From Tremella fuciformis (Eukaryota > Basidiomycota > Tremellomycetes > Tremellales > Tremellaceae): DNA of 64,000 nt. The translations under genes were made by a program, and so were the position numbers. Shown one piece after another: positions 1 to 64,000 of this stretch. How positions within the stretch are numbered: the stretch's first letter is position 1; the number at the start of each line of letters is the position of its first letter. The stretch is from the NCBI GenBank assembly GCA_032768795.1, contig CP136495.1, positions 1,986,501-2,050,500 on the forward strand, written 5' to 3'. Under the pieces are notes generated by a model. The model had not been told where the DNA came from and ran no database searches. It saw nothing but the letters and a program-made list of their open reading frames with translations.

Positions 1-1544
1 TCCTTAGAATACCGTAGATGGCCATCACCGGCCAGCTTCAGGAGCTTCTCTCGTCCAATATGTCCTAGACGCTTGTGCTCCTCCTCCAGTGGGCTTTCAC
101 GGACAGTGAGAGCGTTGATCTCCCTCACATCCAACTTCACTGGATCCTCAAGCTCTGTGTGGCGTACTGCACCGAGCTTGACCCACAGCAAGTTTCCTCG
201 CCGTGTCCCCTTGACCTTGATAGGTCCCACCTCCACGGTCTCCTCCTTAAGCTTGACACTCCAGCCTTTGTCGATGAGGGTATAGGCTGAAAGCATGTTC
301 TTCGTTGTCTGAGGATGATAGTAGACATCGAGCAGCTTGATCTTGTGTCCGGAGGATGTGGTAATGACAATGTCGCCTGTCATGGTTGCCGTAAATTGGT
401 GACCACCAGGGACATGAAATACAACAGACTCTTTCAGAGGTCTGAGGTCGGTGAACAAATGCTTGTACGGGGACACATGGTGCGTGCATCCACTATCGAC
501 AAGGAATTCTGGCCTTGAGGAGGTCGAGGCAAGGGCCTGTTCCGAGAAGGTAGCGCCCGCAAAGAAGTTGACTAGTCGGTCTTCTTCGCCATCCTGCTGC
601 TTCTCTCCTTTACCCTTGGTCGCCTTGCTGCTCCCTCGGACGCCTGTCTTTTCTGGACAGTCTCGCTTGAGATGCCCTTCCTTGTTGCAAGTCCAGCACA
701 CCAGCTTTGTGCCCTTTCCTGCACTCTTGGCTTTCCAGCCACCCTTCTTCGCACCCTTCTCCAAGGAGATCCGCTCGCCCTTCTCCGCAGCGTTCAGTTG
801 AGCTGCAGGCTGAGCCTCCTTCCACGGTAGACCTTTGGCCTCCCACCGTGATACTTGGGTTTGATAGAATTGTCGGACTTCCGACCAGCTTTGCTCGTAA
901 AGGGGTGATGACTCGAGCAATTGGATAGGGATGTCCCAACGTGGGTTGTTGACAAGAGTATTGAGGAAAATAAGAGCGCGGGTGGAGTCCTCGTACTTGT
1001 TACCGGCTTGTTGAGATTCGAAGAAGAGAGAGTTGAACTTGTTGAGATGATCGGCGTGATCTTTGACAGTGGCGTTGGCAAGAAGGCGGATAGCGCGTAG
1101 AGCATCGTCGGTGGATGCCTTGTATGCGGGGTCCTCGCGCTTCATGTCCCGTTCCAGCCAATCCCACATCTCCTTGGCCGACTTCATCTCTGAGATCTCC
1201 ATCTGAATCCCCGGGTCTAACCTGCGTAGGATGACACCTTGCGCATAGTATTCCCGCTTTCTCCACTCCTCCCACCGCTTGAGCTCTGCGGTACCCAGCA
1301 CGCCACCTGTGAGACTCGTGTCTCCCTCAGGTGCTACTGATCCAGCACGCGCCGTGCGCACTGGCACTCCTCCAGCTCCACCCGTCCTGTACGGCTCAAC
1401 GTCCGTACCTTCAATGATGCCGATGCATCCCGCCGTAGTGAGGTCAAGGCGGACAGCAAAGCGCCATTTGAAGTAGCCGCGGGGTGTCGAGAGGAAGGGG
1501 ATTGCCTGGGCGGCAGTGGTGGTTGAAGTGAAATTGTCGTTCAT
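1..1544 (-). CDS. Ty1/copia-type Gag-Pol polyprotein, N-terminal part (runs off left edge)
   Basis: One open frame of 514 codons runs from an ATG at 1544 to the window edge without a stop, so this is the first third of a copia polyprotein, not a broken relic. The N-terminal half is a gag of the UBN2 type (helical, with WDWLERDMK near residue 120). A CCHC zinc knuckle follows (CWTCNKEGHLKRDC), then the aspartic protease signature DSGCTHHV, then the GAG-pre-integrase motif HKRLGHIGREK close to the edge. Integrase, reverse transcriptase and RNase H would lie outside the window. It belongs to a different copia family from the element at 56803-61862, because the knuckle and protease motifs differ. 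Whether the element is complete cannot be judged here. Confidence 0.9.
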   Translation of the reverse strand, partial: MNDNFTSTTTAAQAIPFLSTPRGYFKWRFAVRLDLTTAGCIGIIEGTDVEPYRTGGAGGVPVRTARAGSVAPEGDTSLTGGVLGTAELKRWEEWRKREYYAQGVILRRLDPGIQMEISEMKSAKEMWDWLERDMKREDPAYKASTDDALRAIRLLANATVKDHADHLNKFNSLFFESQQAGNKYEDSTRALIFLNTLVNNPRWDIPIQLLESSPLYEQSWSEVRQFYQTQVSRWEAKGLPWKEAQPAAQLNAAEKGERISLEKGAKKGGWKAKSAGKGTKLVCWTCNKEGHLKRDCPEKTGVRGSSKATKGKGEKQQDGEEDRLVNFFAGATFSEQALASTSSRPEFLVDSGCTHHVSPYKHLFTDLRPLKESVVFHVPGGHQFTATMTGDIVITTSSGHKIKLLDVYYHPQTTKNMLSAYTLIDKGWSVKLKEETVEVGPIKVKGTRRGNLLWVKLGAVRHTELEDPVKLDVREINALTVRESPLEEEHKRLGHIGREKLLKLAGDGHLRYSK

Positions 1545-2512
1545 CGTGCCGTAGAATAGGCGATGACGACCAAGGCCTGATCCGTTGCGATTTCAGCAAC
1601 AGCCTTAAATAGAGTGATAAAACTCTCAGAGAGGACTTATCGTACGCAAGACGTGCACCAAGGGCCTCTCCGTGCACGCCACCAGTGATAATCTGGATTT
1701 TCACACCGTCCGAAGACAATGTCTACGTCTGAGCCGAAGCTAGACTGCCCGCTTCTCCTACACCAGTACGGTGCAGAGCGTTACTCCCGCCCTTCAGTTC
1801 TCCCGCCCAAGAGTGGTGGGCTTTCCGGTTGAACAAGGCGCGCCCTTCCAGTTCTCCGTCTTCCGTGTCCAAGGCAAAACCGCCCTCCAGGACAACGCGC
1901 ACGTCCAAGGCAAAAACCTGCCCTCCAGGACGCGACGGATCGAACAAGGCGTTCCGTCTCGGTGTCGACTACCGAGAGCGATGTGACTTGCACGGGTCTG
2001 ACGATCGGTCGTATTGCCGAATGCCCGCTATGCCGCACCTCGTGGTACTCGAACTCTAGACTCCCTGCCGAGAAGTCACAACCAGCGCACACGAGAGTAC
2101 TGGAGGACCGCAACTCGACAGCTAATCCCACACGGGAAGCGAACAGCGCCAAAAGGTACTGCCGTCCACAGAATGAGAAAGAATCCAAGCCTGGCAGCTT
2201 AACCACTGCACCAAGGCTCTGCTTTTGTGACCGCTAGGGATTGCCGTGAGCCTAGGTCGAGTACTGGGACTTTTAATCTGTTGACGTGAGATATGAGTCG
2301 CATCCGACATATCCTACGAGATGGTAATGGGTCCTACTAGCTGACGGAGTTTCTCGGTAATTACCCTATGACTCGAGGTGGCGGCACCGCTAACATCGAT
2401 GGTCTAGTCAGGAAAATTACGTAAAGTGATTGTCCTAACGGTACCGTCGCGCTGTCGCTCTCCTCTCTATGCTGCGTATTTCTAGCCTTGTGGTGCTCGT
2501 TGTCGTCCAAGC
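1545..2512. other. Non-coding stretch; probable 5' LTR/leader of the copia element plus SWP1 upstream DNA
   Basis: No convincing gene. A TATA-like TTAAATAG lies at about 1605-1612 (minus-strand CTATTTAAGG), where an LTR promoter of the copia element would be expected. A 27-29 nt direct repeat occurs at 1867-1893 and 1903-1931 (starts GTCCAAGGCAAAA, ends CCCTCCAGGAC). The LTR borders cannot be fixed because no second LTR copy is in the window. Confidence 0.4.
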
Positions 2513-3617
2513 ATGAGACTCTTCGGTGCTGTAGTAGGCGCTGCAGCAGCCCTGCTGTGTCAGGTGTCCGCCAAACCTGCGCTTGGGATCAAGGGCGGCA
2601 AGGTATCGGTAACATCCCCGGACGGGATCAACGATGCTACCTACACGTCTGTCCAACTCTTCTGCGGCTGCCTTGTCGCTACGATGACTGACGAGCAGTC
2701 TGAAAGAGCCGACGCCTCTGCCTACCCCTATGCACCTGTCAGAAGGCTCGACTTTCAAGCTCACATTTACGATCGTTGACACCGAGTCGAGCGCGGGCGT
2801 GTTTCCGCAGCAGGCGCACCTGCTATTCGAGAGCAAAGACGGGGATGTGACGCTGCCCTTGACAGTCAAGTCGGGAGGCAAGGCTGGATTCACCATCGTG
2901 CGTTCCCCATCTCCAGCCCCTCCAGCCAAGCGCCCTTTCATTACCATGCTCCACCGGCCTCTAAGGCCTATAGCTGCTCTGGCAGACTGACTTGTAGAAC
3001 ACCGCCAAACCACCGCCTGCCCTGCTCACTACATTGGGCGACTTCAACCTCACCTTGCTCCTCTCATCCGGCACAGCATACACTCCTCTCCTCTACCCCC
3101 TCGGCTCCGTGTCCCTTCCGCCCGCGATCCTCCGTCCTCTCGAGCGCAAGAGACACGACCTCCCTCCTCGTCAGGGCGATCCGGCCTTCCAGCCGCAACA
3201 GGAGATCTTCCATACTTTCCAGCCCGAGGAGAAGACTGTCAGCTGGATCTACAGCGCTGCCGGGACGGTCGCTTGCTTGGCTCCGTGGCTCCTCCTGCTC
3301 GCACTGGTGAGTCATCTCTCCTGAGAATACCTTGGCTGACAACAGATCTCGCGCCTGAGTCCAAAGCTGCACTTTGTCTCTCCGCCCAATACGGTGTATC
3401 CTTTCCTTGCGTGCCTTGTGGCCATCGAGGCCCTCACTGCGACGTACTGGGTTGGGCTCCGTCTCTACCAGGTATATCTCTCAGCGCAATCTCTGAAGAT
3501 GCTAATGCGCAGTTTCTGCCGTGGTTCCTCGGCCTCAGCGCCGTGGCAGCCTACACTGGAAAAGTCGCGCTCGGGTCTCTGCGACAGCAACGACTGGCGG
3601 CAGGCGGCAAACCCTAG
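2513..3617 (+). CDS. SWP1: Oligosaccharyltransferase subunit Swp1 / ribophorin II
   Basis: Five exons give a 290-residue protein: 2513-2646, 2699-2897, 2998-3306, 3346-3471, 3513-3617. The start is followed by a signal peptide (MRLFGAVVGAAAALLCQVSA). The lumenal part carries the typical beta-rich ribophorin II segment (STFKLTFTIVD, later GDFNLTLLLSS). The C-terminus has three hydrophobic segments, around WIYSAAGTVACLAPW, YPFLACLVAIEAL and FLPWFLGLSAVAAYTG, as in Swp1 and the ribophorin II C-terminal domain. The family is a non-catalytic subunit of the ER oligosaccharyltransferase that N-glycosylates nascent proteins. Length is close to the yeast protein. All introns have consensus donors (GTCTGT, GTGCGT, GTGAGT, GTATAT) and phase checks are consistent. 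It converges on the hydantoinase gene with about 60 bp between stops. Confidence 0.88.
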
Positions 3618-3677
3618 AGCCAAAATACAATGATGCATCGCATCTAACAGTGTGCAAGGTACGATGCCTATGACCGA

Positions 3678-5504
3678 CTAATGACTGTGTCCGTTCAGGT
3701 GGGCGTGTCCATTCATCTCGCCGTTGCAGCATCCAGAGGACTCCTCGCCCTCTGCTGGCGGCTGGAGGGGCTTGATAGGTGCGTACGGGTCGAAGCCATT
3801 CAACCACTCGTCGCTCCGTCCTTTTGGCCCACTGCCCATCAGTCCCTGGGACTTTCCGCTCGCAACAAGGGGCGACTCACGGAAGAGAGCTCAGACCCCG
3901 CTTGATAAACTTGCCCTCGCCCATCTTGCTCACCACCTTGTTGGTCGCGCCGTCATACGCGACATTCCCGCGGAGAAGGACCAGTCGGGGCCAGTCGGCG
4001 ATGGTCATGCCCTCGTACGGCGTGTAGTCCGCGCCGTGGTGCATGTTGTCCTGCGTGACAAGCACGGGTTTCCGTGCGGCCGCCGAACGCCAGATAATAA
4101 TGTCGGCATCGGAGCCAGGTGCGATCGTGCCCTTCTTGGGGTACATCCCTGCCGCTCAGCCCACCGAGGCCAGATCACAGCGGGCACTCACCGTATAGCT
4201 TTGCCGCATTTGTCGAGTTGAGCTCGACGAATTTCTGAGGGGACATGCGGCCCTTGACGACGCCCTCTGACCAGAGGAGGGGTGTGCGGGTACATACGCC
4301 CGGCAGGCCGTTGGGGATGGACTTGAAGTTGCCGCGCTTGTTCTTGGTGGGATTGTTGATCAGGCCGAGCTGCTTGCCCTTCTCGTCGTAAAAGTTGTAC
4401 GGCGCGTGGTCAGAGGAGAAGACGGTGAACGTGCCGTTGGCCAGCCCGTCCCAGATCGCCTCGTTGTCCTTGGGATCCGACCGCAGCGGCGGCGCGCACA
4501 CGCATTTCGCCCTGTCATCAGCCTCCCCAACCGCTCCCAGGAGCATACTGACCCCTCGAAGCCAGGCGCGTGCATCTCCTCGGCGGTCAAGAGGGCAAAG
4601 TGCGGGCACGTCTCGGCGTAGATGGGCAGGCCGCGCGTCTGCGCTTTCCGGATACACGCCGTCGCGCGCTTCTCGCTGACGTGCACGATGAGCATGGGCG
4701 CATCGACCACTTCGGCCAGCGCGATCGCGCGGTTCGTCGCTTCGCTCTCGACGATCGGGGGCCGCGATGTGCCGTGGTGCCATGGCTCGACCATGCCGCG
4801 GCGCACGAGCTGCTCCGAGACCCAATCGATGATGTCGGCGTTCTCGGCGTGCACCATGGTCGTCACGCCCGTCTTGCGCGCCGCGCAGAGGATGTCGAGC
4901 ACTTCGCGGTCGTTGAGCTTGAGCAGGGGGTACGTCATGTAGATCTGGGCTCAGCTCCGAGTCCACTTCTGGAGCTGCGGCGAGGACCCACCTTGATACT
5001 CGAGACGCCAAAGGCCAGCATGCGCGGGATCTCGATCTCCACCACCTCGTGCGCCGGGCTCGTCACAATACAGTGGTAGCTGTAGTCGCAGTGCGCCGCG
5101 CCGTCCGCCAGCTCATAGTACGCCTCGACGGCATCCATGACGCTCTTCCCGCGCGCCTGCACGGCGAAAGCGACGACGGTCGTCGTGCCGCCCGAGACGG
5201 CGCCGCGGGTGCCGGTGGTCCAGTCGTCGGCTGAGCGGGCGTTGCTCGCAGACTGGCCGATGTGGACGTGCGAGTCCACCCCGCCAGGCGTGACGTACCC
5301 GCCCTCGGCGTCGATGACCTCTGCTCCGGCGGTGGGGAGGTTGACGCCGAGGCAGACGATCACGCCGTCCTTGATACCCACATCGCAGGGCGTCTCGTCC
5401 TGCGGGTCAGCCCTCCTCCACCGAGCTCATGATGGTAGGGAGGGGCTCACAGAGGCCGTGATGACGATACCGTTCTTGATGACCAGGTCGAATGCGAGGG
5501 ACAT
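3678..5504 (-). CDS. Dihydropyrimidinase / D-hydantoinase family amidohydrolase
   Basis: Six exons (5504-5451, 5399-4992, 4944-4553, 4511-4192, 4148-3881, 3831-3678) encode 531 residues, the usual dihydropyrimidinase length. Seen: the metal-binding HxH at residues 62/64 in GGVDSHVHIGQ; the lysine expected to be carboxylated, K154 in SSIKIYMTY, reconstituted exactly across the exon 2/3 junction; VHAEN; ETCPHF; and the aspartate motif SSDHAPY. The family is a binuclear-zinc cyclic amidase that opens dihydropyrimidines or 5-substituted hydantoins to N-carbamoyl acids. The C-terminus is rich in G, N and H and has no peroxisomal tripeptide. Neighbouring racemase, carbamoylase and D-amino-acid oxidase genes favour a hydantoinase role; pyrimidine catabolism (PYD2-like) is the main alternative. 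It is divergent from the aldolase gene across a 571-bp gap. Confidence 0.9.
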
Positions 5505-6075
5505 GGCTGCTGGCTGCTGCTACTTTTTCGAAAAGGGCTTCCGCCGAGAAAGACGTGTTGCAAACGCACAGCGACCGCTCTGCTCGACTGGGCTAGTCCA
5601 GTGCCCACACGAGATGAGATCCGGCTCCTGCACTACAGTACGGTATGCATGCGTATCAAAACCCGCCCGCCCTACCGGACGCCATTGGCCCAACACATCC
5701 TGACCGACCGGCCAGGACGGCCAACCTCCTTCGCCGGCGGCCAGCAGCAAGCTTCAAGGGTTCAGTCTATCGGCCCGACGGCAGCACAGAGGCTTATCGT
5801 CAACGACGCATTGCTCCTTCGTCCCGTCTGGTCGTACGCTTCGCTTCGCTCGTAGCCGCACTGTGGACGAGATGCGGTCGAGTGCGAGCTGCAGAGCTGG
5901 CCAACCACCAGCCGACCTTTGCGTTCCTTCCGGTTCGACCTGGAACGCAGCCTGTCCTCGTGTCCAGCTAAGAAGCCATTCCTTCACCAGGCTTGTCCCT
6001 CCCGCATACTGATCCTGTCCTTGACACCTGTATCTACCTGTTCCCTACACCACCCGCACCGAAGCAGCCCTCAAC
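5505..6075. promoter_or_regulatory. Divergent promoter between hydantoinase and class II aldolase genes
   Basis: The 571-bp gap separates two divergent starts. It holds a copy of TTGGCCGTC (minus strand, 5716-5724) and a GC-rich CTGGCCGCCGGCG (minus strand, about 5732-5744). Both resemble motifs in other promoters of this cluster. A role as binding site for the local Zn2Cys6 protein is inference only. Confidence 0.4.
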
Positions 6076-7105
6076 ATGGCTCCGATCGCCATCTCAACCA
6101 CCGCGACCATCGTGCCAGAGACAGTGGTAACCGAGCCCCCCGTGTACCACCAGTCCACCTCGGACCTGTCGAAGAACCCCCTCGACCGCATCTCCCGCGG
6201 AGACAAGGAGGGCAAGATCCGCCTGAGAGGGTATCCAGACTGCTACTACGCCAAAGAGGGCGACGAGGCGGCATTGCTGGCAAAGCGCCAGTGGGTCAAG
6301 GAGCACCTCGCAATCGCCTTCCGGTTCTGGGGCAAGCTGGGATATGGCGAGGGCATCTCGGGGCACATCACAGTGCGCGACCCGATCCTGCGCGACCACT
6401 ACTGGATGAACCCCTTCGGCGTGCACTTCTCACTCATGACCGTATCGAAGCTCGTGCTCGTCACGCCTGAAGGCTACGTCCACCCCATGGGCGCTCAGCT
6501 CCCCATCAACGTGAGCGACTTATGGATCCTCAGTGCTTGGGCGTGGCTGACTGGCAGATGGCCGGCTTCTACATCCACTCTGCGATCCACCACGCCCGGC
6601 CCGAAGTGGAAGCTGCGGGCCACTGCCACTCGCTGCACGGCAAAGCGTGGAGTGTCATGGGCCGCCCGGTGGAGATCACCACACAGGACTCGTGTCTCTT
6701 CTACGACAACCAGGCGGTCTACCACAACTTTGGCGGCATCGTGCTCGCCGCAGAGGAAGGCGCAAACATTGCCGCCGCCCTGGGGCCGAGGAACAAATGC
6801 GCGATCCTGCAGAATCACGGCCTGCTGACGCTCGGCCACACGGTCGACGAGTGTGCCTACCTCTTTAGCGCGCTGGACAAGCAGTGCAAGGTGCAGTTGA
6901 TGATTGAGGCCGCGGCGGCCAATGGCATTCCCAAGACGGTCATCTCGGACGAGGACGCCGCTTTCACGGCCAACACTATCCAGTAGTGCGTCTGCCTCAA
7001 GGGGTTGCTGCATGACGCTGACCATCTAGCCATGAGAACGTGTACTTCAACCTTGTGCCAGAGGTCGAGCTCGTCCGGGTTCGCGAGCCCGACGTCTTGG
7101 AGTAG
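6076..7105 (+). CDS. Class II aldolase/adducin-family protein
   Basis: Three exons (6076-6510, 6558-6985, 7030-7105) encode 312 residues. The first intron (47 nt, GTGAGC to TGGCAG) joins LPIN to MAGFYIHSAIHHARP and restores the family core. Seen: GISGHITVRDP near residue 95, the zinc-binding histidines in AGHCHSLHGKAW, and LQNHGLLTLG. These mark the class II aldolase/adducin fold (relatives: L-fuculose-phosphate aldolase, L-ribulose-5-phosphate 4-epimerase). Fungal members of this length often have unknown substrates. Nothing in the sequence gives the substrate. Shared promoter space with the hydantoinase suggests a part in side-chain or keto-acid metabolism downstream of the nitrogen pathway, but this is a guess. 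Confidence 0.85.
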
Positions 7106-7399
7106 ACTCAGGTGATTTGGAGGTCTTTCTGTACAGTATTTGGCAGTATGCATGGCTCTGCGTGGTCTCCCATGTTCTCTGATGCACGCCTCGACAGCTT
7201 CGCATCGAGTCTGTGTACAAGCAAGGGTTGGTACTGGTGTCAGCTGTAGGGTGTGAGGAGTTGTTGGCCGGCGGCGAAAAAGCTTCGGTCGGCTAGCAGG
7301 AGACCTCGTTTCGTGTTCCCTCGTTCATCTTCACGAACGAATAGTGACTGTCCAGACGTCAGCTCTTTCAGCTTGAGCTCCTCAGTCGTTCACAGCAAG

Positions 7400-8161
7400 A
7401 TGCGCATCCTGATCATCAACCCCAACTCTTCGAGATCCATCACCGACGCCATCCGGCGCTCGCTCGCCGGGCACCCCCTCGGCCCCGGGGTGAGCCTGGA
7501 CTTCTGGAACCCCTCTTCGGGCCCAGCAGGCATCTCGGACCCCATCACAGCGCTGGAATCCACCGACGCATGCATGTCCGAGCTGCTCGGCACCGCCGGC
7601 TCTGTCCCCGACGTCGCAGACTACGACGGCGCCCTCGTGTGCTGTTTCTCCGAACACCCGCTGATCGCTACACTCTCCGAGGCCTTGCGGGTACGCGGGT
7701 CCAAGACGGCCGTCATGGGAATGTTCCACGCCGGCCTCACGCACGCCTTGCTCCTTCTTTCCTCTGATATGCCGGCGGAAGGCAAGACTGTAGGCAAGTT
7801 CGGCATACTCGCCACGGGCACGGGGCGCAAGGTGAACCAAGAAATCGGCGTGGCGAACTATACGGGCACCAACGTCGACGCGCCGTCGAGCAGGTACGCC
7901 GGTAGCTTGACGACTGGCCTGGGTATTGTCGAGCTGCAGGAGGGGGATCAGCGGCGGGTGGAGCGGCTCATGAAGGAGTCGGCGGCGGAGCTGGCGCGCC
8001 GGGGCGCGACGGTGTTGATTCTTGGGTGTGCGGGCATGAGTGGGATGGAGGAGTGGGTGAGGGAGGGAGCGAGGCAGGGCGGGGTGGACAGCATGAGGGT
8101 CGTGGATGGGACGCGGGCGGGCGTGGAGCTGCTCATCGGGCTGAGCCGCACCAGCGCGTAG
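7400..8161 (+). CDS. Asp/Glu/hydantoin racemase family protein
   Basis: An uninterrupted frame from ATG 7400 gives 253 residues, the normal size for the family. The same frame is open further upstream, but the protein start MRILIINPNSS is the conserved beginning of the first strand. The two catalytic cysteines of this two-base racemase family are present, in LVCCFSEHPL and LILGCAGMSG. Bacterial relatives racemise 5-substituted hydantoins or allantoin; the fungal relative DCG1 is linked to allantoin catabolism. Position between hydantoinase and carbamoylase genes supports a hydantoin racemase, which would let both enantiomers enter a D-specific route. Allantoin racemase or a DCG1-like role remains possible. 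No intron was seen, unlike all its neighbours. Confidence 0.87.
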   Translation: MRILIINPNSSRSITDAIRRSLAGHPLGPGVSLDFWNPSSGPAGISDPITALESTDACMSELLGTAGSVPDVADYDGALVCCFSEHPLIATLSEALRVRGSKTAVMGMFHAGLTHALLLLSSDMPAEGKTVGKFGILATGTGRKVNQEIGVANYTGTNVDAPSSRYAGSLTTGLGIVELQEGDQRRVERLMKESAAELARRGATVLILGCAGMSGMEEWVREGARQGGVDSMRVVDGTRAGVELLIGLSRTSA

Positions 8162-8235
8162 CCATCTCATAGATCGAGAAGTCTGAATGCATGTTGTACA
8201 TTATCAGACTTGCATCGCAAGTAGCTAGAGTCCTA

Positions 8236-10825
8236 CTACGTCGACGGCGCCTGCGTCGAGAAGAGATCACCGAGGCCCAAGTCCAAGCCACCCCCACCTC
8301 CCGTCAAGTCAAACTCGGCACCAAAGCCCGCGCCCCAGTCCCACAGCAGCTGCGGGTCCAGTATATCCGTCGTCGAGACCCCCGCAAGATCCGCCGTGGT
8401 CACGCCCGTCGTATCGACCACTTGACTCGTAGTTTGCGTGACGTTAAGGGGCATGATCGGGGTATGCAAGTCGAAGGTGCTGACAGGGCTGGTCGAGCCG
8501 CCCGTCAAGATTTGGACAAACTCTGCGTGCTCGTCGAGGCTGCCAAGACGGATAGCGACGGATGTCGCACGCCGCAGAGCAGGGAACGCGACGTCCCAGT
8601 GGTGGTCCTTCTTCAACGTTCGAAGTGCACGGATAAGCCTTCCAGCCAGATCCATCGTCGACTTCAGCGGCGCAGACGAGGGCGCGAGCGTGATCCGGAC
8701 TAGGCAAGAAGTCACGGCGGTAAGGATATGAGAGGCATCTATCGCCAATATCAGCTAGAATCCCCGCTCCGAGACGGACGCACAGTTCAAGTAGAAGCCG
8801 TCCAGCTCTGGCGGCCGCAGACTCTCGACGAACCCCACAAACTCGGCAAAGGGCACAATGACACTGGGATCGGGATCGAAAGAATTCCCAAAGCCATGTT
8901 GCAGCTCCATGGCGATCCGCTTCAGCATGCACCTGAAACCAAGGATATGAAGGAGGAACGAGGCGACTCCTGTCGGTCGAGGGGTGCCGCTAAAGGCGAT
9001 ATCGCGCCATTCTTTGTTGAGCAGCTCGTCGACGCGCGAGGCGATCTGCTCGACCTTTTCTTTACGCTCAGACGCAGTGTGCATTGCAACGGCACCCAAA
9101 GCGACGACGTCGGCCTGCAGCCGCCGAACGTGTTTGGCGAGTTGACATGAGGCGATGAAAGCCCTGGCGCAGTCGGTCGATGTTGACGAGAAGGCGCAAG
9201 ATGCTACGAGCACGGACGACAGGGAGGGGAGGGGCACATTCGAGTTTTGCGCTTGTATGTGACATGGGCGGGAATTCACTATACGTGAGCTCGACGGAAG
9301 AACTGGTCTCAGATAGCTTACAAAAGCTCATCCATGCGTCTTGGATAGCTAAAGCCCACCAGAGTCGCACGCGCAGTTCTTGCTCCCACTGCGGCAGTCT
9401 CCAATGTTGCGAATTGAGATGTAGTCCGAGCAACTGAGCCAGGGCGATGGTCTATGTTTATCAGTAGAACTCCCAGAGTCAGGATGACGGGCCTCACCTT
9501 TGCCAACAGCAGATAAGACTCGCGACTGTCCGACGCAGGGCGCAGACCAAGTTGCAACACGGCAGCCGCGACTCCAGCCAAGTTGCTATCATTCTGGCAC
9601 CCGCAGTCGGTGTTGATCAAGTTTGTGGCTAGCGGGGCTAAGGGCCGCAACTCCTGGGAATGGCTGAAGGCATGGGCGAGGATGGTAGAGACGAGATACG
9701 GTGGCAGCTGAGATATTTTGCCTTTCGGCAAGACCGGCCAAGCCGCATGTACTTGCTCGTAGTAGAGGGTTGTGAGGGCCTCTTCGGTGACCTCGACCGG
9801 GTGATGCTGGATGAGGGTGCGCAATTGTCGTAGTCCTTTCTCGCCCGCTTGAGTCGAGTGCTTGCCGCCGTCTACAAGTGAGCTAAAAGGCGACTGCGGC
9901 AAGACGTTGACACACCATTGCGCTTCGGATTCAGAACGACAAAGGTCGGGTGTGTCGAGTCGGACGACTGACTGTAAGCTCCGGCTGTAGGCTTGCATGA
10001 GCACTCACGATCTGCTTCACCCGCGCGGCCTCTGTATCTCTGTTCGAGCCGCCCTTGCCATCACCCTCACCGTCAACGACAATGGGCAAGAGGTCATTGG
10101 TCAACGGATTGGTGAGGACTATAGCATCAGCAGGCGCACCCACGGTCATTTGGCCGCTCCACGGTCCACGCACCGTGCGGCTCGTAGCCAGAGGTGGCGA
10201 GGTGGTCGAGGGACGGCACGGCGGCAGCAAGGACGTCGAGTCCTGAAGGCGAATGTGAGCCCGAGTTGTCCCCGTCCGGGTCGTCCGTCACCCTCGACCC
10301 TCTGCGAGAGTACCAGTCATCATCCATCGGCGTGGCCATATCGTCGTCATCGTCATCGCCGCTCCTCGCGCGCTTGTACGGCCGCACGCCGGCGCTGCTC
10401 GGCGGACGCGACGCGGCGCTATCTTCCCTCTGGCGGCCTGTGTGCCAATGCCCATGGCCACTAGCACCGGGGCGCAGCGTGCCGTCGGCCAGGCGCTGGC
10501 CTTTGGGCGGGTTCGGGTCGGCCGCGTCGCTCGAAGAGGGTTTCGGCGGTCTCTTGCGCGGCTCGGTGCCCATGTTGAACGCGCACTCTTTGTGCAGCTG
10601 CGAGCAGCGCGTACACGGCGGGCCCGAGGCGTCGATGTCGCATCGCGCTTTGCCTTTGCGGCAAGCGTCGCACGGCCGGTTCTTCCGCGATCGGTGGAAG
10701 CGCGCCCGGGACGGGTTCGAGTCTGGTCCGCCGTTTTGTACTGGGCTTTGGGAGCTGGCGCTACCGCTGGCGTGGGGCAGCTGGAACGTCTGCGCCTGGC
10801 CGACGCCCATACTTGGAAAGGACAT
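8236..10825 (-). CDS. Zn2Cys6 fungal transcription factor (cluster regulator candidate)
   Basis: Six exons (10825-10174, 10118-10009, 9971-9498, 9451-9322, 9278-8784, 8738-8236) give 787 residues. The N-terminal zinc cluster has cysteines 52, 55, 62, 71, 74 and 81 with spacing C-X2-C-X6-C-X8-C-X2-C-X6-C. It is followed by a basic KRPPK stretch and an acidic DDDDDD run. The middle region carries the fungal-specific domain signature RVRLWWALAIQDAW, preceded by the GLHLNSQHWRLPQWE segment. A glycine-rich C-terminus may hold an activation region. The second intron is only 37 nt and less certain, and an extra intron near 9900 is possible. The same frame is open upstream to 11008, but MSFPSM at 10825 is the likelier start. 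It lies inside the hydantoin gene group, so control of that group is a reasonable inference. Confidence 0.88.
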
Positions 10826-11067
10826 GATGCTCTGCGAGGTAGTGTGTAGGTTCGCCGCCGGCTTTGAAGAGAGGAAACGCCTGTTTGGGCGTGCGAGGCT
10901 CTTTGGGTGAGACGGGCGGGCACTGATAGACGGCCAACCCACAAGGAGAGAAATTGATCCCGCTCGATAAGGAGTCTTCAGCCCAGGCCGTGTTGTGTAT
11001 GCACACACGTCGCACGGAAAGGATGCTATGCATAATCATGACAGGTGAATCTATAGAACGGCAGAGA

Positions 11068-12296
11068 TCATAGCTTGCTGCTGCTCAATCCTCGCGAGAT
11101 CGAGTCGGACACCACCAGGCCGACGGCATCTTCTGCCGTGCCCCAGCAGCTCTGCCACCCCGCCCCGCCGTGTCCGTAGTTATACACGACGGCAGTAGGC
11201 CCGACATCTTCCCCCTTCTCCAGACGCACACCGTCCTTCCTTGACGGCCTGAAGCCCACGAGGTTCTGCTCAATCAACTCTTCTGGGAAAGCCAGAGTAG
11301 ACGAGGGCGATGTCAGATTGAAAGGGATGATTTCTGGGCAAATCTCGAGCGCCCGACGGAGGATGTCGGTGGTGGTCTCCGGTCTTGGGTAGGGATACCA
11401 GTCATCGTTCTCCCGCGTGCCGCCCACAATGACCTCGCCGCTCTGCCGCGGGATGACATACGTCCGCTCGCCCCCTTCGCCTCCCTGCAAGCTGCCGACT
11501 TGGCGAGTCCAGCCGGACCGGACCCATGGCGCGCGTAGCTTGACAACCTGCCCGCGTGTAGGGTAGACGGTGGTGTCTTCCACCCCGCCAAGCGTCAGTG
11601 CGCCAATGCCGACACATACGACCAGGGCGAGGGGCGGAACGGGGCCGATGAGCGCCCTGACGGGCTCGGAGTGGACGGCAGCGAGGGAGGGGAGGTGGAG
11701 ACGGTGGATCTTCGCGAGCGGGTTGGACTGTATACGCTTGAGCAGGCGACGCAGGTATACGGGCGGGTTCATGGTGAGGGATGTGAAGGAGATGGAGTGG
11801 TCGCAGTTGGGGATGTTGTCGAGGACCTGGAACTGCCTCATCAGCTTCCGCTTGTCCCATGAGAGGATCAGAGAGGTGGACGCACATCGGGATGCTCCTC
11901 GTATATGGCCAAGTGGGTCTTCGCCCCCACATACGTCTCGGTCTGCTTGAGCATCATGATGCCCGTCGCGTGCTCGCCCTCGGCCGCGCACTCGGCGGCC
12001 ATGATCTCAAACGCTGCTTATCAGCTCCTACCCGTTTACAAGGCAGCTGACGCACTGCGGCGGTCCCAGCTGCGCTGGCGCAGGTCGGCATCGTCGGCAA
12101 AGCTCAAGTGGTGTGCGCCGGCAATCGTACTGGCATAGTAGGCGTCCAGCGGGTCGTCCGGCAAGTGGTCGGCGAGGATGTGCACCGGATGACCGTCCTG
12201 CGTGCACAGGGGCGACTCGAGCAGGCGCACGGCGGTAGTTAGGCCGATGACGCCAGCGCCAAGCACGACGATGGGGGCTTTGGTACTGCTGCTCAT
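11068..12296 (-). CDS. D-amino-acid oxidase with peroxisomal targeting signal
   Basis: Three exons (12296-12056, 12013-11886, 11832-11068) encode 377 residues. The N-terminus has the FAD-binding Rossmann glycine motif [10 protein letters not shown]. The middle shows WDRRTFEIMAAE across the first junction. The C-terminal half has [14 protein letters not shown] and the DAO signature [13 protein letters not shown]. The protein ends in SSSKL, a canonical PTS1, so it should act in peroxisomes. The family oxidatively deaminates D-amino acids to 2-oxo acids with release of ammonia and hydrogen peroxide. It is divergent from the N-carbamoyl-D-amino-acid hydrolase gene across 269 bp, which fits coupled expression: the hydrolase makes the D-amino acid and this enzyme consumes it. 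D-aspartate oxidase is a less likely alternative. Confidence 0.93.
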
Positions 12297-12565
12297 CTCG
12301 CCTGTATGCTCAATGTGTCGACCCAACAACCTGAATCGACCTGCATAAGTCTTGTTACAAGTAGCGTCGGACTTGATCCAGGAACAAGAGAAGCAACTCC
12401 GGGCGGAGCAAAGCCTGACTGGCTGGGACGGCCCTCGGCGGTCAGCACGTTGGCCGTCGGCTAGCTCGGCGGAAGGATGCATGGGAGAAGGATATGAGCT
12501 CGTGACTGCTTTCCAGACATACAGTCAGATCAATCCAACACCTGTCCACGAAGAGCAGTATCAGT
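12297..12565. promoter_or_regulatory. Shared divergent promoter of D-amino-acid oxidase and carbamoylase genes
   Basis: The 269-bp gap lies between two divergent ATGs. Seen: the inverted repeat CTCCG-GG-CGGAG at 12397-12408 (everted CGG triplets, a Zn2Cys6-type site), TTGGCCGTCGGCTAGC at 12450-12465, and CTCGGCGG copies nearby. The block GTCGGCTAGC also occurs in the racemase upstream region at about 7288-7297. Function as operators is inferred from pattern only. Confidence 0.45.
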
Positions 12566-13793
12566 ATGCCGCGCCTGCTCAAAGTCGCCGCTGCCCAAGT
12601 GGGCGCCGTGCACCGCTCGACGCCGCGCGCAGAGGTGCTCGAGCGGCTCATCAAGCTCGTCCACGAGGCCGCCCAGCAGGGCGTCAAGCTCGCCGTCTTC
12701 CGTGAGCCCCTCTAATTAGGAGTATGAGAGCGAGAAGAGGCTGACGACCAGCCGAGACGACGTTCACGACCTTCTTCCCGCGCTACTACATCACCGACGA
12801 GGCCGAGCTCGCGACGTACTTCCAGCACTCCGAGCCCGTGACGGAAGACGCCAACGTCGCCGCCTTCTTCGCGGAGGCACGGCGCCTGGGCGTGGATGTG
12901 CAGATTGGGTATGGCGAAGACACGGGCTCGGAGGGGCGGTACAACACGGCCGTCTACGTGTCGGGCAAGGACGGCGCCGTGCTGAACAAGTACCGCAAGG
13001 TGCATTTGCCCGGGACGGTCGAGCCGTTCGACCTGGACCCGAACACGACCAACCAGCTGGAGAAGCGGTACTTCCTCCCTGGCAACCTTGGCTTCAACGC
13101 CTTCCGCGCCACCTCGCTCAAGGATGAGTGCGGGGGCAGCTCGCCCATTGTGGGGCAGCTTATCTGCAACGACCGGAGATGGGCAGAAGGGTGGCGGTGT
13201 TATGGCCTGCAGGGGGTGGAGATTCTGTGCTGCGGCTATGTGAGCGTCCTGCTGGATGTTCTCAAGGTGACTGACGGGGAGAACACAACGGCATACGCGC
13301 CCAAGCTGTGGGGCGGCGACCAGACCATTACGCGGGAAAAGGCATACGAGGAGGCCATGGTAAATACTGTTATGGCATGAGCTGAGCATGCTGCTGATCT
13401 GCAGTTTCACCATAAACGCGAGCCTACAGCTTCTCAACCGGCACAGAGCTGACCTGCAGTCGTCGTACAGGCGCACGCGTACACAAACTCCAGTGAGCCA
13501 AGCCCTGCTGGGAAGCAGCCCAGCTGAAGACAGTGTTCTGTATCACCTCCGCACGCGCGGGAAACGATGACAATCTGCACCCGCTCATCCCCGGCTCCAT
13601 GATCGTCGACCCGGAGGGCCATATCGTAGCAGAGAGCAAGACCGAAGATGACGAGCTGGTGATTGCCACGATCGACCTGGACGACTGTAAGCAGGGCAAA
13701 GAGCGGACGTTCAACTTGGGCAGACATCGTCGGCCAGAGATGTACGGCCGACTGGTAGAAACGAACGGCGTGGTTCCGCCGCCCGAGCCGTAA
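12566..13793 (+). CDS. N-carbamoyl-D-amino-acid hydrolase (nitrilase superfamily)
   Basis: Six exons (12566-12701, 12752-13239, 13282-13359, 13405-13417, 13460-13492, 13534-13793) give 335 residues. The Glu-Lys-Cys triad of carbon-nitrogen hydrolases is seen: E47 in PETTFTTFFPR, K128 in KYRKVHLPG, C184 in ICNDRRWAEGWR. The PETTFTTFFPR and NDRRWAEGW blocks match the N-carbamoyl-D-amino-acid amidohydrolase branch better than beta-ureidopropionases. Exon 4 is a 13-nt microexon. The next intron must use a GC donor (GCGAGC at 13418) for the conserved FHHKLVVQAHAYTNS to read through. The enzyme would turn N-carbamoyl-D-amino acids into D-amino acids, CO2 and ammonia, between the hydantoinase and DAO steps. 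No targeting signal is seen, so it is probably cytosolic. Confidence 0.88.
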
Positions 13794-13969
13794 CCGCAGC
13801 GAGGGGCATTTGCGATCACACCATATAGACTATGCATGGGTTCTTGGGTATCCGACGCTCTCAGCCACGCGATCCCTGAGTGAATGCAAGACAGTATACA
13901 GGCCCACTTAGAGTGGAAAGATACCAACGGTGCATCACACAACTACAGACTATACTACCCAGAGAGAAA

Positions 13970-15245
13970 CTATGTCTTGTACGAGCTGAGCATACGGGCG
14001 TTGATGTACTCCTCGGCGGTGATCGGCTCGTACGCCTTGGGGCGGTCGGTGTCGTTGTACGTTCCCGGCAGGCAGTCGATCAGGAAGTCGGGGCGGGTCT
14101 TGAAGAAGAAAGGCATCGAGTACCGCTCGGGCGTCACGTCGCCCGTGACGTCCGGGGGGCACCGCACGCGGTGCAGCGTGGAGCGCAGAACGTTGTTCGA
14201 CCAGCGCTGCAGGAAGTCGCCTACGAGTCAGCATTCAGGTCGGTAGCACAGAAGCAAGCCGCGGGGAGCTCACCAATGTTGAAGATGGCGTGGTTGGGCA
14301 GCGGCCTCGCCTGGAGGAACGTCCCCGGGTTGTTCGGGTCCTCAACCTCCAGGCCGCCCGTGTTGTCCTGGAACAGGATGGTGCCGACGCCATAATCGGT
14401 GTGCTCGCCAATGCGCCCGACCTCGCCCTCGCGGAGGGCCTTGGTGCTCTGCGGCGCATAGTGCAGGAGGCGGATCTGGTTCTCGCCCTCGCGGTGCGCC
14501 TCGACGAGGTAGCCGGCGGGGACGTGCGGCATGCCCATCTCGAGCGCGCGCAGGAGGGTGAGGGCGCAGCGCGAGCCGTGGGCGTAGTAGTTGTTCAGGG
14601 CGTTGCGGAAGCCCGGCAGGTCGGCGTCGGGCAGGCAGATGTTGGGCATGCGCAGGTTGTACTCTGACCCAAAGTCGAAGGCTTCTTTCGAGTCGGGCCA
14701 TTTGCGGTTGCGCTTGTACTCGGCGATCTGCTCGTCTGTGGCATCGTGCGGCTGGGTATCAGCGAGCGCCGCGAGCCAGCAAGCGAGCAGCGCTGCTACA
14801 ACCAGCGAGCAGCGCTAGCGGATCTAGCCGGGGAAGGGGTGGGGGAACGGCGACTTACCAGCTGCACGATGAGGTTCGCCCCGGATGCCGTGTAGCCCCG
14901 ATGCCACCAGCCCAGCTCGCCCCGCGGGTGCGGCGCCTTCATCTTGACCTCCTTCGGGAGCTCAAAGTACTTTTTGCTCCATCCAAACATGTCCTGCACG
15001 AGCGTGAGGTCCATGCCAAAGTTGGTAATGTACGCAAAGCCAACATCCCTGCATGCGGTGTAAAAGGCATCGGCGACCTCCTGCGCTCGGGGGCCGGTCC
15101 CATTGTCGAAGCCCGTAAAGTCAATCACGGGCAGGGAGGCGACCGCAGACGACGTCGACGAGTACTTGTCGGTGATGTGGGATGCCTTGGTGGGGGCGGA
15201 AGCAGAGGACGGCTCGGCCGCCTCGGGGATGGCGATGGGGGCCAT
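13970..15245 (-). CDS. 2-oxoglutarate/Fe(II)-dependent oxygenase, isopenicillin-N-synthase-like
   Basis: Three exons (15245-14859, 14751-14274, 14220-13970) give 371 residues. Seen in order: the N-terminal DIOX_N segment (LPVIDFTGFD, VGFAYITNFG), the Fe ligands HTD in GEHTDYGVGT, the product-fold NTGGLEV, the distal histidine in RSTLHRV and a following R. This is the plant/fungal IPNS-like 2OG-Fe(II) dioxygenase family, whose substrates range from secondary metabolites to thymine and nicotinate derivatives. The substrate is unknown here. Position at the edge of the hydantoin group suggests oxidation of a related ring or amino-acid side chain (inference). An upstream TTGGCCATCGGCCAA palindrome (15475-15489) resembles motifs in the other cluster promoters. 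Confidence 0.87.
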
Positions 15246-16268
15246 GGCGGTGCGCTTCAGATGCTCGTTGGCGGTCAGGAGCCTCTCGGCTAGGGGCGTA
15301 TGGGCCAGGAAAGTGGGAGGATGGGGAGGGTTGACGAGATCGTTCTTCTTCTGCAGGAGGGAGAGCGCACTTATGTCCCCGCTCTGCCCTCCCTCGATGG
15401 ACGCAGGAGGGAGGGACCCAAGTGGCCAGCGCCGTCGCCCAGGGCCGAATGCTTATCGCGACGGCGAGCAGCAGTTGGCCATCGGCCAACACCACGTGGA
15501 AACAACACGCCGCTGGCCAATGCTGCTCTGGCTTGGCCTGGCTTGGCCAGCCAAGTGGTCCATTTGGTGTCCATGCATGCTCTATTCTCAGACCGAATCA
15601 TGTTCTGGAATGGCCCACTGCACAACGCTGACCGAGATGATGCGTGCGCACGGCCAAAGGATGCCGCAAAGAGCCACGAAAACACATTGCCAATCAGAGA
15701 GTGCTCGTCCGACCACCTCCATGGTCACTTTACGTAGGCAGTACATCGTCAGCTCGGGACCCGTGTCTCAACTAGGTCTACGGTGGCGTAGTCTCCGTCT
15801 GCTATGCCGTTCTGACACAGGCGAGTGATTCACTGGCACACTCTCGACAAGGTCTCGTGGGGCTCAACGTCCCCAATTTGGCTACCGGTCACTTACAGAA
15901 GCCTCATTCCCACCACGCGATGTCGTGGCAATGCCTTCTTTCCACATGATGGTGATGATCGACGCTCTCCACCTCACTGATACTGAAGAACCAAGCTCGA
16001 CATGGCGGCGTCCTCCGCTGCCGCCTTGCCACAGCCCCTCTCCTCTCCTCCTGGCGCCGAACCCCAATCCCGGTTCCGTGCCCAGCGTTGACGAGCTCAG
16101 AGTCGCGTATGATACACATGTGCATGCTGAGATGATGCCCACACAGCTGCCACACCACTTGGGGGCGCTGCCGAGAACTGGCATTCGACACCTGCCCGGA
16201 TCAGACGCTCGAAACTCCGTGGTCGATTGTGATCGACCTGCTCCCACAGCCCTCCTGAAAGTTGCCAC
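15246..16268. other. Intergenic stretch without a recognised gene
   Basis: About 1 kb between two minus-strand genes. Short open frames on both strands show no family motifs and no splice pattern that joins them. The part near 15475-15560 is rich in TTGGCC/GGCCAA repeats, including the palindrome TTGGCCATCGGCCAA at 15475-15489. Confidence 0.4.
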
Positions 16269-16960
16269 CTAGAATCCCCTGCCCCTAGGTCCACCACGCC
16301 CTCTCGGTCCTCCGCGGCCCCTCGGGCCACCTCGGCCTCCTCGTGCTCCCCGTGCAGCCGCTCCCTCTTTCCGTTTCTTCGCCCGCGGTGCATCGTCGAC
16401 CAGCAGCGTATCTAGCGGGAGCGAATCGGGAAGGACGATATACCGGACGTTGTTGCCGCGGATGGCTATCGAGTCGAGGGAGACGGGCGGTGTGCCGGGC
16501 GCGGCTGTGCGGAGTGTCATCTTGACACTTTTGAGATGGGTGTTCATTTGCGGGTCGACGGCTGTTTCGTGGCACGCGACATGCAAGATGATCAAGGTAG
16601 GCCACACGGAGAGTGAGGAATATATTGTCAGGGGAGAGTTTTAGATGGCAAATGAGTTGTCACGACCGGTATCGAGGGGAAGAGACGCGTTCGTGGTATT
16701 GTTAAATGCCGAATTTGACGGTCATGACGCGACGTAAGGGGTAATAGTGATAGTGCAATGCAACGAGACGATAGAAGAATAGCGTCAGCTCTCGCCTTCC
16801 ATCTCTAGCTTCACCCACAGGTGATCGTCCCGTGCAGGACTGTCCCATTCTTCAACTCGATCGAGACCGTCTCGTTGTTGAGCTTCATCAGGAATCTGGC
16901 ATGAGCGACTCCCCCTCCACGGCAATGCTCGCTGATAAGAACCCACCTGACGAGCTTCAT
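16269..16960 (-). CDS. SMD1: Core spliceosomal Sm protein D1
   Basis: Three exons (16960-16947, 16895-16819, 16561-16269) give 127 residues. The first exon is only 14 nt (MKLV plus two bases). Joined, the protein begins [20 protein letters not shown], the Sm1 motif of SmD1. Exon 3 carries [12 protein letters not shown] and the Sm2 motif [20 protein letters not shown], then an RGG-type tail ([11 protein letters not shown] repeated) typical of SmD1 and a target for arginine methylation. It forms the heptameric ring on U1, U2, U4 and U5 snRNAs. The second intron, about 257 nt, is several times longer than other introns here. Confidence 0.95.
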
Positions 16961-17975
16961 CTTGAAGACGGAGTTTTCGATGCGTGCCGCGGCGAGTGAG
17001 AAGGGCGGGTATATAGGACGAAGAGACGAGTCAATACATAAGTTGCAAGCTCGACGGAGTGCGAGGTGTCAGAGGTGAACGGCGTTTCGGCGTTACAAGC
17101 TGGGTGGCAAATGGTGGCTGAGTGTCAACCGGTTGGTGCCTGAATGCCGCGTCCCCTTCCAACTCGACCTCTTGATCTCTTTCTCTTTCTGATCATCTCT
17201 TTCTCTCCTTCATCTCTTCTTTCCCTCTTCCCTTCGCTCCCCTTGTCATCTCGCCCCTCGCCGTTCACACCTCGCCGCACCTTACAATCCACGACTTGAA
17301 TCAGAAGCACCGAAATCGCATACACCAGTCTCGATAGACCCGACCGCCAGAGGGCCGTGCACCTTTGACAAAGGCAAGACGGCGCGTTCACTCGAACACC
17401 ACCGCTCAACACCACCATCACTGTACTAGGTAAGTAAATGTAACGTCGCTGACACGCCGTCTTACGGGCGTCGCACTTGACTTGACCTCGGATGCCTATC
17501 CTTTGCATTGGATTGCCTCGCAAGCCTACCCCCTCATGCTTTCACGCCAGGCACTTGTCAATTCAACAGCCCTCTCACCGTTAACCGTGCTTCGCCCGGA
17601 ACAACACCAATCATTTGCATCCTTGACGACAATCTAACGACCTTCTTCCCTTGTTCGACTTGCCACACCGGTCCTCACCGAGGACTCGAGCCACCTCTCT
17701 CGCTGGCTCCACCATCCTACGACTGCGCAGACTCGCTCTGGCACGTTTCAGCGACGATTGCGCATTCTACACTTTTCCTTTGATAGAGCTTCGTTCTCGA
17801 CTCTGTGATACATTGCACGGGCATCGCTACCCCCTGCCCCTCTTTCGACCCGCTGCTTGGCTCGTCGCCAGCCTGACGATTCCCCAACCTTGCCTCAACT
17901 GCGCCGTCCTCATTCCTCCTTCGCTGCGCCCGACTCGCCCTTCCGCTCCGGGTTCCCTGTCGCTGAGGTAATACC
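16961..17975. other. Divergent upstream region of SMD1 and STRAP
   Basis: No gene seen. A long CT-rich stretch (about 17155-17280) looks like a fungal core promoter. GTAAGT at about 17430 could start an intron in the STRAP 5' leader, but I cannot fix its acceptor. Confidence 0.35.
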
Positions 17976-19210
17976 ATGATGAACGGCCGTAACGGCTACT
18001 CGCACACTCCTACGCCCGAGCCCAACGGGTACGCCAATGGGAACGCGAACGGCAATGGCAACGGTGCTGGAGTCAAGGTCCAGCCTCTCTTGTGCTCCGG
18101 CCACACTCGTCCGGTGGTTCATCTGCAGTTTTCCAACCTGCTCGATGACGGGACCTACCTCCTGATCTCGTCGTGCAAGGATGGCAATCCCATGCTTCGC
18201 AACTGGCTCGGCGACTGGATTGGGACATTCATCGGTGAGCAGGGTCCATTTGCGGACGTGGACCAGGAATTGACTCGTGACAGGGCATAAGGGCGCGGTT
18301 TGGAGCTCGAAGCTCTCGCTGGACACCACTCGAGCGGCAACAGGTTCAGCTGATTTCTCTGCGTAAGCTAGATGACCTTCAGCTCCGTCTCAAGCTTACA
18401 GAATAGTAAGATCTGGGACACCGCGACGGGCGAGGCACTCCACACGTTTCAACACAACCACATCGTCAGGACCGTTGCTCTCAACCCGCAGCAACAGTCT
18501 CAGTATCTCCTGACTGTGAGATGACCATGAAGCTTTATTCAATTCTTTGACTGATGTACAGGGCGGTCATGAGAAGAAGATTCGGCTCTTCGACCTCGGT
18601 CGTCCGGATGCCGAGCCTCTTGTCCTTGGGAAGAATCCCGAAGGTCTTTCTTGCGATGGGATCGTCCGGAGTCTTGTCTGGGACGAGTTCAACGGCGGTA
18701 CTGTCGGCGTATCGGCTGGCGAGGACGGCTTTGTGAGGTGGTGGGATCTGCGGACGCTGTCGCAGACTTCTGCCCTCGACCTCGGTGAAGCCGTCACGTC
18801 CATGGAGCTCGCGCACGGCGGCGGCACGTTGAGCGTGACGTCCGGCAAGAAGGTGCATTTCTTGGATATTCAGCGACAACACCCGCCCGTGACGATACCT
18901 CTTCCCCATGCGCCGACCTGTGCCTCTCTGCACCCATTCGACCGGGACCGATTTGTGGCCGGGTCTGTTTCCGACCCTTGGGTGCGCGTGTACGACCTGG
19001 ATTCTGGCGCGGAGAAGGAGGTGTACAAGGGACATCACGGTCCTGTGCTGTGCGCGTCGTACTCGCCGGACGGTGAAGTGTATGCGAGTGGCAGCGAGGA
19101 TGGTCAGTATGACTCGGTTGTACAGGAACAAGGCTGATCGTCTAGGGACCATACGATTGTGGCAGACCAATCCGGGCAAATCGTATGGTCTGTGGCAGAC
19201 GCAGGAGTAG
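17976..19210 (+). CDS. STRAP: WD40 protein, STRAP/UNRIP orthologue
   Basis: Five exons (17976-18234, 18284-18362, 18407-18515, 18562-19102, 19146-19210) give 350 residues. After an Asn/Gly-rich lead (NGNANGNGNG) it reads LLCSGHTRPVVHLQFS, then ISSCKDGNPMLR, GDWIGTFIGHKGAVW, TGSADFSAKIWD, a repeat ending in TGGHEKKIRLFDL, and finally SPDGEVYASGSEDGTIRLWQ and KSYGLWQ. This order is specific for STRAP (serine/threonine kinase receptor-associated protein), a seven-bladed propeller that works with the SMN complex in snRNP assembly. Its location next to SMD1, an snRNP core protein, is a neat functional neighbour but may be chance. All donors are GTNNGT or GTGAGA, and phases agree. Confidence 0.93.
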
Positions 19211-19785
19211 GAGGGAGAGGGGGAGGAGAAGGAAGGGAGATCGATGCATGTGCCTAGATGCGGTCGAGGGTTGAGGGCAGGCGTTGTGAGGGATCACGTA
19301 GCCCCGGGTGTACACTCTTCTCCATGTGCATGCAGCGGGCGGTCAGAAGTTACAACTAGCAAACCGGATGAAAGCGACGGCTAAGTTGAAAGTTGCTTAT
19401 CTTTGACGGTTCAGGGTCAATCGACATGTTCTTTTCCTCTCTCGACGGTTGCTTCTCCCTCCAATCATGTCGCTCGTATCCTATGCATCCTGTATATGCT
19501 CAGCGGCCAACAGCCTCCCCCGTCCGGCCAGCAGCTGCACTCATAACATCTTGGCCGATGGAAAGACCGGCGAGGGTCGGATACACCTGCGACGACTCGG
19601 CCAGGCTGGACACGAGCCCGGTTCCAGCGAGTTGTGGTGTATCGCTCTTGCCCTCTCGCGCTACTCGTAGACGAGTATAAGACCCATCACGGCTGATGGC
19701 TCGCTCGTCTCACCCCTCCTCTCATCCCCCTCCCCCTCTCTTTGCCTTCTCAACTTGACTGAATCGATAAGGTAGAAGCAAGGCA
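19211..19785. other. Intergenic stretch, nothing recognised
   Basis: Between the STRAP stop and the truncated transporter start. No motif-bearing frame was found; it is probably 3' UTR and promoter sequence. Confidence 0.35.
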
Positions 19786-20480
19786 ATGACGACGATCACC
19801 GCGGCGATGCCGGCGAGCAAGCCCGAGTCGGTCGTCTCGACCAAAGATCTCAACGCGTCCGATGTGGTCAAAGAGGTCGACCTGCCCGCTGATGAGTTTG
19901 CAAGGCAGCACGCTGCGGATCGCGACCTGTGAGCTCTGTCCCACTCCGTCTCGGAGACCGTTACGAGTTGGTTTTGGTAGACTGACGATAGCTTCACCTA
20001 TGCGCAGGGCCAGAAGATACTACGCAAGATCGACATGCGCCTCATGCCCATCTTGCTCGTCACCTATATCCTGCGTGTGAGTGGCGTAATAAGACAAAGG
20101 CTCGAGTACAACGTACTGATGTGCAGGGCATGGACTCGGGTGCTATCTCTTAGTGCGCCACCTCTCCCCACCGAACCACTGGCCGGCCTTCACGGACCTT
20201 CATAGCTGACGTCCAGCGTCAAGACGATGAACGCCAAGTCGCCCACCAACATCCTGACCCAGCTCCACATTACCTCGGACCAATTTGCCGTGAGTGTCCT
20301 CTTCCCCCTCCCACCCTTCCCTCCCCCTGAGTGGCCGCCCCCCCCCCCCCCCCCCCCCCGACCACCACCTGATCAGCGCTCATGACAGCTCGCGTCCACG
20401 CTCTTCACGCTCTTCTACGCCCTTGGCGAGCTGCCTTCCAACCTCCTCTTCAAGCGCACCACGCCGCGTTGGCACTTTGT
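19786..20480 (+). pseudogene. MFS transporter (allantoate permease family), 3' part lost
   Basis: Exons 19786-19928, 19992-20076, 20127-20152, 20217-20289 and 20389-about 20480 join to a typical Dal5-like start. Seen: KIDMRLMPILLVTYILRGMD, then YVKTMNAKSP, then a membrane segment ending in LGELPSNLLFKRTTPRWHF. At this point, about 125 residues into a family of roughly 480-550, similarity stops. The frame runs without a stop into unrelated, AT-richer sequence (to 21288). The remaining transmembrane segments are not found nearby. The gene was therefore cut by insertion or recombination. The intron at 20290-20388 carries a run of about 20 C. The family imports organic anions such as allantoate, ureidosuccinate or vitamins. 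Confidence 0.75.
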
Positions 20481-21288
20481 GAACTCCACTGTACTTGGCT
20501 ACAAGGAAGGTGATTATGAGACTATCCAGGACTTCCATTCTAGATTGGTAAAAGCCATTCAGGATGTGGAGACTTGGGCGTATGGGTTTGATCCCTCTGG
20601 GGTAAATGGATGGCCAAAGACACGCCATTGGACAGGCAAAAGATACGCTCGAGTGAAATCTCGTCTACGCCAAGGAAACCCATCATTTGTGGACGTCAAT
20701 GTTACCAAGCACCGTATTGAACCTACCAAGGTCTCTTCCCAGATACCTACTGCTGATCCTGAATTCAAACCCATACCTGCAATCACATTGACCAAGGAGT
20801 CCTTGGAAACCATCCATGGGAGGATTCAGGAAACAATTGCAGCTTTTGTTCAGAACGCTGTACGTCATTCCAGATCAACCACTGCACAGGACAACACACA
20901 TCTCTTGAATTATAGAGCAAGCCTGCCCCAGAAATATTCAGAGTTCATGAATATATCTGGAATTGCCCTAACCGCAAAGGGTGATTTGAACATGTCAGAA
21001 GCTTATGAGGGTAGTCTGCAGGCTCTCCCCAAAACCATCACACGTCGTAGACAGAGGGTGGACCACAATGTGGAGATAACCAAATTTGCCCCTCAGGGTA
21101 CCATGTCTGGCAAGTACATTGCCTGGGCTGGTGAGAATCAAAGTGTTGAAGAAGCCATCAATCCCTTTAAAGTGCAGCTCCAAATGGTGAACACTGATTA
21201 TGACCTTGAAGCTGAAATAGAAGCAGAAGTCATGCGCTACCCTGAGATCTACAACGCGCCCACTGCAGACACTTCTGACACTGACTGA
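20481..21288 (+). CDS. Orphan ORF of probable mobile-element origin, fused in frame to the broken MFS gene
   Basis: About 269 residues from codon 20479 to a stop at 21286-21288, with no ATG at the junction. The frame continues directly from MFS exon 5. I recognise no family. It is hydrophilic, with RTHRV-like basic patches (PKTITRRRQRVDHN) and an acidic C-terminus (EAEIEAEVMRYPE, DTSDTD). Codon use is clearly more A/T-ending than in host genes. AATAAA at about 21387-21392 could serve as a poly(A) signal. It may be a complete protein of an inserted element whose own start lies inside, or a gene fragment carried by that element. Confidence 0.45.
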
Positions 21289-21638
21289 ACAAACGGTCAT
21301 GACCATCAGCCCACCCAGACTTTTCTCCTTCAGCCTGCATATGTGTTTAGCACCAAAGGCTGTCAAACAAGAATGCATATAAGAATGAATAAAGCCCCCA
21401 AATTCGCCTGTGGTTATCTTCTTACCCCCTGCTCATCACTTGGAGCTCATGCATAGTATGTAGGATATGCACACATGAAAACTTGATACCAGTGTCACAC
21501 CATTTTCCTGTTTGTGCCCGTCAATCTTCCTCTCTGTGACCAAGTTAATTGATAAAAGGGGTTTCCTGGTATCTGCCATACCAGGTCTTTCACCTTTCCA
21601 GACTACATTCAACTCCTAGTAAATCTGTTGTGACCCAT

Positions 21639-22904
21639 TGTCACGGGGCCAGGCCGGTCGTCAACTGATAGGCCCTCTCACACGTGCTCTCTGTCGATCT
21701 GTCTCTGTCCTCCATGAGAAGGTGTGTCCTACAGCCTCTTGTGCATCGACCACATGGTTGCGCCGTTGCTTTGTATCCATGGGACTCAATACTACGGTGC
21801 TAAGGACGGTCTACGGGTGAGGACTTGTATATATATCACCCGTGCCCTCCTCTGCACTGCCTTGGGCTTTCTCCTTGAAACACCATCGACGAGTGTCACG
21901 GTGTCACGGGGGGGTTCCACACCTGAAGAGCGGTGTGGCGAGAATGTACGCGAAGGTACAACGAGGTTGCCTGGGGGCTTAGTCTCTGGCTCGCAAAGCC
22001 TAGAAGTCTGCCTTAGGACGAGAGTGTTGGGCGAAACCAACTGTGTGACTTAACTGTAGAGGAAAGTACAGTAGAGATCCATCGCTAGAGAAGAAGGGGG
22101 TCAGAGGCAAAACCTCTGGGTTTATATCCCCTTCACATGACTACAGGAGGGACTAAATAAAGAGTATTGCTTATCAAGCGAGTGGAGGTACAAGAGCGTG
22201 TATCCAGTATATACTTGGTTTGGTACCTTCGTATATCTGAGTACCTTTGTATATCTGAGGTGGCTTGAAGCCTAACTCTGATGTACCTAGATCACGGGAA
22301 CACGAGAACACGAGAATACGAGAACACGAGAAACTAGAATAAGTGAAGTGTGCGCTACCAAACCTAAGTGGTTAACCTGTGTGAGAGGTCTGAGAAGAAT
22401 TGTCGATCATGTCGACTGCCAGTTGGCACATTGTCGACTCTGTCGATTGAGTGAGAACACTTTGTCGACTCTGTCGATTGAGTGGGGAAGCTTTGTCGAT
22501 CATGTCGATTCATTGTCGATTGTGTCGGTTGGCCAGAGAATATTTGTCGATCTTGTCGATCGACCAGAAATCCAAGTTACAGATGGGAGCGCACAGGAGC
22601 ACACAGAGGAGCGCACAGGACCGCACAGTGGACCGCACATGACCGCACATGGGGCGCACAGGACCGCACTTGGAGCGCACAAGAGCGCGCACGGAGCGCA
22701 CGGAGCGCACAGGCTGTTTTGACTGGTTGCTGGCTTGGCTGGTCATGACAACGAGGCTCAAGCTCTAGAGTTGTTGAGGCTACTCAAGGCTTGTCAACAC
22801 TACTTGAGGCTTGACAATAGGCTCACGTGTTTGACAGGCATGCTGGGCTGGGACAAAGGTTGTAGGCATGTGTTGGTGATCATGGAGGCGTGGCCGACGT
22901 GACA
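21639..22904 (+). repeat. Solo LTR (404 bp without insert), interrupted by a nested LTR
   Basis: Starts TGTCACGGGGCC and ends GACGTGACA. It is flanked by the 5-bp target duplication CCCAT (21634-21638 and 22905-22909). Removing the nested insert (21894-22750) and one copy of its ACGAG duplication leaves 404 bp. A second copy of the same length lies inverted at 62840-63243. No internal retrotransposon genes flank it, so it is a solo LTR. Orientation is arbitrary. Confidence 0.88.
21894..22750. repeat. Nested solo LTR-like insert of 857 bp
   Basis: Begins TGTCACGGTGTCACGG and ends GGTCATGACA. It is flanked by perfect ACGAG duplications (21889-21893 and 22751-22755) and sits inside the 404-bp LTR. 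Internal structure: a series of CACGAGAA(C/T) units near 22293-22330, many GTCGA(T/C) units at about 22400-22560, and many GCGCAC(A) units at about 22587-22712. No coding potential is recognised. It is either a long solo LTR or a short non-coding element. Confidence 0.8.
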
Positions 22905-22909
22905 CCCAT

Positions 22910-24080
22910 CCCCAACAAGGCTGACTTGGAGACAAGTGGACTAAGACAGTTTACCGCTAGCTCGGTTCACAACTGGCAAGGGCAAACTGTAGTGTGGCAC
23001 AGATGGTCAATTGCTAGATGGATGTGTGTATTGCAAGAGACAGACTTTGGCTGAGGAATCTACGGAGTACGTACAGTGTACGTACGATATTGTGGCGCGG
23101 CTGAGAAGTACAAAAGGAGAATCTACTACAAGAGGAAACTATTCTACGGGAGACACGGAGAGGAAACGGGCGTGGCTTAAGGGTCTGCTACGGATTGTCC
23201 AGACATCAGCCGTATTAGTGTGAGTGGAGCACGATTGTCGAATGGTGCAGGATCAGGTATGAGAGCTGAGGATCCGAGGTCGGATGGTGTGTCGGGTAAG
23301 GTCGTATTGTATTGTAGATGGGTCCGAGGTGAGCCAGGCTGTGATTTGGGCATCAGGCCTGAGGATGGTGGATCGGATACGGCGTCGGGTGTACTCGTGG
23401 GTATGTCGGTTGATGTTGGATTGAATGTCGGCTGAGAGGCAAAGGCAGAGGCCGTAGGGCTTTCTCCTAGTCATGTAGGGGACAGGCAGAGCGTCGAAGG
23501 GGCGGTCCACTACATCCACTAGAGCTGGATAGGGCAAAGATGCGGTTCATGACAAATCTTCACTGATTCATGGTGCACGGGATGATAGAGGCACATTTTG
23601 AACTGGATTGGACAGGAGTCAACAAGGCATGTGAGTTACTGGACTCCGCGACTGCTTCCTGATAATCCCATCATTCCCCAATTTTTTGGATCTTGTATGT
23701 TGCCAACATTGAAAACTCGATCAGTCCATCTTGTCAGCGCTTGAATTTGGAAGATTAGCGGTCGATTGATCCTTTTGTGACAGCGTTAGTGATGATTGCC
23801 TGCTCTCTGCCTGGAGCGTTGTCCTGCACACGGCACCAGCTCTGCAACCTTCGGCAGGGGCTAGGGATGGAGGGGCACACAATTTTGGACAGTCGAGGAG
23901 AGAGGAAAGCTTAGCAGCGAGGATGCATGTGTCAAAATGTACTCGACCAATTGTGTAAGGATGGGGCATTGATTGGACAGCGACACGGAGGTGATGCAAC
24001 ACTCTCTTTTGTGCTGACATGCCCAAAGGATCGCCAAGCCAGTGGTCTCTTGCGGCGGTGTTCAGTCTCAAGCATCAACC
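22910..24080. other. Unassigned sequence between the LTR nest and the next host gene
   Basis: No gene or repeat was recognised. Composition changes from mixed or AT-richer to host-like near 24000. Part of it may belong to the DNA inserted at about 20480, but I found no right border or target duplication. Confidence 0.3.
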
Positions 24081-26741
24081 ATGTCATTCCCTTACCTCGA
24101 TCCCTTCTTCGAGCTGCCGGCAGAGGCATTTGCGTATGAAGAAGTGGACGCCTATGTCGAGTGGGAATGGGCGACAGAGGAAGAAGAGTGGGCTGAATGG
24201 GCGGACCAACGGCAAGACCAAAAGGAGACAGCGACGACAAGCAATCAAGACCGACCTGATTTTCCCTACCCGACCGTGACAGACCTCAAAGCGAGCCTGT
24301 GTAGTCTGTACCCCGAGGAGTGTTTGCTCACTCGCAATCTGACGACTCTCAACGGTTCGGACGCCCTCAATTTGACGAATATCACGAACATCTTCCCCTT
24401 TCAAAATCAGACGGCCTATCCGATAGACAATGGCATGGTCGGCTCAAAGTGGCCTCTCGTGAAAGCAGCCGACCAGGGCGGGGTCACACTGAGTCTTCTT
24501 TCACTCTTGATGGCGGTGGCAGGCTTGCATGGCGTTGCTAGCTCAGCTGAAGAAACGAAAGAGGAAAAGAAGAGTGAGCGCTGATGCCTCATATTGATGT
24601 GTCACTGAAGACGAGGCCGGCGAAAGAAGGAGAAAATTGAGAAAGCGGCCAGCACTGAAGAGCACAACAAGAAACCCCCCGCGGACGCACGCAGCAAACA
24701 TGAGAAAGGCGAAAGCTCTAGCAGGACAAAGATAGCCGAAGACGCCAGCAGACCGACTGATCCCAAGCCCAATAAAGAGGACAATGGATCGCCTGCGGTC
24801 AAGCCGACGCGCAGTACACCTCCGACCCAGGAGCGCGAGGAGCCGAAGCCCAAGCCACGATCTACGGGCAAGCCTTCTGCAAAGAACGCAGAAAAGTCCA
24901 CTCGCAAGCCTGAGAACCCCCAGAAACACATACCGAAAGAAGCGCCAAAGCCCGATAAGGAATCAAACCCCTCTGTCGAGCCCAATGCGAAGTCGACGCC
25001 TAAGCCTACTTCGCAGAACCCTTCGAGCACAAAGCGGCCAGAGCGGCCGAAAACTACAGATAAGTCAAATGCGCCGCCCCCACAGACGCGAGACACTGCA
25101 AAGCCACCCAAAGCGGAGAGGAATGACCGTCCTCAACCGTTCGCTGGGCCCGCGTCTGGCCCAAAGTCAGGAAGCGAGAATGCGGCCAGGCCGGGGACTA
25201 AGGAACCGCCTCCATCTGACACGACTGCCAAGTCAGGTCACAAGACCTCGACGAAGCCAGTGATACCACCCGGAGAAGACATAAGGTCCAGCGGGAACGC
25301 GACCAGACCCCAGCCAGCATCTGATACCCCTCATAGGCCGCAAGCGAGCCACAAGGCCCGACAGAAACCACCGAACGACAATTCGTCTGCCACGCCTGAG
25401 CAAGCGTCCAATCCTGGTAAATCGCAAAGAGATAGGCATCCGTCCCAACAAGGTGAAAAACCCGGTCAAAAGGGGCCTGAGGAGCCCGAAATCCAAGCAG
25501 GCAAGAAATCCTCAGAGGCTGGGACGAAGGAGGAAGGGGGTAAACCCACAAAAGCCCAAGAGACCGTTCGGAAAAACTCTCAATCCCGTCCAGATCAGCT
25601 GAATGACTCGTCTCTCGCGGAGGGATCGGAGCTCAGAGGGGGCCAGGCGCCTACCCGGAGCCGAGAGAAAGAATCTAGAAAGCCGGAGACCAGCAAGAGC
25701 AATACGGCAGAGAATCGCTCAGCACCACCCCATGAAGCGCCACATGAGCACACGGCGACCAAACGTCCGGCCCAGACAGGTGAGAAGGATGCCAAGGATT
25801 CCTCGAGAGAAGCCCCACCACCTCGACAAACAAATGTCCAAAATGGCGAACAAGACGCGCCAGAACAAAGCGCCACTTCTGTTCCGCCACAGTCCCAAAC
25901 CAAGCTGCCCCAAGGCGGCACGCCAACTGAGGATGAGAAGCTAAATCCAGCGCGAAAGCCAAGAACCAGGAGACTGAGCTTCGCATCCACACCGGATGAG
26001 GCGGCAGCACGTACAGAGGCATCAGAGGTAGACAAATCGTGGTCCGGGTCGCTAGATCTGGTGTCTTTGTTGCCCTATGCGCTCGGCATACTTCTCCTCC
26101 TCCCATTGATTGTCATCCTGTCGTCCTCTTCCTCGAAACGATCAGGACCAGCTAGCCGGCATCGGTCTTCCCGCAGTCCCAGACGCTCCTCTCGGAGCAG
26201 TCCCGGAGCCAAAAGCTGGTTCGCGAGAGTAGCTCCACCGAGGCAGTCCCCTAGAACCACGGCTACCGTTGCCGCGCGCACGGGAAAACAATTGGCAACG
26301 GGAGCAGGCTCGTCCGGAGTTGCTGCAAATAGACGAGGAGGTACTTCGAGCAAATCAAGCTGGCGGGAAGAAGGCTTCGTAAGCCTTCCAAAGATTGGCC
26401 TCCCATCGTTCAGCATGCCCTCCTTCAATGGCTGGTCGGTGGTGATCCTTGCGCTGCTGGTTGTGGTTTCCCCACTCGTGATCGACCACATCCGAGGCTG
26501 GCCAGTGCGCAATCCCACCTCCAGCCCAGCTTACCACACTCCCGAGTCCCATACAATAGGGCTCGTCCTATTCGCCATTGTTTCTTTGCTTATTGCTGGC
26601 CCTGGGGACGATGAAGCACCGGGCGAGGCCGAAGACTCCGGGCTCGCCAGCGGTGGGCTAAGCGACATGGTGCGCCTGGTTGTTCAATACGTCCCTCTGA
26701 TTCTGCTGGCCGGAGGGGTCTATCATTTCGGCATGCGGTAG
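24081..26741 (+). CDS. Orphan multi-pass membrane protein with a long Lys/Pro/Ser-rich disordered region
   Basis: Two exons (24081-24573 and 24616-26741, intron 42 nt, acceptor GACGAG) give 872 residues. I do not recognise a family. The N-terminus is strongly acidic and Trp-rich (VEWEWATEEEEWAEWAD). It is followed by several possible N-glycosylation sites (NLT, NGS, NQT) and a hydrophobic stretch (TLSLLSLLMAVAGLHG). Residues of about 165-590 are low-complexity, charged and Pro-rich. The C-terminal third has four likely membrane helices (LLPYALGILLLLPLIVIL, VVILALLVVVSPLVI, GLVLFAIVSLLIAG, YVPLILLAGGVYHFG) with an SRSPRRSSRSS basic loop. ATG context AACCATGTC supports this start. Confidence 0.7.
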
Positions 26742-26797
26742 AGCTGAAGATGTAACCAATCATACATGACGGGCATCCCGGCCATCCGGAAAAAATG

Positions 26798-26850
26798 ACA
26801 CCATCACCATCACCATCACCATCACCACCACCATCACATCACCATCAGAT
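26798..26850 (+). repeat. (CACCAT)n microsatellite
   Basis: About 50 bp of CACCAT/CACCATCAC repeats lie between the orphan membrane protein gene and the DMT transporter gene. It is probably non-coding. Confidence 0.8.
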
Positions 26851-26969
26851 AATCTCGTCAATTAGGTGCCCATGTATTCATCCATCAGAGCCAGGCGAGA
26901 TGCCTTGCAATGAGCAGGCTTCATCTTTCATCTCAATTTCGCCTGCTGACATAATCTTGCCTTGCAGCT

Positions 26970-28338
26970 ATGGCCAAGTTGCTCGAGCACCGCCACGCCG
27001 GTGCTGTACTCGCACTTCTCGGCGACGGGAGCTTTGTCGCGCTCGACGCCCTCACCCAAGTCATGGAGCTGGACTACGGCGTACCGGTCGGCGAGATCCT
27101 GTTTGCGCGCATGGTCGGTCTCTTGCGAAGTTCCTCTGCGGTGAGGCAAGGCTCACTGGTGTTACAGAGCATCACAACCGTCTTCTGTATCGTCATTCTA
27201 TTGCAACAAGGCCGCAGCGACGAGCTGCGCCAGGTGTTCAATCTCTCCACCAGCAGCCTATGGTGGGCCCGGGGCGTGGTATGCTCCATCCAGATGACAT
27301 GCTTCTTCTCGTCGCTGCGCTTCCTCCCGCTGAGCGAGACGAATTCGATCTTCCACCTCCGCCCAGTGGGCGTGGCGGTCCTGTGCACCGTGTGGCTCGG
27401 CGAGCCGTACCACATCTCCCAGGTTATCGCATGCAGTGAGCGCCCTCCCTGCCCGTACTGAATTTGTCATTCTGATGGCGCTAGTCGTGTCCTTTGGCGG
27501 GGTGCTACTTGTGGTGCAGCCAGACTTCATATTCCACCACGGCGAGGGCGCAGACCGTGCGTCGGCCGACATCACCATAGGCGTGGTGCTCGCGTTGACC
27601 AGCATGTTCTTCGCCGCATTCGACTGTAAGTCCCTTGGTCTCACGGGACCAAGTTACATGTGGCTGAATGTTACAGTCGCGCTGGTGCGGAAGATCGGCA
27701 ACGCCGCATCGTCCGTCGTTCTCTGTCTCATCTACTCGGTCTGTACCGCGGCCGTGGGGATCTTGTATGTCCTCCGTTGTTTCGACTGTCGGCAAAGGCT
27801 GACTACAGCCTTGCGTTCTTCCCGTGGGACCGCTTCATCTGGCTCTCTGGCCGACTGTGGTTCTTCGTCCTGACAGTCACTGTGGTCGGGCTCCTGGCGC
27901 AGAACGCACAGGTCATGGCTCTCCAGCGCGAGACCGGCACCTTCGTCGCTCTCTTGGCCTACTTTGGCGTCAGTGATGCGAAGAGAAAGAGAAGATAAGC
28001 CGGTCAGCTGATGGGCAGATCGTCCATGCGGTCAACCTCCAGTGGCTGATATACGGCACTACACCCAACTTGCTCGGTATCGCGGGTATGGCCATGGTCG
28101 TCATTGCTGGCTGCTGCACCATTGTCCGTCTCCCAAGCAGTCGTAGCAATGTTCTGACCGTCAGCTGTTCAAGCCACAACCGAAAGACAGCGAGACCGCA
28201 TCGACCGAAGTTCACGAGCAAGCTGAATCCGAAATTCGCATGGGTCTGCTGAGCGACACACACGAATCGTCGGGTCTGGAAGCAGCTCCCGCTCACGGTG
28301 AACAAGAGGACAAGCCGACCACTCATGCCTATGCATAA
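26970..28338 (+). CDS. Drug/metabolite transporter superfamily (EamA-type) membrane protein
   Basis: Seven exons (26970-27113, 27168-27435, 27485-27625, 27677-27764, 27809-27968, 28019-28123, 28165-28338) give 359 residues. Joined, it reads as a ten-helix DMT protein: GEILFARM-SITTVFCIVILL, the conserved ARG-like WWARGVV, LRFLPLSETNSIFHL, VLCTVWLGEPYHISQVIAC, VSFGGVLLVVQPDFIF, then a second repeat half ending in a hydrophilic acidic tail. This resembles fungal SLC35G1-like and other EamA permeases; the substrate is unknown. Just before ATG 26970 there is a perfect acceptor-like CTGAC...TTGCAG, so a 5' leader intron or an extra first exon is possible. It converges on the LRR gene with 66 bp between stops. 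Confidence 0.8.
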
Positions 28339-28404
28339 ACAACAATGTCGTCGATTGGTCTTATATGTGTCGTATGTAGCGTGTCAAAATCGTCATGGTG
28401 AATG

Positions 28405-31400
28405 TCAAGTGTCCCTGTCTTCCATGGCCAAGCGCAAGTCGGCTTCCAGCTCGGTCTCCGAAGGTTCGGGGATGACCCGACGTGTGGGACTGCGGGGAAC
28501 AGTCGTGTCGAGGAGCTGCAATCAGCCCTCAGCTCATGTGCGAGAGATACGGCACACACCTCTTGCTTGAGCTCCTCGCCAGTCGCGTCTTCCTCCCCGA
28601 AGTCGTTCTCCTCATCCGCCACTCCTAGCTTCATGCCTTTCCGGAATATCTCGCCTTCCTCCTCCACCCATGCCCTGCTGACTTTCTCCACGGGACTCGT
28701 CGGAGGGCCGGGGGATAAAGTCGGCACTTCGCCCACGCCGAGACCTCTCGACTTGGAGGCAGCAAAAGAAGCCTTGGTCGGAGTGGCCAGCGGCGACGTA
28801 CTGAGGTCTTTGCGGGGTGACGTGATACTGTCTGTTGAGATGTGCGATACATCAAGCTCTTCGGCGTCGGAATCATTGTCGCTGTCCCCAATACTGAAGT
28901 TGGGGGAAGAGATCTCGATCGACGGTATGCGCATATGCCGCCTCACGCCCAGCAGGCGAGAGGGAGGGGGAGGTTGAGGAGTCGGCTCTATGGGCACAAT
29001 CTGAGAGGGCAAAAGCAGCCGCGGCGGAGGAACAAACTTGATACCCTGAGTGATCTGGGTGTCCAGCGTATCGTTGAGCCCGATCAGAACCGGCAGCTGG
29101 GCCTCATCAACGGTCGTCTGGACCAACTCGACGACCCTCTCTTTGAGAGCCTTGGCGCGGTGGTACAGGAGGGGGAAGTCGGATTTCGGAAGCTGTCCGG
29201 GTTCCCAAGCATGGAACGAGCCGCTTTTCGAGGTGGCAATCTCGTGTATGCGACCAGCCTCATACCACTTCTCCAGGTCGCCGACGGTCTCTTCGGCGAC
29301 AGCGGCGACACGTTCCGGCTTCAGGGTGTACACGTATTCCCTGGCCTGTCCTTCCGGAGACTGAGCTTGGTCCAGTCGTTCGCGATCGGCTCTAGCCTGA
29401 TCCGCCTCCCTGACACCTTTGACCAGTGACGAACGCTTGATAGGAGCCCAAATGACCTCCTGGGCCCCAGGCTTCGCTTTGGTCGTTGTGGCCTCGGCCG
29501 CGAGCTCGGTGTTCCGTATACAACTCTGCAATATGCTTTGCGACAGCTCGGCCAGCTCCGGAGCGTTCGGCGGTATACTGAGGTCCAAGCAACGGATGAG
29601 AGTATTGGCTTTCAGGCCGACAGAGAGTGCGAGCACGCCGGCAGTATCGATTCCGGGGTTTGCGGTGAGGTCCAGGTGGAGCAAGGATTTGGATTCTGGC
29701 AGGAATTCCGCCAGAGCGATCGCTCCTTCCGTAGTGAGATGAGTGTCGGAGAGGAACAAACGCTTCAGAGTGGTGTTGACGGTGAACGTGGTGCGGAGGG
29801 CCGCGACCTGGGATGTCAATCCCTGCGCGAAGACATTGTCGATGACTTACGCCTTCAAGAGATGGGGAGCAACAAGGGTTCGAAGAAAGGTCAAGAGTCT
29901 CTAGTGAAGAGTTGTATTTCTGAGCATCAGCCGATGAGGCTTTAAAATAGAGCTAGGGGCTCACTAAAGCCTCGGCCAGTGATGCAAGTCCCGCAGGCTC
30001 TATCTTGTTGTCACTGAGATTCAGAACCTTCAGAGTGCGATTGCGCTTCAACACTTGTGCAATGTAGTTGACGCCGTTCTGCCGCATCAGCTTGGGTAGT
30101 GGCATGCGGATGACTGACTCACTTTGATGTCATTGCTTTTCAGATCGAGAGTGAGAAGACGGCCTATCCGTTCAACACCGTCCAGAGCCCTTACACTTCG
30201 TTGCAAAGCCATGCTGGCTCCTCCAAACTCGCTGACCCCGATTTCCCCTTTCACAGGAGTCGAGTCGAGGGCAGAGCGTGGTCCATTGTGAAGAGTAGGA
30301 TGCCCATTTCCAGCGGTAGACAGGGGGAACTTGGGAGGCGGTTGAGGAGGCGAAGTGTATCCGTCAGGAAGTGTGCGGGATGTGACGCCCCCACCCGGCG
30401 TAGTGGTGACCAAGGGTATTGCAGGAAGACCGTCATCTTTTGTAGGCGTTGCAGGGGGTCGGCGGGAACGTGGGACATACGCAGCGTAGCTGGTTGCCGG
30501 TGCGGACAAAGTGGATTCGAGGGCCATAGAAGACGGGCTGTGCATCGACGGTAGGGAGGCCAATGAGGGGGACAACGAGGACATGGTGAGAGCGGAGTCG
30601 GGATAATCGCGAATCATGAGCGCCAACGACACACCACCGAGAGGACCTATGCGATTGTTTCGCAGTGAGATATTCTTAACATCAGATGTCCGGATGCCCT
30701 GCGCTACCACGTCAGCTCGAGTGCAGGCGATTGGACAAGACGGACCAAGAGTCTCCAAAACACCGCCACGAAGTCCACAGCCGTCCATGCGAAGAGTCTG
30801 AATCGCTGCAGACTCCTTGCCATCACCGGTCTCCTTTAGTAAGGGCGCTGGGGGTATGAAGGACCCGTAGGCATCCCTATGCTCCTCAACGGCCTCGTCA
30901 ATTCCATTCGGAGGGTCCGATGTATGGCTAGGATCTGTGGACAACCCAAGACCGTTGTCGTCTCCCTTGGACACATCGCGCATGGACATAGTGTTGAGCG
31001 CCTGAACAAGATGTTCCACTCCTTTCCGATCCCAGCTCGTATCCGAGAGATTGAGAAAGCGCAAAGAGCGAGCCTGCTGATCAGCGTGCAGCTCCTGGTG
31101 TGCCGGAAACCCTCACCTTTCTCAAAAAGACCGCAAGCAGCTTCCACCCGCCGCTTCTGATCTTCTTGTTCCCCGCAAGACTCAAGGTCGGCAATGTCCC
31201 GCTGACCAGCAGGGCATGTAGAATGGGCTTAAGCGCATCCTCGCTTTCCAACATTCCGTTCTCTAATCTCAACTCTGCCAATCCCCACTCAACGCACAGG
31301 ACATCCGCCAGCGCTTCAGCCGCATGACGATTCAGAGGGACATCGGTCGTGTATGGGGGAGGGTTGACCGGCGGGAATGTGCCGTCTATTGGTCGCAATA

Positions 31401-32438
31401 TGATATGTATCGATCTCGCTCTGGGCGGTTGGGGGAGTGTCTGAAATGTCAGCTCGATACACCGCACTTCGCAATTGAGCCAACCTCGAGAGCTCGAATG
31501 ATTCCCACTCTTGATCTCTCTTCACGTCCTCTACAAGCATTCTCATAGAGAGCCACTAATCTGTCTGACGTCCAATATTGCGCGCCGACAGACGAGGATA
31601 CCAGACTCCGATGTGTCGTTTCGATCTACCGATCAGACTCGTTAATCAAGATGCAGGCATGACTGACCCGCTTTCTATCCTCTATCACCTTGATACTCCA
31701 CGGCTCGCCCTGAGAGCTGATCGGATACGTGATGCTGAGCGTCGGCAACACGAAGGTCGCTCTCTTGAGTGGCTGTTTCTGACGACTCTTTTCCGACACC
31801 GGCATGCCATCGGGCGTAGGGAGAGATATCGATCTCTGAGCCGGCGAAGCAGCCGGCGTGGAAGGTCCAGGAGAGCTGGCGCCTGCAACGAGTCGACTAA
31901 TCCCTAGTCCCAGCCTTCCGCCGATAGCATTCAGCGTTCCGCCTATCGACTGCGGCGTGACCGAGGGACCGGCGCTCGGACCGGCGGCGTGGGTGTCCCC
32001 GTTCAGAGGACGCGTCGAGCCTCCTGGGGACGGTTGCTCGTCCGTTGCAGGATCGAAAAGCGCCTTGGCGTTGCCCAATGCTGTCGCTGAAGATGCGACG
32101 ATATCCCGCAGTCGATTGCCCAACGTCGGTTTAGCCGGGGGAGGAGGGGGTTTGAGGATACCTTTGGTGGGCGGTTTTGGGCGACGTCGTGCGGGTGTCG
32201 GCGGACGGAAAGGGTCATTGGATGATGTCTTCGGTGGGGACTTGGGTACAGGTTGAGGAACTGCATCGACCGGCTTTGCTTCCTTGTCCACGGGTTGCTC
32301 GACTGAGGCGACGGGCTCGGTCGGCTTCGTGTCGGCGTCCGCTGTAGCGGACCAGTTCGCCAATTCTAAATCATTCTCGACTTTGTTATGGCCCTCTGCA
32401 GCCTGCTGTGATTGTGCAGGGGACGCCTCCTCTGCCAT
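28405..32438 (-). CDS. Leucine-rich-repeat protein, PPP1R37-like
   Basis: Nine exons (32438-31668, 31625-31485, 31440-31117, 31073-30746, 30703-30123, 30078-29965, 29919-29851, 29807-28560, 28515-28405) give 1228 residues. The first 250 residues are Pro/Ser-rich and disordered, ending in KRATFVLPTLSITYPISS, a block typical of this fungal family just before the repeats. Ribonuclease-inhibitor-type LRRs follow: AELRLENGML, LRFLNLSDTSW, VKNISLRNNRIGP, LLTLDLKSNDIK, LKVLNLSDNKIEP, LETLDLSSN, LKRLFLSDTHLT, LLHLDLTANPGI. A Ser/Thr/Pro-rich tail ends in MEDRDT. Human PPP1R37 is an LRR inhibitor of protein phosphatase 1; an equivalent role is inference. The gene is divergent from HSF1 across 386 bp. 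Confidence 0.75.
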
Positions 32439-32824
32439 GTCTATAGTCAGACGACATCAACATGGATGGCTGCAGAGAGATACGATGACGGCAAGGTGGT
32501 CGCGACCCCAGCTATATACGTCACAAAATAGGCATGTCAAATCTCCCAGGCCACAGGGAGATAGCCGAGATAGGCACGCTACGGCTTCAATGTCCGTCTT
32601 TTGAGCGATGACAACGACGACACTTCTCTTCGCCTCTATCTCACTCTTCTCTTTCACCTTCACATGACTCTGGGGGCAGCATTGCAATAGAATATACACA
32701 CGGATTGGTTCTGACATAATCTCTCGGCGTGTTCATTGCCTGCGCACTCTCGCCCTCGACATCTTCACGCTCTCTGCCCACTCCCAGACCCATTCTCTCC
32801 CAAGCCGACCTCCTTTCAACAGCC

Positions 32825-34985
32825 ATGACAACAAACCTCAACGCTATCGCTGGTCCCTCGAGACACTCGACCATGACATCGCCAAAGATGGAGGCTGTGT
32901 CGCCAGACAGCAGCCTTGACGAAGTCAAAGAGGAGGCAGTCGAAGCGCCAGGGGCTGTCTCAAAGAGCGGTATGAGTGTCGGCGAGGACGGAGAGGTCGT
33001 CAAAATACCAGCCTTCCTCAACAAGCTCTTCACGTGGGTCCTCGACCCCGTACAAGAGCCCCATTAACGTGCAGGATGGTATCTGATCCAAAGACAGATG
33101 AACTCATCTACTGGTCACAATCAGGGGATAGCTTTTTCGGTCGGTGATCTTTCCCTCCTGCGGTGGAGACGCTGATCTCCAGTACCCAATCACGAGCGTT
33201 TCGGAAAGGAGCTTTTGCCGCGCTTCTTCAAGCATTCCAACTTTTCTAGCTTTGTGCGACAGCTGAACATGTGAGTGCCCATACCTAGTCTTGCCCGAAC
33301 ATAGCTGATAACTCAGGTACGGCTTCCGTACGTTCATTGGCGTCTCAGTGAAGCTTCTCTGACCGACAGACAAAGTGCCTCACCTCCAAGCAGGTGTCCT
33401 GAAGAACGATGCTCCCTCTGAGCTGTGGGAATTTGTCAATCCGCATTTCAGGCGCGGACAACAAGCTCTTCTCGCAAAGGTCACCCGAAAGAATAACCGT
33501 CCCCCACAACCCGCCGGTGCTGTCCAAGGCGTCACTCGACCGGCCGGGATGATCACTTCGGGTGGTCAGACATTTCCGGTGCACCTCATTACCGACGGTA
33601 CGACTGAAGGAGAAGTCACATCAGGCAGTCTCGTCGGTCCTCAGGGTCAGGTCCTGGATCTCAGCGCTATCACTTCCGGCATCGCAGCTATCCAGCGAAC
33701 GCAGGCGTCAATCGGAGCGGATCTCAAGGCGCTGCAGAGTTCCAATGAACTGTTGTGGAGAGAGGCGATGGAGCAGCGGGAGAAGCATCAAAAACACTCA
33801 GAGACGATCGATCTCATTGTCAATTTCCTGGAGAGGCTATTCGGCACAGAAGGACAAGGACTGGCCACATTGCGAGAAGCTCTGCGAAGAGGATTCAACA
33901 ATACATCTGGAGACGGAGGGGAGGGAGAATCACGTAAACGACGCAGGCTTGGGGTGGACCGCATGATCAGTGACGGACGTGATGGCCATGGGGACGACAG
34001 CGCTCAGGTCGTCGAACTACCCAGTGGTGAGTTTGCGTTCACAACTTGCGTGTATCCTGACGCTTCTGTAGTCGAGAGCTACGCAGTACCTCGCCTCACT
34101 AGAGCAAAGTCGAAACCCAACTCGAGCAATCCGCCATCGGCTGGCTCGGATTGGCCGTCGGCCTCGCAGCGATTCACCGCGTTGCCGGCTGACGACGAGC
34201 CGTCATCTCGATCTTCAACGACGACGCGAAGGACTACTCCTGGCGCAGATCAGATGCTCAGCGGGGCTCGTTTCTCCCCTCTTTCGGAAACTGACGAGTT
34301 CCGCCCGTCCTCCAACGCTGTCATGCAGTACCCAAGTGTCCCGCAGACCACATCTGTGCCCCCCCTCAGTCCCAACTCTACCGCTCAAGCTGCTGCCGCA
34401 TTCAACCTCGACCCCTCGTTGTTGCAAACGACTATCGGGTCCCTTTTGCAGTCACCGGCTGCCGCGCAAATGTTCCTCAACTCGCTGAACAATTCGGCTC
34501 AGGGACAGGCGCTTCAGACTCCCATCAAATCGCAACCGTCTACCGGCTTTACACCCCAACCACATCCTGATACGGCGGATCCTACAATGGCGCTGTTTTC
34601 GCCATTGCCCAACCAGGCGGCTCTTATTGCGAATCAAGATGCTTTGATGAAGCAGTATCAGAATGCGATGGGTGTCAATGACGACGTGGAGGGTCTACAG
34701 CAGAGCATCGATGAGCTTGTCAGGAGCATGGGCTTGGACATTCCCGCGGACCCCAATGCTGCTATCGATCCCAACATCGCCCCTGGGACGGTTCCGTTAC
34801 CTCAACAAGGCATTCCCGGATCGTCTCTCGCAGGGGCGCCGGCATCGGGCGGACAAGTGGGGGCAGATGGCTACTCGACCGGACCGGCTACTCTTGCAAA
34901 CGAGGCTGACTACGATGACATATCCCAGTTCCTCGCCGACCTCGAGAACAATGGCCCGATTGGCGGGTCGCACGAGAATCAGTGA
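32825..34985 (+). CDS. HSF1: Heat shock transcription factor
   Basis: Six exons (32825-33033, 33075-33139, 33183-33270, 33317-33327, 33370-34026, 34072-34985) give 647 residues. The HSF DNA-binding domain begins [16 protein letters not shown] and includes [19 protein letters not shown] and [13 protein letters not shown]. Exon 4 is an 11-nt microexon inside the recognition-helix region (MYGF). A heptad-rich oligomerisation segment follows ([19 protein letters not shown] to [10 protein letters not shown]), then a basic KRRRLG and a long Gln/Ser/Pro-rich activation region. The intron at 34027-34071 is 45 nt, keeps the frame and has full consensus signals, so retention would insert 15 residues. 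It binds heat-shock elements as a trimer in the nucleus and drives chaperone genes. Confidence 0.95.
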
Positions 34986-35063
34986 TAGACTACACAGGGT
35001 GTGTTGTCCAGATCATGCATGGTCATCTACGGTCTACTGTGTGCCCCTTATCGTTGCATCTCA

Positions 35064-36143
35064 TCACCACAGCTGGGGCGCCCCGCTCTTCTGAAGCACG
35101 TCTTTACCCGCAGCGGTCAAGAGGCTCATGTCCAGTCCGACAATCACGCCTTCGTATCCCTTGTCCAGCGCCTCTTTGGCCTGGTCTCCCGGTGCCCATG
35201 AAATAACAGGCACGCCCGCTTTCTTGCCAGCTTGGAAGATCCGCTCGACGCCATCGATGACCCGAGGGTCAGACTGAGGCAGCGACCCAAGAGAAAGAGC
35301 GAGGTCGTACTGCCCGATGAAGATGGCGTCTTATCATCAGCAGGGCGCTCGGATATGTGGCACATAAGAAGAAGACTGACCCAGCCCTTTGACGCTAACG
35401 ATTTCCTCGATGTTCTCCAGACCTTCTTTCGTCTCGATGATAGCGATGATCAGGGTCAAGTCGTTGGCATTGGCCCAGTACTCCTCTTGCGTGAGGGTCC
35501 GGCCGTGTATAAACCCAGGAAGGTGGTAGGCCTGGGTATGGAACGAGCCGCCCGATGTGCGTCCGCCGAGAGGGGGGTATTTGGCGCGATACACCACGTC
35601 TTCTGCTTGTTCCTACCATGTTAGCGGCCCGCCCTTGGTGGTTTCTTCTCGAAGAGTCTGTTCAAAGGAGGGGAGGACGCACCTTGGAGGACAGCAAGGG
35701 GATCATGATCCCGTGCGCGCCGGCGTCCAGCGCCACTCGGATCCCCCACGCTTCCGAGCCCATACCGGGACATCGGGCGATGGGCGATACGCCCAGTGCG
35801 GCGATGGCGTGGAAGGCGTCGTGCTGCGATGCCTCGTCGTAGTTGCCGTGCTCGGCGTCGGTCACGATGAACTGCGGTCAGCCCCTTCCTCACCTCTTAG
35901 GGGAACTCCTTCAACGGTCCCCTTGGAACCCCGCAGAGATTCACGGAGCGAAATTAGTCTGTGCCGAGGGCGGATGGTATGATGGGAAGCCAGACTCACG
36001 TCGAGGCCGTACCGCTTGAGACCTGCGAATGTGCGGATGAGACTGTGCCCCGGGGCTTTGCTGATCAGCCCAAAGGCCGGTCGGCCTTCATGCCACGCTT
36101 TGCGGATCTGGTTGGTACGTTGGGCGAGAGTAGGTTCTGACAT
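35064..36143 (-). CDS. HpcH/HpaI-family aldolase
   Basis: Four exons (36143-36000, 35871-35683, 35612-35381, 35329-35064) give 276 residues. Seen: FGLISKAPGHSLIRTFA, FIVTDAEHGNYD (the catalytic-base and metal region), SPIARCPG, GIMIPLLSSK, IIAIIETKEGLENIEEI (metal-binding Glu) and AIFIGQYDLALSLG. These are hallmarks of the class II pyruvate aldolases HpcH/HpaI (4-hydroxy-2-oxoheptanedioate aldolase and relatives). They cleave 4-hydroxy-2-oxo acids to pyruvate and an aldehyde, with a divalent metal. The natural substrate in fungi is unclear. It lies in tandem upstream of the TauD-like gene, with 396 bp between its start and that stop, which may suggest a shared catabolic role. Confidence 0.88.
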
Positions 36144-36539
36144 CTTGTCAACTTGTTTGATGTGGGCTGTGAGTACTAGGTGGGTCTACGAAGTCAGACA
36201 GCTATATAGCACGCGGAGGTAACGCCAGCTGGATGCAAGTGTGACTCTGTTCGTAGCACGTACATTGCCGACGATTGATCAGTATGGCTCATGAGCACGT
36301 CATCCTGGGCCATGCAAGGCGCTAGAGCTGTAGATTGCACAGAGACCTGAGCAGGTCAAATCGCAGAACAGGAGCACGAAAGAAGGAGGACACAGCGACA
36401 AAGGGTGAGTTGCACTTTTGGGAGAAGCTCCAGGGAAGGGATGTCTCAACTTTGCACTCTGCAACGACAAGACATAGACGATACATGCTCTGACAGAAAC
36501 AAGGCCCACTGACACACCATATCCGCTCCCTCCCTCACC

Positions 36540-38101
36540 TCACTTTGGCACGTCCGCCATCGCAGCAATACGCACGACGTGTCGACGCTCATCCCCCTTG
36601 AAGTCATAAGTGGCAGTATGGTTGACCACACGGCTGTCCATCAGCTCCCTGCCACGCTTGGCACTCAGCTCAGTCAGCTCACTTGTCCCATACGACGACC
36701 GTGCCAGGCTCGTACTTTGCGCGGGCCTGCATGTCGCCGCTCTTCGTAAGGACGTCGTTGAGGAAGTTGAAGAGGTAGTCGGACTCTTCCTGCTTGTACC
36801 CGTCGATCCGCACGGCATGGCCGCCGGTCTGGACCTGTATCGTCTTTTTGCCAGTGACGGGGTGAGTGCGGACTAGCCTGTCAGCTACTCCAACTTTGAC
36901 GCTGCAAAATGGGACACACTGAGAGGGCTTGTCCTTGTTTGCGGCGAGAAACGGACTGGTCCGCCGAGGCTGGCCGAGTGCTTCAGCATGTCCTCGTTGC
37001 TCTGCACCACGCGCAGTCCCTCGAGGCGCTTCTTGAACTCGTCTGAGAGCTATCTCGTCAGCGACACAGCTCTCGCTGATCATTCTCGGCAACCCACTCT
37101 GTCGTACGCCTCAGTGAGCGAGACAAAGAGCGTGTCGCCGCCCGAAGGAGGAGTCTCAAGGGCGAAGAAAAAGGTCATTCCTGGAGGCTGGACCTCGGCG
37201 GTGTGATCCTGGTGCCATCCGACCGAAGAGATCTTTGGAACCTGGTTAGGCTTGACATAGCGGCTGAACAATCAGACAGACACTTTCCACAGGGTAAGAG
37301 GCGCACGAGACGGTGCTGTCCTTGGGGTCGCGGTACACGACGTGCATCTCGGGATAGCCGACGGGATGGCCCTGAAAGTCAGCTACACCGCGACTGTATC
37401 ACAGCTGAACGAACCATGGTCTGTCTGTCAGCTTCGGTCCATCTGCTATAAGTGGGAGACTTACCGGGTGGACGTGCAGGCGACCGAAGTGGCGAACGAT
37501 CTCGAGCTGCCTCTCGGGGCCGATGTCCTATGATATCAGTACCCATACGAACACGACATTTGCTGCCCAAACTGACCTTGAAGTCCTGGTCGCGGCTGAT
37601 ATCTTGTCAGCTCTGCTCTTGACAACGTAGCTGACCTTTGACTCACAAGACGAGCAGTCCACGTTCAGCTGCGAGAAGAGCGAGGTCATCGAGACCTTCT
37701 TTGGTCAACTGGCTAAGTTGCACGCCCTGCCCGTCAATAATGACTTGCGACTCGCTGCTTCGCTACTTACCCAGATCTCCTCTCCCAGGGCAGGGGTGAG
37801 CTGGCGGTGATATGTCCCAGGAGTGAGCAAGTTGCGCTTGTCGGGCGTGGCGAAGAGGCCTCGGTCGACGAAGGGGACCTCTTTCCAGTCGGGGAACTTG
37901 GTCTTGCTCCATACTGGCAGGTAGCCGGGGTACTTGGGCCCCTTGAAGTCAGCACCACTACCAATATCGGATCCATTGACGACCCACATTCGGGTCTTGC
38001 GGGTCGTAACCTCCGAGGAGGGTCAGACGCGCATGGCGCTTGACGACCTCGGCGAGGTCAGAACTGGCGTTGGTGTCCACTACAGTGCTGGCTGTGGTCA
38101 T
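36540..38101 (-). CDS. TauD/TfdA-family 2OG-Fe(II) dioxygenase (sulfonate dioxygenase-like), copy 1
   Basis: Ten exons (38101-37988, 37941-37771, 37726-37647, 37595-37577, 37527-37465, 37371-37307, 37263-37098, 37049-36920, 36872-36683, 36633-36540) give 363 residues. Exon 4 is 19 nt. Seen: LLVFRDQDFKDIGPE, the Fe-binding HxD in SVGWHQDHTAEVQPP, ETPPSGGDTLFVS, RTHPVTGKKTIQV, the distal histidine in VVNHTATYDF and the 2OG-binding arginine in RRHVVR. Fungal members include Jlp1, which releases sulfite from alkylsulfonates; others act on taurine or herbicide-like substrates. The 5' end lies 384 bp from the Helitron insertion. A second family member sits at 49336-50742. Confidence 0.88.
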
Positions 38102-38484
38102 GGCGATTTTTGGTGACTATGCCTTGACAGAGGTGAAAGTACAGCTTTTGGAGGTACGTCGAGAAGAGAATCGTCTGGCTATGCCGAGATGTCTATGCTG
38201 AAAGTATGCTGCAGGTTTTGCAATCCTACTTGGCATTGGCCATGTCGCTGCTCACCGAACGATGATCACCACAAACGTATCGTCGCGTGCCAGAATAACG
38301 ACATTGCGTCAACAGCGACGGGCTCGGCCTCTTTGACAGTGCCAAGCGCATCAAGCATGATGAGATGGCGCCATCGCTCCGAGGGATCGCGCCAGCGGTC
38401 GAGCGATGAGTGCATATATGCTTAGATAAGATAAAGACACATGGAGAAGAGAATGTGAAACAGAAAACAGGCATTCTGACGTGA
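38102..38484. other. Upstream region of TauD copy 1, left host flank of the Helitron nest
   Basis: No gene recognised. The Helitron 3' terminus abuts at 38485. The host dinucleotide pair is A/T, as expected for Helitron target sites. Confidence 0.4.
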
Positions 38485-39169
38485 CTAGGTAGATCGTGCA
38501 GGAAAGTGCGCGATAGGGCGTAGCTCGTTATTTCAATTCTTTTTTAGCTCTGAATTTCTAATCAGGTATTCAAGTTATTGGTTCTCAGGCAATTTGGAAA
38601 ACCTAATGCAATTCCTTGTTCTTTGGTTCCGTTAGACATGGGGGGGTGGGACACCCCCCCAAGACCCCCCCTTGCGCCTAGCGGCGCAGCCATCGCAGCC
38701 CTTACGGGTCAAGCATCCGGCAAAGCCGGATGTACTGTAGAACATTGATTAGTTGCAAGCTAAAGCACTTCATCAAGAGATGCGCAAGTGCTTGTTGGGC
38801 ATGCTAGGCTGATCAGATGATCATAGGCATGCCAAGCTGGTCACAGGGGCTATGTCACAGCTGCCACCTGGCAAGCCTATTGCAGTCTTGTCAGACTTGC
38901 GCTATTGTAACCATTTTGGTGCAATGATAGGGCAGGGTATGGCAGTAGCTATGTAGGCGATTGGTTCTGCTACAGAGATCATTCCATGCATCAGCCTCAT
39001 GCATAGATCTTTATTCTCTGATGAAAGGCAATTTGGCAAGGACACAATGCATATTAGGATTGTGCTGATGAAACTAGGTAAATCGGCGGTGGCGCGTCGC
39101 CGATGGGGCGTAGCTCTGACTCCGGAAAATTTTGGACTTTTCATCTCTCATCTGTACATCTACATCAGA

Positions 39170-39705
39170 ATGGCTTTCCAGTCAGCTTTGTTCAAAAAAG
39201 CACTCAGGCAGCACCAGAGAGAGCAAAAAAAGCGACATCCCAACCCTCATGATGAGCACAAGCATTCCTGCTCTCAACAAAGCCGCCCACAGCCAGTCAG
39301 ACACTCTCCCTATCACCCACCCCAGCAACAATCCTACCTGCCTCCTGGGTCAGGCAAAGTCAATGGAGAGAAGAAGCCATGGGTGCCCAAAAGACCTGTT
39401 GTGAAGTCCTTGTGAGTCAGGCTCTCTCTTGGCATGACACAAAGCTGACTTGTAGCTTCAATGGTCCAGTCACCAATCCCCAGACCTTCAGATTGCCCTT
39501 GTGGAAAAGTAGGATGCTGGATTGGCTGAGGAAGATGAGAACACTCAGAGGAGGAGAAAGCCCACCTGGAACTCCTCTCTTCACTCCTCCCCCCACCCCT
39601 GAGCCTCCTACCTGGTCAGATCCCCCAACTCCTGCTGCTGATGATCCTGTGTGGGATGATTACAGACAGGAGATGGAGGCAGATAGAGGTAGTGTTAGTA
39701 GCTAG
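39170..39705 (+). CDS. Small spliced orphan gene carried by Helitron A
   Basis: Two exons (39170-39411, 39456-39705; intron 44 nt, GTGAGT to TTGTAG with CTGAC branch) give 163 residues. I recognise no family. The N-terminal half is basic and His/Gln/Pro-rich (KKRHPNPHDEHKHS). After the junction there is a folded-looking piece (FRLPLWKSRMLDWLRKMR), then a Pro-rich, acidic tail (TPPPTPEPPTWSDPPTP). It is opposite in strand to the helicase and converges on it with 131 bp between stops. It may be an accessory protein of this Helitron family or a captured host fragment. Confidence 0.5.
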
Positions 39706-39836
39706 AGAGAGCACAATGACATGCATACACCCCATGAACTTGAGATTCAGCTGATGCATCAAACACTCAGAGTCATGCTTGATCAACTTTTATTCAGTCT
39801 ACCTATGCATTGTCATTCATCTTTTTCTCTATACAT

Positions 39837-42800
39837 TTATTCTGTCATCTGAAGCATCTGACGTCTAGACGCATCCCTTGCTGCCAATACACGTCCTGAT
39901 ACTCCCCCCCTTCTACTCTCTGTGTTCAAGCTGTTCAATCTTGCCCAATCAAAGCCTGGCTTGAAAGCAAGGCCCTCCAGAGATCTTGCTCTTGAGATTG
40001 CCACAAATGTCAATCCCGTTGAGAAGTCGGCTGAACCAAGATCAATCACTGCCTTGTCCAGCGTCATACCCTGTGATTTGTGTATGGTGATAGCAAATGC
40101 AAGCTGCAGTGGCAGCTGGCGTCGAGAGCACCGCTGCCCGTTTGTTGTCTCCCATCTGGCTGTATGGGGCACAATGGGAACCAGTGGTATGTTGTCTGTG
40201 GTGTGCCAGGGTGTTGGTCCAGTGTAGGATGGGAAGGCGACCATGACCACAGAAGGAACAGATTGATGAGGAGGCTCAGATGGTGAGAGCCCAATCTGAT
40301 ATACTGTGCCCCTGGTGCCATTGACCAATCCCTGCTCGATCCAGAGGTTGCGAGAAAGCATGACTTGAGCACCAATCATGAGGAAGACAGCAGGAGCAAG
40401 CCCCTGTGCCTGTTCCTCTGAAGCCTGGGCTGCTCCTACCCCTGTGTGCTGAGCCAGAGAGCGCAGTACAGGCTGTCCAGAGCGAGCCAAAGTGTGTAGG
40501 TTGATCTCGGAGACACTCTGCTTTGTTGCACAAAGACATACAGCATCTTGAAAGGCCTGCTGAGATGCCGGGGAAAGGTTCCCCCAGAAGCGAGAGGACA
40601 GAAGGGTGTAGTCCTCCTGTTGAGGTGTCCCGGTGTGCAGGCGAGCAAGGGTTGCTTTGAAGGCAGTGGTGGTAGGGTCGGAGCCTTCCTGCCTCATAAC
40701 AGCATCAAGCTGAACGCTCTCAGTGAAAGCAAGGTAGATATCTCGGCCAATGTTGCTGAGCCTGCCTAGATAGGAGGTTTTTGTCGAGCGTGCAGTGTTG
40801 TACAGTGGAGTGTCTCCCACAGGGGGCAGTTGACCAAAGTCGCCAATGAGCAGGACAGACAGACCGGCAAAGGGCAAGTACGCTGTCGACGGAAAGATTT
40901 GACCAAGAGCAAGGTTGATTCTCCCCAAGGCCGCCCTTCCAACCATGCTTTTCTCATCAATGATGAGGTATCGTGTCCCATGCCACTCTTCCTGGAGGCT
41001 GGCAAGCTTTCCCTCTCCAAGCTTGTCATGACTTTCCTCTATTGAGCCTCCAAGACCAAGGGCAGCATGGTATGTTGAACCAGCAATGTTGAATGCCGCC
41101 ACACCCGTGGGGGCAAGCCGGCGGACAATGGGATTTGTGCTGAAGTCGAGATTGTTGTGCTGCCCAGATTGGAGCCCTTGAAGAGCTTGGGATATGGCGT
41201 CAATGAGGAAGGATTTGCCTGTTCCTGCTGTCCCATCGATGTTGAGGAGTATTTGAGGGACTGACTCTCCAGAGAGCAGACGGTTGGCATGGCGCAAGAC
41301 CTTGTCAAAGATGAGGCGCTGTGTGGTGTTGAGTAGTTGGGGATCGACAGTGTTGCGAGCTACAGAAGGCTGAGACTGCTTGGTCAGCTCACAGTATGCA
41401 GTGGATTGTAGGCCACTGCTCACCTTCTTGCGTTCGGTTTCTAAGTAGCTTGCCCTCTCTCCTATACCATCTGATCCCCACTCCCTCCCCACTGCTTCCC
41501 AATCGTGGGAAGTATCAATATCACGTGCTCCAAGCAGTGGCCCATTCCACCCATCTTCATCAAACTGAGGGCCCATTCCAGCCAGAACTTGCCAGTCATC
41601 AAGCTCGTGGTCATTGACTTCTTCACCCTCAGAAAACTCTGAGTCACTGTCGTTTTCATTGTCACCCTGTTGTTGACGGATGGGTCGCTTGGGCAATGTG
41701 TCTTGGTGCCCCTCTGGGTGGTCCTCAGTACAGCGAGAAAAAGCTTCTGTCCAGGATTCGTCATCAAGCTTGAGCTCTGAAGGGTGTCGATGAGGATGGT
41801 GGAGTAGTAACTTTGCCCGGCACCAGTTTTGGTGATCCTCAGACTGAGGGTCTGATGGATAATACAGCGGCCAGAGAATGATGATCTTTGGGTGCTTCCT
41901 TCGAGTGGCGTTGCGACCTTGTTTCCGGTAGAATTGAAACCATTCGTACAGGCTGATGCCCTCATGCTCTGGCTGGCGTGCCAAGTAGGCATCGTGCCAG
42001 TCTTGCTCCTCCACACCTTGGTCCAGTCCCTCATCTTCCTGCCTCTGCCTCAGGCGTCTCTGTCTCTTTTCCAGTATGCAGAGTGTGCCAAACTCTCGTG
42101 ATGCAGACATCATATGTCGACCAAAGAGCTGATGACAGACTTCCTGAGCACTGTAATCCCTCTCGGTGACAATGCGGCTGAGCATCTTCTGGAAGACAAT
42201 TCGTGAAGATGTTTCTTGCTCCAGGCGGGTTGAGATAGCCTGCATTATCTCGCCAAAGTTGTTGGATGGTTTTTCGCATTTTGAAGCATACTTGGAGATG
42301 TAGGAGGCAACTGCACGGGGATCTGTGCATGGACTGATGTCGGAGTTGGCTCGCCATCCCAGTGCAGTGACTGCATTGTAACTGTTGAGGTGGGTGTCGT
42401 TGCGTGGTGTGATGAGTTGCTTGTTTCTGTTGGGATTGACAACCAGTCGGAGTTCTGTCTCCAGCTCCTTGGGGAACTTGAAGCGACAGACAAGCGGACT
42501 GTTGGGAGGAGATCCTTTTGGGCGGCGAAGACAATAGGCAGTGCACCTCGTGTGCCTCTGGACACGGTTGAGCATCTGTGCCAGATCTTTGAAGCGAAAG
42601 ATGATTTCGTCGCTACTGTGGGCAGAGGGGTGCTTTGGATGAGGCGGAATGTCCTCTCCAGGATTGATGGTTGACACTCTGGTGGACCAGAAGTCAAGGA
42701 ATTCCTGGACACTGTCCGGATTGTTGATATCAAGGGTGTCTGGGGATGGCGCCCCCTTGAGCCAAACCAGTCCATGGACATGGCTGGAGCCTCGATTTTG

Positions 42801-45258
42801 CCATTCAAAGCGATACCACCAGTCCTCTATTCCAAGCAGGGGTTTGAGGACCTTGGCCAAGAACAGCTCAAATCTTCGATAGAACCAGCAAGCTGCAATT
42901 GCTGGGTTCTCATTGACGTTCTTGGCATTGATGCGTTGTCGATCAGGTTCGCTCATAGTTGGTAGCGCTTGGTCCGGCATGTGGACGTGGAGATCTGGCC
43001 ACTGAAGATCCGCAGCTGAGAATGTGATGAAAGCATGTGGAGTGCCCAGTTGACGGATCATTGCAGCAAGATTGCGACTCTGCTGTGCCCAGTAGGGTGG
43101 TGTTCCGGTTAAGGTGGCTGCTGATCGTCGCACTCGAGATGCCAGCTGCTTGGCTGGGTCGGACACCATGGCAGCAATGTCTGCAGCAGAGAGGGCTCGG
43201 TCCTCTTCATTCCGGCTGACATAGAAGCAGGAGAGCCGTTTTGCTCGCCACCTCATGATGCAGTTGAAGGCATAATAGCTGACTGTCAGCTTGGCTTAAT
43301 GCTGAGAGATGCACTCACCGGAATCGAGGGTGTTTTGCAAACCTTCCATCCTGATAGTAGAGCAGGTGACGGAAGTAGTCTGAATCACGTATTGTGGTAG
43401 GCCGTTGTTGATGCAGATCCCCCTGGCCGGTGGGGAAGAGGAAGGGGAAGGCCTTGGTGAGGAATGGGTTGCTGATGTCGTGCTCATTGATTGGAGTGGA
43501 ATGCAGCACAGGTCCAGTGAGGAGCAGGGGTGCTGGTGGTCCTCCATCCACCACCTGTTCCAGTGCTTCCCGGATCTCCTCCACAATATTGTTGCCTTCT
43601 CCAAGGTTTGGTATAGCCAGCTCTGGCAAGCTTGTCTCCTCTGCTGACTCCTGCTCAACTGGCCCAGTGTCAGGCTCAGGTGCGCTGTACTGCACCTCCT
43701 CCAAGTTGACAGACCGCAGCTGATGGAAGACAGAACCGTTTTCAGGAAGGGAATTGATTGCTTCCCAGTTGATCTCGACATTCTGAAAGGCTGGATGGAA
43801 GTGTTGTAGTGCTTGCAGGTTTGCGAGAATGCGTGACCGCTGGACTTGGAACTCTGGTCGGCGTGCAAAATCCTCTGAGGGATTGGCAGCGTTGGCGGGG
43901 GCTTGGGCATTTGTCGGCTTGATGATGAGAACATCAAGGTCGGTGACGGTGAGGGGAAGTCGAGAGAGGAATCTGCCACTGTCATGGGCATAGAGACAGG
44001 TGTGGCCTCCGTATTTGGTTTGTCCACCACCAACGCGCCATGTTTGAAGCAGCACATGGTAGGGAGAGAGGAGCATCTCTTCCACCTGTGAGGGCAAGTC
44101 AGGGACTGCTCTGCCAGCTGCACGGCACAGTTCCTGCAGAGAAGGACCTGTGAAGTCAGTCATGAGAAGCACATACAATCCTGGACACTGACCTGGATCC
44201 ATACAGTTGGCAGATGTCCATTTCTCCCCATCAATTTGACAACGTGAACATTTACCCTGTTGGACCTTGAGTCCAAACCATTTCTCATTGCAGTTCTCGC
44301 AAGTCTCCATCGTCTCAGCTGCCATTGCTGAGTGGAAGTCCCCAATACACCCAATGGCAGCTTCAGAGAGGCAGATGTCGTCAAGATCGTTGGGTGTTGC
44401 AGGAATGGGCAGGAAGGCATTGCCCAGCATGTCGACTGAGAGGGATGACTGAGTTGACTGTTGTCGACGATGATAGGCTGCTCTGGAGGATTCGCGACAG
44501 GTGCTGCAAGTCTTGAAGCGGCGAGAGGCTGTCCCTGCTTGGAGAAACTCGGAATGTTCTTTCCAGGTCTTGCACTTGAAGCAGCGTGACTGTCCAGCAT
44601 GGCGATCCAGGCGTGGTGGTGGGGCTGGTGGCTGTTCTGTGACTCGGTGTGCAGCACCTTGAGGCGGGCTGGGCGGAGTGGCGTAGGGCAGTTGAGGTGC
44701 ACGTCTGGTTCGTGTGGGGCGGCCAAGCTCTACAGGATGTAGATCCTGGTTGCGACGTGGTGTTGGTGAGGTGACCTCATGGCGCGGGCGTGGAAGACCT
44801 CTCTGTGTACCAGGCGTAGGCTGAGAGCCTGGGGTGACTGGTGGCAATGGCCGGGTTGTGCGAGTGGGTGTGCCTGGCGCTGATTGGGAGTGATGCTGCT
44901 CCAAGCAAGATTGGCATGTGTTGCGTGGGCGACCTCGATTGTCTCGAAATCGAGGAGTGGCAAAGGTGAAGCCACATTTGATGCACTCAGCATGACCATG
45001 CCGTGACCGGGGTGTTGCAAGTGGGACTGGCGGTTGTTTGCGACAGAAGGAGCATGTTTTGAAGAAGTCGCTGCTGCCCCGCCCTGAAGAAGCCTTCCGA
45101 AAGTGATCACCATTGAGAGTTGTGTGCTGACCCAAACAGCGTTGGCCTCGAGAGCAGTGCATTGCTGCAATATCTGGGACTTTCTGCATCAGTATGTGCA
45201 TGCATCGCTTGAAGGCAAAGCTCACATTGATGTTATGGACAAGCCAACACTTGATCAT
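39837..45258 (-). CDS. Helitron Rep/helicase transposase
   Basis: Two exons (45258-43319, 43278-39837; 40-nt intron) give 1793 residues from ATG 45258; ATG 45163 is an alternative start if an early intron is used. Cys-rich zinc-finger-like blocks lie near the N-terminus ([30 protein letters not shown]). The junction restores [17 protein letters not shown]. The rolling-circle Rep domain shows the HUH motif in [11 protein letters not shown] (about residue 813) and the tyrosine motif YISKYASK (about 976). The PIF1-type helicase has Walker [15 protein letters not shown] (about 1335), Walker [10 protein letters not shown], and a C-terminal [15 protein letters not shown] motif. No stop or frameshift is seen, so it could be active. 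Codon use is AT-richer than in host genes. Confidence 0.92.
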
Positions 45259-45716
45259 GCATCAACTTGCAAGAAGTTCAGCTGTACTCATCAGCCCATG
45301 CATGCATGACAGAAGAATGGGCGACTTACAGTGGGTCCAAAGTTAGGCATGCAATAGGAAGTGAGAAGATTAGGTGTGCAAGGCAAGCCAGGCAGCCTGA
45401 AATCTCTAAGTGCTCCGGAATTTCTTTATTTGATCCCCCCACATAAACAGTCAAACTGCCAGGGCTTCGCCAGATTTGAGTAGAGAGGGGGATGAGGATG
45501 AAAATTCAAAGTCCCCTCCACCCTTATACCCAGCCTGCCGGAAAATTTTTATTTGGCCCCCCCACTTACCGTTTTCGTTCCAGGGACACCCGCAGAATTC
45601 AGCACCGTAAGAGCTACGCTGATCAGAATGGCCGGAATTTTCTTATTTAATTCCCCCATTTACCGTTTTCGTTCCAGGGACACCCGCAGAAATTCGCCCC
45701 GTAAGAGCTACGCTGA

Positions 45717-46279
45717 TCAACAGCCAAAGTGGCGACATGGCAAGTGGCACGGACTGACCCTCACAGCCAAATGGCCCATTCACCATTGGTCCCCCACTGT
45801 TCTGCGAGCCAGAGGTTATTTGACATGCCCAGCATGATTTGCTATCGATAACGGTGCACAAAGTATGATGGCAGGCGCTGACGCGATTGCGCATGCTCGT
45901 GTTGCCTTGGAGACCGGAGAGATCATCGCGGTGTTCAGGATGACGTACGGCTTTTCCGGCATCGAGACGTGCATGTCTGGGACGCTTTGCCTGCGCTGCA
46001 CCCCACATGAAAGTCGGGCTGGCGCCAGGAATACCCCGCAGTCGACCAATGGCGCAAGCTGTTATGCTGAAGGCGACTTTGTGTAACATCGATTCAGGCA
46101 GTCGCTATCTCTTCGGGACGAAAAAGTGCATTCGATGAAAGAGTACAAGAAGTGTCTCTTTACACCAGCAAAGCTTCATAGCCCAATCCATCAAGACTCG
46201 GTCGGCCAGCCAGCAGCGGCTCGAAACGGCCCCTACTTCTTTTCTCACCGAGTCACAAGCCTTCGAGGCAAGCCCCATC
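45717..46279. other. Right host flank of the Helitron nest, upstream of the MFS gene
   Basis: No convincing gene. Short antiparallel frames are present but carry no motif. The MFS promoter should lie here. Confidence 0.35.
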
Positions 46280-48604
46280 ATGAGCGTCGTGCAACGCTTC
46301 AAGCACTGGTTGTACCTGTCCGATCCCAACATGCCCGAAGATGTCAGGCGGAGTAAATCACTTGTGCGCCGTCTTGACGCATTCTTCATGGTCTGTGCGT
46401 ATCATTGCCAGAAGCGCCGAGACCAGTGCTCATGGCAGATGCCGCATTCTCAGCTGTCATCAAGTACCTCGATCAGACCAACATTGTTTGTGGCACTAGT
46501 TCGGCAAGGGCTTTCTGACCATCAGAGCAACGCCTATGTCTCCGGCATGAAAGAAGATGTGGGTCTTCCCTGCTTCTTGAGCCGGATGGCGCTCATGTCC
46601 AGATCAATGTCACGGGCAACCAATATAATCTTTTCACAACCTTCTTTAACATAGGGTATATCATCGTCATACCCTTCTCGACATACTTCATCAATCGGAC
46701 CGTGCGACCAAGTCTATGGATGCCCATTGCTGAGTGTAAGTACCGCCACAAATCCCGGAAGGGTCTGACGAGTCAGTGGTTTGGGGTATTGGAACGGCCG
46801 GTATGGCAGCGGCAAAGACGCCGCAGCAAGTCTGTAAGCGGTCCCCAGGTTCATGCAAGAAACGAGAAGACTCACTTTTGACAGTCGGTCTTCGTTTCCT
46901 TGTCGGTGTCGGCGAAGGAACAGCGGTGAGTGTGCACGGGCTGAGTGTGGCGGTCACTTACGTGATAGTGGCCCGGTACTATGGTCCTGCTGTTATCATG
47001 GTATACCCCCAGCGAGATCGGGAAGCGCATGGCCATTTACAATGGGGCAACGACCCTCGGTGGGATATTCTCTGGGGCGCTCCAAGCAGCCCTCTACACG
47101 AACCTGTACGTGGCCTCCCCCGCCTCCGGGCTCTGCTGACGTTTGAGGAACGGAGCCGGCGGACTCGCCGGGTGGCGCTGGCTCTTCGTGGTCAACGCGT
47201 GCATCACCGTCGTAGTCGCTGGGTTCGGCTTCATTGCGTGCCCGGACTACCCCAACAAGCCGAATCCGTGGTCCCGGCTCTGGTTGAAGGAGGAGCACAT
47301 CGAGACTGCTCTTACGCGTATGAAGCAGGAGAAGCGCGAGATGCCCCGCGGGTGGTCTTGGAAGACTATCAAGAGCGTCGTCAGCCGACCGCAGAACTGG
47401 GCAAGTTCAAGACTACGTGAAACCAGGCGGGGCTGATTCGACAGGCTGTGTTCATCACCTACGAGCTCCTGGGCCAGGGTGGGACGGGTACTTCGTACTT
47501 TAACCTGTGGCTCAAGAGTCTGAAGAACGCGAATGGCAAGTCGCGGTACACGTAAGCGGAGCGTGAAAGTAGCGAGTCCAAGCTGATGAGGTAGAGTGCA
47601 GCAGCTCAACACGATCCCCATTGCCGGCAGCGTCATCAACATTGTTTCGCTGTTCTTCTTCCTGACCTTGTCGGATATCTTTCGCACTCGCTGGCCATTC
47701 CGTAAGTTCTCACCCATCTTGACCTCGTGAAGCAAGCTAATCCGATAGTCCTCATCGTCGCGTTTATCGGTATCATCTTCAGTGCTGTCCTGACAGCCGT
47801 AAGTCCATGCTTCCCCCCTTGCGTGAGACCCCGTGCTTAGCGACAGTGGTACGTCTCTGACGGCGCCATCATGGCCTCGTTCCTCATTTTGAACGCAGCC
47901 GGAGTCTACGCCAACCTGTGAGCTCCGCGTTTCCTCTGCGATCCGACTCTGACCCAAAAGAACCGTCTCGTGGCTCGGCGACTTGGTCAAGCACAGCGCC
48001 GAAGAGCGTTCGTTCATCGTCGCAGCGTTCCCAGTGACGTTCTACACCTTGGGGTGAGTCGTCTCTCCTCAGCACAGCAGATCAACGCTGACGACCCAGC
48101 GCCGGCGTCCCACTCAAAGTATGGCCCGCATCTCGTCAGTGCCCCTTTGCGCATCTCACACACTGCCCGCTGACGTGATAGAGGCCCCTCACTACAAGAT
48201 CGGATGGAGTGAGCCACCTCTTATCGTGTGCAGAGGTGTAGAGGCTGACGGGCAGAATACCCTTTGATCATGTACAACCTCGCGATCCCTGCTCTGTTCA
48301 CCACCGTCTACTTTGAGCGCAGGCAAAGGTGAGTCCCTCCCTTCCTGCGGCACGCTCGTTGCTGATCGGCAGGCGCCTCGATGCGTTGCGCGAAGGCGAA
48401 GAAAAGTTCAACACCGGAAACGGCAGCTACGTCGTCGAGTCAGGCAGCCCGGCACGCAGTATTGAAGACTACGACAACAAATCGGTCGACCTGCTCGACT
48501 CCCCTACCGACTCCAACGTCAAGGGTGCGAGCGGTGGAGTCACGCCGTCGGTGAACAGTTCCAAGGTCACTCCTTATGAGCTGGAGGCAAAGATGCCGCT
48601 TTAG
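46280..48604 (+). CDS. MFS transporter, allantoate/pantothenate (Dal5/Liz1/Seo1-like) family
   Basis: About fifteen exons. Joined, it reads through the twelve-helix family: RRLDAFFMV, KYLDQTNISNAYVSGMKED, NVTGNQYNLFTTFFNIGYII, WGIGTAGMAAAKTPQQ, LRFLVGVGEGTAWPGTMVLLLSW split by an intron, YTPSEIGKRMAIYNGATTLGG, GGLAGWRWLFVVNACITV, later ASQAPHYKIGWKYPLIMYN. The cytosolic tail ends ELEAKMPL. One intron (47401-47444) has a GC donor, GCAAGT. The acceptor of the first intron is ambiguous. The family carries organic anions: allantoate, ureidosuccinate, pantothenate, biotin precursors, peptides. It lies 731 bp before a divergently related TauD gene on the same strand, and taurine or sulfonate uptake is one possible job (inference). 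Confidence 0.85.
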
Positions 48605-49335
48605 AGCCTGCCACTTGATGTGCGGCAAACACAAAATGATCCCTGCGGGCGCTGGTGTGATGGGCGAATAGGGGACTGTAGAAGACCGAGGATTCGTAGA
48701 CGGGTCCGGCCAGAATGCATATGGTATCGCGGTGAAACACTTGGTAGGAAGTGCTCGCCACGGCAGAAGCACAAGCAAGTCAAGGACGGGGGGAGTGAGC
48801 ATGCCTGCCTACCAAAAGTTGCAGGCCTTGGGCATGTATCCCATTTCATTGCAGTCTCGCTCGCTCGGGAGACCGAAGCTCGGAGAAGGGCAGACTCGGA
48901 CCAATCATCGCCATATCGCGCCATCGATGCCACCACGCCACTCCTCCTCGGACTTCGGCCCAGTCAACGGACGAGTCTGAACGGCGATCACGACTTGGCA
49001 CGAGTGCGATGGCGACGATGCTCAGACCTGGTCTAGAGCTTATCAAGATAATCGCACATCGGTCAGGTCGTTGCAAATTGGCCCCCTCGGTCTCGACTCA
49101 CGCCGCCGTCGATGACTGAATGATGAGGAGTCGAACAGAGTTCACAGTGATGTGTTATCTCTGGGCGTGTTTGAATTTCTGGACGACAGAGCGAGCGCAG
49201 CACGACATCTCTTGATGGGGCCCGGCATGGCTCACTGGGGAACGGGGATGGGCGAACCAATAAGACGCACTGGGATGTTCAGCTCTCAACATTGACTTGC
49301 TCTACCTACCCGCCGCAATCGAGGAAGACATAGAG
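48605..49335. other. Intergenic stretch upstream of TauD copy 2
   Basis: No gene recognised in about 730 bp; promoter and 3' UTR sequence. Confidence 0.35.
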
Positions 49336-50742
49336 ATGGCCCCTATCGCAATTGACACCGCCGCCAACGGGGACGCCGACGGCGTGCAAGACATCACAAC
49401 CCGTATCGCCAACCTCAAAGCGCAGCTGAAGCAGAACAAAGGCGTGCCGGTCGTCCCGCCCGAGAACACCCTCAAGCGATACCTCAAAGCGGGCATCGAC
49501 CTGTCGGGCGGGTACCCGTACTACCCCGCGAAGCCAAAGTACGTGCAGGACGTCGAGGCGATCCGGACCGACCTGCGCGAGTATGTGGACCCGGGCACGC
49601 GCGCGGACCCGGAGAAGAAGGCGCTGTTCGGTGCGGCAAAGGAGGTCCGCAACCTCACCATCAACATCGGAGTGAGCTTTACTTCATGTAAGAGAGATCA
49701 ACGACTGATGGCGTAGACGGAGATCGTCGGGTTGCAGCTGAAGGATCTCACCGACCAGCAAAAAGATGAGTTGGCACTTCTAGTGGCGGAGCGAAGTGTA
49801 GTCTGTAAGTCCCCCCCTCCCTTCGTTGACCTATGTTTCTCTGACATTGAATCAGTCTTCCGAGACCAAGACCTCTCCCCGCAGGAGCAGCAAGCGCTCG
49901 GTCTCTACCTCGGACAGGGCGAGATCGAGCGACACCCCCAGGTGGCCCAAGTGCCCGGGATCGGCGGTGGCGTCTCCCTCATCTGGGAGCAAGGTCGCCG
50001 CGACAGCAACCTCTCCGGACGCAGCAAACGGGTCCCATACGGGGGCGGCCAATTCGGCTGGCACACGGACCTCGTTCACGAGGGTGAGCGGTCTCAGCAA
50101 CGCATGGGCCGAGGTGACGGACGCAGCATACCCGCCAGGATACACCCACCTGTACCAAGACACAGTGCCGGAAGTTGGGGGCGACACGCTGTGGGCGAGC
50201 GGGTACGCGGCGTACGACAAGCTCACGCCGGCGTTCCAGCGGCTGCTCGATGGTCTGAACGGGATCTATCGCTCGGCGCACCGCTACAAGGACGCCAACG
50301 ACCCCGAGGCAGATTCGAAGTTCGTCACGCGCGTGCACCCGCTCGTGCGCACGCACCCGGTCACAGGGTGGAAGTCCCTCTTCATCAATCGCGCCATGAT
50401 GGACGGTATCGAGGGCTTCGACAAGCCTGAGAGCGACGCGATTTTGGATTACCTGCATGGGGTGTATGAGCGCAGTACGGATATTCAGCTGCGGTGGCAT
50501 TGGACCCCGGGCACTTCGGCCATCTGGGACAATAGGACCACGATCCATACGGTTTCTTTCGACTACGAGGGAGAGAGACACGTGAGTTGGGGTGTTCAGT
50601 TGCACATTTTTCTGCTGAACCGCAGGGCACTCGAGTCTCGTCTCTTGCTGAGAAGCCGTTCTTCGACCCAAACTCCAAATCGCGCGCACAGGCACTCAAC
50701 CTGGACGGCTGGCTCAACACTTCGGGGGTCAAGCATTACTAA
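49336..50742 (+). CDS. TauD/TfdA-family 2OG-Fe(II) dioxygenase, copy 2
   Basis: Five exons (49336-49671, 49717-49804, 49856-50083, 50127-50581, 50626-50742) give 407 residues. Seen: VGLQLKDLTDQQKDELALL, FFRDQDLSPQEQ, the Fe-binding HxD in QFGWHTDLVHE, PEVGGDTLWASGYAAYDKL, RTHPVTGWKSLFIN, the distal His in RTTIHTVSFDYEGERHG and an Arg in GTRVS. It differs from copy 1 in length and intron positions, so it is an old paralogue, not a recent duplicate. Likely roles are alpha-ketoglutarate-dependent sulfonate, taurine or aromatic-ether oxidation. It stops 93 bp from the convergent siderophore-transporter stop. The upstream MFS gene may deliver its substrate (inference). Confidence 0.88.
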
Positions 50743-50835
50743 GACAGGGGAGTTGAGTTGTACGGTGTTGTCATGTAGTCTATGGACGCCATGCTATCGT
50801 GCAATTGGATTTCGTGGAGTGACTTCCGTCAACCT

Positions 50836-52921
50836 CTACTCCAGGTCTTCACCCGCATGCCTTAGCTTCCCCTCCCCCTCCTCTGCCGAAGGTCCAGCGG
50901 TCGCCTTGGACTGCGCCTCATGGTCGACCGGCGGGTTGGTGTAGCTCCGCACCTCCAGCTGGTACGCCGTGTCCTCGCGCGCGTTCTGACGCGAGTCGAG
51001 CCTAAAGTCCTCCGTGAAGAAGGCCATGATGAACGGGATGAACACAATGACCAGCTGCGGGATACAAAGCACCCTGTAGGCGGCATTGAAGGCCTGGATG
51101 ATGAGGTTGTGCGGGTCGGACGTCTTGGCCACATCGACGTCGCCGACAATGTTGGCAATGTCGTCTGCGGACAGGTAGGCCCCGGCGTACTTGGTCAATT
51201 GCTTGGGGAGCTGGTCGGTCCAGATGGCCGTGGAGATGGCCGACCCGACCGATCCGCCCAGCGACGCCCACAGGCCCAGGATGGCAACGGCAATACTGAG
51301 ATCTGTGTGTGGTACAGCAGCCTGGGACGCGACGGTGGAGCAGGTCACCGACATGCACCCGCCGAGGTTGAGCAGGAACTGCGCCCAGAAGAGCGTGGCG
51401 GTATTGTAGTGCCCGGTGGAAGACCAGTAGTTGATACCGGCGCCGATGATGCGGATGCCGAGGGATACGATCTGCAAGGTGCGGTATCGGTGGGTGTAGC
51501 GCTGGATGATGCCTGCGAGAAGACCGAACGAGCACACGGTCACCGTTTCGATCTGGTTCATGTACGTGTAGTTGCGGTCCGAGTAGTCCTTGATGACGTA
51601 CAGCCGCGTGCCCCAGAACGTGTCGGTCAAATTAGAGCCGAGCTCGTACAGGAACTCGATGGTGACACAGAGCACGAATGTCCGGTTGAGGATGCGCGTC
51701 GGCATGAGCGGGCGGCGGGTGCCCCAGCCTTCCCACAAGATCAGGGCGATGAAAAGGACACCGCCGATTGTCTGCATGGCGATGAGCGAGGGGTTCTTCC
51801 AGCCGTTCGAGGCGGTGTACGACAGACTTGACGGAGCGAGTAGGAGGGCGAAGGAGAAACCGAGCAGGAGCAGGCCAAAGAAGTCGATGTTGACAAGGTT
51901 GGTCCAGATTGCCGAGACGAGAGAGCCGCCGTTGTCTTCCCCCGACCACGCCGCGAGCTCGCGAGACGGTGCGGCGGCCGAGTGCACTGCCAGGTCAGCT
52001 CGGGCGATGAGGGAAACAAATGACCTACGGCCAAGTTTGGTCGCCCGGCGGTCTGCCCAGTACAGAGCTGCGATGATGGGCGCAAGGCAGACGGGCATGA
52101 TGATGCAGAACATGCCGAACTGCATATGAGTGATGTCTCTCCGCAGGATTGGGTTGACTTACGCCCCATCGCCAGTTCTGCAGACCCACTCCGTCCGTGA
52201 TGTTTCCCGCTACAAAGGCGAAGGGAATATACGAGAGGTCGATGAAGCCAATCATGAAGCCCCTCCATTGCAGCGTCGTCAAGTCGGCCACCAGTAGCGT
52301 CTCGAGGTACTCCAAGCCCGAATTACCCAGCGTGTAGACGATCTGCCCGGCGCACACCGCGGACACGGTGGACGAAACGGCAGTGATGAGGTAGCCGAGG
52401 GTGTAGAGGAACGTGGACGCGAGCAGGGTGGTCGGTCGAGTGGTGAAGTTGGCGAGTTCAGCCCTGCTCGTCAGCGCAAGAAGATGGGAGAGGTAGTGCC
52501 TACCAGAACGGGGTGGTGACACCCGAGATGATAGACGTGACGATGGAGATGGTTCCGATCAATGTCTGCTGGGAGTAGCCCGATGTCGCGAACTGCAGGT
52601 CTGCGCAACTCAGCATCTGATCACAGCGCGTGGCGGGATGGGCTCACAGACATAGGTCGTGTCACTGCTAAGACTGATGGCGAACGTCCAGACTGCAAAC
52701 GCGGCACAGAAGCCCCAGAAGCCCCAAGACCTCCCAAACACGGCGTAGAACGCCTCGATACGGCTCGAGCCAGACGATTTGGTCAGCGGGGTCGCTTCGT
52801 TTGGCTGGGCGGCTTCTGTCGAGCCATCCGCATGGAGGTTGGGCACGATGGCGGTGTCCGAGGCCTGTCTCTCGTCACTACGACCCGATTTTGTCGAGCG
52901 GAACAGCGGCATGATGCGCAC
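50836..52921 (-). CDS. Siderophore-type MFS transporter (ARN/SIT family)
   Basis: Five exons (52921-52648, 52600-52504, 52463-52163, 52119-52029, 51986-50836) give 637 residues with about fourteen hydrophobic segments. Seen: FCAAFAVWTFAISLSSDTTYVY, FATSGYSQQTLIGTISIV, GNSGLEYLETLLVADLTTLQWRG split over helices, PFAFVAGNITD, and in the second half LGLWASLGGSVGSAISTAIWT and LPKQLTKYAGAYLS. The Asn/Gln-rich long loops, length and FAxS..YSQQ segment fit the ARN/SIT siderophore-iron and related DHA transporters. The ligand cannot be told. The intron at 52028-51987 is 42 nt, keeps the frame and could be skipped. ATG 52912 is an alternative start. Confidence 0.82.
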
Positions 52922-53731
52922 GTTGGAGATGTGGTGTTGAGGACTTTTCGCTCCAATGACTGGGTTCCAGCACGTCTTTATTGCGAGTTGGGGTCAGTAG
53001 TCAGCTCGTCAGTAGCCCGCAGGCAAGCTCCATAAATAGTGTCGGCCGAACGGATCGACGTGGCTTGGCACGGGCATGCTGCAGCTCAGTCTTGGTGAGA
53101 AGACGGGCAAGGGAAGAGAAGACGGGTCGGATCTAATCTGATATGTGAGAAATTTCGGCGCCACCCCAAGGGGACCCAGGCAGAATCGATGAAATAAATC
53201 CGAGAACAGGCGAGACGACAGCAGGGGAGAAAGAGACGCCTCGGGTGCCTGTGAGTCGCCGTCTAGCCTCTACGCGGTTTCACTGAGCAGCTGCCTCGGC
53301 CGACGCCGCGGCAGACACGGTCGGTGGACCGAGGGTATGCTTCCTCCACAGAAGCCTGGACATGCGTGGTAAGAGGCCTCGCCGGGAGCCCTTCTCGGGG
53401 TCGAGTCTGGGCTCGGGAAGGGCTCTTTGTGGTTCAGAAGAAGCGCGGCGGGTCGTTGCATGCAAGAATGTGCAAAACGTTGCTTTGTTGTACCAGGAAT
53501 CTTGCTTCTTTGCCAAGTATCAGAGCGGGCATATCTAGGAGACGAGAATCTGAACGGCCTTCCTTTAGGGTCTTTGGGACGCTGGAAGGCCTTTCGCTTG
53601 ACGTTGACCATCATCCCTTGTCAGAGAGCATCCAATGGCTGTGGAGCCTGAAAAGCAACGCCAGCTTCGGCAACACAACATACTTCTGCTCCTCATCTCA
53701 CTCTTCTTGTCTGCCTGAACAACACACCCTC
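52922..53731. other. Transition from host to mobile/orphan DNA
   Basis: The first part holds the transporter promoter. From about 53320 a frame is open into the next ORF but lacks a nearby ATG. No feature recognised. Confidence 0.3.
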
Positions 53732-54481
53732 ATGTCACAACTGGATGAATGGCATATAATCCCGCCTGGTGAAGATCATGTCTCTCACACTCACGCCAAT
53801 CTGTGCAAGCTTCTAGAGCGCCCTGCGTCAAGTAACTCACCCTCAATCTACACCGCAATGCAGAGGATTGCTGCAAGATGGCGGTCCGAGGAGGACACCA
53901 CTTGCGCACAGACGCTGGTGGAGTCTGGATATGATCGCCGTTGGGGACTCTTACAAGTGGGAGGGGCACAATGGGAAGAAGGCAGCTTCAGATGGGACCC
54001 CAAATATGACCGGCCCATGTATCTCACTTTGGTGTCACGAGACCAAGGTTGGATGATCAAGCTGCGTATTGGTTCCAGCGGGAGACTGTATCAGCATCAG
54101 GCAACACTTCTACCAACTCTGCGAAAAGCGCATTCAGCCTCAGTTCTTGCTATTGACTCCAGTAGCACTCCTTCCAATGCCCAGTCACAGTGGGACTTTA
54201 AGGCTTCAAATGCTTTGGCAACCTCTTCCAACCCCTCCCAAGCCAGGGCTGAGCCAACATGTATCTCAACTGCTGAGGACTGCGCATCACTCCGCACTGA
54301 CAGTGACAGTGGCAGTGACATAGAGGGAGATTGGGTTGATGGTGCTCATGGTGCTGATGGACCTAATGAAGTTGGAATGGCTCCCACCCAGCCTGGACAG
54401 GATGATAGCAGTGTGAAGTCAGCAGACAATACCATAGCAAAGCAAAGGCAAAGTGGGTGGTGGCGCTGGCATCATGATTAG
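53732..54481 (+). CDS. Orphan ORF, AT-richer codon use, probable mobile-element cargo
   Basis: 249 residues from ATG 53732; the frame is open further upstream without an ATG close by. I recognise no family. Seen: a Trp-containing core (RWGLLQVGGAQWEEGSFRW), then PMYLTLVSRDQGWMIKLRI, and a Ser/Asp-rich acidic tail ending RQSGWWRWHHD. A related core (CPLYLTVG, ANWEGNYVMTL) occurs in the partial ORF at 63509-64000, in a different order. Third positions use A/T far more than host genes. It lies 470 bp left of a solo LTR. Confidence 0.45.
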   Translation: MSQLDEWHIIPPGEDHVSHTHANLCKLLERPASSNSPSIYTAMQRIAARWRSEEDTTCAQTLVESGYDRRWGLLQVGGAQWEEGSFRWDPKYDRPMYLTLVSRDQGWMIKLRIGSSGRLYQHQATLLPTLRKAHSASVLAIDSSSTPSNAQSQWDFKASNALATSSNPSQARAEPTCISTAEDCASLRTDSDSGSDIEGDWVDGAHGADGPNEVGMAPTQPGQDDSSVKSADNTIAKQRQSGWWRWHHD

Positions 54482-54950
54482 GTCTGATTGCATGTCAGAC
54501 AGGATTGACTTGCTGCTGCGCAATCATCTGATTCAGTCGTAGCCAGCATTGATACACCACCATTTTCACTTGCACAATGTCTCGGATAATTCCCTGATTC
54601 ACCTTGTGTATAATGTCTCCACAGGTTGTTCATTTGTGCATCACAGTCACAATGTCACACAGTGTCTCTCTTTGCCACGGGCCGGTCCCAGCCAGAGCCA
54701 GACTTCACAAATGGACACGGGGGCAGTTAAGACGGTTTATGCTGGTACCTATGCAGAGGAGGTTAACCTAGGAATCATTGGTGAGTTGACAGCAAGTGCT
54801 AGTTTGGAAGGATTTGGCAAACCACTGGTGGCAATGAATGCGGAGGGCTCATTGTGAGATGACAAAAGGCTGAGAGGGTGAGGGACCGCCCCTCCCCAAC
54901 AACACTCTGCCTGTGCTCTATATGGCTAGGGAAGAGCACTACAGTCTCTG

Positions 54951-55385
54951 TGTCACGACGGCCACGCCCTCGACGACCTACGCACGTGACCGACACCTCT
55001 CACGTGCCCGACACGTGACCTACCTCGGGCTGGAGAACCTCGACGAGGGAGTAGACGTTGGATGAACGCGCGATGACGGGAAGCAGGCGCAGAGTCATAT
55101 AGGATGCCCCGGGCGCCCGTCGTAGTTCTTCAGCACTCTCTGATTGAGTCTCATGGATCATCATTGACGATCTCACTCTCTCCGTGGCACGCAGCGTGGC
55201 TGAGTCGCACTCACGCTGTATCCTCGACGACCTTGTTACCTCGACGACCTTGTAACCTCGACGAGGATCCAACCTCGACGAGGATCCTACCTCGACAACC
55301 TCGTTTCTACCCCTTTATCCTTTATCCTTGACTCTGATATTGTGCGAGAGGGCCTCTGCCAACGGGAGAGCGCAGCATCGTGACA
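54951..55385. repeat. Solo LTR, 435 bp
   Basis: Begins TGTCACGACGG and ends ATCGTGACA. It is flanked by perfect CTCTG duplications (54946-54950 and 55386-55390). It holds many CTCGACGA units, including five between about 55230 and 55300, like the LTR of the copia element downstream. No internal genes adjoin. Confidence 0.87.
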
Positions 55386-55393
55386 CTCTGACT

Positions 55394-55618
55394 ATGACAT
55401 CCAATTCACCATCAACCAATATGCCCATGACTGCAGCCAACACTGTGCCCCAGTATGACTCCCTGGTTTCATGCCCATCTCCCACTCTGGCACACCTAAC
55501 TCACCTACAACAACATCTGACCTCTTCCAACACGCCATCTGACATAGGATCCTCAGTGCTCATGCCTAAGACTACGCCATTTGAGACTCATTTGACAATC
55601 ATGCTCCACTTACACTAA
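55394..55618 (+). CDS. Short orphan ORF beside the solo LTR
   Basis: 74 residues, Ser/Thr/Pro-rich, no family recognised. Its ATG is 8 bp right of the LTR, which separates it from its own promoter. It could be an exon of a larger gene that cannot be traced further. Confidence 0.25.
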   Translation: MTSNSPSTNMPMTAANTVPQYDSLVSCPSPTLAHLTHLQQHLTSSNTPSDIGSSVLMPKTTPFETHLTIMLHLH

Positions 55619-56016
55619 AAGGGCTAATGTCTGCAGTTTCTGTTGCAAAGCCTGAAGCCACATCCGTATCTTTCTCGAGCCTCCCGTAGAATGGCTTTGT
55701 CACAATTCTGCACTCTATAGTTGGTAGGACCCTTCTAGTGCGACATTAGAGGCTGGAATAAGTGATAAAAGGCAGATTCAAGGTTGTCAAGGGTGAAACC
55801 TAATTAATGACCGGACCCTTGTTGAGGACAGGACCCTTATTGAGGTAACAAGACTGTCAAGGATGCCTGCATGATTGCAGCTTCATCACGCTGTGTACCA
55901 ACAATGATAGTGAGATCATCAGTGGTGATATATGCAACTCAATCAAAGGGTACAGAGGTATGATAGGCACCTGGAGAGTTCTATATGAATCTGCTCCTGC
56001 TTCTTGCCATTGTCAT
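55619..56016. other. Unassigned AT-rich stretch
   Basis: No feature was recognised apart from a local duplication of GGACCCTT(A/G)TTGAGG near 55812-55850. Confidence 0.3.
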
Positions 56017-56472
56017 TCAGTCAATCTCATCTCCTTTGGCTGGGCTTTCCTGCTCTAAGTCAGTCCCTTGAGAGGTGTTGCTCATTTGAGGTGGATTGGT
56101 TGTGTGGGAAGGTTGCTGAGGGCGTCGCTGTCTTGACTCTGCTTTCAAGATATCTGCCTCTTCTTGGGTTAGTCTAGGTCCTCCATCCAGGGGACGTTTA
56201 GATAGCATCCGAGAAGCCTGCCGGAGGCGCGCAGAGGTATCACTCGCTGTGTCAGGGGATGAGACTGTCTTGAAAAAGGGGCTTTGTGGGCTGAGTGGTT
56301 TGTGAGACAGACTGGACATTTCTGGGGATGTCTGGCTCAACTCTGTCAATGTGGTTTTGCCCATTGGGGTCATAGAGCTTTTAGTGTCTTGTACTGGAAC
56401 CGTCACTGGGGGTGACTGTTCTGAATCACCAACTTGAGTGGGGGTTTTGGAGGGACTAGAATCCTGGGACAT
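56017..56472 (-). CDS. Orphan Ser/Thr/Pro-rich ORF
   Basis: 151 residues from ATG 56472. It is low in hydrophobic residues, with SPSKTPTQ-type repeats, a KRPLDGGPRLTQEEADILKA segment that may be helical, and an acidic end (ESPAKGDEID). No family recognised. Codon use is AT-richer, as in the other orphan ORFs of this end. It ends about 330 bp left of the copia LTR. Confidence 0.4.
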   Translation of the reverse strand: MSQDSSPSKTPTQVGDSEQSPPVTVPVQDTKSSMTPMGKTTLTELSQTSPEMSSLSHKPLSPQSPFFKTVSSPDTASDTSARLRQASRMLSKRPLDGGPRLTQEEADILKAESRQRRPQQPSHTTNPPQMSNTSQGTDLEQESPAKGDEID

Positions 56473-56802
56473 GGTAATAATCCAGAGCACTGTATGTGTG
56501 AAGTTACGCAGGCAAGACTGAAAGCTGGAAAAGTCAAGTTTTGACTTGTTGATGCAGTGCAAGCGGCATTATATATACTTTGCAACCAGTGCTGGTAGAC
56601 TTGCTTCAGATTTGCCAAACAAAGGGTAAAGAAGAGGATTACCAACCCAACATTCGAAATTGACATCTGCATGGAGAAGATTTGGTCACATCCCATTCAG
56701 ATTGGTCTTCCCCCTGTTTGTTTTGTTTTAAGATGGACACTTGAGCCTCCCACCTCTTCATTCACATCCTAAGATAAATCCTCTTTCTCCCAAACAATGC
56801 AC

Positions 56803-57120
56803 CGACGGAAATAGGTAGTACGCTCACATGAGCTTGACTCAGCCTCGAGTAGCCTCGTTGAGGCACACACATCCTCGACGAGGTTGTGCCTCGACGAGGT
56901 TCATCCTCGACGAGGCAGGGGAAGCTGCCACAACGATAACTCCGCATATAACGCCGACACCCTCGACGACCTTGTAGAATGCCGCCGCCTGTTGCCCTCC
57001 TCATCACTCATAGCAAGTGCTGAGCGGGCAACAGGTAAGTCCGAATGCATCACTCATAGCAAGTGCTGAGCGGGCAACAGGTGACCGGAATCCCATTGCC
57101 TCAGAGCTAAGATTCCGTCG
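56803..57120 (+). repeat. 5' LTR of the copia element
   Basis: 318 bp. It is rich in CTCGACGAGG units (56873-56914). It includes a 46-bp tandem duplication (units start at 57002 and 57048). It differs from the 3' LTR at one position that I can see (CTCGTTGAGG here, CTCGTCGAGG there). Confidence 0.93.
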
Positions 57121-57217
57121 TGGTAACGTCTCCTTCGACAAGTCGCGGTAGATAGAACGCGTCAACAAACTCGTCGACCTTGCCTACGCACCGCCAGCCT
57201 CGAAGTGGTCCTCCGTC

Positions 57218-60200
57218 ATGCCATCTGTGCATACGGTGAAAGAAGAGCGTAAGCTCAACGGGCGCGACAACTACGCCCAGTGGGTGCGCGAGATTCGAGT
57301 CGTCCTCGGATCCGCCGGCCTCGTCCCACGCATCACCAAAGACGCGTCAGCGATCCGAGCACTCGTCGAGGCTCGATATCCAGTGTCAAGTCCGGCCACA
57401 GCAGCCGAGACATCAAAGAGAGCAGTTGCTCTATACGAGCATGAGAAGGAGCAGTCCACCGCCCTCTCCACTCTCTACGGCAGTCTGACAGAGACTGTCC
57501 AAAATAAGCTTCCCTCGAGCCTGATCGACTTCGAGAATCCTCAACCGAAGGGGCTTTACGATCACCTGGTCACCACATATGGGGCCGATAACGGATCTCG
57601 CCTAGCCGAATTATGGTCATCGATATTTGGCGAGACCATCCCAGAGAATGAGGACCCCGAACCTCATCTCACTGCTATCCGGTCACAGTTGGCCGAAATC
57701 ACCTCCTCCGCCATCACTTCCAAGCTCACCCTTGAGCAATTCGCCAACCAGATCGGCGCATACGCCGCCATCCGTCGCCTACCGTCCTCATACGGCCTCC
57801 TCGCATCGACCTTCTACTCAGGGACCTCGTCGAACAAGATCCATCTCGACGAGGTTATCGATAGGGTTGCCGATGAACACCGCCGACGTCAACAAAAGGG
57901 CGAGAGCGTAAACGAGATGGGGATGCTCAGCAAATCTCTACCAAAACCGGCAGGCAAGAGATGCATCCACCATCCGGATCAGGGGAGGCACTCCACAGAT
58001 GAGTGCTGGAAAGTGATTGGAGTGCCGAAGCACATCCAGGAGCAGAGGTCGGCAAAGGAAGCAGACAGGAGGAAGAAGCAAGGAGGACAAGCGGGGAAGG
58101 GAATGAAGGCGAGAGAGCAGAGCGAGTCAGGAGACGACTCATCAAGTGAGAACAAGAGAGGCTCGTCGAGGGAGACAAAGGAGGAAGGCTATTATGCGAC
58201 GGAGATTGCACTACACGCCAACGATAACCTCCCATCCACCTCCATCATCATCGACAGCGGTGCCACCAGTCCATTCATCAAGGACAAGCACCTTCTCTCA
58301 CATCTCACCAAACTCGACAAGGCCGTCAAGATCCAAATTGGAGACGGATCGATTGTCGAAGCTACACACTCCGGCCGCCTCACCTTCAACAACGTATGGT
58401 ACAACAACGCCCTCTACGTTCCATCATTCTCGCACAACCTCCTCTCAACACAGCGCCTCGGTCCGTACACAGGGACACACTGGCGCTTCTCGAAGGACTC
58501 GGCTACATTGGTCGAGAAAGGGAAGGTCATCCTCCGGGGAAAGAAACTTGGCAACCTATGGGTTGTAGACGACACACCGGTACGCACCACCTCGCGCATT
58601 CACCGAGCACTTCAGGCAATAGAAAACACTGAAGCCGAAGACACTCGCCTCCTCACCTGGCACAAACGTCTAGGTCACTCGAACATGAGGAAGGTGTGGG
58701 AGCTCGGGAAAGAGGGGAAGCTAGGCGCAAAGTGGACAGGGTCATTTCGGAGAGTCGAATGCATGGATTGCCTTTGCCTGAAAGGGAAGGCAACACGCTC
58801 GGCATCCCTACCTAACCCTCGTCGAGCCAGCAAGCCCCTCGTCGAGGTATCAGTCGATCTATGGGGACCAGCGACCGTCCAGTCGAGAGAAGGCTTCCAA
58901 TACTTCCTCACCTGCTATGACGACCACAGCAAATACGTGCAGGCCATACCACTCAAGAAGAAGTCGGATGCAGCCGAAGCACTGCAAGACTATATCAAGT
59001 TGGCAGAGAATCAGCTTGATCGAACAGTCAAGACCATCCGCTCAGACCAAGGAGGCGAATTCACGAGCAAGGAATTCAGCCACTGGTGCAAAAGCAAGGG
59101 AATTGAGCACACCCTTACGCCGACCGACGCACACAACCAAAACAGTCGAGTCGAGCGCGTCCATCTCACCATCCTCAATGACATCCGGACATGTCTTGCG
59201 GACTCGAACTTGCCAACCCAGTTCTGGGTAGATGCACTGCGATATGTAGTCTTCACTCGGAACAGGCTACCAGGCTCCCACGCGAAAATCCCGATAACGC
59301 TCTTCCGACCAAACCACGACATCGACCTGCAGTACCAGGGGATGCAGCCATTCGGCCATCACTGCATCTATCGAGTTGTGAACCCCGCATCGAAGCTCGA
59401 CGAGCGGGGACAATGCGGTCGACTGCTGGGGTACACAGAAGGGAGCTGGGGCTACAAGGTGCTGACCCAATCCAACAGGGTCATCGCAAGCCGAGACGTC
59501 ACATTCATCACGGGCAGGAAGACAACGCCCAGTTCAGATGAACCACGACAGACCCTGGAGCCGCCTCAACCTGGACCTCGACAACCATCGACGAGCCTCG
59601 ACGAGGATGACGATACATCCATCGAGCTGAACGAGATAGTCGAGGCAGGGGAGGCACCAGAAGAAGAGGAACAAGGGGAAGAGATGGACGACATACCTCC
59701 CCAAGCCGTACCCAGGCAAGGAAGAGGCTGGGTCAATGAGTACATCCGAGAGGATGCACCGAGCCCGGAACCGAATCCCGACGACGGACCAGAGGATCCC
59801 GATCGTCGACTAAACGAGCTCACAGCGGCCGATGCAGATGAGCCAAGACGGTCGGGGAGACTAGCGGGCCAAGAACCTAGTCATCACCCTCTGCACGACA
59901 TCGACATGGACTATAACCGAGTAGCCATAGAGCACGCGTTATCAGCCCAGTCACTCAACAACCCCCAGTCGTACACCGAAGCTCGTCGAGCCGCAGACTG
60001 GGAGGATTGGAAATCGGCCATGGACGAGGAGATGGGAAAGATGGAGAAGTACGGAGTGTGGGAGATGGTTCCCAAGGAGAATCACCGCACTCTTACAGGC
60101 AAATGGGTATTCACCCGCAAGATCGACGGGGACACGGGCAAAGCGAGTCAGCACAAGGCCAGATTCGTTGTGAGAGGATTTCAACAAGTCTCAGGACGAG

Positions 60201-61525
60201 ACTTCGACGAACTCTTTGCTTCGGTCACCCACAAGTCATCATTCCGCCTGTTCCTCTCCATCGTCAACTACCTCGACTGGGAATGCGACCAAATAGATAT
60301 CATTGGAGCATTCCTCAAGGCCAACATCGACAAGGACATCTTCATCGAGCCACCAGAAGGCAGCGACATCGCCGCCGGACACGTTCTGCACCTCCGGAAA
60401 TCACTATACGGTCTCCGACAATCACCGCACTTGTTCAACAAGCGCCTCGACGAGTTCCTACGGGAGCTAGGCTTCAAACCGACCCTAGCGGATCCATGCA
60501 TCTACTCGCTGCGACAAGGACACAAGCGGTGCATGATCTCAGTCCACGTTGACGACATGCTCATAGCCGGCAACGATCGATCAACAATTGACGAGATCAA
60601 ACGGAAGATCAACAAGGAACTCGAGTGCAAGGACCAAGGACCGGTCTCTTACTTCCTCGGTATCAACATCTACCGAGATAGGTCAAACAAGAAGATGTAC
60701 CTGTCACAAGAGCACTACATCGAGGCAGTTCTTCAACGCTTCGGTGAACCCGGCAAAGCCTGCAAGACAATCTTGCCTGACGCAAAGCTCGTCGAGGCTA
60801 CGCCAAAGGAGGTCGACGAGGCTCGAGATAAACCATTTCCAGCACTCGCCGGGTCAATCCTCTATATTGCCACGATCACCCGACCCGACATCGCCTACGC
60901 AGCATCACTGCTCTGTCGCTTCATCAGCAAATGGTCACTCGCACATTGGAGGGCCGCAAAGCACCTATTAAGGTACCTGCGAGGAACATCAGATCTCGCA
61001 CTCACCTTTGACGCACATGCAGGAAGAAGAGCACTGCTAGGCTGGGCAGACGCAGACTGGGGTGGATGTCTCGACACACGTCGATCTACAACCGGCTACG
61101 TCTTCAATACATACGGGGGCATTGTGTCATGGAAAAGCAGGCGACAACCGACAGTCGCACTCTCGACGACACAGGCCGAACTCCTAGCATCAACAGAAGC
61201 GGGCAAAGAGGCAATATGGCTCAGGCAATTATTGAACGACCTCGACCTCGGTATAGATGGGGCAGTGCCCATCTACAACGACAACAATGGAGCCATTCAA
61301 CTGGCCAAACATCAACACGGGTTCAAGCTGAACAAAGCATTCGACATGCGAGCCCAGTGGATACGAGAGCATCAAGCTGGTGGACTGCTTGAGCTCAAAT
61401 ACACACCAACGGACAGCAACCGAGCCGACATCCTGACCAAGAACCTTTCGGCCGAGAAGACGAGACAGCTTCGGCAGCTACTGGGCTTGGGAAGACAAGG
61501 AGAAGCAGAGCAGCAGAGTCAATAG
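57218..61525 (+). CDS. Copia Gag-Pol polyprotein
   Basis: 1435 residues without interruption. In order: a UBN2-like gag (starts MPSVHTVKEERKLNGRDNY); a CIHHPDQGRHSTDECW zinc-binding block (about residue 248); aspartic protease IIDSGATSPFIKD (about 346); GAG-pre-integrase WHKRLGHSNMRK (about 481) with MDCLCLKGK; integrase core with aspartates in VDLWGP and RSDQGGEF and glutamate in NSRVERVH (about 547, 610 and 645); reverse transcriptase with GKWVFTRKIDGD and the VHVDDMLIAG catalytic block (about 1110); RNase H with ADADWGGCLDTRRSTTGY (about 1278) and NRADILTKNL near the end. All catalytic residues I can check are present. A single frame without gag-pol frameshift is usual for copia. Confidence 0.96.
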   Translation: MPSVHTVKEERKLNGRDNYAQWVREIRVVLGSAGLVPRITKDASAIRALVEARYPVSSPATAAETSKRAVALYEHEKEQSTALSTLYGSLTETVQNKLPSSLIDFENPQPKGLYDHLVTTYGADNGSRLAELWSSIFGETIPENEDPEPHLTAIRSQLAEITSSAITSKLTLEQFANQIGAYAAIRRLPSSYGLLASTFYSGTSSNKIHLDEVIDRVADEHRRRQQKGESVNEMGMLSKSLPKPAGKRCIHHPDQGRHSTDECWKVIGVPKHIQEQRSAKEADRRKKQGGQAGKGMKAREQSESGDDSSSENKRGSSRETKEEGYYATEIALHANDNLPSTSIIIDSGATSPFIKDKHLLSHLTKLDKAVKIQIGDGSIVEATHSGRLTFNNVWYNNALYVPSFSHNLLSTQRLGPYTGTHWRFSKDSATLVEKGKVILRGKKLGNLWVVDDTPVRTTSRIHRALQAIENTEAEDTRLLTWHKRLGHSNMRKVWELGKEGKLGAKWTGSFRRVECMDCLCLKGKATRSASLPNPRRASKPLVEVSVDLWGPATVQSREGFQYFLTCYDDHSKYVQAIPLKKKSDAAEALQDYIKLAENQLDRTVKTIRSDQGGEFTSKEFSHWCKSKGIEHTLTPTDAHNQNSRVERVHLTILNDIRTCLADSNLPTQFWVDALRYVVFTRNRLPGSHAKIPITLFRPNHDIDLQYQGMQPFGHHCIYRVVNPASKLDERGQCGRLLGYTEGSWGYKVLTQSNRVIASRDVTFITGRKTTPSSDEPRQTLEPPQPGPRQPSTSLDEDDDTSIELNEIVEAGEAPEEEEQGEEMDDIPPQAVPRQGRGWVNEYIREDAPSPEPNPDDGPEDPDRRLNELTAADADEPRRSGRLAGQEPSHHPLHDIDMDYNRVAIEHALSAQSLNNPQSYTEARRAADWEDWKSAMDEEMGKMEKYGVWEMVPKENHRTLTGKWVFTRKIDGDTGKASQHKARFVVRGFQQVSGRDFDELFASVTHKSSFRLFLSIVNYLDWECDQIDIIGAFLKANIDKDIFIEPPEGSDIAAGHVLHLRKSLYGLRQSPHLFNKRLDEFLRELGFKPTLADPCIYSLRQGHKRCMISVHVDDMLIAGNDRSTIDEIKRKINKELECKDQGPVSYFLGINIYRDRSNKKMYLSQEHYIEAVLQRFGEPGKACKTILPDAKLVEATPKEVDEARDKPFPALAGSILYIATITRPDIAYAASLLCRFISKWSLAHWRAAKHLLRYLRGTSDLALTFDAHAGRRALLGWADADWGGCLDTRRSTTGYVFNTYGGIVSWKSRRQPTVALSTTQAELLASTEAGKEAIWLRQLLNDLDLGIDGAVPIYNDNNGAIQLAKHQHGFKLNKAFDMRAQWIREHQAGGLLELKYTPTDSNRADILTKNLSAEKTRQLRQLLGLGRQGEAEQQSQ

Positions 61526-61544
61526 ACATGCTCGCGAGGGGAGG

Positions 61545-61862
61545 CGACGGAAATAGGTAGTACGCTCACATGAGCTTGACTCAGCCTCGAGTAGCCTCGT
61601 CGAGGCACACACATCCTCGACGAGGTTGTGCCTCGACGAGGTTCATCCTCGACGAGGCAGGGGAAGCTGCCACAACGATAACTCCGCATATAACGCCGAC
61701 ACCCTCGACGACCTTGTAGAATGCCGCCGCCTGTTGCCCTCCTCATCACTCATAGCAAGTGCTGAGCGGGCAACAGGTAAGTCCGAATGCATCACTCATA
61801 GCAAGTGCTGAGCGGGCAACAGGTGACCGGAATCCCATTGCCTCAGAGCTAAGATTCCGTCG
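61545..61862 (+). repeat. 3' LTR of the copia element
   Basis: 318 bp, same borders as the 5' LTR (CGACGG to CCGTCG), one visible difference. It has the same 46-bp internal duplication, so the potential intron 61777-61822 is present here too. Confidence 0.93.
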
Positions 61863-61867
61863 TGCAC

Positions 61868-62839
61868 ATGATGTGTCATTGCTCACAAGAGCGCACATAA
61901 GATCTGCACACTTAGCTCACATCACACAACAGAAGCAAATTAAAGGAAACGTAGATCAGGGAAAGGAGCAAGCCAAAAACTCAAAACCAGAGCGCTCATG
62001 CTGTGTGTTTTCAAATTGTCAATCTAGCCAAGCCCTGGCGTAGCCTGAGTGTACAAAGGAGCTGTTGTCAGACCTGTACCCGGTGACCTGTTTTAGATCC
62101 AACTAAAGCTCACCTAAATCAATCTGTCGGTTCAAGCTGCTAATTATTAACGACTATTCGTAACAGATAGTAACGAACAAGAGTAGAATGGAACCAAGCT
62201 GGGTGAGGAGCGATCAAGACTCACTTCACTTATCTATCTCTCGTCACTGGTACGGTCGATTCTCTAAGTAGACGTTCTATCTAGAGGACTAGTTAACTAG
62301 ATCGCTGAGGAACTTCCTCTGCGATCTTCCTTCTTAAGTATCTGATTACTCTCGCCCGCTCTCTCTCTGATCCTTCTAGCATCGTCCTTTGTGGATCATT
62401 CCATCGTTCTCCTAGTCGTTTCTGCTCGTTCCCAATACTCTCTAGTATTCTCTCGTCGTCTCTCTTCTCTTCTATCGTCTTCTCTCCGCGCTGGCTTGCA
62501 TCTAATCTCTTTGCGTGCCCGTCGTCGTCCTTATCGTCCTTGGTCTCCGTCCCGTGGCCCTGACTGTGAGATAACTCTATCCTCCGTTATCGTGGACCTG
62601 ACTCTTGTCCTTGCGTGCGTTCCTATCTCAACTCGGCCGATGGAAGACTGAGTTGTATCCTTCTATCGTTCTCCAGGTTGTTCCAGCGCCTTCAAGAGCA
62701 AGTCGTAGTTGTTCGTGACTAATAGTGACGGTTCTACCGTACTCACGTTCTTCGGTTTGTAGGATCCTTTGGATGTTTCCGTCGGAAGTTGCCTCGTGGT
62801 AGTCTCGTGGTCAGGATGCCGTGTCGGTTTCCTGACAGC
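61868..62839. other. Unassigned sequence left of the second 404-bp LTR
   Basis: No gene recognised. If the LTR at 62840-63243 is a 5' LTR on the minus strand, this would be its leader and gag start. A short minus-strand frame (62663-62854) crosses the LTR edge but shows no motif. It contains long CT-rich runs at about 62350-62560. Confidence 0.3.
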
Positions 62840-63243
62840 TGTCACGTCAGCCACGCCTCCATGATCACCAATGCACGCCTACAACCTTCGTCCCAGTCCA
62901 GCACACCTGTCAGACACGTGAGTCTATTGTCGACCCGCGAGTAGCTTTGACGAGCCTTGAGTAGCCTTGACGACTCTAGAGCTCGAGCCTCATTGATGGT
63001 GTTTCAAGGAGAAAGCCCAAGGCGGTGCAGAGGAGGGCACGGGTGATATATATACAAGTCCTCACCCGTAGACCGTCCTTAGCACCGTGGTATTGAGTCG
63101 CATGGATAGAAAGTAACGGCGCAGCCGTGTTGTCGACGCACAAGAGGCTGTAGGACACACCTTCTCGTGGAGGACAGAGACAGATTGACAAAGAGCATGT
63201 GTGAGAGGGCCTATCAGTTGACGACTGGCCTGGCCCCGTGACA
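62840..63243 (-). repeat. Second copy of the 404-bp LTR, inverted
   Basis: On the minus strand it begins TGTCACGGGGCC and ends GACGTGACA. It has exactly the length of the LTR at 21639-22904 after removal of the nested insert there. Its flanks (ACAGC at 62835-62839, CCAAC at 63244-63248) do not match, so it is not a simple solo LTR with target duplication. It may be one end of a truncated element or a rearranged copy. Confidence 0.85.
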
Positions 63244-63508
63244 CCAACCCCCTCCAAGGGTGAGGCGTCTTAAACCATAGAAGGAATCCTCCGGCCAACG
63301 CTCTGGTCAATCCCAAACCACGGCCCACTGGTATATAGCAGGGCTACCAAGCTGATGTATCATTGCCCGTCATGACAATAGTACATGATAAAACACACCC
63401 ATAAATGGGCAACCAGTATATACCCAGCTGAGATGAGATCATGACAGTTGAAAGGGGCAATTACGCCTCAGTTTGCAACATTTGTAACAAATGGCAAGGC
63501 TGAGTCCC
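63244..63508. other. Short gap, nothing recognised
   Basis: Contains GGAGGGGGTTGG (minus strand) directly before the LTR start, which looks like a polypurine tract; see rejected items. Confidence 0.3.
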
Positions 63509-64000
63509 TTATAGAGACACGTTAGGAGAGTACCCGCCATCCTCTGATGCCTCACTGGCTGTGTCACCACTGTCAGTGCCAAAACAAATCAGTGTGAAAA
63601 GAGTAGGTGAGATTTCCATACTGGTATCCTTGCCAGCATTGCCCCAGTCGTTTGGACCCCATTCGTAGATCTCAATATCAGTCCTTGTGTTTGCCTCTTG
63701 CGCCTGCTGTGAGCCTCTTGCAAAGCCTCTCAGTGGGGAGCGCTCTGCGTCAGCACGATCCTGTGAATGTCCCACTTGTATGAGACTCTCGGGAGCAACC
63801 CCTTGATGGCGGGTTTCTGCATCAATTCTCAATGTAATCTTCTCAATGGGGTGCTGGGTGAGGGTCATCACGTAGTTGCCCTCCCAGTTTGCTTCAACCC
63901 TCATGAGTTTCTCCAACTCTTCAGACCAGGAGCGATTGGGTCTGATTGCTTCTCCAGCACCCACAGTGAGATAGAGAGGACACTGGATTCCTGCAGACTT
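63509..64000 (-). CDS. Partial orphan ORF running off the right edge
   Basis: The frame is open from the window edge to a stop at 63509, at least 163 residues. No ATG start is in view. No family recognised. The first visible residues include CPLYLTVGAGEAI and EANWEGNYVMTL, a core reminiscent of the orphan ORF at 53732-54481. The tail is acidic and Ser-rich (DSGDTASEASEDGGYS). Codon use is AT-richer than host genes. The two ORFs may be members of one mobile-element-borne family. Confidence 0.4.
   Translation of the reverse strand, partial: KSAGIQCPLYLTVGAGEAIRPNRSWSEELEKLMRVEANWEGNYVMTLTQHPIEKITLRIDAETRHQGVAPESLIQVGHSQDRADAERSPLRGFARGSQQAQEANTRTDIEIYEWGPNDWGNAGKDTSMEISPTLFTLICFGTDSGDTASEASEDGGYSPNVSL

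Follow-up and report, generated by a model that had tools for sequence, protein, structure and literature searches.

A putative acidic-hydantoin catabolic gene cluster in the fungus Tremella fuciformis

Inspection of a 64,000-nucleotide stretch of Tremella fuciformis DNA (contig CP136495.1, positions 1,986,501 to 2,050,500; hereafter the window) reveals seven intact genes at window positions 3678-15245:

3678..5504, minus strand: HYD, D-hydantoinase/dihydropyrimidinase-type cyclic amidase, 531 aa, six exons (5451-5504, 4992-5399, 4553-4944, 4192-4511, 3881-4148, 3678-3831)
6076..7105, plus strand: ALD, class II aldolase/adducin-type enzyme, 312 aa, three exons
7400..8161, plus strand: RAC, Asp/Glu/hydantoin racemase family, 253 aa, one exon
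8236..10825, minus strand: Zn2Cys6 transcription factor, 771 aa, seven exons
11068..12296, minus strand: DDO, D-aspartate oxidase-type flavoenzyme, 377 aa, three exons, C-terminal SKL
12566..13793, plus strand: DCase, N-carbamoyl-D-amino-acid hydrolase, 335 aa, six exons (12566-12701, 12752-13239, 13282-13359, 13405-13417, 13460-13492, 13534-13793)
13970..15245, minus strand: 2OG-Fe(II) oxygenase, thymine-7-hydroxylase-like, 371 aa, three exons, of doubtful cluster membership

With introns spliced out, the reading frames of all seven genes are open, and the HYD stop (3678) and the oxygenase start (15245) agree with the limits drawn by an earlier, sequence-only reading of this DNA. Pfam families score above cut-off for all seven proteins, and PDB relatives were found for each of the five enzymes searched (HYD, RAC, DDO, DCase and the 2OG oxygenase; the aldolase and regulator were left out). 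Of six proteins scanned against NCBIfam (best 25 of 57 families), only HYD and the aldolase passed a model. Within the 28-Mb genome, DCase has a single matching locus, the RAC family two, HYD two plus one distant match at 41 bits, and the oxidase one plus two others at 38%. By simple arithmetic, the chance of a copy lying within 12 kb of DCase is ~0.0017 for HYD, ~0.0017 for RAC and ~0.0009 for the oxidase; given these copy numbers and probabilities, the grouping exceeds chance. None of the seven was recognisable as a permease gene. NCS1 permeases are present at other genome loci, one of them adjoining the second genomic member of the RAC family.

The dihydropyrimidinase family, to which HYD is related, accepts dihydropyrimidines as well as hydantoins. 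Among the best 25 of 57 NCBIfam families, HYD passes TIGR02033 (494 bits, cut-off 393) and reaches 618 bits with NF009941, under its cut-off of 647. Its best PDB match is yeast dihydropyrimidinase (2fty, 430 bits), with D-hydantoinase 1nfg at 375 bits. HYD residues H62, H64, K154, H186, H242 and D319 align with identical residues of 1nfg, a set of four His, a Lys and an Asp that we take to be the metal ligands. Binuclear metal-ligand roles for residues of this type are documented in part (available portion of PMC7175128). Comparison of gate-loop residues does not discriminate between hydantoin and dihydrouracil. Against curated models for hydantoin-5-propionate amidohydrolase (ErtD), HYD scores 206 bits (cut-off 650) and 179 bits (cut-off 600) among the best 25 of 57 families, which, to the extent that these bacterial models represent the activity, argues against hydantoin-5-propionate. 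HYD would presumably be D-selective.

RAC matches PF01177 at 122 bits and carries both conserved cysteines, C82 and C210, which are invariant in 16 of 16 sequences; in KpAllR, the catalytic cysteines are Cys79 and Cys184 (available portion of PMC12661438). Its sole PDB sequence match is an allantoin racemase at 35 bits, and allantoin racemases are also the nearest folds to its structure model (pLDDT 93). The model aligns with hydantoin racemase at TM 0.62-0.66, barely above the glutamate racemases (about 0.6). RAC may act on hydantoins.

The first DCase model was broken by an early stop; homologues revealed a 13-nt exon followed by a 42-nt GC-AG intron. When a provisional 249-aa model was used as the PDB query, eleven D-carbamoylase sequences matched at 149-154 bits, as against at most 36 bits for chains named beta-ureidopropionase. 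The latter identity was thus rejected, and by sequence match DCase is of the D-carbamoylase type. Residues E47, K128 and C184, which we take to be the Glu-Lys-Cys catalytic triad, are invariant in all aligned sequences (n=13). The His that precedes LEKRYF in bacterial D-carbamoylases is Gln in 13 of 13 aligned proteins.

Generic labelling of the oxidase as a D-amino-acid oxidase is contradicted by its PDB matches, where D-aspartate oxidase 9vpf scores 420 bits and the best D-amino-acid oxidase, 7ct4, only 122 bits. A control paralogue frame goes the opposite way (74 versus 177 bits). DDO is identical to the Vanrija humicola D-aspartate oxidase at 210 of 350 aligned residues (60%). As judged from these comparisons, the cluster oxidase is of the D-aspartate-oxidase type, and its SKL end predicts peroxisomal import. 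The sequence-only reading had claimed a hydantoinase, a racemase, a D-carbamoylase and a D-amino-acid oxidase within 12 kb; the intact genes and the first three enzyme classes hold, while the fourth must be relabelled. That relabelling points to acidic hydantoins or N-carbamoyl-D-Asp/Glu. As main substrates, acidic hydantoins become likelier, and bulky neutral ones (5-benzylhydantoin, for example) less so.

A Zn2Cys6 regulator had also been placed between the enzyme genes, and the 771-aa model bears this out, with PF00172 and PF04082 both above cut-off. Inspection of the promoters reveals a palindrome, GCCGNCGGC (CCG-N-CGG, Zn2Cys6-like), at the following positions (no strand assigned):

5733..5741: GCCGNCGGC, divergent HYD/aldolase promoter
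7267..7275: GCCGNCGGC, upstream of RAC
10854..10862: GCCGNCGGC, 29 bases before the start codon of the regulator
12453..12461: GCCGNCGGC, divergent DDO/DCase promoter

It occurs once in each of the four segments tested (HYD/aldolase, RAC, regulator and oxidase/DCase), a count that was made post hoc and leaves out the oxygenase promoter, though that was examined. Among 1792 palindromes tested, GCCGNCGGC alone is present in all four segments. There are 41 sites of GCCGNCGGCGAA genome-wide, of which three fall in the cluster, spanning no more than 5.1 kb; no other pair is closer than 90 kb. A scan for spaced CGG/CCG pairs across five promoter regions did not rise above chance: the best pair was found in four of five, and among 500 random control sets 59 reached four and one reached five. 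The cluster genes are apparently co-regulated, as read from their promoters, with the Zn2Cys6 protein as the putative binder of GCCGNCGGC.

Before the 2OG oxygenase there are three sites with one mismatch to GCCGNCGGC and no exact copy, which makes the cluster membership of this gene doubtful; it may lie outside the cluster. The aldolase scores 281 bits with NF004855 (cut-off 255; best 25 of 57 families). The oxygenase matches thymine dioxygenase 5c3p at 189 bits (119 of 319 residues identical, 37%) and keeps 13 of the 14 NcT7H residues examined (those for Fe, 2OG and substrate), the exception being N87 to H. Both had been named as extra enzymes of the cluster; both genes are intact. Putative roles for the two are suggested below.

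Synteny in relatives, which the sequence-only reading proposed to search for, was found for HYD and DCase, and for RAC in a few Tremellales. Among the 16 fungi present in both match lists, which include Aureobasidium pullulans, HYD and DCase share a contig in 11 (contigs paired by equal size), and their locus-tag numbers lie 1-5 apart in all six comparable pairs. In Kwoniella shivajii RAC is on that contig too (paired by size), its tag adjoining that of DCase, and in Tremellales sp. Uapishka_1 it is on the same contig (paired by size). No RAC relatives were named from HYD-DCase-bearing Pucciniomycotina or lichen fungi, in a search that requires shared 5-residue words and left many rows nameless. 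In bacteria, 80 loci that surround HYD relatives, several of them short contigs, include three with a DCase match, each time directly beside HYD. Neighbours were surveyed at 45 of the 80, and 43 of these yielded 167 reading frames, of which 106 were scanned with Pfam (best 25 of 91 families). A racemase-superfamily neighbour is present at at least 21 of the 43 (at least seven RAC-type and at least 16 Amdase-type), all lower bounds, as the known DCase of one locus (L099) was missed and another locus (L040) was dropped.

Taken together, we favour, with a probability of roughly 0.6, a co-regulated catabolic cluster that turns acidic hydantoins into D-Asp, perhaps D-Glu, and on to a 2-oxo acid and NH3. 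RAC would interconvert both forms of a 5-substituted hydantoin, HYD would open the ring to give an N-carbamoyl-D-amino acid, and DCase would strip the carbamoyl group as CO2 and NH3. In the peroxisome, DDO would then oxidise this acidic D-amino acid, D-Asp and perhaps also D-Glu, giving H2O2 and NH3 along with a 2-oxo acid. The regulator gene has the same palindrome in its promoter, and the Zn2Cys6 protein probably activates its own gene together with HYD/ALD, RAC and DDO/DCase. The order of steps is presumptive, and hydantoin-5-acetate would be the first choice of substrate. The basis of this reading is sequence-level: enzyme classes, intact active-site residues, fungal HYD-DCase linkage and the common palindrome. 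The hydantoin-to-D-amino-acid route had been proposed before, and these observations support it in part: the oxidase takes another label, and the 2OG oxygenase may not belong. More tentatively, and somewhat against the odds, this could be a eukaryotic pathway devoted to acidic hydantoins, chiefly hydantoin-5-acetate, which delivers D-Asp to the peroxisome; the aldolase, alone or together with the 2OG oxygenase, would handle hydroxylated acidic variants. Such a pathway, if true, would account for the inducible D-Asp-specific oxidase kept by some yeasts.

The same route might instead be broad, with neutral 5-substituted hydantoins or N-carbamoyl-D-amino acids scavenged, DDO taking some of the products and two other oxidases the rest. 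Bacterial hydantoinases and D-carbamoylases have broad specificity, and one of the two further oxidase loci in the genome is of the D-amino-acid-oxidase type; against this, the oxidase that shares DCase's divergent promoter and its palindrome is of the D-Asp type, and we regard a broad route as unlikely, if credible.

Pyrimidine catabolism, with uracil or thymine as substrate, HYD as dihydropyrimidinase and the oxygenase as thymine-7-hydroxylase, would suit both the 2fty match and the retained thymine-hydroxylase residues. However, a six-frame genome search, which an exon-split gene could escape, found no dihydropyrimidine dehydrogenase, the single Fer4_20 match being glutamate synthase, and this weakens a uracil-reduction reading. 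The D-carbamoylase type of the CN hydrolase and the oxygenase's want of an exact palindrome also count against it, and we know of no place for a D-Asp oxidase or a racemase in pyrimidine catabolism; we consider it improbable. Still less probable, to the point of being remote, is purine breakdown with RAC as allantoin racemase and an allantoinase-like HYD. RAC does lie nearest to allantoin racemases in fold and sequence, and some fungal HYD relatives carry the name 'putative allantoinase', but HYD was rejected as an allantoinase, falling far under the cut-offs among the best 25 of 57 families (TIGR03178, 236 bits against 358; others 224 against 631 and 196 against 688). Allantoin breakdown also offers no known role for a D-carbamoylase or D-Asp oxidase, and the second RAC-family racemase sits with an NCS1 permease elsewhere.

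The Aspergillus nidulans hxn nicotinate regulon couples N-heterocycle ring opening with an amidase and the 2OG oxygenase HxnY, for which thymine-7-hydroxylase is the nearest structural match (available portion of PMC9304392). The putative acidic-hydantoin cluster would likewise be an N-heterocycle catabolic gene set, with a 2OG oxygenase as a doubtful member; the ring and hydrolases differ, and hydantoin and racemase are absent from its main text. The open-access literature, covered mainly as titles, abstract openings and passages, yielded no described fungal hydantoin utilisation cluster, and the term hydantoin-5-acetic acid is absent from the main text of PMC2365656. D-Aspartate oxidase of Vanrija (Cryptococcus) humicola, 60% identical to DDO, is highly specific to D-Asp (PMC5854778) and is produced only on D-Asp (PMC10006432). 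Neither paper mentions a hydantoinase or D-carbamoylase beside it, and the words cluster, carbamoyl and racemase are absent from PMC8708985. A fungal route ending in D-aspartate oxidase would give yeast D-aspartate metabolism a natural source.

The cluster looks like a variant of the bacterial hydantoinase route, in a fungus. That route is well known from bacteria and from industrial use, and its hydantoin racemase, D-hydantoinase and D-carbamoylase are clustered. Our reading predicts that the fungus grows on acidic hydantoins, with a single Zn2Cys6 regulator in control, and a conserved, self-regulated fungal version would supply new eukaryotic hydantoinases and D-carbamoylases. The same three enzyme classes lie clustered in T. 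fuciformis, where the fungal version adds introns, a Zn2Cys6 regulator, an SKL-ended D-aspartate oxidase and a class II aldolase.

Taken together, the cluster is best read as a series of hydantoin racemase, hydantoinase, D-carbamoylase and D-aspartate oxidase with a single regulator, where we infer both the function and the regulation. The racemase would act first, then the hydantoinase, the D-carbamoylase and the oxidase, all under one Zn2Cys6 regulator. Reconstruction exon by exon yielded open reading frames for all seven cluster genes, which lie on contig C6 of a 28.14 Mb genome in 11 contigs. A ribophorin-II/Swp1-like gene flanks the cluster on one side and an LSM-domain gene on the other, both identified from Pfam matches under cut-offs with a single reading frame scanned per gene. 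The closest protein matches of the cluster are from Tremellales, with the hydantoinase at 81% (Naematelia) and a provisional D-carbamoylase model at 84% (Saitozyma) and 82% (Kwoniella). An early-terminating D-carbamoylase was ruled out by relatives that reveal, at 13405-13459, a 13-nt exon with a GC-AG intron of 42 nt after it, giving a 335-aa protein with no base altered. Annotation pipelines could miss this arrangement; FHHKLVVQ is absent from one relative's annotation. By eye, Copia-type retrotransposon reading frames occupy both window ends (1-1560 and 57152-61525), and large minus-strand frames at 39837-45261 resemble a Helitron-type helicase element. At 49802-52158, ~35 kb from the cluster, a TauD-family dioxygenase adjoins a gene that matches MFS weakly.

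The hydantoinase reaches 494 bits against TIGR02033 (cut-off 393), and its closest solved structures are yeast dihydropyrimidinase (430 bits) and D-hydantoinase (375 bits). In the curated-model scan it fell below the cut-offs of the three allantoinase models shown and of both models for hydantoin-5-propionate amidohydrolase (ErtD). The provisional 249-aa D-carbamoylase model matches eleven D-carbamoylase sequences in the PDB at 149-154 bits, versus at most 36 bits for chains named beta-ureidopropionase. Its residues E47, K128 and C184 and the motif CNDRRW are invariant in all 13 sequences aligned.

The sequence-only reading had placed a D-amino-acid oxidase in the cluster; an oxidase gene is indeed present, but its type is D-aspartate oxidase, with 420 bits to the Vanrija humicola D-aspartate oxidase (210/350 residues identical) versus 122 to the best D-amino-acid oxidase. 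The protein ends in SKL. On the same contig, at a distance of ~110 kb, an open frame of a paralogue scores the other way round (177 bits to D-amino-acid oxidase, 74 to D-aspartate oxidase). The Vanrija enzyme is described as highly specific to D-aspartate (PMC5854778), and the available text of PMC4489021 reports Cryptococcus gattii Dao1 to be active on D-Asp. An acidic hydantoin is the likely substrate of the pathway. Hydantoin-5-acetate, from which D-Asp would result, fits best, and hydantoin-5-propionate is less favoured because the hydantoinase failed the ErtD models.

Regulation was addressed through the palindrome GCCGNCGGC, whose CCG-N-CGG core we take to be a Zn2Cys6-type arrangement. 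The window holds eight copies versus 1.8 expected (maximum in 100 shuffles, 7), and half of them fall inside four promoter segments that together span 1376 bases, one per segment.

Copies of GCCGNCGGC in the window
5733, hydantoinase/aldolase promoter
7267, racemase promoter
10854, regulator promoter
12453, D-aspartate oxidase/D-carbamoylase promoter
10481 and 11119, inside cluster genes
two further copies, outside the cluster

Among 1792 palindromes tested (4-base arms, gaps 0-6), GCCGNCGGC alone is present in all four segments, the runner-up being present in one. A Poisson estimate based on the rate in the remainder of the window is about 2e-6, or about 0.004 corrected for 1792 patterns. The four-segment test excluded the 2OG oxygenase's own upstream segment (15246-16270), included in an earlier scan, which contains no exact GCCGNCGGC and three one-mismatch sites. 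Two extended patterns were picked post hoc with the sites already known: RGCCGNCGGCKA has 115 genomic sites, four of them here (100 of 115 places listed), its reversed control being commoner at 145, and GCCGNCGGCGAA occurs 41 times (control 28), three of them here within 5.1 kb, with no other pair in the genome closer than 90 kb.

Linkage in other fungi was compared between the best 120 D-carbamoylase and best 120 hydantoinase matches, which share 16 named species or strains; rows are 90% clusters, such that strains may differ between lists. The two genes lie on longest contigs of equal size in 11 of the 16, an indirect sign of linkage, and on contigs of unequal size in Rhodotorula toruloides, Rhodosporidiobolus nylandii, Sporobolomyces pararoseus, Pseudohyphozyma bogoriensis and Aureobasidium pullulans. 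Locus-tag numbers differ by 5, 4, 3, 2, 1 and 1 in all six same-strain pairs (Rhodosporidiobolus poonsookiae, Rhodosporidiobolus nylandii, Sporobolomyces salmoneus, Sporobolomyces koalae, Sclerophora amabilis and Bathelium mastoideum, respectively). In Kwoniella shivajii the racemase relative IL334_006203 adjoins the D-carbamoylase IL334_006204, on contigs of equal size; a racemase relative also lies on an equal-sized contig in Tremellales sp. Uapishka_1, as do racemase relative and hydantoinase in Cryptococcus sp. DSM 104549. The 74 racemase matches include no named one from the listed Pucciniomycotina or lichen species with the hydantoinase-D-carbamoylase pair.

Within the host genome, the D-carbamoylase has a single locus, the racemase family two, the hydantoinase two plus a distant 41-bit match, and the oxidase its cluster copy plus two others at 38%. 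The second hydantoinase (C8:251000-260999; 41-52% identical in pieces) likewise has yeast dihydropyrimidinase as its best PDB match, and its neighbours include an NCS1 permease along with a Zn2Cys6 regulator. The second racemase has an NCS1 permease in its vicinity, together with a 2OG oxygenase and, by eye, a probable Zn2Cys6 regulator, making C3:226000-236500 a second candidate ring-catabolism cluster. An ATP-type hydantoinase/oxoprolinase gene at C4:2317000-2326999 is accompanied by an NCS1 permease and by a gene related to the window's 2OG oxygenase. The sole Fer4_20 match in a six-frame genome search was glutamate synthase, and therefore no dihydropyrimidine dehydrogenase was found by that search.

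The window's 2OG oxygenase is closest to Neurospora thymine-7-hydroxylase (189 bits; 119/319 identical) and retains 13 of 14 mapped residues, a subset of those named in the available text of PMC4787775, the exception being N87, which is His. The class II aldolase passes NF004855. Its nearest paralogue (C6:175000-184999, at 180 kb) has a 2OG oxygenase as its neighbour and an arginase-family gene close by, a recurrence of the pairing between aldolase and 2OG oxygenase.

In bacteria, a D-carbamoylase match occurs in three of the 80 best hydantoinase loci, directly adjoining the hydantoinase in all three, and a racemase-superfamily neighbour occurs in at least 21 of 43 loci (from 45 chosen; counts are lower bounds, one known D-carbamoylase having been missed). 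Therefore, the hydantoinase-racemase pairing recurs and the hydantoinase-D-carbamoylase pairing is rare in this set. Pfam ranking of 106 bacterial neighbours places racemase-superfamily models first, followed by GntR/FCD regulators and TRAP transporter parts. The cluster racemase has both cysteines, and by sequence it matches nothing in the PDB except allantoin racemase (35 bits). Allantoin racemases are also the closest folds to its AlphaFold model (pLDDT 93), with TM scores by query length of 0.71-0.76 versus 0.62-0.66 for a hydantoin racemase and, close behind, about 0.6 for glutamate racemases. According to the available text of PMC5169069, Asp/Glu/hydantoin racemases were transferred into fungi many times, and the one examined in Candida glabrata had no obvious role; the cluster supplies a partner set for a fungal racemase of this kind.
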